Of a DNA stretch of 64,000 bases, positions 1 through 64,000 are shown piece after piece. The position numbers and the translations under genes are program-made. A model generated the notes under the pieces. The model searched no databases, was not told the origin of the DNA, and was given only the letters and a program-made list of their open reading frames with translations. How positions within the stretch are numbered: the first letter of the stretch is position 1; each line of letters starts with the position of its first letter. Origin of the DNA: Leptobrachium leishanense (taxonomy: Eukaryota > Chordata > Amphibia > Anura > Megophryidae). The stretch spans positions 350,262,942 to 350,326,941 of the forward strand of contig CM019063.1 in the NCBI GenBank assembly GCA_009667805.1. Reading direction: 5' to 3'.

Positions 1-799
1 AATAAATTTGCCTTTAATACCAACATTTGACGTCCAGCATTTACTGGAGTGATAAGGCTGCAAACTCTGTGGGAAATCCGGCGTTCCTATACAATATCGC
101 CGGCTGTCTGGAGCATCTAGTGTCTGATTGAAAGTGTAAACTTTCTTCTGCTGTGATACATATATTTCTTGCTGTGTACAAGATTACTACGCTATGGTAG
201 CGTTTTGTTTGTTTATTTTAAAGGTATCGATTAATACATGCAGAAAGAAAGAAAACACTGGCCGAAGGAAGCGCTGACTCAATCGCCTTTTCTCTTTTTC
301 TGATTCATTACCTCCTGGTGGGTTTGGATATACCACCTATCGAAAGAGACAGCAGCTGATTCGACCCATTAACTTTCCTTGTGGATAAAGTTTTTCACGT
401 ATCCATATATACAACAAGTTTCTTGCTGAACACTGTGATTTTGATATCTCCTCTAGGTGGCGCCATTGATACAGGCTTTTTTCCTTTCTTAAATGAGTAG
501 ACGTATATCTGTAATCTATAATGGCTCAGATGGAGCCCAAACATCAGTCTGTTTCTCTTAATCTATTATTTTTTTTAAAGTGCCGGGACCGCTGGCAGGA
601 GGTTAGTGATAAATCACTTGTTCCTTGTCACTGAGAGGCCAGAGGTTACTGCTTGCACTGATAACGTGGTTAATACAGTTAACCCTTTGTGTGCAGAAAT
701 AAATATGTGTAGCAGCTCCTGCCTCTTTCCAATTACAATTATCTCCAGCTAAGCAGCATTGAAAGAGTGCACGCTCAGGGTCAGCTGGGATCAGCAATT
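1..799. other. Unassigned intronic DNA
   Basis: I see no coding region, terminal repeat or RNA gene here. It is AT-rich sequence with short homopolymer runs, presumably old intron or decayed repeat. Confidence 0.5.
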
Positions 800-900
800 T
801 TCGGATGACCTTTTCAGCTGGTGTTTTGCTTTCGGGCCAAAACCGATAACCCCATTATCGGCAGAATCTATCGGTGACAAAAATATCGGTGCATCCCTGA
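800..900. mobile_element. Isolated hAT-type 3' terminus
   Basis: The stretch ends in tatcggtgcatccctg, the terminal motif shared with the complete hAT element that ends at 8015. Several ATCGG/CCGAT blocks precede it, as in that element. No matching left end (TAGGGATGCACCGA-like) is visible upstream, so this is a truncated copy or its start lies before the window. Confidence 0.45.
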
Positions 901-999
901 TTACAAACCAAACAAAAGTAATCCCAGCGCTTAAGTGATACTGTGGTGCTTTTTTACAGTGAGAATTTAAATTTTGTTTGCAAAACCAGTGAATTAAAT

Positions 1000-1660
1000 A
1001 AATAACTTTTGGCAAACTGCCTGCAAGTATGGTGCCTGTTCGAAGGCCGTGAAATCCCCCATGGTGAAGCAATGGTTAATCTATTCAGAGAACACTGAAC
1101 AGCAGTGCAAAGTTGCTGAAGTGACCTGCTGTTCGATGCTTTCATTCGGCAGGTTTATTCAGGCAAATCCCATAGGCTTCATTGGTAAAAATATTCCTGT
1201 TTTAAGGCAATATCTAATACACCGTTTATTATTTTAATCTGCAGTAAAAAGTTTCTATTTCTAAAAAAAAATTAGGATCTTTTAGGCATTTTTCGGGATT
1301 TTGTCGACCAAATTTTTTTCCTTTTTATTTTTTTTAAGCATTTTTTTCTGTAACAGACCTTTTTAATTATTATTCATAGGACCTTATATGTAAATTCCAG
1401 ACATTTTCGTTCAATAGCTTTTTTTCAAAATGCGTTTCAATTTTGAAATTTCAAGCATTTTTTTTTTTTTTTTTTTACCCCCATTCGTCAGCTTGTCGGC
1501 TTTTTCCAGGGGCTAGTCTGCGCTGTGATCGGCGGCTCAATGGCTTTTTCCTTGTGGTTTTTGGTGGGTTTGCAGCGGGTTTTCACTACACTCCAGGGGC
1601 CTTTCCCCATTCTTCAGGGAAGTGCTGGGAACGAGAGAGCACCGAAATGTCACCGAATAA
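1000..1660 (+). repeat. Interspersed repeat, GGGGTTATTCA family, copy 1
   Basis: This copy shares long stretches with 19336-20130 (same strand) and 46187-46915 (opposite strand), for example the block around 1060-1120 ending in gaacagcagtgcaaagttg. It ends at about 1660 in cgaataacccc, the inverse of the GGGGTTATTCA with which the other copies begin. This suggests a non-autonomous DNA transposon with short terminal inverted repeats. The 5' end of this copy is missing. No coding capacity is seen and the superfamily is not determined. Confidence 0.6.
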
Positions 1661-1698
1661 CCCCTTTGGTTTTCTTTGCCCTTGTTGAAAAAGGTACC

Positions 1699-1837
1699 GT
1701 ATTTTTCCGTGTATAAGACGACTCCAACACTCAGAACAGGTCCACCTCTGTTACCAGTTACTCCGTGTATAAGACGACCCCCAATTTCTGGCTTAACGAT
1801 TTTAGACAAAAGTATAGTCTTATACACGGAAAAATAC
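1699..1837. mobile_element. MITE with 20-bp inverted ends
   Basis: The ends gtatttttccgtgtataaga and its near-perfect reverse complement at 1817-1837 form terminal inverted repeats around a 139-bp body. The phrase gtgtataagacgac recurs internally near 1762. The target duplication is unclear. Confidence 0.6.
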
Positions 1838-2044
1838 TTTTTGTATTGTAATTTGTAATGAGCTACAAGTAGTGTTACTTCCTTTTTACCAAAACTTTCC
1901 AAGGACGTTACTGGCCATATCAAGGTTTCAAATATTGACATAGATGTTAATACGTCATCTGTGGCAGTGTTCAAAAACATTCACATATCACATTCAAGCT
2001 GCATTTGTTTCACTGTACATCCAAATCACTGAAGTATTACTTAG

Positions 2045-3062
2045 AAATCAGTCAGTGACTGTTTATCTGGCATCTCCTCCTGGATGGCCTCCCACCACCT
2101 AAAGATCAACATGTCAAAGACTGAACTCCTACTTATTCCTCCGTCCAATGCCTCCCCACCTCGTGACTTCTCTATCACAGTGGAGGGTATCACCATCTCC
2201 CCATCAAACCAAGTTTGCTCTCTTGGAGTTACACTGGACTCTGCTCTTTCCTTCATCCCCCACATCCAGTCTCTTTCCTCCTCCTGCCGATACCAACTGC
2301 GTGATATTTCCAGAATTCGGCTATTTCTTACCACTGTCACCACAAAACAACTCATACACGCCCTGGTAATCTCCCGACTCGACTATTGCAATAATCTCTT
2401 ATCTGGCCTCCCTCTGTCCCGCCTCTCCCCCCTACAATCCATCCTGAACGCCTCCGCCAGGCTAATTCACCTCACCCGCCGCTCTGTCTCTGCCGCTCCC
2501 CTCTGCGAGTCCCTTCACTGGCTCCCCATCCACTGCAGAATTAAGTTCAAAATCCTTATCCTTACCTACAAAACCCTCACTAACTCAGCTGCCCACTACC
2601 TGTCCTCACTAATCACCAAATACACCCCAGCCCGCTCCCTAAGGTCAAACAGTGACCTGCGCCTAGCTTCTCCCCGCATCACCTCTTCCCATGATAGACT
2701 GCAGGATTTCTCACGCGCAGCCCCCACTCTCTGGAACGCTCTCCCTCGTACTGTCAGACTTTCCCCTAACTTCTCTTCCTTCAAACGCTCCCTGAAAACA
2801 TTCCTATTTCGGGAAGCCTACCACCCAACTCACTGACGCAACCATCAATCACTCTCACCTTACAGTCCTCTCCTCCTGTTTCCAACCCCAACCCTCCGAG
2901 ATTGAGTTCCTACTGGAATAGGGCCCTCATCTCCTCCTGTACTGTTTGTCAAATGTTGTTCAATGTATTGTAACCCTGTCTATACTGTGCTTATTGTACA
3001 GCGCTGCGGAATATGCTGGCGCTTTATAAATAAAGAATAATAATAATAATAATAATAATTAT
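2045..3062 (+). mobile_element. 5'-truncated L2-clade LINE, copy 1
   Basis: This is the 3' third of a non-LTR retrotransposon: the C-terminal part of the reverse transcriptase, a 3' UTR, the motif gcgctttataaataaag and an (AAT)n tail at 3038-3062. That 3' end is typical of L2-clade LINEs and of SINEs that borrow it. Near-identical copies lie at 28346-29030 and 44140-45232. Confidence 0.85.
2084..2836 (+). pseudogene. L2 LINE ORF2, C-terminal reverse transcriptase region
   Basis: The frame is open for 250 codons. It encodes the thumb and C-terminal region of a LINE polymerase, recognised from family motifs in order: LKINMSKTE (about residue 6), LGVTLDSALSF (about 47), SRLDYCNNLLSGLP (about 96), LHWLPI (about 143), APTLWNALP (about 215) and a final LKTFLF. 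The YADD-type catalytic centre and the endonuclease lie upstream and are absent, so the fragment cannot act alone. The first ATG is only the first in-frame Met of a truncated insertion. It is a retrotransposon remnant, not a host gene. The lack of stops suggests a fairly young copy. Confidence 0.85.
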
Positions 3063-3261
3063 TAAGTTTATCCAAAAGCTCCGCAAGACCTCCAATATCA
3101 GTAAAGGGCTTTTTGTTTTTGGCAATATAATAACTTAAATAACACTTATAAATTAAAGAACATTTTTTTAGTCCATCCTTTTCACACACTTTGCCTTAGC
3201 AGAATTTTCTGGATGTTCTTGAACAACTAATGCTTCCATGCACCTCATGTGTGGAGCTGAT
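3063..3261. other. Unassigned short spacer
   Basis: This is AT-rich sequence between the L2 tail and the minus-strand repeat that follows. I see nothing recognisable in it. Confidence 0.4.
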
Positions 3262-3480
3262 ATTATTATTCTTATTATTATTATCCTTTATTTATATAAC
3301 GTCACATATTCCGCAGCGCTTTAAAAGTTCAGTGTACAAGGAGTTGATACATTAGAATACCACACGTGGATGATATGGCTTGATTCAGAGGGTCCCTGTT
3401 CCCAAGGGAACTTACAATCTATGAGATGTACAAGTATTTTGTGAGGTAGGCGCATCCATATTGTTAGGTGTCTTGCCCAA
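3262..3480 (-). repeat. L2-tailed repeat (LINE 3' end or SINE)
   Basis: Read on the minus strand it ends in an (AAT)n tail preceded by gcgctgcggaatatg, and carries the aagttcccttgggaacaggg block. Both are related to the L2 3' UTR at 2900-3060. It could be a bare L2 tail or a SINE that uses one. Confidence 0.6.
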
Positions 3481-3830
3481 GGACACTTGCTGGTGGTGTC
3501 TTCTGAGTGGAATCAGGTCGTCTTTCCATGATTGTAGTGATGATCAGCGACCTGGTGGTTAGGTTGAACCCGCTTCTCGTAAAGTCAAGACTTCTCCACA
3601 GTTGTACTGGAAGGATGTGCCGAACGGGACCTTGACTTGCTTCTCCACGGTCGAAGGGTAGAGATGTCACCACTGGAATCCACATACGATATTGTGTGGT
3701 AGGCAAGTGTGTACCGTTGGGTGTTTTGCTCAAGGACACTTACCGGAGAGGTGCTCTGGCCGGGATTCGAACCTGTGACTCCACAGTTATAGAGCAGTGA
3801 TGTTACCTCTACTCTATCCAGCAGGTACAT
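3481..3830 (-). repeat. SINE-like repeat with tRNA-type B box
   Basis: The complement of 3762-3773 reads GGTTCGAATCCC, a good pol III B box. The phrase ttgctcaaggacactta (about 3726) resembles ttgcccaaggacacttg (about 3472), so the region holds a diverged internal duplication. No full tRNA cloverleaf is visible. A SINE is likely but no family is assigned. Confidence 0.45.
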
Positions 3831-3935
3831 GATGTGATGGATCCCTGTGCCAGTACACCAGCGGAGTCTGGAGAAACTCCGTGTCGGGGCCGGCTGTGCC
3901 CTAGCAGGGGCGCCTGGCCTGGGAGCTGCAGCAAG
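3831..3935 (-). mobile_element. Inverted partial copy of the neighbouring hAT
   Basis: This stretch is the reverse complement, with mismatches, of 4129-4240 inside the hAT that starts at 4099. It shares ggatccctgtg and agcggagtct. It is probably a fragment of a second copy of the same family lying in opposite orientation. Confidence 0.6.
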
Positions 3936-4098
3936 GTGAAAAAAGAGTACTTGGGGAATTTGTTGTGAAACTTGAAAGTCTCGTGACGAAATGGTTGTAT
4001 GAACCCAATAACCACATGTGATGATAAATAATGCAATATTTTGAAATGCGGACATGCCGAACATCTTGCCATACCAACCTCTGCTTTATGCTCTAGCC

Positions 4099-5380
4099 CA
4101 GGGGTCGGCAACCCGTGGCTCTGTCATCGCCTTGCTACGGCTCCCGGGCCAGGCACCCCTGCTAGGGCGCAGCCGGCCCCGACCAAGAGTTACTTTCTAC
4201 AGACTCCGCTGGTGTTCTGACACAGGGATCCATCACATCATCACGCTGCACACTTGCTCTGGGCGCAGCGTGATGGAAGATGCCAGTTCACGGTGGCTGT
4301 CCAATAGAGAGTGAGGGGAGCAGGGATAACACCGCCCCTTCAGCATGATGGACAGCCACTGCACGACAGAAATTAAGAGAATAATGCAAACAAGGTACTT
4401 GGGGGCCTGGGGGTTATTATTTAATATATGGGGGCTTGGGTTATTAATATGTGGGGCCTGGGGGTTATTAATTAATATGAGGGGCTTGTGGGTTATTAAT
4501 ATATGGGGGCTTGGGGGTTATTCATATATGGGGCCTGGGTGTTATTAATTAATATATGGGGGGGCTTGTGGGTTATTAATGGGGGCTTGGGGGTTATTAA
4601 TATATGGGGCCTGGGGTTATTAATTAATATATGGGGGGCTTGTGGGTTATTAATGGGGGCTTGGGGGTTATTAATATATGGGGCCTGGGGTTATTAATTA
4701 ATATATGGGGGCTTTGGGTTATTAATGTATGGGGGGCTTGAGGGTTATTCATTAATACCTGGGGCCTGGGGATTATTAATTAATACATGGGGACCTGGGG
4801 ATTATTAATATATGGGGCCCTGAGGATTATTAATTAATATATGGGGTACCTGGGGATTATTAATTTATATATGGGGACCTGGGGGTTATTAATTTATACA
4901 TGGGGCAGGCCTGGGGGTTATTATAAATGTGGGAAGAAGAAATCAAAAAATAATTAAATGGCATCAATCATGGCATTGCTGCATTAAGCTCTCAAGCAGG
5001 GTCCTCTCTCCTACTGGTCTGTGTGTTTTGTGTATGTATATATATATATTTTGTCTCTCCCATTGTACAGCGCTACGGAACTTGTTGGTGCTTTATAAAT
5101 GCTTGTAACTGTAATTGAAATAATTAGTTTTATATTAATGATATGGCGATCGCCTGCCTTATGTGGGCTTAAAATGATTGTTTTTTAAAAAAAAAATATT
5201 ATTAAAAGTTTAAGTTTAGAGTACCCCTCCCCACCCCATAGCATAATGGTAAAAAAAAACATATATGCAGTGTTTATCTTCATTTTAGATGTCAAAAGGG
5301 GTTTGCGGCTCCCAGTGATTTCTTTGTTGCGGGAAACGGGTCCAAATGGCTCTTTGAGTGTTTAAGGTTGCAGGCCCCTG
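4099..5380. mobile_element. Non-autonomous hAT element with 8-bp TSD
   Basis: The ends are CAGGGGTCGGCAACC and GGTTGCAGGCCCCTG, imperfect inverted repeats of the hAT type. The 8-bp direct repeat ctctagcc flanks them exactly (4091-4098 and 5381-5388). The 1.28-kb body has no transposase and holds a minisatellite (4395-4930). An L2-type tail motif (gtacagcgctacgg...gctttataaat) lies near 5068. Confidence 0.88.
4395..4930. repeat. Minisatellite inside the hAT element
   Basis: Units of roughly 25-45 bp built from ggggcctgggggttattaat and variants repeat about a dozen times and degrade toward the right. They form spurious Gly/Leu/Ile-rich frames that are not genes. Confidence 0.85.
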
Positions 5381-5388
5381 CTCTAGCC

Positions 5389-5650
5389 GCTTAAACTCAT
5401 CCATCCACTTTAACAAAAAAATGTTTTTGACTCTGAACTGCAGACCCTGCACTAGAACCACATGGACTAGACAATTGTGGGGCACCTTGTACTATACAGT
5501 TTTTATTGCTCTCCGATCTTGACATTTTTTTGCACCATTTCTGCACCCTTCACAAACAATTGCCAGGATTCACCAGGGCAGGATTTTTGTAATGGCGAAA
5601 ATGTAAAAGGAAGTAGCGACTAGGTGGATGCAGACAAAATTCCTTTAAGG
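5389..5650. other. Unassigned intronic DNA
   Basis: I see nothing recognisable between the hAT duplication and the next MITE. Confidence 0.4.
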
Positions 5651-5828
5651 CAGTGTTTCCCAAACCTGTCCTCAGGACCCTCCGCCTCGCCAGGTTTTCC
5701 AGATTTCTAAAGCACAGCACAGGTGATATGATTTACTGCTCAGTGATTGCAGGATTCAGTCTGCATTTCCACAAGATGATCTGCAAAATCTGGTCTGGTT
5801 GAGGGTCCCGAGAACAGGTTTGGGAGTC
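5651..5828. mobile_element. hAT-type MITE, copy 1
   Basis: It starts cagtgtttcccaaacctgtc and ends in its diverged complement (gagaacaggtttggga). It aligns along its length with the intact copy at 20175-20356. Its TSD is no longer readable. Confidence 0.7.
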
Positions 5829-6343
5829 AGCGGAGAGTGAGCAAAGTCAAGGAGCAAGCCGAGTCAATATACGAGATCAAAGATGAATAACACAACCGCA
5901 GTAGTACACAAGGCTCTGTATTAACTATTATTTACTTGGTCTATATAATTTATAGTCTATAAATCTGAATAATTGAAGAGCCACCCTTCTTCTTGTGGCT
6001 CCAAACCCAGAATGGAGGTCACAGCAGTGTTGTGAAGTAGAGGTTCTGCCTGCCGCAAGCGCTGCCGGGTCTTGTAGTCCACACCCTGACCAAACAAATG
6101 GCTGGGCCCTGAGAATGAACCTTTAACCAGCGTGCCTTTTAAAAATAAAAATGTTCGACCTGTCCACGCATGATGTCACGGCCGCAACGATGGTCGCTCT
6201 CCGCTTGGAATGGGAGTCGCCACCCATAACATTGGAACTCCTCCATCATCGTGGCGGCTTCTCCGTACGCCATAACATATGGGGACACTGCCGGCCACTT
6301 GTCAAAGCAAATATTTCGCAGACAAGTTCATTTTTCAAGCACT
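5829..6343. other. Unassigned intronic DNA
   Basis: No supported gene or repeat is seen here. The open frames near 6150-6460 run into a dinucleotide repeat and are not credible. Confidence 0.4.
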
Positions 6344-6368
6344 GTTTGTGTGTGTGTGTATATATGTA

Positions 6369-6414
<46 letters not shown>
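6344..6414. repeat. (GT)n(AT)n microsatellite
   Basis: This is a run of tg then ta dinucleotides. Its last TA is the left target duplication of the Tc1-like element that follows. Confidence 0.95.
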
Positions 6415-6416
<2 letters not shown>

Positions 6417-6949
6417 CTGTTCCAAATTATTATGCCAATGATATTTTTCTCATTTACCTAAATAATTGATGTAAACAACAGTCAGCATAATTCTCATGTT
6501 ATCAACTATTAAGAGTACAATTCAAATTTTATTGAACAAACCTCCTAATGATAACAGTATTTTTTTTCAAAATAAAAAACTTACAATGCACTGTTCCAAA
6601 TTATTACTCACAGTAAGTTTCAAAACACTTTATAGGTTGTAAAGAACTGAAAATTGTCATTTGTTGTGTTTGCAGCATATTTACTGAAATCAAAAGCTAT
6701 TTCTATCAAACTTTCAACAACATTTTAACTTTTTAAATATTTTAACTAGGGTTGCACCGATACTAGTATCGGTATCGGGGCCGATACTGGGTACTGCAGG
6801 AGTACTTGGTACTCGTGCAGTACCCCCCGATATTTTTTCCGATACCGGAAGCCGGCATTGAGCCGGCTTGCCGGCATCCGAGGGGCTGCGGCGGCTATCC
6901 AAATTCTCTATCGGCATTTGGACAGCCGCCCCTGGAGCTGCTCACAACG

Positions 6950-7107
6950 ATACTTACCTTCCTGGGCGCCACCGGGAATGTCTCCGCGCGTGCGCTCGTT
7001 GGAAGGACCCCAGCCGCGACCACGTGGGACCATGTGATCACGGCTGGGGGCCTTCCAACGAGCGCGCGCGCGGAAACTTTCCCGGCGGCGCCCAGGAAGG
7101 TAAGTAT
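6950..7107. repeat. Perfect-ended hairpin A in hAT
   Basis: The arms run inward from atacttaccttcctgggcgc and its complement gcgcccaggaaggtaagtat. The outer tip of each arm, read outward, is AGGAAG|GTAAGTAT, a textbook 5' splice site on either strand. The arms are about 75 bp with few mismatches. Confidence 0.8.
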
Positions 7108-7185
7108 AAACACACTAAGCAGCTGCAGGGCCTGTCCGAATGCAGATAGAGCATTCGGACAGGCCCTGCAGCTGCTCTCCGCGAC

Positions 7186-7341
7186 GATACTTACCTTCCT
7201 GGGCGACGCCGGGAAAGTTTCCGCGCGCTCGTTGGAAGGACCCCAGCCGCAATCACATGGTCCCACGTGGTCGTGGCTGGGGTCCTTCTAACGAGCGCAC
7301 GCGCGGAGACATTCCCGGCGGCGCCCAGGAAGGTAAGTATC
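7186..7341. repeat. Hairpin B in hAT, near-duplicate of A
   Basis: It has the same design and mostly the same sequence as 6950-7107, again ending in aaggtaagtat on both strands. The connecting segment 7108-7185 is itself palindromic (cagctgcagggcctgtccga and its complement). Confidence 0.8.
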
Positions 7342-7364
7342 GTCACGGAGGGGGGGGGTGTCTG

Positions 7365-7880
7365 GTTCATGAGCTGGGGGCATATCCATGAGCTGGGGGC
7401 ATATCCATGAGCTGGGGGCATATCCATGAGCTGGGGGGTATATCCATGAGCTGGGGGGTATATCCATGAGCTTGGGGGGCATACCCATGTGTGAGCTGGG
7501 GGGGCAAATCCATAAGCTGGGGGGCAAATCCATGTGTGAGCTGGGGCAAATCCATGTGTGAGCTGGGGCATATCCATGTGTGAGCTGGGGCATATCCATG
7601 TGTGAGCTGGGGCATATCCATGTGTGAGCTGGGGCATATCCATGTGTGAGCTGGGGGGCATATCCATTAGTGAGCTGGGGCATATCCATGTGTGAGCTGG
7701 GGCAAATCCATGTGTGAGCTGGGGCATATCCATGTGTGAGCTGGGGCATATCCATGTGTGAGCTGAGGCAAATCCATGAGCTGCTGGGGCATATCCATGT
7801 GTGAGCTGGGGCAAATCCATGAGCTGGGGCAGTATGAAATTATATATATATATTCGGGGGGGATATACATGTGAGCTGGG
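7365..7880. repeat. Minisatellite, ~22-25-bp unit
   Basis: The unit catatccatgtgtgagctgg recurs about 20 times with variants. All the long Met/Pro/His-rich minus-strand frames here are translations of this repeat, not genes. Confidence 0.93.
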
Positions 7881-8119
7881 GGCATATTTATATGGTCTGT
7901 TCTTATTGGAAAGCGTTACATGACATTAAAGAAAAGTATCGGTACTCGGTATCGGTGAGTACTTTTAAAAAGTATCGGTACTCGGTCTTAAAAAAGTGGT
8001 ATCGGTGCATCCCTAATTTTAACAGGTTACATTATTACAGACTTATTTGATAGCAGCTTTACAAGTCTTGCATCCATTGAACTTGTGAGTTTTTTGACAG
8101 TTTCTGCTTGAATTTGTTT

Positions 8120-8389
8120 CTAAGATGTCAGCATAGCCTCCCAGAGCTGCTGTTTCGATGTAATCTGCCTCCCACCCTCATAGATCTTTTGCTTGAGGAT
8201 GCTCCAAAGGTTCTCAATAGGATTGAGGTCAGGGGAGGATGGAGGCCACACCATGACTTTCGCTCCTTTTATCACCATAGCAGCCATTGATGCAGAGGTA
8301 TTCTTTGCAGCGTGAGATGGTGCATTGTCCTGCATGAAGATGATTTTATAACGGAAAGCATAGTTCTTCCTTCTGTACCATGGAAGGAA
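8120..8389 (-). pseudogene. Tc1-like transposase, C-terminal catalytic part
   Basis: This frame holds the second and third acids of the DDE centre of a cut-and-paste transposase that excises and reinserts DNA at TA sites. The second acid is in MQDNAPSHA and the third in [11 protein letters not shown]. Exactly 37 residues separate them in one uninterrupted frame, against 34 in classic Tc1; this fits the DD37E (TRT-type) group, an inference from spacing alone. Upstream the frame is cut at 8390 by the hAT insertion and resumes at 13074. After the last helix the frame closes near 8120, where a Tc1 transposase normally ends soon. Confidence 0.82.
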
Positions 8390-9091
8390 GTGGTCAGTAG
8401 GGATGGGTCGAACACCCCCGTGTTCGGTTCGCATTCGAACTCGAACAATTTAAAACGTTCAAACACGAACACGATGCGAACTCAATGCAAGCCAATGGGA
8501 CTCGAACGTTTGAATTTTAGAGTGCACTCCAAGAGGGCATATATGCAAGATATTGGCCATAAAAGGTGTATGGGGGTCCAGGTAGTGCCCTGGGGGACAG
8601 GAAACCAGGAAAAACAGTAAAAAAAACACACAGTGATTTTTCCATGACATAAAGGTTAAGAATAAAAACAAAAATTCCTTAAAATATCATGCCTAGAAGG
8701 TCCCCATAACCTGCCCGTGAAGTGGCGGATTTGTAGGATGTATAGAAACATTTAAAAAGAAAAAAAATGACATTTCAAATGACGGTAACTGGTTTTCCTT
8801 TAATATATTCATAAACAACTGCTTGGGGCGGCAGCCTGTATGAAAAGAGGAGACATTTTAGGACACGCAGAACAAGTTTAGTGATTTTTTTTGGATAAAT
8901 TATGGTGCCTCTTATGTAGGCTTTGGATGAAAGTAACAATAGGTGCTTTAAAATTGGGCCTTTAGTGTCGGCAACAGTGCCTTCACACCGTCCGTAACCC
9001 CTCTGAGGTATTGTGGATTCTGTGGAAGAGTGAAGTGGTGGAGATTTTGGGAATGCAGAAGAGATCCCCGATCTATTCCGTTACATCAGCA

Positions 9092-12000
9092 TCAGGGGAG
9101 TGATAGCTGCTGATCCAGGACTGATTCATTTTTAGAAATGTCAGCCGGTCTACAGAGTTGGTGGACAGATGCACTCTTTTTTTGTCTGACAAAACCTCCA
9201 GCGGTACTGAACGTCCTTTCAGAAAGCACGCTGGATGAAGGGCAACCTAGTAGCTCCATAGCATATTGGCTAAATTCTGGCCAGTGATCCAATCTCAACA
9301 CCCAGTAAGCCAGTGGAACATCTGCTGTAAAGGTATCCAGGTCTGCCCTTGCCCCTAGGTAGCCCTGCACCATATGGTGAAGACGCCGGCAATGGGTGCC
9401 TACATTTGACGTCCCTGGGCATTGTGGACTAAAAATATCGGAAAAGGCATCAGTCAAGCAGCCCCCTTCACCGCTCTTCCTCTGATCAACCGCAGCCTCA
9501 GAATCACCTGTGTCAGCACTTGGTAACCTACCAGTGCCTGGAAAGGTGTTACACATGTGTCGCTTTAGAGCGTCCTCAAATTGTTTCATCCTGTCCTCCC
9601 TCTGTGAGGGCAGGATGAGCTCTGCATCCTTGCCCTTGTATCATGAATCAAGATGGGTTGCCAACCAGTAATGATCCCTCTCCTTGATAGCACGAATCCT
9701 GGGGTCCTTTAGCAGGCTTTGCAGGATAAGGGAGCCCATGCAGCGTAGGTTGGAGGTGGCATTAGTTTCCGAGTCTTCCTGGTCGCTGAGGATAACCCTA
9801 TCGTGCACTACCTCCTCCCAGCCACGTACTAGTCTTTGGGTTTCTGGGGACACAAAACCCTCCCTTGAGGATTCCCCACCTTCAATGCCCCCACGACTTA
9901 AATATTCCTCCTCCTGCTCATCCTCCTCATACCTGATCTGAGGACCCGCAGGAATGCTGTCTGCATAAAGACTGGGGCCTTGAGAGCTAGGGAAGTCCTC
10001 CTCTTCCTCCCGCTGCTCTGCCTCTAGTGCCACATCTATAATTCCCCGCAGAGTGCGCTCCAGCAGGGACACTAAAGGAATTGTCACTGATGCATGATCC
10101 TCGTTGACTCCTCAAATGGTGACAGTACATTGCATGCATCCTTGATCATCAACCATTGCTGGGGGAGGGGACCAAGTTGACCTGAACCTGTCCTTGTGCC
10201 ATACTCGCACAGGTACTCATTGATGGCCCTCTGCTGCTTGTGCAGACGCTGCAGCATTGCCAATGTCGAGTTAAGCCAATTACTAATAGATAGTAATGAT
10301 GTGCAACTTGATTTGATAAACAATGTTTGAAGTTATAGCGCAGAAGAAGGCGGGGTTAACCTGAAAATTTGGGAACAAACAAGTACTGCTGAACAAACAG
10401 AAGTACCACAAATTCTTCCTAAAGTTAATTTGTCTTTAACTTTAGAAAGAATTTGTGGTACTTCTGTTTGTTCAGCAGTACTTGTTTATTGCCAATGTCG
10501 AGTTCCACCTGGTGGGCATGTCACAGATCAGATGGTTTGTGGGAAAGTGGAATTCTCTTTGAATATCTGCCAGGCGAACACTTGCCGGGAATGACCGTCT
10601 GAAGTGGCTGCAGACTTTTCTGGTCTGACTGAGAAGCTCTGCCAGCCCTGGGTACCTGGTTAGGAAACGCTGTACCACCAGATTTAGGATGTGTGCTAGG
10701 CATGGTACATGCGTCAACTTACCCAGGCGTAGGGCGGAGAGAAGGTTGCTGCCATTATCACAGATGACCATTCCCAGCTCAAGCTGGCATGGTGTTAACC
10801 ATCTCTGCGCCTGCCCCTGCAGAGCTGACAGAATTTCTGGCCCGGTGGGGCAACTGTCCCCTAAACAAACCAGCTCAAGCACAGTATCCTGCTTGCTGCA
10901 CCACGTGTCTAAAGTAATGCGCACCTTGCTGCTGACTGCCTTTCCCAATGACTCCATAACATTGTCTTCCACGTGCTGGAATGGCTTTCCGTGAAAAGAA
11001 CTGGCGTTTTGGAACCTGCCACTGTGGTACAGCACATTCAGCAAATTTACGGAAGGAAGCAGAGTCCACCAGCTGGAAAGGCAGCAGCTGTAATGCGAGT
11101 AATTTTGCCAAGCTGGTATTTAGATGCTGTGCAAGGGGATGGTTGGGACTATATTTTTCTTACGCTGCAGCAGCTGGGGCAACGAAATCTGACTGCGTAA
11201 ATCTTCAGCTGATGGGATGCTGTCACATTCTGAGGAAGGACCTGGTACACCCATTACTGTAGCATCATCCCTGTCAGTGGAGGTTGTAGACCATGACATG
11301 GCAGGACATATAGTGGGGGTAGAGACAGATGAGGAGGAGGAAGACCTATGCAAAGTGTTGTGCCAACAGGATGCGTGGCAGGTGGTCATATGTCGCATCA
11401 AGCATGTGGTACCCAAGCGCCTGATGTTTTTCCCACGCTTGATCCTCTTCAGACATAGCTTACAAATAGCAACTGTGCAGTCTGCTGCACATGTGAAGAA
11501 GAACTCCCAGACAGAGTTCCTGGACGTGTGCTTTGAGACAACAGCGCTCTGCACCTGAGCAGCTGTGACTTCTGATGCCTTGGACTGGCTACGGTTGCTC
11601 ATAGAGGACGTTGTGCCTCGTTTTTGTTGTGCCTCCTCCTCCTCACTTGACTCCTCTGTTCGATCAGGCACCCAGGTGGAGTCTGATCTCATCATCATCA
11701 TCACCCGCTATCTCCTCGTCACTGGAGCCAAAGCTGGCAGTATGCTGCAGCTGCTGAGGAACATGAGTGCCAGTTCTTTGTGTGTCACTGGCACCCCCTC
11801 CCTCTAGGCTGATTTCACTCCCTTCCTCAACCTCAGAGTCAACATCAGAGCACTGGAGTTTCTGCACATCCTCAAGCAGCATGTCACTGTCATTGTAGTC
11901 AAACAATTCAGCTGACTCCTCCGTGTATGATGGTGAGGCTACAGCAGGAGTAGCTGTGGACATGGAGGCTGCATTAGATGCTTTGGCAGCTGAGGTGGAC

Positions 12001-12158
12001 TGTAAACCACTACAAGCCTGGCTGGCAGAGGACTGGGAGGATGAGTATGACCTGGTTAGCCAATCCACCAAATCCCCTGTATGTTGCTGCTGCATAAGAC
12101 GACCAGTACCAGTTAGAAAGGACAAGTGTGCCCTGCAGAGGATGCACCACGTCCACAA
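9092..12158 (-). pseudogene. hAT transposase (ZBED-like), multiply frameshifted
   Basis: Read right to left it holds an acidic N-terminal stretch (12158-11664), a BED zinc finger (about 11368-11515, with WEFF, CKLC and HMTTCH), and the catalytic core (10472-11044, with DNGSN, HVPCLAHILNLVVQRFL and a conserved W). Next come the acidic middle (10084-10323 and 9641-10087) and the hAT C-terminal dimerisation domain (9092-9589, with SSSVLSERTFSTAGG). The pieces lie in different frames and are separated by stops, and an insertion at 10273-10487 breaks the core, so it is inactive. The family role is binding of the terminal repeats and transposition with an 8-bp TSD. Confidence 0.88.
10273..10487. 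mobile_element. 215-bp hairpin insertion with 17-bp TSD
   Basis: The direct repeat attgccaatgtcgagtt occurs at 10256-10272 and 10488-10504. The right half of the insert is a near-perfect palindrome (arms about 50 bp, starting acaagtactgctgaacaaac). A 17-bp duplication fits target-primed retrotransposition better than a DNA transposon, yet there is no poly(A) or LINE tail. The family is not recognised. Confidence 0.8.
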
Positions 12159-12249
12159 CGACCAGGGGCACAGCCTTCTGACACAGAGGCTGCTTGTCCT
12201 CTTATCTGTGTCTGGGAGCGTCTGCCTGTCCCTTTTGGTCTTTCTGACA

Positions 12250-12680
12250 TGGTGAGTGATATATAGATTAAAGATATACAGAACTCTGATTCAACTCTGG
12301 TATATAGATTGGAGATATGCAGAACTCTGATTCAACTCTGGTATATAGATTGGAGATATGCAGAACTCTATGTCAGCAATTTCACTGATATTTTCCCTGC
12401 AAGGCTGCCAATGTCCTCTACACTCTCTCTGATTCACTTCCTCTCCTGCAGGCTGCAACACCCTGATAGTTGGCAACAAGACCCAGATTCAAGTCTGAAT
12501 AGATAAAGATGAACTCTGATTCAACTGTGGTATTCCATGGTATCTAGAATTAGATTAAAGATATACAGATTTTCCAGAACTCTGCTATAACAGTGATACA
12601 CCCTGATAGCTGGCAACAAGACCCAGATTCAACTCTGAATAGATAAAGATGAACTCTGATTCAACTGTGGTATAATATTT
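12250..12680. repeat. Internal direct repeats of the hAT
   Basis: A unit of about 48 bp containing gcagaactctgattcaactc is repeated three times at 12258-12370. A longer block starting aagacccagattcaa recurs at about 12479 and 12616. Confidence 0.8.
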
Positions 12681-13073
12681 CACAGCCAGGCTGCCAGTTT
12701 CCCTGCTATTTGCCACTGCCAGCTTGTCCCTGCAAATCCAACAATCTCCTCTCTGATTCACTCCTGCAACACACACGCTAGGGCTGCAGGGAAGCCTTCT
12801 ATAGTGTGCTGTGGGACTTAGCTCTGTGAGTCCATGATTGGGAAAAATGTGCCCAATCAGGACTCTGAGCCCTGACTGGCATAGTCTTGCACCTGACCTG
12901 TGGTCAGGTGCAAGGCTGTAGCCAATTACAAGCTTCAGGCCAGGGCACAGTGCATTGTGGTCCATTGTGGGCGAACACGCAGAAATGTTTGCCGTTCGGC
13001 GAATGGTCAAACAGCCAATGTTCGATGCAAACTCATGTTCGCATCGAACCGGCAGCCCATCCCTAGTGGTCAG

Positions 13074-13704
13074 TCAGGAACTCCACATACTTTGCAGAGG
13101 TCATCTTTACACCTTCGGGGACCCTAAAGGGGCCGACAAGCTCTCTTCCCATGATTCCGGCCCAAAACATGACTCCACCACCACCTTGCTCGCGTCACAG
13201 CCTTGTTGGAACAGGGTGGCCATCCACCAACCATCCACTACTCCATCCATCTGGACCATCCAGGGTTGCACAGAACTCATCAGTGAACAGGACTGTTTGA
13301 AAGTTAGTCTTCATGTATTTTTCTGCCCAATGCAGCCGTTTCTGCTTGTGAGCATTGGTTAGTGGTGGCCGTAATGGAAGGTTTATGCACAGTTGCAAGA
13401 CTCTGGAGGACTCTACACCTTGATATCCATGGGACTCCAGAGGCACCAGCAGCTTCAAATATCTGTTTGCTGCTTTGTAATGGTATTTTAGGAGCTGCTC
13501 TCTTAATCCAATGCATGGATCTGGCAGAAATCTTTCTCAATGTGCCTATATGTGCACGAATCCGTCTGTGCTCTGAATCAGCCACAAATCTCTTAATCGT
13601 GGATGATTACGTTTTCGTGAAATATCTAATGTTTTCATACATCGGCCGAGGCATTGAACTATTTCACTCTTTTCGGCGGCAGAGAGATCCTTTTTCTTCC
13701 CCAT
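13074..13704 (-). pseudogene. Tc1-like transposase, N-terminal and first catalytic part
   Basis: The start is the ATG at about 13704 giving MGKKKDLSAAEKSEIV, a helix-turn-helix DNA-binding start typical of this family. The first catalytic Asp lies in VLFTDE (about 13285). The frame changes several times (blocks near 13546-13704, 13304-13585 and 13195-13458), so it is broken even before the hAT insertion at 13066. The remaining catalytic residues are at 8120-8389. Confidence 0.8.
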
Positions 13705-13931
13705 ATTGCTTGAAAATGGTGCTCTGCTTAATAATGTGGAATATCCTCCTTTAGTAGTTTTTCCTTTAATTGGGCTCAACTGGCAATCTAATTATCATGG
13801 TTGTCCGAGATTGTTTTCAGTGATCAAAAGAGCCCTGAGACACAATCCCATCCATGAGTTAAACTCAAAAACAAAATATTTAATCTCTGTGACACTGAAA
13901 TAGAATTTGCATAATAATTTGGAACACGGTA

Positions 13932-14136
13932 TATATCTGTGTGTGGTATCAGTGTGTGTGCAGTCCTGTGCAGCGGGTAAATGGGGTGTCTGGCCATAGA
14001 TTTCATTGTTAATATAAATTGGACAGGCTTTCAGCAAAATCCTAAATTATTTATTGCAAAACAGTCGCAGGATATTAAATAAAAGTGTTGGTACTCGGTA
14101 TATGTCTTAAAAAAAATTGGTATTGGTGCATCCCTA
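13932..14136. mobile_element. hAT 3'-end fragment
   Basis: The stretch ends ggtattggtgcatcccta and carries ggtactcggtat, as in the right end of the hAT at 6747-8015. No left end is seen. It is a truncated family member beside the Tc1-like element. Confidence 0.55.
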
Positions 14137-14871
14137 GAAAGCACTATGGCCTCTATCTATTTTGCAGATATTGATTATTTTGTTCACCATTGTCTATTGA
14201 AAATAGTTCCTTTTTCGCCCTTAAATAATTAGGCAGGGCATGCAGACATCCTCTGCCCAATTATTTTTTTCTTGGTGATTTTACTCACTTTTTTTCTCCT
14301 GTGCAGCACGCACACTTAGCAACTGCACACTGCTATGGGATTTGAACTCTTTATGTGTGTGCGCAAAGTTCTGTAACGCTTTCTTAGAATAATGAATAGG
14401 AGCCGCATGTGCAGGTCCAATCGAGCAGGCGGACAGTCTCAGATGGTAATGTCGGCACGCTCTCTGCTAATGTCACTACTGACCTGGTGATCAGCAACTG
14501 TTTACATTCAAAAATCCCAGTTCTGGTGATGCTGGGTGGGGTGGAGGAAACTCTTCTGCTTTGTCCAGTGATTCTGCCAAATCGCGTGATTCATTTGCTT
14601 CCGAACTCAACATTTTTGTTATAGATTGTAAATGAATGAAAATAAATTGAGGGTATCCGGAAACCTACCTGCTGTTATGTTGCGCACAACCCATCACAGC
14701 ACATACTGGAAGCACAGCTAGGTGGCACAGCCACAAAACAAAATGGCTTACTCTTTGGGACAGAGTATTAATAGCAGCAAAATGGGGTGACATGCCGCAT
14801 AACACATGAGCCAATGACAGCAATCCAGAGCTTTTTGAGCAGTGTCCCTTTCAAGAATTTTGTTTCCGGAC
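14137..14871. other. Unassigned intronic DNA
   Basis: I see no gene or repeat signature in this stretch. Confidence 0.4.
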
Positions 14872-15482
14872 ATGCCTCTTTACCTGGACAAGAGAAGAAG
14901 AACAGCGCTAGTATAGTGCCCCACTAATGCGGGAGGTAAAAAAGTACACCACAGGTAGGGCAAGTGCACCCCAGAATAATTGTGGATACAATATAATGCA
15001 GTAATGACCTGGAAAAACCTTTAGTCCAGTGGACGCAGATGATGATCAATGTGCATAAAAACTAAAAAAAACAAAGAAAAAACACATATGGTGCAGTATG
15101 TCTATGCACAGATGTGAATAGGATACGTGAAATGGTGGGACTCGCATGTACTGGAGCCTGTACAATAAAGGCTCACTATGATCGCAGTGGGTCTCTTCAG
15201 GGATGACCCCGTCCCGTCTTCACACAGTTCCAGAAATTATTCACATGGGCCGTACATGAAACGAAGCAGACATAGACCATAGTACAGCATTGCAGACTAC
15301 AAGATAATACAGGCCAGGTGGTCACAACACTTACGTGGTGAAGAGCCTGTGTGGATTCACTGGCTCTGTACAGGCACCTGGGTGTAGAAAGGGATACACC
15401 AAACCCTCTTCGTTATATGGAAGTAAAAAATAGCCTCACCATCAAAGGTTAAGAAACGATTTAATAAAAGAATAAAATAAAA

Positions 15483-15535
15483 GAATACATCCAAAACGCG
15501 TTTCGCCGCTAACGCAGCTTCATCAGTTGGTATCC
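15483..15535 (-). ncRNA. PLE hammerhead ribozyme motif, left arm
   Basis: On the minus strand: CTGATGA, then stem II gctgc/gcggc with loop gtta, then GAAA, then the self-complementary acgcgt, then a TT cleavage dinucleotide. Stem I is ggata-ccaa pairing ttgg-(atg)-tattc. This is type I topology with the very short palindromic stem III known for PLE hammerheads. It is identical to the right-arm copy. Confidence 0.78.
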
Positions 15536-16234
15536 AAAAAAAGAATAAAGTTTACACAGGTCTAACAGGCAAGCTTTTATAATAACAATCATAATGTTTA
15601 CAAATTTGCAGGTGTGTTGGCAGGGCGCCCCTTCCGGTCCTCTCTGCGTTCCAACCTGGTTCAAAACACTTCCGGGGTTCCCTTCCGGAAGTGAGAGAGC
15701 GCGATTCCCTATACAGGGGCGGACGCATGCGCCGTAGTGCCCGATCACCGGTCTTTCTCCTCTCGCACACAGGATACTTAACGCAGACGCCACCTTTGTG
15801 GAGGAAGTCTTTAGTCTTCAAGTTAGATCGACAGGACTATACATCTACTCCGCAAGTCAAATCCTTGTGACAGACGTACACTCCATAAAGGCATACATGT
15901 CTCCATGAGGTACAAGTTCCATATGTGGAGAAGAGAACATGTAAAAAACGGCATAAAAAAACCGCATAAAAAACAGATGATGATAAATGAATAAATAATA
16001 CAAAACGAAAAAGAAAAGAGAGGGGAAAAAAAAGGATACACATATACCATAAAAAAACATATTGCATGAGGTAGTTACAGAAGAAAATAATATGGATATA
16101 CCAATATATTAATACCACATGGGGCAAAAATAGACCTTGCTCCATCAGACACCAAAAATTTGGCTAATGGAGATCACAGCCAGGGCAAAGGGTAAAAAGA
16201 AAAACAATAATAAAAAAACTGAAAGAATTATAAC

Positions 16235-16790
16235 TCATAAAAAGTGACGAATTTCAAAGTCACTGTTCAGGCCAGCAGGAATCAGGGTACCACATTCGAA
16301 AATGAACCTCCTTTCTTCCTTAGCCAAAATAAGGTCCAAATCACCCCCCCTCCAACTCCTCTTAACTTTCTTAAGAATGCAGAACTCTAATCCCGCTGGA
16401 TCACATGCATGTATTTCCTTAAAATACAAGGATAAACTATGTAGCTCATGCCCTTTTCTTATGTTACGGAGAAGCTCCCCTATTCTGACAGACAGGGATC
16501 TAGACGTTCTACCAATATAATTGAGTCCACATGGACATGTGAGACAATATATAACATATTTGGAAGCACAATTAAGTATGCCCTTAATACGTATGATCTT
16601 ACCACCTATAGTCATATCATGAAATCTTTTGATTTTACAGAAGTTCTTACAACCTAAGCATTTCCCGCACTTATAGAATCCATCCCGGACCTCCAGAATA
16701 CGAGCGCCATTATCCCTTCTACTGACATAGGCACTATTAACTACAATGTCCTTGATGTTTTTGGCCCCCCTACAAATAAAGCAAGGTTTA
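16235..16790 (-). pseudogene. PLE GIY-YIG endonuclease, left copy
   Basis: This is the C-terminal end of a Penelope-like polyprotein. A Cys-rich linker (CFICRG, then CGKCLGC) precedes a GIY-YIG nuclease with VIYCLTCPCGLNYIG, the arginine of RTSRSLSVR and the catalytic Glu region KEERRFIFECGTL. In the family this nuclease nicks target DNA for the upstream reverse transcriptase, which this truncated copy lacks. The frame is open from 16993, but everything before about 16790 is antisense of the opposite copy and not real protein. The stop at 16235 looks like the natural terminus, because both copies end alike. Confidence 0.85.
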
Positions 16791-17060
16791 TCTAGATCCC
16801 TGTCTGTCAGAATAGGGGAGCATCTCCGTAACATAAGAAAAGGGCATGAGCTACATAGTTTATCCTTGCATCTTAAGGAAATACATGCATGTGATCCAGC
16901 GGGATTAGAGTTCTGCATTCTTAAGAAAGTTAAGAGGAGTTGGAGGGGGGGTGATTTGGACCTTATTTTGGCTAAGGAAGAAATGAGGTTCATTTTCGAA
17001 TGCGGTACCCTGATTCCTGCTGGCCTGAACAGTGACTTTGAAATTCGTCACTTTTTATGA
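16791..17060 (+). pseudogene. PLE GIY-YIG endonuclease, right copy (shorter)
   Basis: This is the same protein end as the left copy with few differences, but it starts later, at SLSVRIGEHLRNI, and so lacks the GIY and YIG residues and the Cys-rich linker. The catalytic Glu region is kept (KEEMRFIFECGTL). It ends at the same stop. It is non-functional alone. Confidence 0.83.
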
Positions 17061-17756
17061 GTTATAATTCTTTCAGTTTTTTTATTATTGTTTTTCTTTT
17101 TACCCTTTGCCCTGGCTGTGATCTCCATTAGCCAAATTTTTGGTGTCTGATGGAGCTAGGTCTATTTTTGCCCCATGTGGTATTAATATATTGGTATATC
17201 CATATTATTTTCTTCTGTAACTACCTCATGCAATATGGTTTTTTATGGTATATGTGTATCCTTTTTTTTTTCCTCTCTTTTCTTTTTCGTTTTGTATTAT
17301 TTATTCATTTATCATCTGTTTTTTATGCTGTTTTTTTATGCCGTTTTTTACATGTTCTCTTCTCCACATATGGAACTTGTACCTCATGGAGACATGTATG
17401 CCTTTATGGAGTGTACGTCTGTCACAAGGATTTGACTTGCGGAGTAGATGTATAGTCCTGTCGATCTAACTTGAAGACTAAAGACTTCCTCCACAAAGGT
17501 GGCGTCTGCGTTAAGTATCCTGTGTGCGAGAGGAGAAAGACCGGTGATCGGGCACTACGGCGCATGCGCCCGCCCCTGTATAGGGAATCGCGCTATCTCA
17601 CTTCCGGAAGGGAACCCCGGAAGTGTTTTGAACCAGGTTGGAACGCAGAGAGGACCGGAAGGGGCGCCCTGCCAACACACCTGCAAATTTGTGAACATTA
17701 TGATTGTTATTATAAAAGCTTGCCTGTTAGACCTGTGTAAACTTTATTCTTTTTTT

Positions 17757-17810
17757 GGATACCAACTGATGAAGCTGCGTTAGCGGCGAAACGCGTTTTG
17801 GATGTATTCT
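17757..17810 (+). ncRNA. PLE hammerhead ribozyme motif, right arm
   Basis: CTGATGA is at 17766-17772, stem II at 17774-17787, GAAA at 17788-17791, the palindromic stem III and TT cleavage site at 17791-17797, and the stem I 3' strand follows. It lies on the MLLT1 sense strand, so it would be present in the pre-mRNA. Its complement lies in the same transcript at 15483-15535 and could pair with it. Confidence 0.78.
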
Positions 17811-18545
17811 TTAATTTTATTCTTTTATTAAATCGTTTCTTAACCTTTGATGGTGAGGCTATTTTTTACTTCCATATAACGAAGAGGGTTTGGTGTATCC
17901 CTTTCTACACCCAGGCGCCTGTACAAAGCCAGTGAATCCACACAGGCTCTTCACCACGTAAGTGATGTGACCACCTGGCCTGTATTATCTTGTAGTCTGC
18001 AATGCTGTACTATGGTCTATGTCTGCTTCGTTTCATGTACGGCCCATGTGAATAATTTCTGGAACTGTGTGAAGACGGGACGGGGTCATCCCTGAAGAGA
18101 CCCACTGCGATCATAGTGAGCCTTTATTGTACAGGCTCCAGTACATGTGAGTCCCACCATTTCACGTATCCTATTCACATCTGTGCATAGACATACTGCA
18201 CCATATGTGTTTTTTCTTTGTTTTTTTAGTTTTTATGCATATTGATCATCATCTGCGTCCACTGGACTAAAGGTTTTTCCAGGTCCTTACTGCATTATAT
18301 TGTATCCACAATTATTCTGGGGTGCACTTGCCCTACCTGTGGTGTACTTTTTTACCTCCCGCATTAGTGGGGCACTATACTAGCGCTGTTCTTCTTCTCT
18401 TGTCCACGTGTACCTTTTGGTTTTTTTGGGAAAGACCCTTTGAGAACTTAGCTGCTGTTTTGCTCCATCATTGTGTCATTTCTCCCCCTCCACCTTCTGC
18501 CACCCCAGCGCCCCCTCTTTTTTGTTTATAATGCCTCTTTACCTG

Positions 18546-19335
18546 CCTCTACTCCAACTCAGGTGCTGCCTCTGTGATGAGTAGGCATTGCTCCTGGCTT
18601 ATGATGCAGCACACCACTATCAGCCTAGAATTTATGTGAATTCCCACCTACATTAGAACATTGCCGGATCCAAGCCTCAATCTCAGGTGCCCCATAATAA
18701 TGACCTCATCCTCAAGGCTGTATAAACTCAAAGAATCGTCTGTACCTTGCCTTGCCTTGGTCTTTTACCGTCATTGCATTTTTTGTTTTTCATTGTTCTA
18801 TTTTGTGCACTGACCTTGGCTTGTTCCTGACTGTCCATTGTTTTAAAATCCTTGACCACTGGCTTGCTTGTTTTGTATCAGCTATGACCATGGCTTGTTC
18901 TTTGTGGCCATCTACAAGGACCAGTTAGATTAGGGATTGATTTCTCTATCCACTGGTGGACTGGGTGATGGGCTAATCCATGCAGGGCGTATTAAGAGCT
19001 CTCTGTGCTTGGAGCTGAAGATTTTGTTTGGCTTTTTTTGGAATTTAGTGAAATGAAAACATATTTTAGGTTATTTAGTAGTGCAGATACAGGTATATCT
19101 AACCAGGCAGATACTGTGTGAGTCACTTTCCATTCAGATTTCAATCATTTACAGCGTGTAAAATATTTTTTTCACATTTTATCATCCAAACCTTTGTGGT
19201 TACATATTCTAAAGAGCATTCTTGTTAAAAAAAAAAAAGTGAAATGGGAACCTGTTACTGCATTTTTCTGAGAAAATACACAATTTTACCCAAAACAGAG
19301 TTTTGGTGGATGGTGTTTTATGAATAATATGACTA
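18546..19335. other. Unassigned intronic DNA
   Basis: No coding, repeat or RNA signal that I can support is seen here. Confidence 0.4.
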
Positions 19336-20130
19336 TAGGGGTTATTCAGAGAGAGCCGATCTGGCCCCGAAATTGCACTGAACAGGGAATTTTCCCGTAC
19401 GGTGCACTTCCGTAGCCATTCGGCTATTCAGAAAGCCGGCAGTTTGCAAAATTTTGGCAATTTGCCAGCAAATACGGCGCCTGTTCAAAGGCAGTAAAAT
19501 CCCCACAGAGAAGCAATGGTTTATCTATTCACAGCGCGCCGAACAGCAGTGCAAAGTTGTCTAAATGCCTTGATGTTCTGGGGTTTGATTCAGCATGTTT
19601 AATCAGGCGAATCCCATAGGGTTCAATGTTAAAAATATTCCCGTTTTTATCCAATATCTAATAAACCGTTTATCATTTTAATCTGCAGCAAAAAGTCTCA
19701 TTTATTTATTCTTTCGTATTTTTTAAGATTTTCTTTTGTTAAAAAAAATTCTGTCTTTTTTTTTAAATAGCTTTTTTTTTGTGACATACCTCTTTATTAT
19801 TATTATTCATACGACCTTATATGTTAATTCCATACATTTTTGTCCAGCATTTCAATTTGACACTTTCAATCCTTTTTTTTTTTTTCTTTTTGCCCGTCTG
19901 GCGGCTGGTCGGCACTGTACTCGGCTGCTCGTCGGCTGCGTTTGGCGGCTGTCTGGCGGGTTTGCAGTGGCTGTCCAGCAGGTTGGCGGTGGTGGGTGAT
20001 GGGTTCGCGCTAGCTTTCGGCGGGCGATTCGCGGCATTTAGGGGACCCTGTGGTGAATGCTAAATTCACAGCAGGGTCAGCGTATCGGACTTGCCGAAGT
20101 TAGAGAGCACCGAAATGTCGGTGACCTTTC
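19336..20130 (+). repeat. Interspersed repeat, GGGGTTATTCA family, copy 2
   Basis: It begins aggggttattcagaga and follows copy 1 through cagcagtgcaaagttg and the AT-rich middle to gagagcaccgaaatgtc. It is the most complete copy at its 5' end. The T-rich and GC-rich middle has no coding signal. Confidence 0.65.
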
Positions 20131-20174
20131 CAGTCTTTTTGACCCCTGTATCTCTGGTAGTATATGTGCTAGAG

Positions 20175-20356
20175 CAGTGTTTCCCAAACCTGTCCTCAGG
20201 ACCCGCTAACCGGCAAGGTTTGCCATATATCTGTAGCACAGCCCAGTTACTATAATTTGCTGCTCAGTGACAGAAGTCTGCAGTCTGCATTTACCCAGGG
20301 TGATCTGTAAAATCTGGCATGTTAGAAGGTCCTGAGGACAGGTTTGGGAAACCTTG
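20175..20356. mobile_element. hAT MITE, copy 2, 8-bp TSD tgctagag
   Basis: The 182-bp element has ends cagtgtttcccaaacctgtc and gacaggtttgggaaaccttg, flanked by tgctagag at 20167-20174 and 20357-20364. Confidence 0.92.
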
Positions 20357-20387
20357 TGCTAGAGGGTAATATGAGGTATCATTTCAT

Positions 20388-21020
20388 TTAACCTCCCTGG
20401 CGGTATTCCCGAGTGTGACTCGGGGTTAAATTTCACTACCACGAACGGTAACCCCGAGCCACACTCGGGCTGGATAGATACCTCCTCCTGGCTCCCTGCT
20501 GTCCCCCTTAGTGTGATCGCAGCAAGCTGCTTCCTGGAAGGCTCCCTGCGAGTCACACGATGCAGGGGGCGGGGCTAGCATAAAAGGAATCTTTTTTACA
20601 GTTTTCATTTTGGATTATACAGTGTATTGTTTTTGAACGGCCACTAGGTGGCAGTACAGGATAAGAAATAGACCATACATCGTCTCACCCTTGCTTGCAG
20701 ACAGATTTCAGTGTTTTTTGTTGTATTTTATTGAATATCATTTATTTGCATTATTTTGGATTATTATTTTTGGGATAATAAATTATTATTTCGTGTTTCA
20801 AACTTTATCGGACTCGGTGTATTTACTATTTATTTTTTATTTATTTATTAATTTATTTATACAGGATTTTACCAGTAAGGACTCTTGCTTGCACGGATTT
20901 CAGTGCGTGATTCCTAATTATTACAGGCTAACTATGTACAAAAACACGTTTCCTTTAAAAAAAAATTGAGACGCTTTTAGACACAAAATTTTGAAAAAAT
21001 TAGACTGCCAGCGAGGTTAA
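20388..21020. mobile_element. piggyBac-type non-autonomous element (TTAA)
   Basis: The ends TTAACCTCCCTGGCGGT and ACTGCCAGCGAGGTTAA are inverted repeats with TTAA at both boundaries (20388-20391 and 21017-21020), the piggyBac signature. A CCCCGAG hairpin (20412-20470) follows the left end. There is no transposase. Confidence 0.85.
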
Positions 21021-21839
21021 TAAAGTATTTTTTTTCTGAAGCAGCACCATTGTCTGTTTTTCAATTATAAAATAAACAATATCCTTCAGTAACTCAGTCA
21101 GGTCAGCCATCAGGGGCCCAGTTTATCCAGGGAGCCGTTGCCAAACCCTGTGAGCCTTAAGTGCCAAATGGGTAAATGGCCCCTCCATGTTACCCTGGAC
21201 TGGTCAACCAAGATGCCATCAATTTTCACAGTGGGCCACGGTATCGAGGGGCCAGTCAGAGCACTCTGGCTTAGAACTGATGGATTGATTAGTATGATCT
21301 GCAACAGGAAGCACTTTTAATCCCCTTGCTGGACCATCAGTGATTTAGCCCATTCCCAGTAAACGTAAGGTTTGCAGAAAGAGGCAAAATGTTATATTTT
21401 GAAATGGGCAACTGACAGAATGGGGGGGGGGCTGACCAGTGGTTTAGTAAGGGGTGGGAGTTTAGACCTTGCCTATATGACATGGGCTTTCTGAAAATAA
21501 AGTTTTGCCATGTACTTTGTAATACATTGTAAAAGTTGTTTTAGAATAAACTTGTTTTTTTTCTATGAAATGGGCTTTGCTTCATTTGATGAGAAAGAAA
21601 CATTTCTCTAGTTTGTTTTGCAAAGTATTGGATTCCTGTCTATTGCGGAGAAAAGCAAATCTAATCCAGTATAGACAGGCTGCGAGGCGGAGCGGAGTCC
21701 AGTCATGCCTGCACAATGTTTGCTTCTCTTTGCTTCGCTATGCTGTGCGTTGCTATGCGCTCTGTGTATCTCAGGCTTAATACTGCCCAGAGTTTTGCAC
21801 TTAATGATTTGCAACATATTAAAGCGAATTATTGAAGCT
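21021..21839. other. Unassigned intronic DNA
   Basis: I see a G run at 21422 and AT-rich sequence, but no gene or recognisable element. Confidence 0.4.
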
Positions 21840-22075
21840 ACTAAACATTAGAAGACATGTTCAGGGTCATTATTTTACACACCCATTACAAAGGCTTTGG
21901 CAAAATCTAAGTAAATCACATCCACTGCGACCTCCTGATCTACACATCTATCTACTACTTTATAGAATGCAATTTGGTTAGTCTGATGTTATGTGTGTTT
22001 CATAAATCCATGCTGTTTTCTGCTAAGTACATTATAGCTCCCAATGAATTCCTTTACATTAACCCTTTGTAATAC
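21840..22075 (-). pseudogene. CR1-type LINE reverse transcriptase fragment
   Basis: On the minus strand one frame reads NVLSRKQHGFMKHT (finger region). Shortly after, in another frame, comes VDVIYLDFAKAF, motif A of LINE reverse transcriptases with its catalytic Asp. A frameshift or stop lies between the two parts. This is a short relic of a CR1/Jockey-like LINE, different from the L2 copies. Confidence 0.72.
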
Positions 22076-22080
22076 TTTGT

Positions 22081-23300
22081 TAGTGTTGCATCGAAATGGA
22101 AATTTCCGTCCGATACCGAAAATTCGGGATCGGTTTGTCCGAAAACTGATTCCGAAAATCAGACATGAGAATCTGGGCCTAGAGGCCAGGCCGAACCGGG
22201 GACTCACCTGATCCCGAAGGCCAGCCGAGCAAGCTGCTCGGCCGGCCTCCAGGCTCGCCTGAGACTGGAGACCGGCCGAGCAGCTTGCTCGGCCGGGCCT
22301 CCAGGCCCAGGTTCGGATGGCTGATTGGTTGCACCTACATACTCACCTACATCCTCCTACTTCGGCCCTGAGTCCTCCAGCTGTTTCAGGCTGCTCGGCC
22401 GGCCTTCAGGCTCGGCTGGGCCTTCAAGGCCCAGCCAAACCGGGGGCTCATCTGAGCCTGGAGGCTGACTGAGCAGCCTGCTCGGCCGGGCCTCCAGGCC
22501 CAGGTTCGGATGGCTGCACCTACATACTCACCAACATCCTCCTACTTTGGCCCTGAGTTCCAGCGGTAGCAGTCCCATGGTGACAGTCCTCCTGCAGCCG
22601 GTGCCCACTCTCCGTCAGATGCAGGGATGATGTTGCAGAGGTGGAAGCTTTTGATTCTGCAGACAGCCTGGTCAAAGGCTTCCACCTCTGCAACGTCATC
22701 CCTGTGTCTGACGGAGAGTGGGAACCAGCTGCCGGAGGACTGTCACCACGGGACTGCCAGCGCTGGAGCTCAGGGCCAAAGTAGGAGGATGTAGGTGAGT
22801 ATGTTGCCTACACATGCTCACCTGCATCGGCCCGAGTCCTCCACCGGTTGCAGTCCTCCTGCATCTCCGCTCTCTTTGTCGGTCGCTGCTATGACGTCAC
22901 GAAAGCCTTTGACCCAGGGTCAAAGGCTTCTGTGACATCATAGCAGCGTCCAATGGAGAGCGGACACTGGATGCAGCAGGACTGCCACCGCTGGAGGACT
23001 CAGAGCTGATGTAGGTGAGTATGAGTAATGCTCTCCATCCCCCCCCCCTAACAAAATCCATCACCTGGGCGTGGAGGCCCGCCCAAGCTCCCTGCTTGGC
23101 CGTCCCTCTAGGCCTAGGCCAACCCGAGGGCTCGCCTGAGCCTGGATGCCTCCGGGCTCAGCAGGGCTTCCAGGTCCTATTTTGAAAGGAAAATTTTCGG
23201 CAGATTTTTTTTTTCCACCCTCTGCTGAATTTTCCATTTCTGCCGAAAGCACATTTTTTGGCCGATTAATTTTGGTGGCTGAAATTTCGGTGCATCCCTA
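22081..23300. mobile_element. Non-autonomous hAT made of hairpins
   Basis: The ends tagtgttgcatcgaaatgga and gaaatttcggtgcatcccta match the hAT termini at 8015 and 14136 in style. The flanks (tactttgt and ctttctgt) give no clean TSD. The body holds a direct duplication (about 22265-22370 and 22440-22560) and two large hairpins (22525-22802 and 22812-23022). No transposase is present. Confidence 0.75.
22525..23022. repeat. Two tandem hairpins tipped by splice-donor motifs
   Basis: Hairpin 1 spans 22525-22802 and hairpin 2 spans 22812-23022. Both right arms end in gatgtaggtgagtatg, and the left arms carry its near complement. Reading outward, the arm tips are TAG|GTGAGTAT, a strong 5' splice-site consensus, best preserved on the plus strand. 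Confidence 0.75.
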
Positions 23301-23805
23301 CTTTCTGTGCTTACGCACACAGCTCCAATCGATAATCCATCATTTTCTAAAGGTGCTATGGGACTTATGCACAAAAGAATGCAAGTTCCGAGTGATGCTC
23401 AGTTTGCGTATCCTATTCAACGTAATTTGTGAAGGTACACAAATTGTGTAGAAAAGATTTGGGGGCCACTGCATTTCAGTAGTCCCGAGCTGACAGAGAA
23501 GAGCAGTGTGTGCGCTGAGGGAGATAAATTTGAGTATTTTCTCTGAAATTAAAAAAGGTAATTGGGCAGATTGTCATAAATGATGGGGAGGGGGGGTAAT
23601 TTTGATTAGAGTGCCCCTTAAATCAAAGGTACTGCTGTCCTAAATGGTTTTTAGAAGAAAAATTACATTTATGGTTGGGAATTTTATTTAGGTTGTCTTC
23701 TACAGAATGTTTTGAACACTGTGTTTTCTTTTGCAACCTTCCTATTTTGTTTTACTTATATAGATATGTTTTCTGATATCTTCCTTTTCCCTTGGTTGTG
23801 TACAG
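23301..23805 (+). other. MLLT1 intron, 3' end
   Basis: The last 30 bases are a pyrimidine-rich tract ending in tgtacag, a good 3' splice site for the exon at 23806. I see no element in the rest. Confidence 0.7.
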
Positions 23806-23893
23806 TCTGTTCCATCTAGCCCCTCCAACAGTAGTTCGAGTTCAGACTCCAGCTCTGAATCAGATTTTGAACCATCACAGAACCACAGCCAAG
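23806..23893 (+). CDS. MLLT1: MLLT1 (ENL) internal exon, Ser-rich linker
   Basis: This 88-nt exon is bounded by a polypyrimidine tract plus tacag and by aag|gtaggta. It translates in frame from its first base to a Ser-rich acidic segment ending [13 protein letters not shown] plus one base, phase 1 to the next exon. This matches the linker of ENL, the YEATS-domain chromatin reader of the super elongation and DOT1L complexes, in the nucleus. The related MLLT3 (AF9) differs here, so ENL is the better match (from memory of the family). The N-terminal YEATS domain and the upstream Ser/Lys-rich exon are not in the window, so the upstream intron exceeds 23.8 kb. Confidence 0.88.
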
Positions 23894-24110
23894 GTAGGTA
23901 CATAATCTTTTACAATCGAAGATTGATTGAATGCACGATGTTTTTAAAATGGAATACACAATAACAAGAGGCGCAGCAAGGTCATGAGGCGCCCGGTGGC
24001 AAGTTTTACCCTAGACCCCCCCCCCAGGGGTCAATTCCTGAGGAAAAAAAAGTGAGGGAACTCCCCCAAGATTTCCACTACCCCAACTACCTGAATTTTT
24101 TATATATATA

Positions 24111-24315
24111 CAGTCATGGCCGAAATTGTTGGCACCCCAGAAATTTTTCCAGAAAATAAAGTATTTCTCACAGAAAAGTATTGCAGTAACACATGTTTTG
24201 CTATACACATGTTTATTCCCTTTGTGTGTATTGGAACAAAACAAAAAAAGGGAGGAAAAAAAAGCAAATTGGAGATAATGTCACACAAAACTCCAAAAAG
24301 GGTCTGGACAAAATT
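24111..24315 (+). mobile_element. Tc1-family element, 5' end only
   Basis: It starts at a TA with cagtcatggccgaaattgtt and continues with a typical Tc1 leader (ggcaccccagaaatttttcc, repeated cacatgttt). It stops at about 24315, where a palindrome begins. There is no transposase. Confidence 0.7.
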
Positions 24316-24493
24316 CAGAATTTTAATTATGTGACGTTATGATAATGAGTTAAAAACCCAGAATCCACGTTGAGCCCAGCATTTATAGTGTTAAGATATG
24401 TGATCATTTTCATTTCATATGTTTAATGCTGGGCTCAACGTGGACTCTGGGTTTTTAACCCATTATCATAACGTCACATAACATTTAAAATTC
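24313..24493. repeat. Palindrome, ~75-bp arms
   Basis: The arms start cagaattttaattatgtgac and return as gtcacataacatttaaaattctg. The core of each contains tgggctcaacgtgga or its complement. It is probably a MITE. Confidence 0.75.
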
Positions 24494-24499
24494 TGGCTG

Positions 24500-24905
24500 A
24501 TGCTTTTTTTTTTTTTTCCCTCCTCTTTTTTTTTTTTAATGTCTCAGTCTTCACTGTTCTGTTTTTTGTTTTTTTCTTTTTCCCTTTTTTTTCTTCTCTT
24601 TTTCCATTCAAGTTGTATGATCTTATCTCTGTTGTTTTAATATGGGCACAAGATCCCTCGTGATCATTTTCTCATTTTGAACATACCATTTGACTCTCAC
24701 TCTTTACGACATCTAACCCCCACCCATGTGACCCTTATGTCCTAATGTTTAATTCTAGGAACTGATCAGTAAGCTTCCAGACCTGAGGAAGAGAGTAATA
24801 CTCTCAAAAGCTTGTCTTTTAAAAGTTACGTTAGTCCAATAAAAAAGGGTATCACTACGTACTGCTCTACTCGTGATTTTGGCAAACTGGACTAACACAG
24901 CCTAA
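24500..24905 (+). mobile_element. PLE-like 3' region with degenerate hammerhead
   Basis: A pyrimidine-rich stretch is followed at 24783 by CTGAGGA, a GAGAGT/ACTCTC stem, AAAA and aagcttgtc. This has the layout of a PLE hammerhead, but G12 of GAAA is lost and the CTGATGA box is altered. I infer a retroelement 3' end; no coding part remains. Confidence 0.4.
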
Positions 24906-24911
24906 TATATA

Positions 24912-25349
24912 TTTGAATTGCTATGATGTGCAAGTGGCTTCTGCAATAATAAACTAATTATAGCGTAGAGGCTTTTTATCTCACTTTTTGTCCTCCACCA
25001 CAACCCTTGTAAGTACTGATTTACTCTAGGGGTCCAAGCATCCACTGCAACTGGTCATCATGCCTAGCTCCTAGCTGATGAGGGTCCAATAAACCCGAAA
25101 CAGCGCTGTCCTAGGAGTGGCTTTGACCAGTTGCATAAACCTTGTCTCTGCTAGAAAGCCATATTTTGGCATAAAATTGATTTTAGGGTTCTGTGTAATA
25201 ACAGACCCAGGATGCATAAAAGCGAGACAGGGGTCATTTGCATATCCTACCCAGAGTTCTTTGCTACACATGGGGAGTGTAGCACAGGAGCTCTGGGATG
25301 GAATTCTTTGAATTGCTATGATGTGCAAGTGGCTTCTGCAATAATAAAC
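24912..25349 (+). mobile_element. Hammerhead-bearing 395-bp unit, 1.1 copies
   Basis: A 43-bp sequence starting tttgaattgctatgatgtgc occurs identically at 24912-24954 and 25307-25349, giving a 395-bp period around one hammerhead (25046-25134). This is how partial tandem copies of PLE terminal repeats, or small non-autonomous retrozyme-like elements, would look. No ORF is present. Confidence 0.65.
25046..25134 (+). ncRNA. Type I hammerhead ribozyme, near-perfect
   Basis: The core is CTGATGA (25075-25081), stem II gggt/accc (25082-25096) and GAAA (25097-25100). Stem III is the palindrome acagcgctgt, and cleavage would follow TC (25109-25110). Stem I is ctcctag/ctaggag next to the core, then an internal loop, then 11 further pairs tgcaactggtc/gaccagttgca. 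All invariant core bases are present, so self-cleavage is plausible. It lies on the MLLT1 sense strand between two exons. The minimal self-complementary stem III resembles PLE hammerheads thought to act as dimers (family knowledge). Confidence 0.9.
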
Positions 25350-25509
25350 CATATATATATATATACACACGCTTATGTGCTCCTTTCTCATACACAAAAA
25401 TAGACAATGTGCATGTGTGCCATGCCTTGGCCACGTTACACGGACAATTACACCCTGACCACACACAGACCTCAGATATATATTACGAACACACCCACCC
25501 ACAGAATCC

Positions 25510-25735
25510 TATATAACCAGGCACAGAGCCCCCAGAATTATGTGTATACCCAGCACAGACCCACCCATAATTATGTATACGCAGCAGAGCCCCCAGAATT
25601 ATGCAGACCCCAGAATTATGTACATACAGCAGAGCCCCCAGAATTATGTACATACAGCAGAGCCCCCAGAATTATGTATACCCAGCAAAGCCCCCAGAAT
25701 TATATACAAACGTCAGAGCCCCCAGAATTCCCAAT
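25510..25735. repeat. Minisatellite, ~30-bp unit
   Basis: Units containing gagcccccagaattatgta repeat about seven times with length variation. The reading frames over it are artefacts. Confidence 0.88.
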
Positions 25736-26348
25736 GGGGGCTGTGTCTGGACACAGCAGACCCCACCCCTTCACATTTTGCAGTTCCATGCAGGGGCCCT
25801 ATGTGTGTAAGAAGGGAGGATCACTAGCTTGGGATCTCCTGTCAGCTGCAGAGAAACCAGCTTGCAGGGGAGGGTTCCAGGCGGGGGGGCAGTAATAAGG
25901 GGGCCTCACCTCTCCTGTAGATTTAGTGGGATGAGATCTCGGCAGAGTCAAACCAGTAGCAGCGTGCTGCACTCACTCCTGCTGCTCTCTGTAACTCTTC
26001 CGGGAGCCCTGCATCACGTGACACAGCAGCCAGGAAGCTGATTGACTGCTCCATTCTCACTGTGCGTGTGAGATGGAAAGGAGCCTTGGGGTTGGTAATA
26101 TTTGCTTGTGGTGGCGCCTGCTTTCGGCGCCCCCCCCCCTTTCAGGCAGGTGCTCCCCCCTCGCTACACCACTGCACAAGAAGTCCACATACCCTTACAA
26201 TTTTATTTTCTGAAATGAATTGCAATGACTGTTTTGGAATCACGAAGGTATTCCTTACCTTCCCCAATCCTTTTCCCAGTATTATGGTTTACTAAAAAAA
26301 TACATTTATATGCTTTTAATACACATGCTTATTTCTGTTGCACCTTAG

Positions 26349-26457
26349 GCCTGCTGCGATCCATGGTGGAAGATCTTCAGTCAGAAGAGTCCGATGAAGA
26401 TAGCTCTTGTGGGGAAGGAGCTGCCCTGAAAAATAAGATTATTGGTAGAGACTCTCG
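26349..26457 (+). CDS. MLLT1: MLLT1 (ENL) internal exon, acidic linker
   Basis: This 109-nt exon has acceptor tgcaccttag and donor tctcg|gtgagg. Joined in phase 1 to the exon at 23806 it reads LLRSMVEDLQSEESDED, then a short variable stretch, then GRDSR, leaving in phase 2. This is the ENL segment just before the SFSDSES-type stretch and the C-terminal ANC1-homology domain that binds AFF, DOT1L and CBX8 partners (family knowledge). A Pro common in this place in relatives is Leu here. The next exon was not found downstream to 64000, so that intron exceeds 37 kb or the exon is too short for me to spot. Confidence 0.9.
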
Positions 26458-27208
26458 GTGAGGACCCAAGTATTTAATCGTTATCAAGAAACCTTTTGAT
26501 TCACACCACAATAAGGTAGTTTAGTTGGTCTGTCTTGTGCACTTTCTAAATTATTTGCCAGAGATATATATATATATATCTTACACACATATATCACACA
26601 CACACACATATTTATCACACACACACACACATTAACTGAAGGTGGGAAATAGTTACAGTAATGATGGAGATGCTTTAGATTGATAATGGATAATGCAGAT
26701 TTTATATTGTGGGATACAATATACATTTTGAATTCTGAACGTAGTTAAATGTTGAACTTTATTAACATCTCTGAAAACAAAGTGATCTCACAATATCTCC
26801 TTTCCTTAAAAAAAATTGCTATCTTTTTGCAAGTTAGATCTGTTTTGCTGGCTAAGGCGGTGGCGTTTTGTTGGGACTACATTAAGAATATTGACCCAAT
26901 TTGTTAAATATTATATATCCTATATAAATTTGGGTCAGGAATGGGCATGAATGAGATTTGAGTGACATGACAACAGAAGGTTTGCAGTGACATCACTCTG
27001 ACCAATACGAGATTCTATAATCTTACACTGCAGATCTTTTCTTGGACCGCACTGCTCACTAAACAGCTGACTTGCCATGTAAGAAAATTAGGGTTCTAAG
27101 AAAATAGTTTAATTTTGTACTATACAAATGCCTTGCCTCCCACTGGGAGGCTTATACACTTGTTCTATTGTGTCATGTTAACGTGCATCTGGTAAGTATG
27201 GTTGGAAT
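26458..27208 (+). other. MLLT1 intron, 5' part, with microsatellites
   Basis: It contains (TA)n at 26565-26578 and interrupted (CA)n at 26583-26632. Nothing else is recognised. Confidence 0.6.
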
Positions 27209-27604
27209 TAGGGCTGCAACTGATTATTTTCATAATCGATTAGTTGGCCTTAAAAGGAACATTATGAAAAAAATTGAAAAAAATAAACCCCTGCGTCCCT
27301 CCTTTTTTTTTGTAAGCAATTTGCGCAGTGTATATAACATTCGTACGTACATACGCAAATTGCATTCTTTTCGCACAGAAGGTACACGAGCACCTGGTCA
27401 CAGTGAAGGATTGATGTTGCATATGCAGCTTAAGCCCATGTCTGCTTTCTTCACAAACAATCGCTGCTACAAGCGCTCAGACAGACCTGATAGTGTCAGC
27501 ACGAAAACCTGGTGAGAACGGGGGCGCCACTTTAGCTTATTAGAGTGTCCCTTTACAATAATTTCATGAACAAACTGAGTGGGAGGAGGGTCCGTAGGTG
27601 GAAG

Positions 27605-28289
27605 TGTAACCGGAATCTGACAGGTTCACTTTCAGGACGGCGCCGGACCGGACCGGACACAAGCAAGGATTGTCTGAACACGAGTCTCTTCAGGAAAGGC
27701 AAACTTTTTTGTGTCGTCACACAAATGCTCACGCAGGATTGAATCGCAAAGAGTGAGCCCCGTCCCCCCCCCCGACAAGGGGTTTTATACCCCAAATACA
27801 TAGTTAGGTACATCCCAATTAACCCACCTCCCGATGACACTTTATTCCACCCCACGTGGGTTAATACCTCCCATTGTTAGTACAAAGGAATTCCATACAT
27901 TGATCGTAAATTGGCAAGCTTCATGTTAGTCTGACAGTCTGTGATTTGCTGCTGCACTAAATCTGGGCCGTGCCCATCTCCCTAAAGGCTATGTTTATTT
28001 TGCTACAGATAAAGCATGTTCTGGTTTCTACGCTCTTCTTTGTCTTACTGCGGGTCTCAGTGACCTTGTAGTATCCATTTGTCATCCTGTCTTTCCGTGC
28101 CAAGAGTTAGCCGGATTTCTCTCAGTTTTATTGCTTCTCTGCTAATCTACCACATTCCTAAAATTCTATGCAAGCTTCATTCTAATGTCTAGTGAAATCT
28201 ATCTAGTTATTTGCAAGTGAACCAATATTCTGAACAAGATGGCCGCTTGGCTCATAATAGCGACCATCTTCCAGCCTGATTCCACTTCA
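27605..28289 (-). repeat. Provirus 1, 3' LTR
   Basis: This 685-bp repeat has TG...CA ends. In virus sense it starts TGAAGTGGAATC and ends GATTCCGGTTACA. A TATA box lies in the ggggttttatacccc block (27778-27792, complement). The poly(A) signal AATAAA present in the 5' LTR is changed to AAAAAA here (27704-27710). A 5-bp ccgga-type duplication distinguishes it from the 5' LTR. Confidence 0.95.
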
Positions 28290-28301
28290 TTCCCCCCTTG
28301 G
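28290..28301 (-). promoter_or_regulatory. Provirus 1 polypurine tract
   Basis: In virus sense ccaaggggggaa directly abuts the 3' LTR. It primes plus-strand DNA synthesis in retroviruses. Confidence 0.9.
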
Positions 28302-28345
28302 CTCAAGCCTCAGGTTCTTTTCCTGATGCTTGTAGCCATCACACC

Positions 28346-29030
28346 CCGACTCGACTATTGCAATAATCTCTTATCTGGCCTCCCTCTGTCCCGCCTCTCC
28401 CCCCTACAATCCATCCTGAACGCCTCCGCCAGGCTAATTCACCTCACCCGCTGCTCTGTCTCTGCCGCTCCCCTCTGCGAGTCCCTTCACTGGCTCCCCA
28501 TCCACTGCAGAATTAAGTTCAAAATCCTTATCCTTACCTACAAAACCCTCACTAACTCAGCGCCCCACTACCTGTCCTCACTAATCACCAGATACACCCC
28601 AGCCCGCTCCCTAAGGTCAAACAGTGACCTGCGCCTAGCTTCTCCCCGCATCACCTCTTCCCATGATAGACTGCAGGATTTCTCACGCGCAGCCCCCGCT
28701 CTCTGGAACGCTCTCCCTCGTACTGTCAGACTTTCCCCTAACTTCTCTTCCTTAAAACGATCCCTTAAAACATTCCTATTTAGGGAAGCCTACCACCCAA
28801 CTCACTGACACAACCATCAATCACTCTCACCTTACAGTCCTCTCCTCCTGTTTCCAACCCCAACCCTCCTAGATTGTGAGTTCCTATGGGAATAGGGCCC
28901 TCATCTCCTCCTGTACTGTTTGTCAAATGTTGTTCAATGTATTGTAACCCTGTCTATACTGTGCTTATTGTACAGCGCTGCGGAATATGCTGGCGCTTTA
29001 TAAATAAAGAATAATAATAATAATAATAAT
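28346..29030 (+). mobile_element. L2 LINE copy 2, inserted in env
   Basis: This 5'-truncated copy starts at ccgactcgactattgc, is nearly identical to 2377-3062, and ends in the same (AAT)n tail. It lies opposite to the provirus and removes or separates the end of env. No clean TSD is readable. Confidence 0.9.
28352..28808 (+). pseudogene. L2 ORF2 C-terminal fragment
   Basis: It encodes the C-terminal 150 or so residues of the same LINE polymerase as 2084-2836, starting at RLDYCNNLLSGLP and ending at the same stop. The longer open frame from 28239 includes retroviral LTR sequence before the junction and is chimeric by chance. Confidence 0.85.
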
Positions 29031-30834
29031 TCTTAAACTCCTCATACCTTAGGGGACCGATTTTTGTTGGGAACATGTCCTGTGGGATCATCAGTGGTAT
29101 CTTTTGTGTCTGTGTAGGTGTCAGTACTTTCTTGCACAGTGGCCATAGGCATAACCCTATGCGGTATGTCAGTGTTCCTACGACCAAGATCACCACTATC
29201 ATCAGAATCATGGATCCGATCTGTGAGATGAATCTCAGGATGGATCCAAACCACTCTCCAATTGCTCTGAACCCACGGAGTGGATTCCAGCCTTCAGCAG
29301 CGATTCTCCTTGCTGTGTTCTGCAGCTGTGCTACCTTCTCTTGGTGATCCTGGATTACCTGGTAATAGTCTGGGACATCATGTGTGGTGTTTCTGATGTA
29401 GGTGCAACATTCATAATGCATTGTCATTTCACACAATCCATTCAGGGCCGCACTGATCTGTTCAAGCGCCATGTCATGTATCATCTGCACCTTCCGTATC
29501 TCACGCACCTCCAGATTCAGCAACTGAATATCCATACTGGTTTTATTCAGAATTTCATCCATCAGATTGGCATAACTGTTCAGTCTCACCATCAACTCTC
29601 TTCCCCATCCAGTCCATGCCGGCAGCCACGACCATATCCGATCCACCTTTCTAAACAACTCTCTCTTCTGTCTCTCAAACATCAGTGGGTACCTAGGGTG
29701 GAGTGCTGTGTCTGTATTGGTGTCTTCTCCCCTTACCCTTTGAATCAGAATCAATTTTGCTAGATAGCACATTCCCGTTATTGTTGGTGGTACCCATGTG
29801 TAACACACCTTTCCACAACACACCTGGTATCCCCCTTTCAATATAAATGGAGACAAATGTAGTGTTCCCTTCGCTACTTCTATCATCAGTCGCCTCATTC
29901 GTCTCGTCGTATCCAGAACACCCTGCTTTCCATCAGACACCCCAGCAATCACTGCCTCTTGTTCACTCGTGAGCTTTCTACATTGTATGTATAGAAAATT
30001 TGCCTGCTCTTTTGTATCGATCGTGTAAATGTATGATGTCCAGTTAAACTTGCTTGAGTAGCACCCTCCATCCTCCTTATGTGTGTCTTTATCTGGTCCT
30101 ATTCGGAAGCACCACTCTGGTGGGTATACTGGTCCTATTATGGGATACCCGGGACTGAATGATTCTGTTTTTTCCCTTGGTGCATCAAAAGAGTGTATTG
30201 TGACATTCCCTGACGCAAACATACTCAGATTCATTGGAACAGAAGCAAATGGGATGTGGATCGTGTCTGGATGCATCCTACTACACACCCAGCACGCAGT
30301 TTGTCCAGACTTTTTAGCATAGTCATATTTAAATTGCACAAGTAAATGCCCTCTTGGCAAAATCTCAGATGTCGCTTCTCGTTTTTGTCTCCACATAGTA
30401 CGATTCTCCATCACTGGGTGCGTACCATTCCAGATATGGGAAATATCCACTTTTCCGGCAGTGCTTGGACACCTGGGGCAGGCTCCATGCGAGAGTCCAT
30501 AAATCAAGTTTGCAAGGTACAAAATCAGTACCACAAATGCCCCAAATGTCAAAATCCCTTGGGCAATTCTTTTCACAGTTACATACACCCAATCCCTCCC
30601 CACAGGTATTTCAAAAACAAAGGACATTTCTGGATGATCAGGGGTGGGGGCTGGGCCCCTAAAAAGCACCCTTGGGGTATCCCCCGTTGGTGGATGGTCA
30701 GGACTTGTGTCCATCAACACACCCACTTGTGGAATCATTTGGGTGTCTTCAGTTGGATCATTTAGGTGCTCACGGCTGTGGTCCTTGTCAGCTTTATCCT
30801 CAGCGGATTGGTCTCGTTGGCGACGACCTTCCAT
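29031..30834 (-). pseudogene. env: Provirus 1 env, open but cut at 3' end
   Basis: It starts at 30834, overlapping the end of pol (30762) in another frame. About 600 codons are open: a charged N-terminal tail of about 90 residues, a hydrophobic segment (about 95-115), a first RQKR site (about 150), a Cys-rich surface part, a second RQKR site (about 405), helices, a CEMTMHYECC motif and a C-terminal membrane span (about 565). RQKR sites fit furin cleavage. The Cys motif has seven residues before CC, against six in most gammaretroviruses. Env mediates fusion in this family. Here the L2 at 29030 interrupts the tail, and the apparent Tyr-rich end is L2 tail read-through. Confidence 0.88.
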
Positions 30835-32187
30835 GCTGGTTCAGGACTGGCTGCAGCTACTTTCAACCTGGAGTGATGTATCCACGGGACCACCTCGGCA
30901 ACCTTTACTGCTGTAGGGGTTGATAACAGGACAAGGTAAGGACCTCTCCACTTTGGGCCCAGTGGGTCATTTTTCCACTCTTTCACCCATACTGAATCAC
31001 CTGGACAATACTTGTGCAGTGGGGGATATAAAAAGTGAGGTATGTTATCTCCCACCCAAGTATTCAATTTCTGCATTGATTTACCCAACAGTATAACCTG
31101 ATCATTTAATTTAGTTTCTCCCAATGCCCGAAGGTCCCCCCTTAGTCCATTAATCAGAGGGGTAGGCCGTCCAAACATGAGTTCGTACGGACTTAGCTTT
31201 AATTGAGGGGTTGGCCTGCACCTAATGTGCATGAGGACTATCGGCAGCACATCCAACCAGCCTAGCGACGTCTCTTGGCACAATTTGGACATCAGAGTCT
31301 TTAGGGTACGGTTCATTCTCTCGACTTTTCCCGAGCTTTGGGGCCTGCCTGTAGGCAGTATGTAGCTTCCAGGTGATGCCCAACAGACGGGCAAGCTGTT
31401 GTAAACAGTTCTGTATGAATGCAGGGGCATTGTCCGACCCTATCTCGAGAGGCAACCCATAACGTGGTATTATTTCTTTCATCAGACATTTTACTACTTC
31501 CACAGTCTTTTAAGTTCTTGTTGGGAAAGCTTCCACCCATCCTGTCAGAGTACACACCATTACCAGTAGGTATTTGTATCCCTTGCAGGGCGGCAACACT
31601 GTAAAGTCTATTTGTAGCGATGCCATTGGGGATAGCCCGATTGGCTGTTTCCCTGGAGGTTGAGTTGGGCCTGTTCTTGGGTTGTTCTTGGCACATGTCA
31701 CACACTGCTGGGCTATTGCTTTGCAGATTACTGACAGTCCGGGTACATAAAAATGTGGCTCTTGTTGCTGTTCCATCATTTCTCTCCCTCCATGGGTACT
31801 TGCGTGTAGTGTTCTTACAATTTCAGGGGCCAATGTTGCTGGGAGGACTATTTGTCCATTCTTCAGCTGGAACCACCCGTCTTCTCCATATTCGCCTTGT
31901 TCTCCCGACATCCATTTCTTTTCTTTCTCTGAATACACAGGTGTCCATTCACTCAGTGGTGCCGGTAGGAGTGCAGCCACCACTGGTTTTGCTTTGTATC
32001 GTGCCAGTTCTCCATGGTTTCCCCAGATAAATTCTTCTTTTGGGAAATAGTATCGCCATGCGAAGAACAGCAGATCTTTTCTGGCTTGCGTATCTCTTAC
32101 TGCTGGTATGAAAAAGTCCATTGCACTTTTCTTCATTCTTGGCAGTTTGTTCTTGATAAGGATCTCCTTGAGGAAGAACCTTACCAA
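30762..32187 (-). pseudogene. pol: Provirus 1 integrase region of pol, frameshifted
   Basis: The blocks, right to left, are 32187-31510 and 31503-30762. The first holds the end of the captured OGFR-like domain, then the integrase N-terminal zinc site (LHASTHGG with CVTCAKN) and the first catalytic Asp (LQIDFTVLPP). After a stop at about 31508 the second Asp lies in GSDNAPAF. A frameshift follows; the catalytic Glu is in SSGKVERMN. The C-terminal GPKWRGPYLVLL with PWIHHSRLK is the GPY/F module typical of gamma-type integrases. Integrase inserts viral DNA. All catalytic residues survive, but not in one frame. Confidence 0.9.
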
Positions 32188-32615
32188 CGGGGCTTGGTAT
32201 TCTTCTGCTTTAGCTCTCCCAAACTTAGCAATATTCGTGTAATCCGTAGATTATTATGAGGGTTGACTGTCAAATTTTCAAAACGTGAGGCGAAATTTTC
32301 TGCTCGTTCAACTTCGGTTACTTTTGTGTTTTCTTCATCCTCCCCCATTACTTTTACGCCGAAGAATTTCAGCATCATCTTGTAAGCTCTGTGTAGTCTT
32401 TGCTGAACTTCTGAGGTGTTAATCATCAGGCGTGTCTCTTGCGGGTTCAGAGGAGTGGAATAGAAATTTCGGCCTTGAGTCTGAGTTGGGAAAAGCCATT
32501 GTATATAATCATGATTAAGTTCTAATAGTTCGTAATCATCTTTTCATTTGCATCAATTTTTATTCAATGAACGCTCGGGTTCAAATCTTCTCAAGTTCAT
32601 GTAGAATTCGTAGTT
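31993..32615 (-). pseudogene. OGFR-like conserved domain captured in pol
   Basis: Between RNase H and integrase lie about 207 codons not found in standard retroviral Pol. Motifs in order are NYEFYMN, DYELLELNHDYIQWLFP, VQQRLHRAYKMML, HNNLRITRIL, LVRFFLKEIL, FFAWRYYFP and ELARYK. This is the pattern and order of the opioid growth factor receptor conserved region (OGFR/OGFRL1), recognised from family knowledge. The block continues the RNase H frame, with two TGA stops near 32535-32550, and after a frameshift at about 32185 leads straight into integrase, so it once was part of Pol. It has no introns. Provirus 2 has the same domain at the same place. Its function in the virus is unknown. Confidence 0.88.
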
Positions 32616-33835
32616 TGGCATGGGAGGTTGAGGCTCTTGCTTGCAGAGTAGGACTTTGGCTTGATCAATTGTTAGCTGTGGTTTTGCAGCAGCTTTTGCG
32701 GCCTGGTCAGCGCGCCTGTTGCCTTTTGGGATTTCATCATGACCCTTTTGGTGGCCACGACAGTGCATGATACTGACAGCGCTTGGTTTCCATACAGCTT
32801 CTAGGAGGGCCGCGATTTCAGCTGCATACTTGATTTGTTGTCCTGAGGAAGTAAGCAGACCTCTCTCTTTGTAGAGTGCACCATGTGCATGGATGGTCAT
32901 GAAGGCATACTTGGAATCCGTGTAGATATTTACTCTTTTGCCTTCGGAAATTTCTAGAGCTCTGGTTAAAGCTGTTATTTCAGCCAGTTGTGCAGATGTA
33001 TGGCCTGGTAGTGGATTTGCTTCAATAATTTCTTCTTCTGAGACTACTGCATAGCCGGAGACTTTCTTCCCATCATCCATGTAACTGCTACCATCAGTGA
33101 ATAACTGTAGATCGTATTTGTCTAGGGGTACGTCTTTCAAATCTGGCCTGCTACTGAACACTTCTTCCATGACTTGGAGGCATTCGTGATCTGGATCCTC
33201 TTCGCAGTCAGGCAGTAAAGTAGCAGGGTTCAAGGTAGCGATGAGGTCCAAATGAACCCGTGGGTTTTCACACATCATGGCTTGGTACTTCGTCATCCGG
33301 CTGTTGCTGAACCAGTAGTTTCCTTTCACATCCAGCAGGGCCTTGACAGCATGGGGCACTTTGACGTGAAGAACTTGTCCAAGGGTCAGCTTGTCTGCTT
33401 CTGCTATCAGCATTGCGGTGGCTGCCACTGCTTTCAGACATGGGGTAGGCCACAAGCCACAGGGTTGAGTTGCTTGGAGAGGTAGGCCACAGGCCTTAGC
33501 CAAGAGCCAAAACTTTGGATCAATACTCCTGTTGCTGTTTGATTGTGTTCATGCACGTACAGCTGGAAGGGCTTGCTGTGATCTGGCAGTCCCAGTGCAG
33601 GAGCTTCCATTAGCAGAGTCTTTAATTTCAGGAACGCTGCGGTTTGCTCTTCTTCCCAATGGAAAGGGTCTTGTTCTCCCCCTTGGTGGCTTGATGAAGG
33701 GCTTGGCAATATCTGCGAAGTTGGGGATCCACAGGCGGCAGAAGCCTGCAGCTCCCAGAAACTCACGGACTTGTCTTCTGGTCTTTGGTTGGGGTATTCG
33801 GCATACTGCTTCTTTTCTTTCTGCCCCCAATGCAC
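32553..33835 (-). pseudogene. pol: Provirus 1 RT connection and RNase H
   Basis: The blocks are 33835-33434 and 33503-32553, separated by a frameshift near 33440. The first carries RT thumb/connection sequence (FLKLKTLLMEAPALGLPD). The second contains RNase H with LQLFTDGSSYM (first Asp), the Glu of LAEITALTRALE, YTDSKYAF and the final HRGHQKGHDEIPKGN. RNase H removes the RNA strand in reverse transcription. The catalytic residues look intact. The frame then enters the captured domain. Confidence 0.9.
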
Positions 33836-35175
33836 GTTTGGTACCTGTTAACTGGAATCCCAGGTATTTTACACTTTCTTTGCATATTTGTGCTTTCTTT
33901 CTAGAAACTCTGTAACCTGCTTGGCACAGTAGATGTAGCAGGGCTTTTGTAGCAGATAAACAGTCTTTTTCTGTGGGGGAAGCTAGTAATAAATCATCAA
34001 CATATTGGAGTAACACAACTTTGTCTGGCTGAGCGTTGAAGGCGAGGAGATCCTGGCTGAGCGCGCATCCGAAGATCGTGGGTGAATTTTTGAAACCTTG
34101 AGGGAGGCGTGTCCAGGTCATTTGATGGCGCGCCCCCGTGGTGGATTCTTCCCACTGAAATGCAAAAAGGGGCTGGCTTGCAGGAGCCAGACGGATGCAA
34201 GAGAAAGCATCTTTTAAATCAAGCACTGTGTAATATTTTGTATCTCTGGGAATTAACGCCAGCAAATTGTATGGATTGGGAACCACAGGGTGTAGGGTTA
34301 CTGTGGCTTCATTGACAGCTCGTAAATCTTGGACCGGGCGGTACTCTTGTGTGCCCTCTTTCAGTACTGGTAACAGGGGTGTGTTCCATGGTGACACGCA
34401 GAATTTTAATATGCCATGATCTTTAAGTCTCTGTAAATGCGTTTGAATATTCTGCTTGGCTTTTTGTGGGATATGATATTGTCTTAAAGCCACAGGCGTT
34501 GCACCAGGTTTTAAATCGACGTATACTGGGGGGATGTTCACAGCTAGTCCGGGCGGATTTTCCTCCGCCCACACCCCAGGAATTTCAAGGAGTAGTGTGT
34601 ATGGGTCCGGGCTTGCCGGCGGCATTGGTGCTGTACGCCATTCTTCCTCCCTTGGCATAATTACTACAATTTTCACAGATCTGGAGTGCTGGCTGGCTGG
34701 GCTATACTGCCGAGCAGAGCTGCCACTCTCAGGCAGGTCTAGTTGAGCGTGTCCCCCGGGAAGAAACGTAATTTGGGCTTGCAATATGCAAAGGATATCC
34801 CGCCCCAGGAGTTGGATGGGACATTTGGGCATATACAAAAATTCATGTTCTACATTATGCCCACCCACACTACATTTTCGAGAAGCAAGGAAGGGGTACT
34901 TAGCAGACACCCCCATTGCTCCCATAATATCAACTTCATTGCCCATTTGGGGAGCAATTTGCTGTGTTACAACAGAATATTCGGCACCAGTGTCAACCAC
35001 AAAAATGTCATCTTTATTTCCCACTCTCATAGTGACTGTGGGCTTGTGGTTACCGAGCGGGATGGGCCCAGGTCCTTGTCAATATGCATCCTGCCCCTCA
35101 AATGACGTTCCCGCCAATCCCACAAACCCTGCTCCGGCACCCTCATTTCTCTCATATCTGCCGTCTGTTACCTGA
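33549..35175 (-). pseudogene. pol: Provirus 1 protease and reverse transcriptase
   Basis: Open from about 35030 to 33549 (493 codons). The aspartic protease has FVVDTGAEYSVV at about residue 12 and a second conserved LLGRDIL at about 74. RT follows with YTVLDLKDAF (motif A), LPQGFKNSPTIF (motif B) and QYVDDLLLAS (motif C, catalytic YVDD intact). A frameshift at about 33695 moves the frame to the 33835-33434 block. Upstream, 35079-35175 is the nucleocapsid-protease junction, cut from the rest of gag by the PLE at 35192. Confidence 0.92.
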
Positions 35176-35191
35176 CCATTGGGGCCTTGAC

Positions 35192-35390
35192 AATACCAAA
35201 AGAGTGTGAAAATGTATCCCCAGGAGGTATAAAAACTGCAGTTCACAGCACTCTCCACCAACGTGCTAAGGTATAAACATATAAGAAAAATAGAACATGC
35301 AGTACAATACAACCTTATAGATGGTCAGGTACTTTTGATGATACAGGATCTTCAAGGTGCATAGACTCTAAAATAAGAGCATACACAAAA
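35192..35390 (-). repeat. PLE pseudo-LTR, 3' copy
   Basis: It is nearly identical to 39859-40060; the other copy has a 3-bp insertion near its end. It starts aataccaaaagagtgtgaaa and ends gagcatacacaaaa. Confidence 0.9.
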
Positions 35391-35755
35391 CATAGCATAA
35401 TACTGCCAGATATTTAATAAAACATAAAACCACAAAAAGAAGCCACTCACAAAATTAGTGGCACACAATGAATGAAAGTGTGCATAAGCGCATATTAGGC
35501 CGATTCGTTCAAATAGTCACCACAGCCGGAAAGACGTTGTCCTTAAAGTGTAGTCTCTGCGGGAGAGCCTGGCCAGGATACCACTCCGTGCTGAGAAGTC
35601 CAACTATCAGGTGGAACCAAAGTCCTTCAGACCAACCAATTAGGGGAACCGAAGACCTGGACCCATCCGAAATGAATAGTGGACGATCCGACTCGTGGAC
35701 GAAGATGAATGATGGACGATCCGGCGGGCGAACGAATGAAATGGCGGAAACAAGC

Positions 35756-35803
35756 AAGTCAGTTCGACGCGTTTCGTCCTCTGACTTATTCATGAACTGA
35801 CTT
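35756..35803 (-). ncRNA. Degenerate PLE hammerhead
   Basis: On the minus strand stem I aagtcagttc/gaactgactt is perfect. GTC/GAC forms a short stem II, followed by GAAA, the palindrome acgcgt and a TC site. The CTGATGA box has decayed to a catgaat-like sequence, so it is probably inactive. Its layout matches the motifs at 15483, 17757 and 25046. Confidence 0.65.
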
Positions 35804-36388
35804 GTCCGTCCGAATCTTCTCTCTTTTAAAGTCCACATTTCTTTAATTGCAACCTAAAATGCATTCATGTGTGGATACCGGAAACGGTGAAATCTCCCGA
35901 AATGCCCCCGAACGAGCGCATCGAAAATGCGCCCGAAAGGGCGCATCGGAAGTGACACCGCCTTACACCAGAATCCATTATGGTTAAGGGCATAATTAAC
36001 CCAAACCTAATGGAGAGTGTGGGCGAGATACATAGGGCAAAAATTAACCTAAAAACATTGAAAACATGATATTACTAACATAGATCCAGAGATGACAATG
36101 GAAGAACCTATGGAGACAAAAATTAAAAACGTGCATGTATGCTGATATCGTATATACATGAAATTCCCCATGAAGGGGATATAGCTAAAATTATAATGAT
36201 TTAGGTAATTAATAATATTTTTATATAAAACCAATAATATGTTCCAAAAAAGCACCAGAAAAATAGCAGAAAGAACTAAGAATACAAAAACCACAACCGA
36301 AGAAAAAACTAACTAAATCCCAAAAAGCTCTACAGGAAAACCGCTGGGGGTCGCGTAACCCTAAGTAAAAACAGTAAAAATGGGGCCA

Positions 36389-36740
36389 TTATATAAACGA
36401 TTGGAGCTCTAAATCAATATTAAGGCCCGGCGGTTTCAAAGTGTCCATGTAAAATATCCACTTTGTTTCTGCTAAAGAAAGGGCCTTAGCAACATCACCA
36501 CCCCTCCAGTCCACCCCTCTAGTTTTGTTTAACTTTTTCAATACCCAACCAGACAAAAGTGGAAAAACTGAAACTAGAGCACTTACAACAGTGTCTGGGT
36601 ACACTATGCTTGTCGCTACGCTTTCTAATGTTGTAAAAATGCTCATAAATGTGTTCTTTTAGTTTTCTTTTTGTTTTCCCAATATATTGGGCCCCACAGC
36701 CACATAGGAAGTAAATAAACTACATTGGTGGTATTGCAAT
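36389..36740 (-). pseudogene. PLE GIY-YIG endonuclease, frameshifted
   Basis: After a frameshift near 36710 the GIY-YIG domain continues, ending in WRGGDVAKALSLAETKWIF and LKPPGLN. This corresponds to the same region of the PLE at 16235-16790 (WRGGDLDLILAKEERRFIF). The GIY part (NVVYLL) falls in the upstream frame, and the YIG region spans the frameshift. Confidence 0.8.
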
Positions 36741-38328
36741 TAATAAATTCTTTAATGTGATATTCCTTTCCTGTTCTCGTGCTTTTGAATGAAACCACTT
36801 TCGTTTTTAGCTCTCTACACATCGAGCAAGTTCTACACTTAAAGAAACCTTTTGGCTTATCAAGCAGAGGGTGAATTATATTGTCCATACTTTCATTTTT
36901 ATTTTGATTAGAAGGTAAGGCACTTGGGGCCAATGTATTTTTAACTGTATTTGCTCTTCTATAGATGACACAAGGAAAGGCCGGTAGGTGTTTAGACAAA
37001 GTTGGATCGTTTTGAAGAATGGGCCAACATTTAGAAAGGGCTAACTCTATATCTCTACTTCTACCATTAAATTTGGTGAAGAAAGCAAGATCCCACTTAG
37101 TGGGATCTTTTGACTTTCCCAAATTTCTTTGAAAGAAAGTTGATCTATCTAGATCTACGATATCCTTCAAGCTTTTATCTACTAGAGGTTTAGGGTATTG
37201 TTTAAGAAGAAATTTTTCCGAAAGCTCTCTACTTTGGGTGATGAAGTCTTGCATTTCCGTGCAGTTACGTCGAATGCGTCCAAACTGATTTTTAGGTATA
37301 TTTTGAAGCCACTTTTTGTGGTGGCAACTATTGTAGTTTATATAGGAATTCTTATCGGTGGGTTTGAAAAAAGTCCTAGTGCAAAATTTTTTATCCTTAA
37401 TAAAAATATTCAAATCCAGAAAGTTAAGGGTCTCATTACCCACCTCCATGGTGAATCTAAGGTCAAAAGTATTAGTATTTACAAAATCAAAAAAAACCCT
37501 AAGGTCATCCCTGTTACCATCCCAAATCAGTAAGACGTCATCAATATAACGTCGCCAGAGTGCCAAGTTTGCCCTATATGGATTGTTGTCCCAAATGGCC
37601 TGCTGCTCCCAATGGGCAACAAAGATGTTAGCGTATCCCGGGGCAAACTTGGCACCCATTGCTGTTCCTGTCTTCTGAAGATAAAATTTATTCTGAAACC
37701 CAAAAAAGTTATGAGTAAGACAAAAACGTATAGCCTCACCCAAAAACACCCTCTGTTCACTCTCAATGATAGAGTCCTCCTCTATTCTTTTATCTATAGC
37801 CAACAGGCCTTTCTCGTGTTGTATAACTGTGTATAGAGATGTCACATCCATACTCACTAAAATATAAGTCTCTTTCCACTCTAGACTTTGAAGAATCTCC
37901 ATAAGATGTCCTGAGTCTTTAATATAAGACGGAGCCAATGGAACATATTTTTGTAAAAAGCTATCAATAAATTCTGATAGATTGGCTGTCAGAGACCCAA
38001 TTCCGCTAATTATAGGACAACCCGGGGGGGATACTATGGATTTATGGATTTTTGGATTATGATAGAATATGGCCAATCTTGGGAATGGGGTATATAAAAA
38101 GTTAAACTCATCCTTAGTCAGTATGCCTTGAGACAAACCTCCATTAAGCAATATTCCCATCTGTTCCAGAAATTCTTTGGTGGGATTGTGTTTAAGTAAT
38201 TGGTATGTCACTTCGTCTGACAAGACTCTCTCAGCTTCTTTTAGGTAGTCTATCTTGTCTTGAATTACCACCCCCCCCTCCCTTGTCGGCTTGCCTAAAC
38301 ACCAGGTCATGTTTGGCTTGAAGTCCAT
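36643..38328 (-). pseudogene. PLE reverse transcriptase
   Basis: This open frame of about 540 codons has the RT motifs of Penelope-like elements. In order: PGCPIISGIGSLTANLSEF (about residue 98), VSMDVTSLYT (motif A, about 155), GTAMGAKFAPGYAN (about 225), RRYIDDVLLIW (motif C, about 265), LNFLDLNIF (about 305) and the linker CRTCSMC (about 505). PLE RT is related to telomerase and copies RNA at a nicked target. The true N-terminus lies upstream in other frames: 38558-38791 with LLNKGLKFAPT, and 38231-38425 with RQADKGG. The last shift is in an 8-C run at about 38270. Confidence 0.92.
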
Positions 38329-38557
38329 TCAGAGCCTCCCTCTCCTTCCTATCTAAATTAAACTGAATTCGTTTTTTATTTTGGTTCTTTTTTATATTGA
38401 ACTTTCTAAATTCTTCTTCTAACATATCCCCAAAAACCTTTTATGTTATTGGTCTTCTCCCAAATCGGGTAGAAACTAGACTTACATTTGAATTTGGTGT
38501 GGAAAAATTCCTTTTGTTGTGTATCAGTCTCCGATAAAGAGGGCATATCAATTGACG

Positions 38558-38791
38558 TCATTGAATTCGTCGATTCTCCTTTTTTATAAAAAAAAATTTA
38601 ATTGCCAATTTCCTCAAAAATCTTTGTAGATCTAAGAAGAGGGTGAACTCATTAGGTACCTTGGTGGGGGCAAATTTTAGACCCTTATTTAATAGAGATA
38701 TTTCTGATCTGTTTAGATTTACATGAAACAAGTTAAAAATACCCAGTTGGAGTTCCCTTTCTTTAGAGGTGGGGTCTTGATTTAGGTTCAA
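38558..38791 (-). pseudogene. PLE RT N-terminal segment
   Basis: It contains EISLLNKGLKFAPTKV, the conserved start of PLE reverse transcriptases. It begins just after the stop ending the ORF1-like frame and is separated from the main RT frame by at least two frameshifts. Confidence 0.78.
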
Positions 38792-39832
38792 TTAGTTGTC
38801 CTGCCTTCTTCTCTTGAATGGGGAGAACATTTCCCGTAAGGGAGAGTATCTGTTTCGGTCTTGCCAAAAACCCCTTTTTGAGGTGCTTTTGGGGGGTCCT
38901 TGGCCTAAAAAACCTTTCTTCATTTGCTCTGAAGTTTTGTCTCTATGCTGGCTATATCTATTTTCTGGATTTTGGTTCTGACCATTCCATTGTCTTCTTT
39001 CATTTCTATAGGGGTATGTTTTCCCACCATACCCAGCCTGTAGGTGAGAATTATATTGATGCTGTTCTTGTTCATTTGGGTCCCATTTATTGGAAGTATG
39101 GATTTCTTTTTTTGTTTTTAAAGTTTTTGATTGCCAAATGTTTTTTCTATCATTAAGAATATTCATATTGTTTATTTTAGAGGGGCGGAAGTTAGTATAA
39201 TCTCTATTTTCTATTCTGGGATCCCTTTTACGTGAACGTGACCTTGGGTAACCTCTGTTTAAATTAACCAGGAAAGGTTTACCATAAGTGTAGTCTATTT
39301 TATCTCTAGACATTTTTTTCTTCTTATTCTCTACTATTGTCTCATCTAGTTTCTCAATCTTTATTTGTAATTCTACATTCTTTACTTGTATAATCTCATC
39401 CTCAAAATTCTTATCGATATCCTCTTCTAGAATCTTTGTTTCAATTTCTATACTTTTCATGGTGTCATTATGTAAATTAATCAAAAGCTCCATTAAATGG
39501 AATGAACACTCCTCCAGGATGTCAGACCATTTACCCATAAATTCTTTGTTGTCAAGTCCAAAGGCTGGTGTTTTTTGAATCCTCAAACCTCTAGGGACAA
39601 TGCGTGTTTTTAGATATTGTTCTAAAAAAACAATTTCCCACCATTTTTTAACTTCTTTTTCAGCCAATCTCTCCAGTTTAACAAACAACAGAGAGGGCTG
39701 AGTGGGTGCACAATGCCCCACTTGACTAGAATTATCTGCAAAAATAATGTCCAGACGTCGTTTTCTGGACTCTCTGAGATTTGCCGTCATCAATCTACAA
39801 TAAGCCATGGTAGGATCAAAAGGGAAATGCAC
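38792..39832 (-). CDS. PLE ORF1-like protein, 346 aa
   Basis: This intact frame precedes the reverse transcriptase. The N-terminal half is helical, with a charged likely coiled coil around residues 120-190 (many Glu, Lys, Ile and Leu). The C-terminal half is basic and rich in Arg, Asn, Gln and Tyr (about 195-346), suitable for RNA binding. No named domain is recognised. Some PLEs carry such an upstream protein or N-terminal extension, probably for packaging their RNA (inference). The stop at 38792 is directly followed by RT-type sequence, so it might originally have been one polyprotein. Confidence 0.7.
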   Translation of the reverse strand: MHFPFDPTMAYCRLMTANLRESRKRRLDIIFADNSSQVGHCAPTQPSLLFVKLERLAEKEVKKWWEIVFLEQYLKTRIVPRGLRIQKTPAFGLDNKEFMGKWSDILEECSFHLMELLINLHNDTMKSIEIETKILEEDIDKNFEDEIIQVKNVELQIKIEKLDETIVENKKKKMSRDKIDYTYGKPFLVNLNRGYPRSRSRKRDPRIENRDYTNFRPSKINNMNILNDRKNIWQSKTLKTKKEIHTSNKWDPNEQEQHQYNSHLQAGYGGKTYPYRNERRQWNGQNQNPENRYSQHRDKTSEQMKKGFLGQGPPKSTSKRGFWQDRNRYSPLREMFSPFKRRRQDN

Positions 39833-39858
39833 TCCACAGCGGAGAAAAACGTATCAAC

Positions 39859-40060
39859 AATACCAAAAGAGTGTGAAAATGTATCCCCAGGAGGTATAAA
39901 AACTGCAGTTCACAGCACTCTCCACCAACGTGCTAAGGTATAAACATATAAGAAAAATAGAACATGCAGTACAATACAACCTTATAGATGGTCAGGTACT
40001 TTTGATGATACAGGATCTTCAAGGAAGTGCATAGACTCTAAAATAAGAGCATACACAAAA
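39859..40060 (-). repeat. PLE pseudo-LTR, 5' copy
   Basis: This is the direct repeat of 35192-35390. Nine further bases (40061-40069) separate it from the right TSD copy. Confidence 0.9.
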
Positions 40061-40085
40061 CCCATTGGCCCATTGGGGCCTTGAC

Positions 40086-41770
40086 CTCCCGATTCCCCAA
40101 CCTCTCCTTGTCCCCCAAATTTAGCCAAAAATGTAGGACAGTCGTTTTTCCAGTGACCTTCACCCGCCACCACGCGCACTGGTTGGGTCCCAGGGGTTCC
40201 CTCGGGGCTCCCCTACCTCTTCCTCTAGCCCCCCTACCCCTTGCTCTCCCTCTGTCCGGGCCACCTTGTCCTCCACCATTTCCCATATAACCCACAACAC
40301 CTGTGTGTCCTCTCTGTCTCTTTATCTCCTCCCGTTTTTCTTCTAAATCCCGGTTATGATACACTTTATTAGCAATCTCTACCAATTCGCTAATACCTTT
40401 ACCCAAAAACCCATCTAATCTCTGTATTTTATTCCGTATATCCCTCTGTGACTGTCCCACAAAAGAAGAATTAATTAACCTCTGATTCTCCGCTGCCTCC
40501 GGATCAATAGGACTATACATCCTATATGCATCTAGTAATCTTTCCAGAAATGCGCTTGGAGACTCTTTAGATTCTTGTACCACATCCGCTATTTTTCCCA
40601 TGTTTGTGGGTTTCTTCCCTCCCGCTTTAACACCCATTATTACTGCTGTTCTGTACGTCTGGAGGTGGGCAAACCCTCAGCGGTGCTATACGGCCACTTG
40701 GGATCTGTTTTGGGGTAGTGTTCCTCTGCCCACGCTTCTGGCTGGGGCTTAGCATCTGCTACAGCTTGGGCAAGTAAAATCTTTTGCGCGCTACTATTTA
40801 TCCGGGCTCTTTCTTCTGTGGTAAACATTGTCAACATTAATTACTGACAATCTGCCCATGTGGGGTTATGTGTAAGCATAACTGACTCTATCATACTGGC
40901 CACTGCTGCGGGATTAGTGGAGTACAGTGGTGTGTGTGTTTTCCAGTTAAAAAGATCTGTTGTCGTGAATGGGACATATGTGTATTGCACTGGCCCAGGA
41001 GCTCCATTTGCCAGTAAAGGACCTGGCACTTCTCGCAGGGGCATTTGATAGGGATTGTGCTGATATGGCTCACGGGGTTTATGTATATTCGCTGCGCGAG
41101 TGGTAACCCCTCGTTTCTCATCTTCACCCTCATTATCGCTATCCTCCTGGGCTACTAATTTGTATACACTCCCATCGGGCATTTCAATTTTCCCCGGTGG
41201 GGCCTCTCTGTCTCCTCCACCCGCCGCCCCCTGTTCTTCCTCCACAACCCCGCGTGACGGAGCAAAGGGAGCCGGCCGGGAAGTAGCAGCTGCCTGCTCC
41301 CCCCTCTCCGCCCGCACAATCGCGGCACTCAAAGCTTCTCTAGCCGCCCCGTAACATGGCGGGGGCAAGGAGTCACCTTCCTCTGGGTGTTCTACCAACA
41401 CTGATCTCTCTTTCTCTTTATTATTTGGGGGTACCTCCTTCTTGTGTTGTCCTGCCAACATGATAAAATGACTTTTATCTTTTACACAGTATCTCCATAT
41501 ATCTATATACGGGTACTGTTCAGGATGTCCGCATTTCCCGGTGACTTGGGAATGCACTCTCTGTATTAGCTCGGGGTCCATTGACCCCTGCTCTGGCCAT
41601 TCAGAAACTAACAGTGGCCACACAATTGTACACATTAATGTCAGCTTCTCCCTAGTTAATTCCACACCATAGTCATGCGTTGTATATAACGCTTCAAAAT
41701 TCCGCACCATATACTCTAAGGGCGTCTCACCCTTCTTTACCTTACTGGGTTTGGATGACCCGTTACCCAT
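40086..41770 (-). pseudogene. gag: Provirus 1 gag, one stop and frameshifts
   Basis: It starts at 41770 with MGNGSSK, a myristoylation-type N-terminus for membrane targeting. The matrix-like part and a Pro/Glu-rich linker run to 40841, where a TAA stop interrupts; provirus 2 has Gln at this place. The capsid continues at 40640-40837 and, after a frameshift, at 40086-40637 with the major-homology-like stretch around ESPSAFLERLLDAYRMY. An RGRGARGRGRG-rich segment precedes a nucleocapsid finger in which the second Cys is lost and the frame shifts again. The PLE at 40069 separates the end. Gag forms the particle shell in this family. Confidence 0.88.
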
Positions 41771-42865
41771 TGTTACTTTTCTCAGAAAATCAGTAAACTC
41801 TTACAACACAGATATTACTTTTTAGCAATGACAATTAGAATCTACAGTCTGGTACTTCAGCCAACAATTCTTGCGTGTCTGACCCGCTTCCTCTGTCAGT
41901 AGCCGACTGCAGTCGCCTGAGCCGGAACCGTACTTTGGGAGTCCACTTTCAAGTTTGCTTCCTCGCAATGCGAGTAGGCGCGCGTTCACTCACAGCATTC
42001 AAATCAATTCACTCACAGCACATACTGTACCAGATACTTTCAGCACATAACAGAACATAAACACTCCAACTCTTTCTACTAGCCGAGGGTGCTCTGTCCC
42101 TCCTTTTGGCTCCTTGTTCCCCGTAAATTAAACTCTAACTCTTGACTGCTTGTGTCTATGTGCACCCCGTTCTATAACTATACTCCCGTCTGCAATTCCA
42201 ATTTGCCTATGGATAATCTACCCACCCGGCACCACTATCTATGCAGCTACCGCTGGCTTCAATAAGCCCTCTTCACTACACGACGTACACACTAGCACTG
42301 ACTCAGGGCTCTAAGCCCAGTCACAGAAATCCCTCCTCCTTTCCTTCAATCCACGTGGCGAAGCTCTATTTACAAACACTGACTATGACTATGCAACTCC
42401 ACGTGGCTACCTTCTCCCTCTCTTACAGAACTACCCTTTAGTTGGCATCCAATTCCCCCGAATCCAGACACGCGCTAGCCACTCTGGCTCCTTTGCATTG
42501 TCCGTGCTATCAGCGGCGGGCTAGGTATGTCAACGAGACTGTGGCCAGCGGGTCTCCTTATCCGACCATCAGTCAGACGTTTCCCTTTATACCGGTATCT
42601 CCTTTAGACATACAAACATGAAAGACACTTTACCTATCGCCGGCGCTGCTCACTGTTTCCTCAGACTCGATGGTGTCCCAGGTTCCTGGGCCGGGAGTCC
42701 GTTTGGGACGAGACGAGGTCCACTGAACAGGAAATCCTGCTTGGCGCCTGCAGATGTCAGCTCACCTTCAACGGACGCCCAACCGACGGGATCACTTGCA
42801 CCTGCAGTCAACCGCTACAGTGTTCAGCAGTTGCCTATGCCGGAAAGGGCGAGTATCCCAGCTAT
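41771..42865 (-). other. Provirus 1 leader between PBS and gag
   Basis: This is about 1.1 kb of non-coding leader, where packaging and splice-donor signals are expected. Its right part (42640-42865) resembles the provirus 2 leader at 62740-62960. No ORF is supported. Confidence 0.7.
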
Positions 42866-42875
42866 CGAGCCCCCA
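42866..42875 (-). promoter_or_regulatory. Provirus 1 primer-binding site, tRNA-Pro-like
   Basis: In virus sense tggggGCTCG lies 5 nt after the LTR. It matches the first ten bases of the proline tRNA site used by gammaretroviruses; the next bases diverge (atagctggg). Confidence 0.7.
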
Positions 42876-42880
42876 AGAAA

Positions 42881-43561
42881 TGTAACCGGAATCTGACAGG
42901 TTCACTTTCAGGACGGCGCCGGACCGGACACAAGCAAGGATTGTCTGAACACGAGTCTCTTCAGGAAAGGCAAACTTTATTGTGTCGTCACACAAATGCT
43001 CACACAGGATTGAATCGCAAAGAGTGAGCCCCGTCTCCCCCCCCCGACAAGGGGTTTTATACCCCAAATACATAATTCGGTACATCCCAATTAACCCACC
43101 TCCCGATGACACTTTATTCCACCCCACGTGGGTTAATACCTCCCATTGTTAGTACAAAGGAATTCCATACATTGATCGTAAATTGGCAAGCTTCATGTTA
43201 GTCTGACAGTTTGTGATTTGCTGCTGCACTAAATCTGGGCCGTGCCCACCTCTCTAAAGGCTATGTTTATTTTGCTACAGATAAAGCATGTTCTGGTTTC
43301 TACGCTCTTCTTTGTCTTACTGCGGGTCTCAGTGACCTTGTAGTATCCATTTGTCATCCTGTCTTTCCGTGCCAAGAGTTGGCCGGATTTCTCTCAGTTT
43401 TATTGCTTCTCTGCTAATCTACCACATTCCTAAAATTCTATGCAAGCTTCATTCTAATGTCTAGTGAAATCTATCTAGTTATTTGCAAGTGAACCAATAT
43501 TCTGAACAAGATGGCCGCTTGGCTCATAATAGCGACCATCTTCCAGTCTGATTCCACTTCA
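42881..43561 (-). repeat. Provirus 1, 5' LTR
   Basis: This 681-bp repeat has TG...CA ends. The poly(A) signal (complement of tttatt, 42976-42981) is intact, and the TATA block lies at about 43053-43065. By my hand count it has about ten substitutions against the 3' LTR. Confidence 0.95.
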
Positions 43562-44139
43562 GAAGGGTGCAAATTTGTTGAAGGGACTTGACCCGTGTGA
43601 GAGAGGGAGTGGGTTTGGACAAAAGACTGGAGCTGACTGTGGGAGGGAGTTTGTGGGCAGGGACCGGACCTGAGAGCCCATGGCAACTCCAGACCAAAGA
43701 AGGGGAGACGGGCAGGTTGAGGTGTTGACACAGGACTCCAGCTTCAAGTAAGGATAAAACAACAGCGGTACAGTGCCCATACCCAGTGGCAGTATCCCAG
43801 GGTTTGTGTTTCTGCAATAGTGCTTCTGCAAATGTAAACTAAATAAAAAACTGTTTATGTCTGACATAACCCTAGAACAAAATCAGACCGAGTAAATCAG
43901 CTGCACATCTCCATTTAGCTCCGCAGCAGAATAAGAGGTTCTAATGATTAACTCCATCTGACTCTAAACCGTGTGTGTGCTTTACACAGAATGATTAATC
44001 GACAGACGATTAGATATCAGCTATTCTCCTTATCGATTAGTTGTCGATTAATCGATTAGTTGTTTCGGCTCAAGTCGGAATCCCTAAGCACTCGTTTGTC
44101 TCATTCTTAAACGAAGAGCAACTATGCATTACAGGTTCC

Positions 44140-45232
44140 CTCCGCAAGCCTGATTATCTATTAATTCCTCCCTCTAATGCCTCCCCACCTCCTGACTTCT
44201 CTATCATGGTTGATTGTATCACTATCTCCCCATTAAGCCAGGTTCACTGTCTCGGAGTTACACTCGACTCTGCTCTTTCATTCATCCCCCACATCCAGTC
44301 TCTTTCCTCCTCCTCCTGCCGCTACCAGTTGCGTAATACCTCCAGAATTCAGCCATTTCTTACCGCTGACACCACAAAGCAACTCATCCACGCTCTCGGA
44401 ATCTCCCAACTTGACTATTGCAATAATCTTCTAGTTGGCCTCCCTCTCTCCCGCCTCGCCCCCCTACAATCCATTCTGAACACCTCTGCCAGGCTCATCC
44501 ACCTCACTCGACGCACTGTCTCTGCAAGTTCCTTCACTGGCTCCCCATCCACTACAGAATTAAATTCAAAATCCTTACCCTGACAAAGCTCTCACTAACT
44601 CAGCTCCTCACTACCTGTCCTCACTAATCACCAAATACACCGTCACCCCAGCCCGCTCCCTAAAGGTTAAACAGTGACCCTGCGCCTAGCTTCTCCACGC
44701 ATCACCTCTTCCCATGACAGGCTGCAAAATTTCTCACGCACAGCCCTCATCGTCTGGAATACTCTCCCTCGTACTGTCAGGCTCTCCCCTAGTTTCCCCT
44801 CCTTAAAACGCTCTCTTAAGACCTTCCTTTTTAGGGAAGCCTACCACCCGACTCACTAATACACCTCACTGCCCCAACGAGTCCATCACTCTCACCTTGC
44901 AGTCCATCACTCTCACCTTGCAGTCCATCACTCTCACCTTGCAGTCCATCACTCTCACCTTGCAGTCCATCACTCTCACCTTGCAGTCCATCACCCTCAC
45001 CTTGCAGTCCATCACCCTCACCTTGCAGTCCATCACCCTCACCTTGCAGTCCTCTCCTCTTGTTTTCACCCCCAACCCTTATAGATTGTGAGTTCCCACG
45101 GGAATAAGGCCTTGTTTCCTTCTGTACTGGTTTATCAAATGTTATTGTGCCTTTCCCCTGTCTATATTGTGCCTTTTGTTCAACGCTGCGGAATATGCTG
45201 GCGCTATATAAATAAAGTATAATAATAATTAT
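44140..45232 (+). mobile_element. L2 LINE copy 3, more diverged
   Basis: It encodes the same C-terminal polymerase region as copy 1 in broken frames (44041-44583 and 44674-44859 hold parts, with LGVTLDSALSF and LDYCNNLLVGLPLSRL). It ends with a 3' UTR containing a tandem repeat and gcgctatataaataaag. Confidence 0.85.
44876..45052 (+). repeat. 21-bp tandem repeat in L2 3' UTR
   Basis: Eight copies of tccatcactctcaccttgca g expand a sequence that occurs once at this place in L2 copies 1 and 2. Confidence 0.95.
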
Positions 45233-45345
45233 CTTTGCATGTCATGGGAGCAGTTTAGAAATTACATCTTGTCTGTGATTGTTCTTACCAGTACAATGGT
45301 TGTTCAGTCTGCAGTCAATAAACAGGTCTGTTAGAATCTGAGTTA

Positions 45346-45770
45346 GGCTAGGGTCAGACGAATGCATTTTCGCGTTGTCTGTGAAAAAGTGCGTTCGAAC
45401 GAATGGACGCATTTTTTCACGGAGTACACGATAGCGGTCATACGATGCGCATTTGCGTTCGTGATTTTGTACGGATCATCAATAAAACACTTTTTGCATC
45501 TGGACGTTATGTTGGCCGGACATTAGCAGTGTCTGACATCTCCAAATCACGCACACACGCCGCTAGCGGACGCAGCGCACTCTGTACGACCGTACTAGCG
45601 GTTTGACGTTCTCGACAAAATGCGTTCGTTTGCCGCTTGCGTTGCGCAGCCGGACTTTCGTGCGACCGTACTTCGTATATTGCCCGTCATTGCCCGTCAT
45701 TTGCTGCTAGTGCGGCCGTAATTAAGTGCGCCAGAACGCACATTTAAAGTGCGCTAGTCTGACCCCAGCC
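45346..45770. mobile_element. Harbinger-type MITE (TTA TSD)
   Basis: The ends ggctagggtcagac and gtctgaccccagcc are inverted repeats flanked by TTA (45343-45345 and 45771-45773). The 425-bp, CG-rich body has no credible gene. Confidence 0.75.
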
Positions 45771-45773
45771 TTA

Positions 45774-46186
45774 AGTGTAAAAGTAGTCTTTTTTTTTTTT
45801 TTTTACCCTCTTTTTTTTTAAACTATATATTTGCCGTTTTGATTTGTGTGCAGGTTTGTTACTATAACAAGCAAATGCTTTATACTCTTAAGTTATGTTT
45901 AGTTATGCAAGCACCAAAAGAACGGGCTTTTCTTGGTTTTATACCATGTACTTAATTATACTGTATGTTCCACCCCCTCCCCTCTCACAATGAATAGTAA
46001 AGTTATGTTTTAGAAGTCTCACGTGCCACTATTAATCCCCTAAAGCCAGTGTACCTTTCTACCCTGACCCTCCCATTAACACTACCTGTCCTCCACTGGA
46101 CAGGGCATCAGTCGCTAAAATTTATCTGGAACTCTGCCACTGTGGGACACCACAAGAGCATCTCCTCCTTCTGGAGTTCCAGATAT
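45774..46186. other. Unassigned intronic DNA
   Basis: There is a T-rich run at 45788-45830. Nothing else is recognised. Confidence 0.4.
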
Positions 46187-46915
46187 AGGGGTTATTCAAA
46201 GAGCAATGAAATTTCATTAGGCACATTTTGACGAGCTCAATTCACCAAAAATTCAGCATTCACCACAGGGTCTCCGAAGTGCACCGAATCGACCTGCTGA
46301 ATGTCGCTGAAAAATCACAGATCTGATAAAACGCTAAACGCAGCCGCGATCTGCCGAACAGATCACCGAGGGACTCCCGCCAAAAAAAGCCACCCAGGCG
46401 CCAAACTGGTAAAAAAAAAAGCTACTTTTAAATGTGTTTTTTTTTTTTAAAAAAAAGCATGTAAATCATATATAAGGTCCTATGAATAACAATAAAAAAG
46501 TTACCGGGTAAAAATAATAAACATTAAAAAAAAAAAAATTTGAATCAAATATTTAACCGTAAAAATGCCTAAAACAAATTCAAAAAAATGGAGACTTTTT
46601 GCTGCAAATGAAAATAATAAATGATTGAATAAAAAATTTATGAAAACGGAGATTTTTTTTTTACTTTGAAACCTATGGGATTCCTATATTTTAATCCTCA
46701 ATGGTGACATCACAATTGTTAGATTATATTCATCTGTTTAGACCTGTCAAAAGAAACCACTAAAAATCTGGGCATTTCACCAACTTTTCTCTGCTTTTCG
46801 GCGATCTCTGAATAGATTAACTATTACTTCTCTCTGGGGAATTTCACTGCCACCGATTTGCACCGTATGTCGCTGGCAATTCGCCAATAGTTGTCCAATT
46901 GGCAGCTCTTTGTCT
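46187..46915 (-). repeat. Interspersed repeat, GGGGTTATTCA family, copy 3
   Basis: This is the reverse-complement counterpart of copies 1 and 2. It starts aggggttattcaaagagc; the cttctctctggggaatttcac region (about 46828) is the complement of their conserved centre. Confidence 0.6.
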
Positions 46916-47326
46916 CTCGATGTCTCTCTTAAGACTTCCGTTCTTCTCCTTGTCCACTCAATGCAGCAGGGCTAAAACAGGATTTTTCTCAGCATAGGCA
47001 AACATTTTGCGCGCCCCCCCCCCCATTATTTTGCATACTCCACTAATACAATGTAGAGAGACAGATCTATGGACAGAAGGCACTGTCCAGCGCAAGTTGT
47101 AAACAAGGCATGGGAACTCACCTTAACCTCTTCACTACCAAAGGGTCTATTCACTAAGCACCAAAATTTCTGTGGTTTTCAGTTTGGCAATTCCATTTCG
47201 CCAACAATACACTATTCATTCACTATTTAGCGAATAGTGCGCCGAAGATGAAGTTGCCGAAGTCTCATGAAAAAGTTGGAGAGTCACCAAAGAGCAGCGA
47301 AGTGGTGTTATCGAGTTATTATTATT
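46916..47326. other. Unassigned, possibly repeat-derived
   Basis: A segment starting gggtctattcactaagcacc (about 47151) resembles the GGGGTTATTCA ends but could not be matched further. There is a C run at 47014. Confidence 0.35.
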
Positions 47327-47560
47327 TTTATTCTTTATTAAGAGCCAACACATTCCACAGCGCTGTACAATGGTGCAATGGGTAAAGACAGGACAATATA
47401 TAAAGGAGACAGGTCAGTATTGCTGCCAACAGATATAGGAGGACATGAGGGCCCCATTACCATGGGAATTTACAATCTAGATGGGTGAGGGGGTGAGAAA
47501 CAGGAGGGGAGGACTGCAGTGATGAGATGTTAATGCAGGGAGAGGTGAGGACATTTTTTG
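47327..47560 (-). repeat. L2-tailed repeat, minus strand
   Basis: Read on the minus strand it ends with aataaagaataaaaataata preceded by a gcgctgtggaatgtg-type motif and gggccctcatg. It is a relative of the element at 3262-3480. Confidence 0.6.
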
Positions 47561-47865
47561 TGTCCGTTGGATGTTTTGTTGGAGTCGTGTAGTAAGATTC
47601 CCTAAAAAGAAGGGTCTTTATGGACTGTTCAAATAATGTCAGATTTGGGGACAGTCTGATATTGCAACTAAGATGGCTGCTTAACCTGGGAGCTATTCAC
47701 ATCACCACCAGGTTTTCTGCCCATCGCAATAGCCTGTGGACATATATTTTCGGGCAGATGAACAGACCAATAAGCAGACACCCTGAGACAAGCACAGGTA
47801 GGCTCTATTGAGACATTTTTTGGCTCCTCGCAATCGCGGCCTTCTGGGGCCGGAGCCCCCCAAGC

Positions 47866-48258
47866 ATGGAGTCCTCTCCTCCTCCCTCAGCTACTTCATC
47901 GGGTAGCGAACAGTCTATGATGAGGAGACTGGAGACTCTCATAGCAAATCTGCCAACTCGGGAGGAATTAACCAACCGCTCGAATTTTAAGGATATGCTG
48001 GAGCAGTTGCAGACGGCATTTGGGCAGGAAATTGCGGAGGTGCACACAGACATTGCCGCGATTGACACACGTGTCTCTCGTTTGGAGGAAGGAACTGCAG
48101 AGTGCCTCACCCTGAGTGCACGGCCAGACCCCAATATGGAGGCATGCTTTTCAGAACTGCACTGCCGTATTGATGACCTGGACAACAGGTCCCGGAGGCA
48201 CAACCTCAGAATACGAGGAGTTAGGGAAACTGTAAAGTTGTTAGGGACTTGCACCTAA
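47866..48258 (+). pseudogene. LINE ORF1 protein, N-terminal half
   Basis: It starts MESSPPPSATSS, has an amphipathic heptad region (about residues 20-90) and ends in DDLDNRSRRHNLRIRGV. That is the coiled-coil to RRM boundary of L1/Tx1 ORF1 proteins, RNA-binding chaperones of the LINE particle. A stop follows where the RRM should continue, so the RNA-binding domain is lost. Confidence 0.85.
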
Positions 48259-48267
48259 CTACTGTAG

Positions 48268-48990
48268 TTACAATGTTCACGGCCTTAATATCCCTGAAAA
48301 GCAATCCCGCTTATTGCACGATCTGCCCTCTTCTCGCATGTCCGTCGCCTTCCTCCAGGAGACTCATTTCCGGGTAGGCTCATCACCTTGCCTTGGTGAT
48401 GACCATTTCCCAACTGGAGTTTTCAGTAATTTTACTTTGGGCAAATCCCGTGGGGTTGTGATCCTATTTTATAAAGATGTTCCCTTTATTGTTGACGCTG
48501 CGGAAATGGACGAGGGGGCAGTTTCTTTTTTGTGCGAGGGTCAATAGTCTATATGATATACACTTTAACCTCTATTTAATTACCTAATAATAAGAAACCA
48601 CATTCTTGACTTTCCCATATTCTTAAATCCTTGGATTCCTTTCATCGAGGTATCACGATCAACGCTGGTGAGTTGAATATACCTCTCAATCCACGATTTG
48701 ATTCTTCGTCCAGGTACTCCGCCACTCCCACGGACGATTATAGTCCATCAGGTTCGCTGATGTTTACATGAGCACCAACTGGTTGACATCTGGCGGGCCC
48801 CTTATTCTGTGAGAGGGGTTATTCCTTTTTCTCCCCAGTTGATAATGTGCACACCCGTATAGATAATTCTTTTTGCGTTACCAAGATGAGCACCTACTGC
48901 GTGCTGTGGACATTACTGCCACTACCTGGTCACATCATGCCCTGCTCTCCATGTCTCTGCCTCTGTCCCGAAAGAACGCCACTGGCACCT
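48268..48990 (+). pseudogene. LINE ORF2 endonuclease relic
   Basis: APE-type endonuclease pieces lie in several frames: VAFLQETHF (catalytic Glu region), KSRGVVILF, a GELNIPLNP match to the GDFN motif with the Asp changed, and YSFFSPVDNVHTRIDNSF. Stops interrupt it (for example at 48545). It is inactive. Confidence 0.82.
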
Positions 48991-49150
48991 TCATGGCCGG
49001 CCCAAGCCACTGTGCTGCCTGGAGACGAGGTTGAAATGCTGCCCTCCCCCCAAAAAAATCATGCAGTGTGTATGAGGGTATCCCAGAGCACCACCGCAAT
49101 AAAACTCCTAGTAATGTGTGGTGTGTATGAGCGTATCATACAAAAGGTAT
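48987..49150 (+). repeat. Fragment related to the hAT minisatellite at 52590
   Basis: gcagtgtgtatgagggtatc and tgtggtgtgtatgagcgtat here closely resemble the 40-bp unit at 52590-53345. It is probably a piece of the same hAT family inserted in the LINE. Confidence 0.5.
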
Positions 49151-49535
49151 TTTTAGACTGTGCATAAGTCTAGTATTTATATTGTAAGAAGAATCATGGG
49201 ACAAGTTACTAGGGTTCTGGGAAAATTCACCCGTTTGCATTTGAGCTCAGGGAATTGTAGCTACACATTTTCTTTTCCCCATAAAATTTCTCAATTTTAT
49301 AATTACACTTCGGCACACGAGACACAAAATTCTAAATTAAGAATTGTAGTTAAGAATACATAACGGTCTCCGTAATGCACAATTTCTCAATGCTGCAATC
49401 CATATCCCTTTGGCATCTATTGGTAGTCGTTACAATGTGATGGGGATGGAAGCAAATGGATTGCTGTTTCTGTCTTTTATATGAATGCTTTGTTTATGCC
49501 AAATTCAGCCTAATAAACTTTTCATTCAAAAAAAG

Positions 49536-51039
49536 AATAAACACGACTAAACATGCATTGTTAATTTTATAATACTTTTCCTATTTTCTGCAGCGTTTAA
49601 TATTTTTAATCTATGGCTGTATAATTTTATATTACCGTTTGTGGTTTTTTTTTATCTTCATTTTGAGTTTCGTACATAAAGACAGATAAAGCAGATCAGA
49701 ACGTGGGGCCACGCAGTAAGACATCTGCAGAACAGTAGTCACACAGGGCCAACAAAAGTCACAAGATTTCAGCAAAATAAAAGGGCAGTCAGCAAAGTAG
49801 ACAAAAGAGATCACACGTGAAAGGTCATCAAAAAGGCCCAAAAAACATAAAGGTCCGCAATAAGTGTCCCATCGAAAGGTAGCTCCAACCTTGTAGCAAT
49901 CTGGAGGAAAAATAAAGGGAGAAAGGGGCTTCCATAGAGGAAGCTGGCTTAGACGGGGACCACCCAACGACATCCGGATGTCAGGGAGCCGTAGTGTGTC
50001 AGGCGCCTCCACAATCTTACTTTTCCCCCAATGAGGACAGGCGGGACAGATCTCGGAGCAGGCCGCATCAAAGATGGCACTCAGCAACAGGTCGCAAAGT
50101 CCACTCAGATCCGTCTCCCGGGGTGTCGAAGACTGTTTACCGCTGCAAGAGGACACAGGAAAGCAGCTCCGGTCCCGGATCCGGCCACTGGCAGGGAGCT
50201 AAGGAGCGAAAATACAGCTAAATAAACCTACTGTTTGTGTTTTAGGAGTATATATTGTACTCGGCTTTTATTTTGATTGTACCACTAATTTCAAAAATTA
50301 TACACCTTAATTTTAATTATTCATTGAATTTAGAAAAAAATATCATTTTATCTTTTTAGTTATTATGGTAGGTTGAAAGAGAGAGCTAAGTATATGTGAG
50401 AGATGTGTGTCACATAACTAAAGGTAATAGAATATACTGTAATGGTTTCATATATATTCCTATGTCATTCCCTCTCCTATACACACTGCAAGGACATGAC
50501 TGCATAATCAGCCGGGGGGGGGGACAGGACATTTTAGAAACAAAGCTAAAACTGAATAAAGACCAACCAAAACAAACATGGAGTAAATCTCATGGTGAGA
50601 TCCAGGAGCAGTATTTTCTTTAGTAGGAAGGGAGTGTTTCAATTGCTAGTTTATAGACATGTATCCCTGGTGGATTGATGCATGTCAACCCAGTACAGCT
50701 ATGGATTCCCAGGTCTCGGCATTCCTCTGATTATTAGAGCATGCTGTCAGTCTGCCATAACCGATTTCCGCACTCCTGCTGATAAGGTAAATTCTGTGAG
50801 ATTGTGAAAAATTGTTGTGTGATCTGAAGGGCTTCTGGCCTACTGTAACGACTGTGCGAGTGAGCAGCATCTCTGTAACAGCCGAGCCGGACTCGCATAC
50901 CTGGAGGTGCTGGTGGTGGTGTGCCAGCGGGAGCCTGGAGGGAGAGATGTGTTGCCGCACGGAAGTATCCGCCCACACGCGTCTTCATCCCTCGCTCTGC
51001 AACTCTTGGGACTCAGTTGGCCGCATGTGTGGAGGTGCC
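49536..51039. other. Unassigned DNA
   Basis: No supported gene is seen. There is a G run at 50514. Several short frames exist, but none has a recognisable domain. Confidence 0.4.
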
Positions 51040-51183
51040 GTCAGCTGAAAAAAATAGTGTAGCGGCACCGATGCTGCTATAAAAAATAGGGCAGCGCCGG
51101 TGCCAGCTTCCAAAATTTGCCGCTCCAAAAAATATCCGTTTGGAGCACTTGCTCCAACCGGCTCCATGGACTGGCTGGCCCTG
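51040..51183 (-). mobile_element. hAT-like terminus inserted in env of provirus 2
   Basis: On the minus strand it begins CAGGGCCAGCCAGTCCATGG at 51183, a hAT-type start, exactly where env similarity stops. The other end and the TSD were not found, so provirus 2 may end here or resume outside my recognition. Confidence 0.5.
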
Positions 51184-51597
51184 GACGCCTTTAGCTTGTT
51201 CCAACTGGGTGTCATTCAGTGGTTTGGTTGAAAGCTTCCCAAAAGAGTTCAGAAAAGCACGACAGTCCACTGGGACTGCAGCATATGGAATATAAATTGT
51301 CCCTGGGTGTAGCCTGCTGCACACCCTGCACGTGGTCTGCCCAGACTTTTTAGCATAGGCATATTTGAATTTTAGTAACAAATGGTCCTTTGAAGGTACC
51401 ACAGGGCCCAGATCGCGCTTGATTCTTCCTCTCGTTTGGTTGACAGGATAAGAGATATTCGCTCTCTCAGCGTTGTCTTGGCGTTGGATTGATTCAATAA
51501 AAAGAGTCAAATAAGTCATTAGAAACAATAGAAACAGTAAAATCGCACCAAAACTAAAAGTGGCCTGAAACCCCCTTTTAATAGTCTTGTCAAACAA
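51184..51597 (-). pseudogene. env: Provirus 2 env, N-terminal piece
   Basis: It begins near 51597 with a short charged tail and a hydrophobic segment (about residues 13-35), then a basic RIKR site. Next comes a stretch shared with provirus 1 env (YAKKSGQT, CSRLHP). Similarity ends after about 135 codons at the hAT-like terminus. The rest of the open frame to 51013 is transposon sequence, not env. Confidence 0.8.
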
Positions 51598-51720
51598 TTC
51601 TCACCTCCCCCTCACAGTAAGGGGCATATCTTCACTGGTTTCCCTTTGGGCTTCCTGCTCTTCTATCGTTGGCGGGTGGTCAGGCATTATTATGGCCGTT
51701 AAAACACTTACTTGCTGATC

Positions 51721-52531
51721 TTATGCAGATATAGCTCTCTTTAGCTTTAGTGGATTGGACTCGTCAGTCACAGCTTTCCACTGGAACTCAGGTATAGCTG
51801 CTGTGGATTTCAACCTTGAATGGTGTATCCATGGAACTATCTCGGCCACCTTCACTGCTGTGGGAGTGAATAACAGAACAAGATAAGGACCCCTCCATTT
51901 TGGGCCTAATGGGTCAACTTTCCACTCCTTCCCCCATACCGAATCACCTGGACAATACTTATACAGTGATGGATACAAAAAATGAGGTAAATTATCACCA
52001 ACCCAGGTATTCAATTTCTGCATTGCTTGACCCAACAATAACACTTGTTCATTCAGTTTGGTTTCACCTATTGCCCGAAGGTCCCCCCTTAGCTCATTAA
52101 TTAGAGGAGTAGGCCGCCCAAACAAGAGTTCGTACGGACTTAGTTTCAATTGGGGGGTTGCATCTAAAATGCAACAGGACTATCGGCAGCACCTCTAGTC
52201 ATCCCAGTGATGTCTCTTGGCATATTTTGGCCATCAAAGTCTTTAGAGTTCTGCTCATTCGCTCAACTTTTCTGGAACTCTGAGGTCTGTAGGCTTTATG
52301 CAGCTTCCACGTGATACCCAGCAGGCGGGCAAGTTGTTGTAGGCAAACTTGAACCAAAGCAGGACCATTATCTGATCCTATCTCAAGTGGCAGTCCATAG
52401 CGGGGGATAATTTCTCTCATGAGGCATCTCACTACTTCTACTCACTACTTCTACTGTCTTTTCATTTCTGGTTGGAAAGGCCTCAACCCATTCAGGAAGT
52501 GTGCACACCATCACCAGTAGATACTTGTATC
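51721..52531 (-). pseudogene. pol: Provirus 2 integrase, second part
   Basis: It resumes left of the hAT. GSDNGPALVQ holds the second catalytic Asp and RKVERMSRTL the Glu (52199-52432). After a frameshift, 51721-52149 holds the C-terminal GPKWRGPYLVLL module and the end of pol. A 15-bp cactacttctactca-type duplication at about 52430-52458 is a local error. Confidence 0.85.
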
Positions 52532-52589
52532 CTTTGCAGCAGGGCCGGACTGGGGATAAAAACCAGCCCTGGAAAGAATTTCACACCAG

Positions 52590-53345
52590 CCCCAGTAATG
52601 TGCGGTGTGTTTGAGGGTATTGCAGAGCTATACAGTAATGTGCGGTGTGTTTGAGGGTATCGCAGAGCTATAGAGTAATGTGCGGTGTGTTTGAGGGTAT
52701 CAGAGCTATACAGTAATGTGCGGTGTGTTTGAGGGTATCGCAGAGCTATACAGTAATGTGCGGTGTGTTTGAGGGTATTGCAGAGCTGTACAGTAAATGT
52801 GCGGTGTGTTTGAGGGTATCGCAGAGCTGTACAGTAATGTGCGGTGTGTTTGAGGGTATTGCAGAGCTGTACAGTAAATGTGCGGTGTGTTTGAGGGTAT
52901 CGCAGAGCTGTACAGTAATGTGCAGTGTGTTTGAGGGTATCGCAGAGCTGTACAGTAATGTGCAGTGTGTTTGAGGGTATCGCAGAGCTATACAGTAATG
53001 TGCGGTGTGTTGAGGTTATCGCAGAGCTATACGGTAATGTGCAGTGTGTTTGAGGGTATGGCAGAGCTGTACAGTAATGTGCGGTGTGTTTGAGGGTATC
53101 AGAGCTATACAGTAATGTGTGGTGTGTTTGAGGGTATTGCAGAGCTGTACAGTAAATGTGCGGTGTGTTTGAGGGTATCGCAGAGCTGTACAGTAATGTG
53201 CAGTGTGTTTGAGGGTATCGCAGAGCTATACAGTAATGTGTGGTGTGTTGAGGTTATCGCAGAGCTATACGGTAATGTGCAGTGTGTTTGAGGGTATGGC
53301 AGAGCTGTACAGTAATGTGCGGAGAGTTTGAGGGTATCGCAGAGC
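52590..53345. repeat. 40-bp minisatellite in hAT
   Basis: About 19 copies of a unit containing gtgcggtgtgtttgagggta and cagagctatacagtaat. The open frame over it is an artefact. Confidence 0.95.
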
Positions 53346-54104
53346 TATACAGTTACGCTGGGTAAGAGGGGCCCTTCAGGGTACAGGAAAAAGTTTAGAT
53401 TTAGTAGAGAAGGGTCAGCCAGGAGTCTGCATGGCAGCCAGGACCCCAGCAAGCACTCACCCTGTGTACTCCGGCAGAGGATGAGAGAACACTCCGACCT
53501 GCTTATACGAATACACAGGCTACTTGAGGAACAGACCTGGCTCTCCCCTCCTCCACCCCCTGACCCTCCCAGAGAGGGAGACCTGCTGGCAGTGTGCCTG
53601 CTCCACCTCCCCTCCCTGCACAGTGCATGCTCTCTCGGGCGGGCCGCACACAGAGGGGCATATATAAACGCTAAAGGGGGGCAGCTGCAAACCTGTCCTA
53701 GAGCTTAGGATATGCTGTGCATAACTGCCAAGTGTCCCTACCCAGAAACACCAGTCCCTATTTTGTGACTAAGTCCACTTTATGAGCCTAACTCCCCCCT
53801 TTTTAAGATCTCCTCCATATATTTTGGGGGGTGTATAGCAGAGCTGCTAAACAGCATAGCTCCCAGCAACGGGTCTGTGACCTGAGGTCTTGACCCTGTC
53901 CCTGCCCCACCCCGCCACACTCACCATGGCATTGGTGATGGTCCTTTGCCAGGCACTCGTGGTGTCAGTCTTCCCACGGAGCTCTAGCGAAGCTGACGTG
54001 TGACCTCTCGTGAAGAGGCCCAGCGCTGACAGCCCAGGAGTCTTCAAAGGGAGTTGACTTGCTGGCTGGCCTCCTCGTTATGTGTGGCCAAGCCACTGGT
54101 GGTG

Positions 54105-54572
54105 TGTGAGAAGTGCGGGGACGTTCTGCGCCTGCGCGTCTCCGCACATCACGTGGTGGATGAAGGGGGCAGCCAATACAGTGTGCGTGCCGTGCCTTCC
54201 CAGCCTTGTGAGTGTCTGGGAAGGCATGCACGCTGCAGCGGCTGTCAGCCCGGCCCCTCCTCACAGAGGGGCTGGCGGCAACGGGCAGCCTGTAGTATCA
54301 CAGGGCAAATCAGATCCACCTCCCTCTGAGAGAAACTTTACGGTCAGTGTGTTTCTCTCGGAGGGAGGTGGATATGATTTGCCCTCTGATACTACAGGCT
54401 GCCCGTTGCCGCCAGCCCCTCTGTGTGAGGAGGGGCGGGGCTGACAGCCGCTGCAGTGCACATGCCTTCCCAGACACTCACAAGGCTGGGAAGGCACGGC
54501 ACGCACACTGTATTGGCTGCCCCCTTCACCCACCACATGATGTGCGGACACACTGACTTTACAGCAACACAC
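54105..54572. repeat. Large hairpin in hAT
   Basis: The arms of about 220 bp meet near 54340 (gagagaaac...gtttctctc). They include gggctggcggcaacgggcag and its complement and the ccttcccag/ctgggaagg blocks. Confidence 0.85.
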
Positions 54573-54719
54573 AAGACGGCCGCGGCGGCCAGACAGTGCA
54601 TAACCTGCGGTTTCTCAAAGAGATCATAATGCTGCATATGTAAAAGTAAAAAGCGGCCCAAATATTGCCGCAGCCTACCGGGATTGATCCCGGTAGGCCA
54701 GTCCGGCACTGCTTTGCAG

Positions 54720-55131
54720 GGTGGAAGAACTGTAAAGTCTATCTGTAAGGACGCCATTTCGGACAATCCAATTGGTTGCATTCCTGGAGGTTGTGATGGG
54801 CCTGACTTTGGGTTATTCTTAGCATAGGTCACACACTGTTGGGCTATTGTCTTACAAATGACGGAGAGTCCAGAAACATAAAAATGTGGTTCTAACTGTT
54901 GCTCCATCATTTCTTTTCCTCCATGGGTACTGGCATGAAAGTTTCTGACAATTTCGGGCGCCAATGTAGCGGGGAGAACAATCTGATTGCTGGTCAACTG
55001 GAACCATCCTTCTCCATATTTGCCTGGTTCTTCAGAAAGCCATTTCTTCTCCTTTTCTGAATACACAGGTATCCATTCACTCAATGGAACTGGTAATAGC
55101 GGAGCTATTATAGAGTACGGGTCATGTACTT
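54720..55131 (-). pseudogene. pol: Provirus 2 integrase, first part
   Basis: It contains the N-terminal zinc module with FHASTHGG, but the CVTCAKN site reads CVTYAKN, so one zinc-binding Cys is lost. The first catalytic Asp is present in LQIDFTVLPP. It then runs into the hAT at 54711; anything read beyond is transposon sequence. Confidence 0.88.
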
Positions 55132-55621
55132 TTAAAGTTCTTCTTGGTTTCCCCAAGTGAATTCTTCTCTTGGGTGGTAGTTTAACCATGTGAAGTAGAG
55201 CAGATCTTGCTGTTCTTGTTTGTTCTTTACAGCAAACAGAAAATAGTTTAATGCACTGCTCTTCATAATTAACAGGCGTTTTTCAATAAGTATTTCTTTC
55301 GGGAAGAATTTCACTAATGGCGCTTGATACTTTTCAGCTCCCAATTCTAGGCAGTGCAGAATACGGGTGATTCTCAGATTATTGTGGGTATTGGATATCA
55401 GATTCTCGAATCTTGTGGAGAAATTGTCTGCTCGTTCAACTTCAGCTCCTTCTTCATCCTCCCCCACTAATTTTACACCGGAGAAGTTCAGCATCATCTG
55501 GTAGGCCCGAAGGAGCCTTTGCTGAATTTATGAGGTTTTTCCATTGTCGGGAAAAGCCATTGGGTAGAATTATGGTTCTTCTCCAGCAATTCATAGTTAT
55601 CATGCCATCTATTGAGTATTA
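55132..55621 (-). pseudogene. Provirus 2 OGFR-like domain, main part
   Basis: Read right to left: DNYELLEKNH and QWLFP; after a small deletion and frameshift, RLLRAYQMML-type sequence; then NNLRITRILHCLELG, QAPLVKFF, SSALNYFLFAV and LLYFTWLNYHPREEF. This is the same domain as 31993-32615 and again matches the OGFR conserved region. Some positions look closer to OGFR than in provirus 1 (for example QAPLV). Its N-terminal piece is at 55952-56010, beyond a 314-bp insertion. Confidence 0.87.
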
Positions 55622-55935
55622 AAATCGATAAATAAAAAACAATGGTGCAAAATCGTGCATATATCAGTTAAATACCAATTTGTTGGATCACCAGTCACAG
55701 TTGGATCACCAAATCTGTACTATGTGTTTACTTTTAATACTTTTGCCAATTGCATATAAAGAATTGCTGTTCCTTTTCATTGTGCTGGTGTTTTAATAGA
55801 ACTAATGCAAAGAAAGACTCAGAGAGCAGCCATGTAAAATCCCATCCATAGTCACAACGCTTGGCTTGCACAGCCAGTGTTCAGGTCAACAGCCAAACCA
55901 GAAGGGGTTATTCACTTCGGAAGTGAAACTGTCTA
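55622..55935. mobile_element. 314-bp retroposon with 16-bp TSD
   Basis: catctattgagtatta occurs at 55606-55621 and 55936-55951, exactly flanking a segment without coding potential. Its family is not recognised and it has no clear poly(A) tail, only an A-rich start at 55622-55640. It splits the OGFR-like domain. Confidence 0.8.
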
Positions 55936-57308
55936 CATCTATTGAGTATTACCTCAATATATTCTCCATTCGGATCGAATCTTCTCCTGTTCATGTAGAA
56001 TTCGTAATTTGGAGAATTTTCTGGATCTAACTCGTCCGCGTTGCATGTCGTCAGACAGGACATCATTTTGGTTGGTTGCAGCTGGTCTAAAGTTTCATCT
56101 TCAATAGCGACCAATTTTGCCGCTGTTTTTGCAGCTTGGTCAGTCATTCTGTTACCTTTTGGAATTTCGTAATTTCCCTTCTGGTGTCCTCTGCAATGCA
56201 TAATACTGACAGCACTTGGCTTCCATACTGTATCCAATATCTCTAATATCTTATCTGAGTACTTGACTTGTTTCCCAGAAGAAGATAGTAGTCCTCTTTC
56301 TTTGTACAAAGCGCCATGCGCATGAACAGTCATGAAGGCATATTTGGAATCCATATAGATATTTACGCTCTTGTTTGCAGCCAATTCCAGGGCCCTTCTT
56401 AAAGCAATGATCTCTGATAGTTGTGCTGACGTACTGTGAGATAAAGGCCTTGCTTCCAGAATTTCCTGCATAGTAACAACTGCGTAACCGGATAATCTTT
56501 TGCCATTTTCCATGTAACTGCTGCCATCACTGAAAAGTTGTAGATTGTATTTGTCTAGGGGTACATCTCGTAAATCAGGCCTGCTGCTGAACACTTCTTC
56601 CATGACCTGAAGAAATTCATGACTTAGATCTTCTTCAGAATCTGGTAGCAAAGTAGCAGGATTCAAAGTTGCAATGAGGTCCAAATGAACACGTGGATTT
56701 TCACACATCATGGCTTGATACTTAGTCATCCAGCTATTGCTGAACCAATAGCTTCCTTTAACATCTAGCAAGGCTTTAACTGCGTGCGGGACTTTGACGT
56801 GCAGAACTTGTCCCAGGGTTAACTTGTCAGCTTCGGATATCAGCATTGCTGTAGCAGCCACTGCTCCCAGACATGGGGGTAGGCCGCAGGTCACTGGATC
56901 GAGCTGTTTGGACAGGTAGGCCACAGGCCTTGGCCATGACTCTAGTTGTTGGATAAGGACACAAGTGGCAGTGTGGTTGTGTTCATGAACATAAAGCTGA
57001 AAGGGTTTGCTGTGATCAGGTAGGCCCAAGGTTGGGGCCTCCATCAACAAAGTCTTTAGCTTCAAGAAAGCTGCTGTCTGTTTTTTTCCCCAGAGGAATG
57101 GGTCATGCTCACCCCCCTTGGTAGCTTGGTGGAGGGGTTTTGCAATTTCAGCAAAGTTGGGAATCCACAGACGACAAAATCCTGCAGCACCTAGGAATTC
57201 ACGGACCTGTCTGCGTGTCTTTGGTTGAGGAATACGGCAGACTGCTTCTTTGCGTTCAGGCCCTAATGCTCTCTTGGTACCTGTTAATTGAAAACCGAGA
57301 TATTTCAC
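55936..57308 (-). pseudogene. pol: Provirus 2 RT connection, RNase H, start of OGFR-like domain
   Basis: This open frame of about 457 codons holds the RT thumb/connection (FLGAAGFCRLWIPNF), then RNase H (LQLFSDGSSYM, SEIIALRRALE, YMDSKYAF, HRGHQKGNYEIPKGN). It continues without a stop into NYEFYMNRRRFDPNGEYIEV, the first OGFR-like block. So the captured domain is joined in frame to RNase H here. The frame then enters the 314-bp insertion. Confidence 0.9.
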
Positions 57309-57819
57309 TTTGTTTCCAAATCTGGGCTTTCTTTCTAGATACTTTGTAGCCCGCTTGGCACAGTAATTGTAGAAGGGCTTTAGTTGTGGTCAGCCAGTCT
57401 TTTTCTGTGGGTGCGGCAAGCAATAGCTCATCGACATACTGTAGCAATACAACTTTGTCTGGCTGAGAGTTGATGGATAGGAGATCCTGGCTGAGGGCGC
57501 AGCCAAAGATAGTGGGCGAGTTTTTAAAACCTTGGGGGAGGCGTGTCCAGGTCATTTGGTGTTGCGCCCCAGTCTTAGAATCTTCCCACTGAAATGCAAA
57601 AATGGGCTGGCTTGCAGGGGCCAGACGAATGCAAAAAAAGGAGTCTTTAAAATCAAGCAGAGTGTAGCATTTTTTATTTCTGGGAATCAGCGCCAGTAGA
57701 TTGTACGGATTGGGGACAACGAGGTGCAAAGTTACGGTTGCTTCATTAGCTACTCTTAAGTCCTGTACTGTCCTTCTTTCTGCACTGGCAATAATGGTGT
57801 ATTCCATGGTGACACACAA
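57256..57819 (-). pseudogene. pol: Provirus 2 RT core, YVDE mutant
   Basis: RT motifs A (LLDFKDSF) and B (LPQGFKNSPTIF) are kept. Motif C reads QYVDELLLA: the second catalytic Asp is Glu. A frameshift near 57760 separates it from protease/RT start, and another near 57290 from the RNase H frame. Confidence 0.88.
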
Positions 57820-58440
57820 AACTTCAATATACCATGGTCTTTTAGTCTTTGTAAATGAGTCTGTATATTTTGCTTTGCCTTCTGCGGAATATGGTATTGT
57901 CTTAAGGCAACTGGCACAGCTCCCGGTTTTAATTCTACGTACACTGGTGGGATATTTACAGGTAGTCCTGACGGACTATCCTCTGCCCACACTTCTGGAC
58001 TGCCAAGTAGTAGTGCGTATGGGTCTGGGGCAACCGCAGTAGGTGGTATTGATCTCCACTCTTCTTCCCTTGGCATTACAAGAGCAATTTTACTGGGGTG
58101 CGAATCTGAGATAGCTAAACAGTGCTGCCGAGTAGAGCTACCACTCTTGGGTAGGTCTAATTTAACATGACCCCCGGGGAGAAATGTAATTTGGGCTTGC
58201 AATTTGCTCAGCAGGACTTGGCCGAGGAGCTGGATAGGACATACAGGCATATACAAAAATTGATGCTCAACATAATGACACACTCTGGACACAAGGAAAG
58301 GATATGTAGCAGAAAACCCCCAATGCACCGGTTATGTCGGCCTCTCCTCCCGACGGAGGTGCGATTGCTTGTGTTACAACAGAATACTCTGTCCCAGTAT
58401 CGATCATAAAAATCTCATCATCACCCCCGACTCTCTAATG
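57756..58440 (-). pseudogene. pol: Provirus 2 protease and RT start
   Basis: The protease active site IDTGTEYSVV lies at about 58385-58420, separated by a frameshift from the main frame (58328-57756). That frame carries the rest of protease and the RT N-terminus (LRQYHIPQKAKQNIQ). Confidence 0.85.
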
Positions 58441-60230
58441 ACCGTAGGCTCGCTATTACCGAGTGGGATCGAGCCAGGTCTGTGTCAATACATTGCTTGT
58501 CCCTCAAAGGACGTCCCCACCAACCCACAAATCCAGTCCCATTTGTCTCAACCCACTCGTACCTTCCTTTCGTCACTTGCCCATGGGGTATTCCAGTCTC
58601 AGATTTACAATTTTGAAACCCATTTCTCCCTATTAATTTAGGACAATTGGTCCGCCAGTGACTTTCACATTTACAGAATGCGCACTGATTCGGGCCCAGA
58701 TCAATCCGACCTCTTCCCCTGGTCCTTTTGCCTCGTCCTCGGCCTGACTTTCCATTTGTGGCTCCCTGATTCACTCCTCCCATTGCCTGTCTGTGTCCCA
58801 TTGCCACAGCTAAAACACCTGCATTGACCTTGGACTTCCTTCCTCTCTCTTTTCTTCTAAATCTCTGTTATGGTATACCTTATTAGCAATTTCTACCAAT
58901 TCACTAACACCCTTTCCAAGGAACCCATCATATTTCTGTATTTTATTACGTATGTCCCTCTGCGCTTGACTCACAAACGAGGAGTTCACTAAACGCTGAT
59001 TCTCCGGTGCTTCAGGGTCAATGGGGCTATATAACCTGTACGCTTCCATTATCCTTTCAAGAAAATTCTTTTGGCTCTTGTATAACCTCAGCTATTTTTC
59101 CCATATTGACGGGCTTCTTTGCTCTACCTCTAACACCCATCAATACAGCGGCATGGTAGCTTTGTAGATGTGCCATGCCTGCCTCAGTATATGGCCATTG
59201 GGGATCAATCTTAGGATAGTGTTCTTCCGCCCATACTTTGGGGTTTGCGTAGCTCTCATCAACAGCTAGCGTCAGTAAATACTTTCGGGCTACTGTATTT
59301 GTCCTCTCCCTTTCCTCAGTAGTAAACATCATTAGCATAAGCTGCTGACAGTCTGCCCATATGGGATTGTGAGTGTTCATAATAGACTCAACAAGACTAG
59401 TTATAACAGCTGGCTTCTCTGAATATAGGGGGGTTTCGGTCTTACAATTAAACAAATTGGTGGTGGTAAAGGGGATACATGTATATATATCTGGTTCAGG
59501 AGCACCCTCTATAAATGGACCGGGTACTGTTCTTAACAGGAGCTGATATTTATCAGGGTGTTGGTACAGCACACGGGGCTTGACAATATGACTATCAGCA
59601 AGAGTCATTACTTTGGCCTTTACAGCTGCTCCCCCCTGAGTATACTCTGCTGGAGGATCAGTTCTTGAGCTTTCTAGTCTGTATATTGTACCATCTGCTG
59701 TCTCAATCTTATCAGCAGTCACAAGAAACTGTGCCTCCACCACCACTTCACCCGGCCCAGAAGCAGCACTCGAGACCGTGGGCACAGACAGAGGAACAGC
59801 AGCAGCCTGCGCCCCCGGTCTTGGCTGCACGGCCATGGCATCAACTGGGGGAAGATCAGTGTCCTCGGGGTGTCCCACTAAAACTGGGGGGCTTTTATCT
59901 TTCTTTTGTCCCATTACCATGACAAAGTGACTTTTATCTCTAACACAGTACCTCCAGATATCAATATATGGGCACTGGTCTGGGTGTCTGGGCTCCCCCG
60001 TAACTTTGGAATATACCTTTTGAATTAGCGCAGGGTCCATAGACCCTTCTTCTGGCCATTCGGGAACTAATGCAGTCTAGTCAATAGTACACAGGGTCTT
60101 AAATTTTTCTTTACGTAATTCAACACCATACTGATGCGTCTCGAACAGAACCTTAAAATTACGCATCATATACTTTAAAGGCGTCTCTCCCTCCTTTGCC
60201 TTTTTTGGCCGTGATTTTCCGTTCCCCCAT
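58421..60230 (-). pseudogene. gag: Provirus 2 gag, broken
   Basis: The likely initiator is the ATG at 60230; one extra G in the run right after it shifts the frame, and a stop follows near 60075. The main block 60040-59057 carries matrix and capsid sequence. Blocks 59049-58810 and 58807-58421 continue after a frameshift with SELVEIANKVYHNRDLEEKR and a basic RGRGKRTRGRG stretch. A complete zinc knuckle, CAFCKCESHWRTNC (CX2CX4HX4C), follows, intact here unlike in provirus 1. Confidence 0.88.
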
Positions 60231-61083
60231 TACTATCCCTTAGCAACAACTTTTTCAAAAATTCAATTTCAAAACAATTTATTATCAACTGTCTGGTATT
60301 TCAAGCATCAATTCCCTCGTGACGTATTTGCTTCCTCTCTGTGACCGGTTGAGTCGCCCCAATCGCGGAAATGCAAGTTGAGAGTCCACTCTCAGATTTG
60401 CTACCCTGTTTCCAGATTGGCACGCGATCACTCCCATCACTCACAGCACTCACAACATACTATACCAGATACATTCAGCACAACACAAATAACATTAAAT
60501 CTTTACTCTGGATCTAACAAAATCTTCTATTCTATATCTAATAACTCCACTTAATCACTTATATTATCTATCGCTCAACTATCTATTACTATATATTTCA
60601 CGACTAATAACAACTACACAGAATACATAGCAATGAACAATCACTAGATGGGGCTCTCGGCCATCTCTTCAAATTTTCAACTCCTAAAAATCCCTGCTTG
60701 CCAATTCAGAATTACCACATTCTGTCTAAGGCTTGACCGTTCAAATCCCCAGCTAAATCACACAGTATCCCCTATTCCATAACTATCAATACATCTGCAA
60801 GTCCCTTTGTCTCAGCTACTGCTAGACACCCTTATTTCTGCAGCATCTAATTGTCTTGTTCAGACACCAATTAAACATACAGAACTCGGAGACGCTACAA
60901 ATCCCTAACTACTTCAGCTCCTGAAGTCGCTATTTGCGAGGTCGGAGCTACCAAACAACGGGCCGAAACTGTGTTCCCTATCCCCTTCAATAGTAGGACT
61001 AGTAGGTAGTTGCTGTTCTCTACTCGGCTTTCGGAACTAGCACCAAAACTATTGCATAGAGCGTGATTAAGGACTCTCTTATC
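60231..61083 (-). other. Provirus 2 leader, part next to gag
   Basis: This is non-coding leader corresponding to 41771-42600 of provirus 1. It is AT-rich, and no ORF is supported. Confidence 0.6.
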
Positions 61084-61085
61084 TA

Positions 61086-62702
<1,617 letters not shown>

Positions 62703-62959
62703 TAGCTAAAGCCAGACGTCAACACAAATCAGGTTTGCCTTTCCAGACGCAGCGCCACGCTGTTTCCTTAGACTCGGAAGGTCCCAGCTTTCCAGGCCGG
62801 GAGTCCGTTAGAGACGAGTCGAGCTCCACTTAGCGGGAAAACCCGCTTTGCGCCTGCAGATGTCAGCTCACCTTCAATGGACGCCCAACCTCCGGAACCT
62901 CTCGGGCTTGCAGTCAAACGCTACTGCCCGGCAGCCACCGCCGTCCCGTTGCCGACCAA
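62703..62959 (-). other. Provirus 2 leader, part next to PBS
   Basis: It resembles 42640-42865 of provirus 1, for example cagatgtcagctcaccttca in both. Confidence 0.7.
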
Positions 62960-62980
62960 TCCCGGAAATCGAGGCCCCCA
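62960..62980 (-). promoter_or_regulatory. Provirus 2 primer-binding site, tRNA-Pro-like
   Basis: In virus sense tgggggcctcg starts 4 nt after the LTR. It fits proline tRNA with one extra C, followed by a partial match (ccgggat). Confidence 0.55.
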
Positions 62981-62984
62981 GAAA

Positions 62985-63285
62985 TGTAGCGGGAAAATTC
63001 ACTAAGTTCTATCGGAAGAAGGGTCGGCCCGGTGCGGACAATGACAGACCGGACACGAGTCAGATGCAGGAAAAGCGTACTTTATTTGACGTCAAGTCTC
63101 AGCCAGGATTGAATCGCAAAGACTGAGTGACGACCCCAAAACAGATTTCTATTCTTATACATGAATGTGTGCAGAAAGACACATCCCTGCAACCCACCCA
63201 TGGGTGATTTGCCCTCCCCTCATCTTCACACAAAGACATTCCACAATTCAGCTGTTTCTCATACAATTAAAACAAATTGATAATC
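62985..63285 (-). repeat. Provirus 2, 5' LTR (R/U5 side)
   Basis: It starts tgtagcggg at 62985. The block aggattgaatcgcaaaga is shared with provirus 1 LTRs. A poly(A) signal (complement of tttatt) lies at 63081-63086 and a TATA-like ttatac at 63155-63160. The outer end is not visible; a TTAA element begins at 63286. Confidence 0.8.
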
Positions 63286-63854
63286 TTAACCCTTTCGCTG
63301 CTGAGGCTTTTCACACCTCTGTGCTGAGGTAATTTTTACCGCTTTCGCTCATCATGTTTAAACGCGTTTTGTAGCCATATTTTGATATATGACCCAGACA
63401 TATTATATATTGTTCTTTCCGGCAGACTTGGCAGATTCATAATATGTCATTATTATATGTATACATTATGTCATGTCTGTATATTATAACAAAAAATGCA
63501 ATACAATTCTAATTTTCAATAATTTATTATGTGTAAAGTGGTGTTTTTTTTCACATTTTAACATGCGATCGTTTGCGTTTATATTTTGTATGGGGTGCGC
63601 TTGTTAAAAAGATTAGAAACGGGGTCTCGTTACATTTTTTTTTGGGGGAAATGTCGCTATTTTTAACAAACGCACCGCATACAAAAATCGTTAGTGCAGC
63701 ATTATTGTTCACATTATAATTGAAATGGGAACAATATTGCTGCATTAACAAAACAAAAAAGAAAACGTATTTATTTTTTTAGATTTTTTTTAAAATATTT
63801 TTTTATTTGGATTTTTAATTTTTATTTAAAAAAAAAACTTTTTTCATGATCATC

Positions 63855-63903
63855 TTTGATATCGTTGGAAAGGCCATGCTCCGGCCGATCCAACGATATC
63901 AAA
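63855..63903. repeat. Hairpin, 15-bp arms
   Basis: tttgatatcgttgga returns as tccaacgatatcaaa around a short loop. Confidence 0.85.
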
Positions 63904-63905
63904 CA

Positions 63906-63988
63906 TTAACCCCTAGCTGCCACGGATCGGGAGATAGGGGGTTCCAATGAAACCCCGATCTCCACCATTGGTGGCAGCTAGGGGTTAA
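63906..63988. mobile_element. 83-bp TTAA palindrome (mini-MITE)
   Basis: TTAACCCCTAGCTGCCAC and its exact complement bound the element, with TTAA at each edge. A ggggttcc/gaacccc-like inner pairing adds to the hairpin. Confidence 0.7.
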
Positions 63989-64000
63989 CGCCAGGACTGG

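What the first reader, a model, noticed from the sequence alone, without database searches (positions are those of the whole stretch)
31993..32615. Retroviral Pol carrying an OGFR (opioid growth factor receptor) domain between RNase H and integrase
Seen: about 207 codons between RNase H and the integrase zinc domain carry NHDYIQWLFP, RLHRAYKMML, HNNLRITRIL, LVRFFLKEIL and FFAWRYYFP in this order. Known: retroviral Pol has no such module; the pattern is that of the OGFR/OGFRL1 conserved region (OGFr_N family). Inference: an ancestral virus captured a spliced host transcript and kept it within the Pol polyprotein, continuing the RNase H frame and leading into integrase. Capture inside pol is rare, and a role in integration targeting, nuclear entry or host-signal interference is open. 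I do not know a published case.
Basis: partly seen in the sequence, partly recalled or inferred. Interest (0 to 1): 0.95.

Follow-up and report, generated by a model that had tools for sequence, protein, structure and literature searches.

The report
Frog retrovirus with captured OGFR domain

Summary
On the minus strand, 32615-31993 encodes a Pfam OGFr_N domain (E 7.3e-38 and 2.5e-19 on two separate pieces), between RNase H and the integrase zinc domain of a gamma-type provirus (LTRs 27605-28289 and 42881-43561, 4-bp duplication GAAG). A second provirus in the window, about 72-77% identical in pol DNA, has the same order (OGFr_N E 1.6e-44). Database searches gave 35 predicted Leptobrachium proteins with this module; 20 of the 34 also carry RNase H or integrase domains, and none of the other 86 listed rows does (120 of 490 hits listed). 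A tree puts 25 of these and both window copies in one clade (98/100), consistent with one capture and deep diversification. Copy A versus B gives dN/dS of 0.19 where it can be estimated. Two relatives lacking the domain run from RNase H straight into integrase. My reading: a host OGFR-family domain sits in the Pol slot where non-primate lentiviruses keep dUTPase, is probably released by the viral protease, and would act early in infection as an OGFR mimic. Capture is well supported; release and role are inference. I saw no report of it in ten paper-search listings.

The parts
27605..43561 (-). Provirus A: gamma-type endogenous retrovirus with a later nested insert at about 35190-40061
   Evidence: LTR pair, TG...CA ends, 4-bp direct repeat GAAG on both sides; Pfam Gag_MA, Gag_p30, RVP, RVT_1, RNase_H, MLVIN_C
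42881..43561 (-). 5' LTR of A
   Evidence: 681 bp; 9 substitutions and 6 gap columns against the 3' LTR over 680 aligned positions
27605..28289 (-). 3' LTR of A
   Evidence: 685 bp, next to a purine-rich tract
40041..41800 (-). gag of A (two ORF pieces: Gag_MA and Gag_p30)
   Evidence: Gag_p30 E 3.3e-28 and 1.6e-11, Gag_MA E 3.7e-10
33552..35078 (-). protease and reverse transcriptase of A
   Evidence: RVP E 2.2e-13, RVT_1 E 9.6e-30
32685..33110 (-). RNase H of A
   Evidence: PF00075 E 1.4e-27
32643..32657 (-). KVLLC patch in the RNase H-OGFr linker; candidate protease site (inferred)
   Evidence: place checked; LLC is nearly invariant in alignment A4 of 10 viral proteins, which include the diverged lineage with a long linker
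31993..32615 (-). OGFr_N domain in pol of A (broken by stops and a frameshift)
   Evidence: PF04664 E 7.3e-38 and 2.5e-19 on two separate ORF pieces
31951..31983 (-). VVAALLPAPLS patch between OGFr and integrase; candidate protease site (inferred)
   Evidence: place checked; invariant V, LLP and P columns in A4; similar residues in the domain-less relative P0119; lies near the start of integrase by structural alignment to MLV integrase
31675..31842 (-). integrase zinc-binding domain of A
   Evidence: PF17921 E 4.4e-9
30855..31016 (-). integrase C-terminal domain of A (MLV type)
   Evidence: PF18697 E 9.1e-18
28957..30840 (-). 628-aa ORF in env position of A
   Evidence: no Pfam match; hydrophobic stretch near residue 537, 7 N-glycosylation motifs, no CX6CC
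55141..55601 (-). OGFr_N domain in pol of provirus B (broken)
   Evidence: PF04664 E 1.6e-44 on window:55135-55527:-, profile 78-205; N-terminal part by tblastn
56118..56543 (-). RNase H of B
   Evidence: PF00075 E 5.5e-23
54809..54973 (-). integrase zinc-binding domain of B
   Evidence: PF17921 E 4.5e-7
57259..57975 (-). reverse transcriptase of B
   Evidence: RVT_1 E 2.5e-21
59060..60076 (-). gag of B
   Evidence: Gag_p30 E 1.3e-24
51808..51960 (-). integrase C-terminal domain of B
   Evidence: PF18697 E 3.8e-15

Best explanation
Two diverged gamma-type endogenous retroviruses in this window, likely from a frog, carry an OGFr_N domain of about 207 codons in pol between RNase H and integrase; it was likely captured once from a vertebrate OGFR-family transcript, is predicted to be freed by the viral protease and packaged with reverse transcriptase and integrase, and would act early in infection as a mimic of host OGFR. 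Shown: domain identity, position, sharing by both window proviruses and 35 predicted Leptobrachium proteins, one viral clade, purifying selection between copies A and B, and relatives that join RNase H to integrase without it. Inferred: the species of the window, the source transcript, release at two conserved hydrophobic linkers (a product of about 27 kDa), packaging, and the role. For the role I favour relief of the OGF-OGFR growth block, or use of its nuclear-envelope location, which would help a gamma-type virus that (from recall) needs dividing cells. My confidence by step: capture and constrained use in Pol 0.93; release as its own protein or as a tail of RT rather than a tail of integrase 0.55; OGFR mimicry 0.3.
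For: Pfam OGFr_N on A, on B and on 17 of 17 Leptobrachium proteins scanned, of 35 found. RNase H runs in frame into the start of OGFr, and the end of OGFr in frame into integrase, in copy A; predicted proteins such as P0132 (12 members), P0136 and P0106 span both. One clade 98/100 with a deep split 100/100. dN/dS A vs B: OGFr middle 0.19 (bootstrap 0.06-0.40, 64 codons), OGFr end bootstrap 0.06-0.28 (68 codons, synonymous sites saturated), against RT 0.10, RNase H 0.10, integrase 0.06 and 0.11. At 76 columns conserved in hosts the viral rows match the host residue at 0.82, at 29 intermediate columns 0.62, at 102 variable ones 0.24; at 31 columns shared by hosts and bacteria 0.90 and 0.91 in the two viral lineages. 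Confident model of the domain with an MLV-type integrase N-terminal domain after it. Domain-less relatives P0119 and P0120. The same slot holds protease-released dUTPase in non-primate lentiviruses (PMC4531489, passages). Host OGFR lies at the nuclear envelope and slows proliferation, in cancer cells through p16/p21 (PMC10377280, passages). A nematode effector reported to hold part of an OGFr_N domain enters host nuclei (PMC5876317, passages), a second case of a parasite using it.
Against: OGFr evolves faster than its neighbours: between lineages I/II and III identity is 51-59%, against 63-70% for RNase H and 69-78% for integrase, so constraint is real but weaker. dS is near saturation, and the A-B comparison includes decay after insertion. 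Lineage III lacks about the last 15 profile positions. Some host-invariant residues are changed in most viral rows: L57, L100, E102, A109, Y141, G156, K186, L222, D223, Y224, F227, P256. Columns conserved in animals only are kept less well (0.71 and 0.81), which argues against a close mimic of the receptor surface. In PMC5876317 the effector's nuclear entry is ascribed to NLS motifs, not to OGFr_N, and I did not test the viral domain for an NLS. The domain's biochemistry is unknown, no solved fold stood out, and no protease site was tested. Outside evidence rests on one frog and on automatic gene models.
Confidence: 0.6

Rival explanations
1. The OGFr domain stays joined to integrase or RNase H and works as a tether that guides the pre-integration complex to the nuclear envelope or to chromatin, like a targeting module.
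For: It lies beside integrase; host OGFR is reported at the outer nuclear membrane and moves into the nucleus (PMC10377280 passages).
Against: By structural alignment, MLV-type integrase would start at about residue 270 of P0106, after the OGFr end at ~262, in a conserved hydrophobic patch, which fits cleavage between the two. No chromatin or nucleic-acid binding fold was recognised, which is weak evidence.
Confidence: 0.2
2. The domain is a folded spacer kept only because Pol tolerates it at a permissive site, with no dedicated function.
For: Constraint is weaker than in RT, RNase H and integrase; the linker upstream varies from 22 to 117 residues in the seven proteins measured.
Against: dN/dS still well below 1; residues conserved between hosts and bacteria are kept at 0.90 in both viral lineages, including polar ones such as H91, Q95, H176, N177, R180 and R183; among the 25 hits, whose query also held integrase, none was a Leptobrachium integrase without OGFr (a search keyed on both is a weak test).
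Confidence: 0.18
3. A processed OGFR pseudogene dropped by chance into one old provirus after endogenisation.
For: Intron-less stretch; this copy is broken by stops.
Against: Shared by two proviruses 72-77% identical in pol and by 35 predicted proteins, with alike junctions in those compared; one clade; low dN/dS.
Confidence: 0.01
4. The domain came from bacteria or from a giant virus rather than from a vertebrate host.
For: OGFr_N also occurs in bacteria and in Marseillevirus LCMAC202.
Against: Viral OGFr is 45-52% identical to OGFR of four vertebrates; the five bacterial rows fall outside on a 100/100 branch, though the tree program warns of long branches there; residues seen in animals but rarely in bacteria (N62, P68, E116, Y134, G189) are kept.
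Confidence: 0.02

Closest known systems
dUTPase of non-primate lentiviruses (pol between RNase H and integrase)
   Same: A cell-type domain inserted in the same Pol slot; the dUTPase is a proteolytic product of Gag-Pol (PMC4531489, passages).
   Different: The domain is unrelated: OGFr_N, ~207 codons, in a gamma-type virus with MLV-type integrase; no enzyme activity is known to me for it.
Host OGFR / OGFRL1 (Pfam OGFr_N, PF04664)
   Same: Same domain over nearly the full profile (3-206 of 208 in P0106), 45-52% identity to OGFR of four vertebrates.
   Different: Only the conserved core is present, without the host's N-terminal part and long C-terminal tail; fused into Pol.
Opioid growth factor receptor-like protein of Marseillevirus LCMAC202 (A0A481YX38)
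   Same: The only match at E 0.001 or better for this fold in the library of predicted viral structures (E 1.5e-6).
   Different: Stand-alone 186-aa protein of a giant DNA virus, not a retroviral Pol domain.
MiISE6, a root-knot nematode effector reported to hold part of OGFr_N (PMC5876317, passages)
   Same: A parasite protein with OGFr_N sequence that acts in host cells.
   Different: Secreted nematode protein with signal peptide and NLS; only residues 35-62 are assigned to OGFr_N; not compared here.
Gammaretrovirus-like (class I) endogenous retroviruses
   Same: Gag_MA, Gag_p30, RVP, RVT, RNase H, MLV-type integrase N and C domains, 4-bp target duplication.
   Different: Extra OGFr_N domain in Pol; env-position ORF without Pfam match or CX6CC.

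Membership tests
OGFr_N domain family (PF04664) | Score above the curated cut-off of 22 bits | tested here: met
   130.6 and 70.1 bits (A), 152.3 bits (B), up to 243.4 bits in P0106
OGFr_N domain family (PF04664) | Residues shared by animal and bacterial members | tested here: met
   31 columns, mean match 0.90 (lineage I/II) and 0.91 (III); exceptions include A109, Y141 and partly I184
OGFR gene (whole receptor) | Host architecture with N-terminal region and long C-terminal tail | tested here: not met
   Only the core lies between RNase H and integrase; so a captured domain, not an OGFR gene
OGFR gene (whole receptor) | Binding of met-enkephalin and nuclear-envelope location | not testable with these tools
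   needs bench work
Gammaretrovirus-like class I ERV | Gag MA/p30 and MLV-type integrase domains | tested here: met
Gammaretrovirus-like class I ERV | 4-bp target duplication, TG...CA LTRs | tested here: met
   GAAG on both sides of A
Gammaretrovirus-like class I ERV | proline tRNA primer site | tested here: inconclusive
   A similar stretch follows the 5' LTR; the comparison is from recall
Gammaretrovirus-like class I ERV | Env with CX6CC motif | tested here: inconclusive
   none in the 628-aa ORF, but that ORF has no Pfam match and is not shown to be Env
Lentiviral-type dUTPase insert | Extra domain between RNase H and integrase | tested here: met
Lentiviral-type dUTPase insert | dUTPase domain | tested here: not met
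   no dUTPase match in the Pfam scans of these pieces; it may work like it but is no member
Lentiviral-type dUTPase insert | Released by the viral protease | not tested
   only conserved linker patches seen

The most novel reading that the evidence does not exclude
A lineage of frog gamma-type retroviruses evolved an extra Pol protein: a captured OGFR domain, protease-released and packaged in virions, that overrides or hijacks the host's OGF-OGFR growth brake at the nuclear envelope, so that a virus dependent on dividing cells can infect resting ones. It would be a new class of retroviral accessory function built into Pol, kept through deep viral diversification.
Probability: 0.25. Interest if true: 0.95.

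Novelty: new variant of a known kind. Interest (0 to 1): 0.86.

Why it matters
Capture of a host domain inside retroviral Pol is rare as far as I know: dUTPase is the well-known case, and I saw no report of OGFr there. This one was kept under selection while the viruses split into lineages with about 55% identity in the domain. It makes an old question testable: what does the OGFr core, shared by animals and bacteria, actually do? A virus that kept only this core is a natural minimal version. It also warns that OGFR-like gene predictions in frog genomes can be retroviral: UniRef names many of these proteins as OGFr conserved domain-containing proteins.

Full report
What was checked. The finding lies on the minus strand. 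Translating the open pieces apart shows the quoted motifs in order, with the OGFr stretch starting at 32615 and ending at 31993, exactly the coordinates given. Pfam finds OGFr_N on two separate pieces (E 7.3e-38 and 2.5e-19), RNase_H just upstream (E 1.4e-27), and Integrase_H2C2 and the start of rve directly downstream in the same open frame as the end of OGFr. At least two in-frame stops and one frameshift break this copy inside the OGFr stretch.

The element. Provirus A runs from 43561 down to 27605. Its LTRs are 681 and 685 bp, differ at 9 of 680 aligned positions plus 6 gap columns, begin TG and end CA, and are flanked by GAAG on both sides. It has Gag_MA, Gag_p30, RVP, RVT_1, RNase H and an MLV-type integrase C-terminus. 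A nested element sits at about 35190-40061. The 628-aa ORF in the env position has no Pfam match and no CX6CC, but has a hydrophobic stretch near its end.

A second copy. tblastn of the two pieces against the window found a second OGFr-integrase stretch on the minus strand at 55601-54710. Pfam gives OGFr_N E 1.6e-44 there, with RNase H, RT, Gag and integrase domains around it. DNA identity between the proviruses is 72% to 77% over three aligned blocks of pol. So the module is not private to one insertion.

Relatives. A search with the OGFr-integrase piece gave 25 proteins at E 1e-3 or better among 594 candidates; 17 are predicted Leptobrachium proteins with OGFr_N, and the other 8 are integrase-type proteins without it. 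A search with the OGFr part of P0106 gave 490 hits among 1077 candidates, of which 120 are listed. Of these, 34 are Leptobrachium rows, 20 of them with precomputed RNase H or integrase domains; none of the other 86 rows, 8 of them without a species name, has such domains. Together that is 35 distinct Leptobrachium proteins. Rows with a full name read Leptobrachium leishanense, taxid 445787; in the others the printed name is cut off within the genus. P0132 stands for 12 sequences and P0161 for 5. The 370 unlisted hits and proteins longer than about 696 aa were not examined, so absence elsewhere is not shown. Copy A's piece is 91% identical to P0132 over 120 columns, so the window is likely from Leptobrachium; this is inference. 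The L. leishanense genome paper reports a high LTR content (17.5%) and holds neither 'opioid' nor 'OGFR' in its main text (PMC6895153, passages). A survey of invading vertebrate retroviruses names the species in a figure legend and holds neither word (PMC10435555, one passage).

Order and junctions. In P0106, OGFr_N fills residues 51-259 (profile 3-206 of 208) and Integrase_H2C2 residues 315-370; in P0111, RNase_H precedes OGFr_N; P0136 has RNase H, OGFr, zinc domain and integrase core in one predicted protein. Two relatives without the domain, P0119 (unnamed environmental contig, starting in the RNase H tail) and P0120 (bat gene model), run from RNase H straight into integrase with a short linker. 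P0119's linker carries VAALIP where the viral OGFr proteins carry VVAALLPAP or a like stretch after OGFr. In ten aligned viral proteins the LLC of the upstream linker is nearly invariant and V, LLP and P of the downstream linker are invariant, although the upstream linker, 22 to 29 residues in five proteins of lineages I/II, is 82 and 117 in two of lineage III.

History. A tree of 59 rows (25 Leptobrachium proteins, both window copies, 26 host proteins, one environmental animal-like protein, 5 bacterial or bacterial-type) groups all 27 viral rows at 98/100, with lineage III split off at 100/100; the bacterial rows lie outside at 100/100, where the program warns of long branches; the host branch from which the viral clade arose is not resolved, and B's place within the clade is not firm (97/79). 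Viral OGFr is 45-52% identical to OGFR of Pelobates, Discoglossus, human and Xenopus.

Selection. Counting codons between A and B piece by piece: OGFr middle dN/dS 0.19 (bootstrap 0.06-0.40, 64 codons); OGFr end pN 0.223 and pS 0.771, synonymous sites saturated, bootstrap 0.06-0.28 from the 236 of 500 resamples that were defined (68 codons). Neighbours: RT 0.098, RNase H 0.096, integrase 0.058, integrase C-terminus 0.111. OGFr is thus constrained, but less than the enzymes; decay after insertion is included in all these values. Between lineages the same shows: OGFr 51-59%, RNase H 63-70%, integrase 69-78%. At 76 columns conserved in 23 hosts the 28 viral rows match at 0.82, at 29 intermediate columns at 0.62, at 102 variable columns at 0.24. 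At 31 columns conserved in both hosts and 30 bacterial or metagenome proteins, the two viral lineages match at 0.90 and 0.91; at 40 columns conserved in hosts but not bacteria at 0.71 and 0.81; at 63 host-variable columns at 0.19 and 0.20. Exceptions are real: Y141, L222, D223, F227, P256 and several others are changed in most viral rows, and lineage III lacks about the last 15 profile positions.

Mechanism. The slot is the one used by dUTPase in non-primate lentiviruses, where the enzyme is a proteolytic product of Gag-Pol (PMC4531489, passages). A domain carried there would be delivered with RT and integrase into the newly infected cell. Host OGFR is described at the outer nuclear membrane and in the nucleus, slowing proliferation, in cancer cells through p16 and p21 pathways (PMC10377280, passages). 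A root-knot nematode effector reported to hold part of OGFr_N also goes to host nuclei, by NLS motifs outside it (PMC5876317, passages). Gamma-type viruses depend on dividing cells (recalled). I therefore favour a virion-delivered OGFR mimic that relieves this block or uses its location. Capture and constraint are shown or strongly supported; release, packaging and role are inference.

Novelty. Seven paper searches aimed at OGFr in retroviruses or at captured domains and three on neighbouring topics in one open-access library showed no report of it in their listings. They would miss subscription papers and preprints, and long lists were cut: only 10 of 1,177 papers were listed, none of which held the OGFR term. 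I rate it a new variant of a known kind: host-domain capture in Pol is known, this domain and lineage are not, as far as I could see.

Noticed in passing
window 35190-40061: A separate element nested in provirus A, with 205-bp near-identical ends (98.5%), a weak RVT_1 match in 36646-38328 minus, and a direct repeat of about 16 bp near both ends.
   Followed up: partly
window 52593-53353: About 19 copies of a 40-bp tandem repeat lie inside the integrase part of provirus B.
   Followed up: no
window 2373-3056: A 97.8% copy of the 3' end region of provirus A (28345-29030), a sign of a third close relative in the window; 44158-44905 is a more distant one (about 82% to 2129-2868).
   Followed up: no
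window 14882-18409: Two 1.6-kb arms, 98.5% identical, in inverted orientation with a short gap between them.
   Followed up: no
window 61433-62314: Tc1/mariner-like transposase ORF (HTH_Tnp_Tc3_2, DDE_3), minus strand, upstream of gag of provirus B.
   Followed up: no
window 9095-11707: hAT-type transposase remnants (BED zinc finger and hAT dimerisation domain), minus strand.
   Followed up: no
P0163 and P0178 (database proteins): The diverged viral lineage has a linker of 117 and 82 residues between RNase H and OGFr (22-29 in the others measured), partly repeat-like; origin unknown.
   Followed up: partly
P0143 (Clarias magur, database protein): A catfish OGFRL1 prediction that holds two OGFr segments in tandem.
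   Followed up: no
P0117 (database protein): After OGFr the prediction turns into a run of DLLSQVPVK repeats, likely a gene-model artefact.
   Followed up: no
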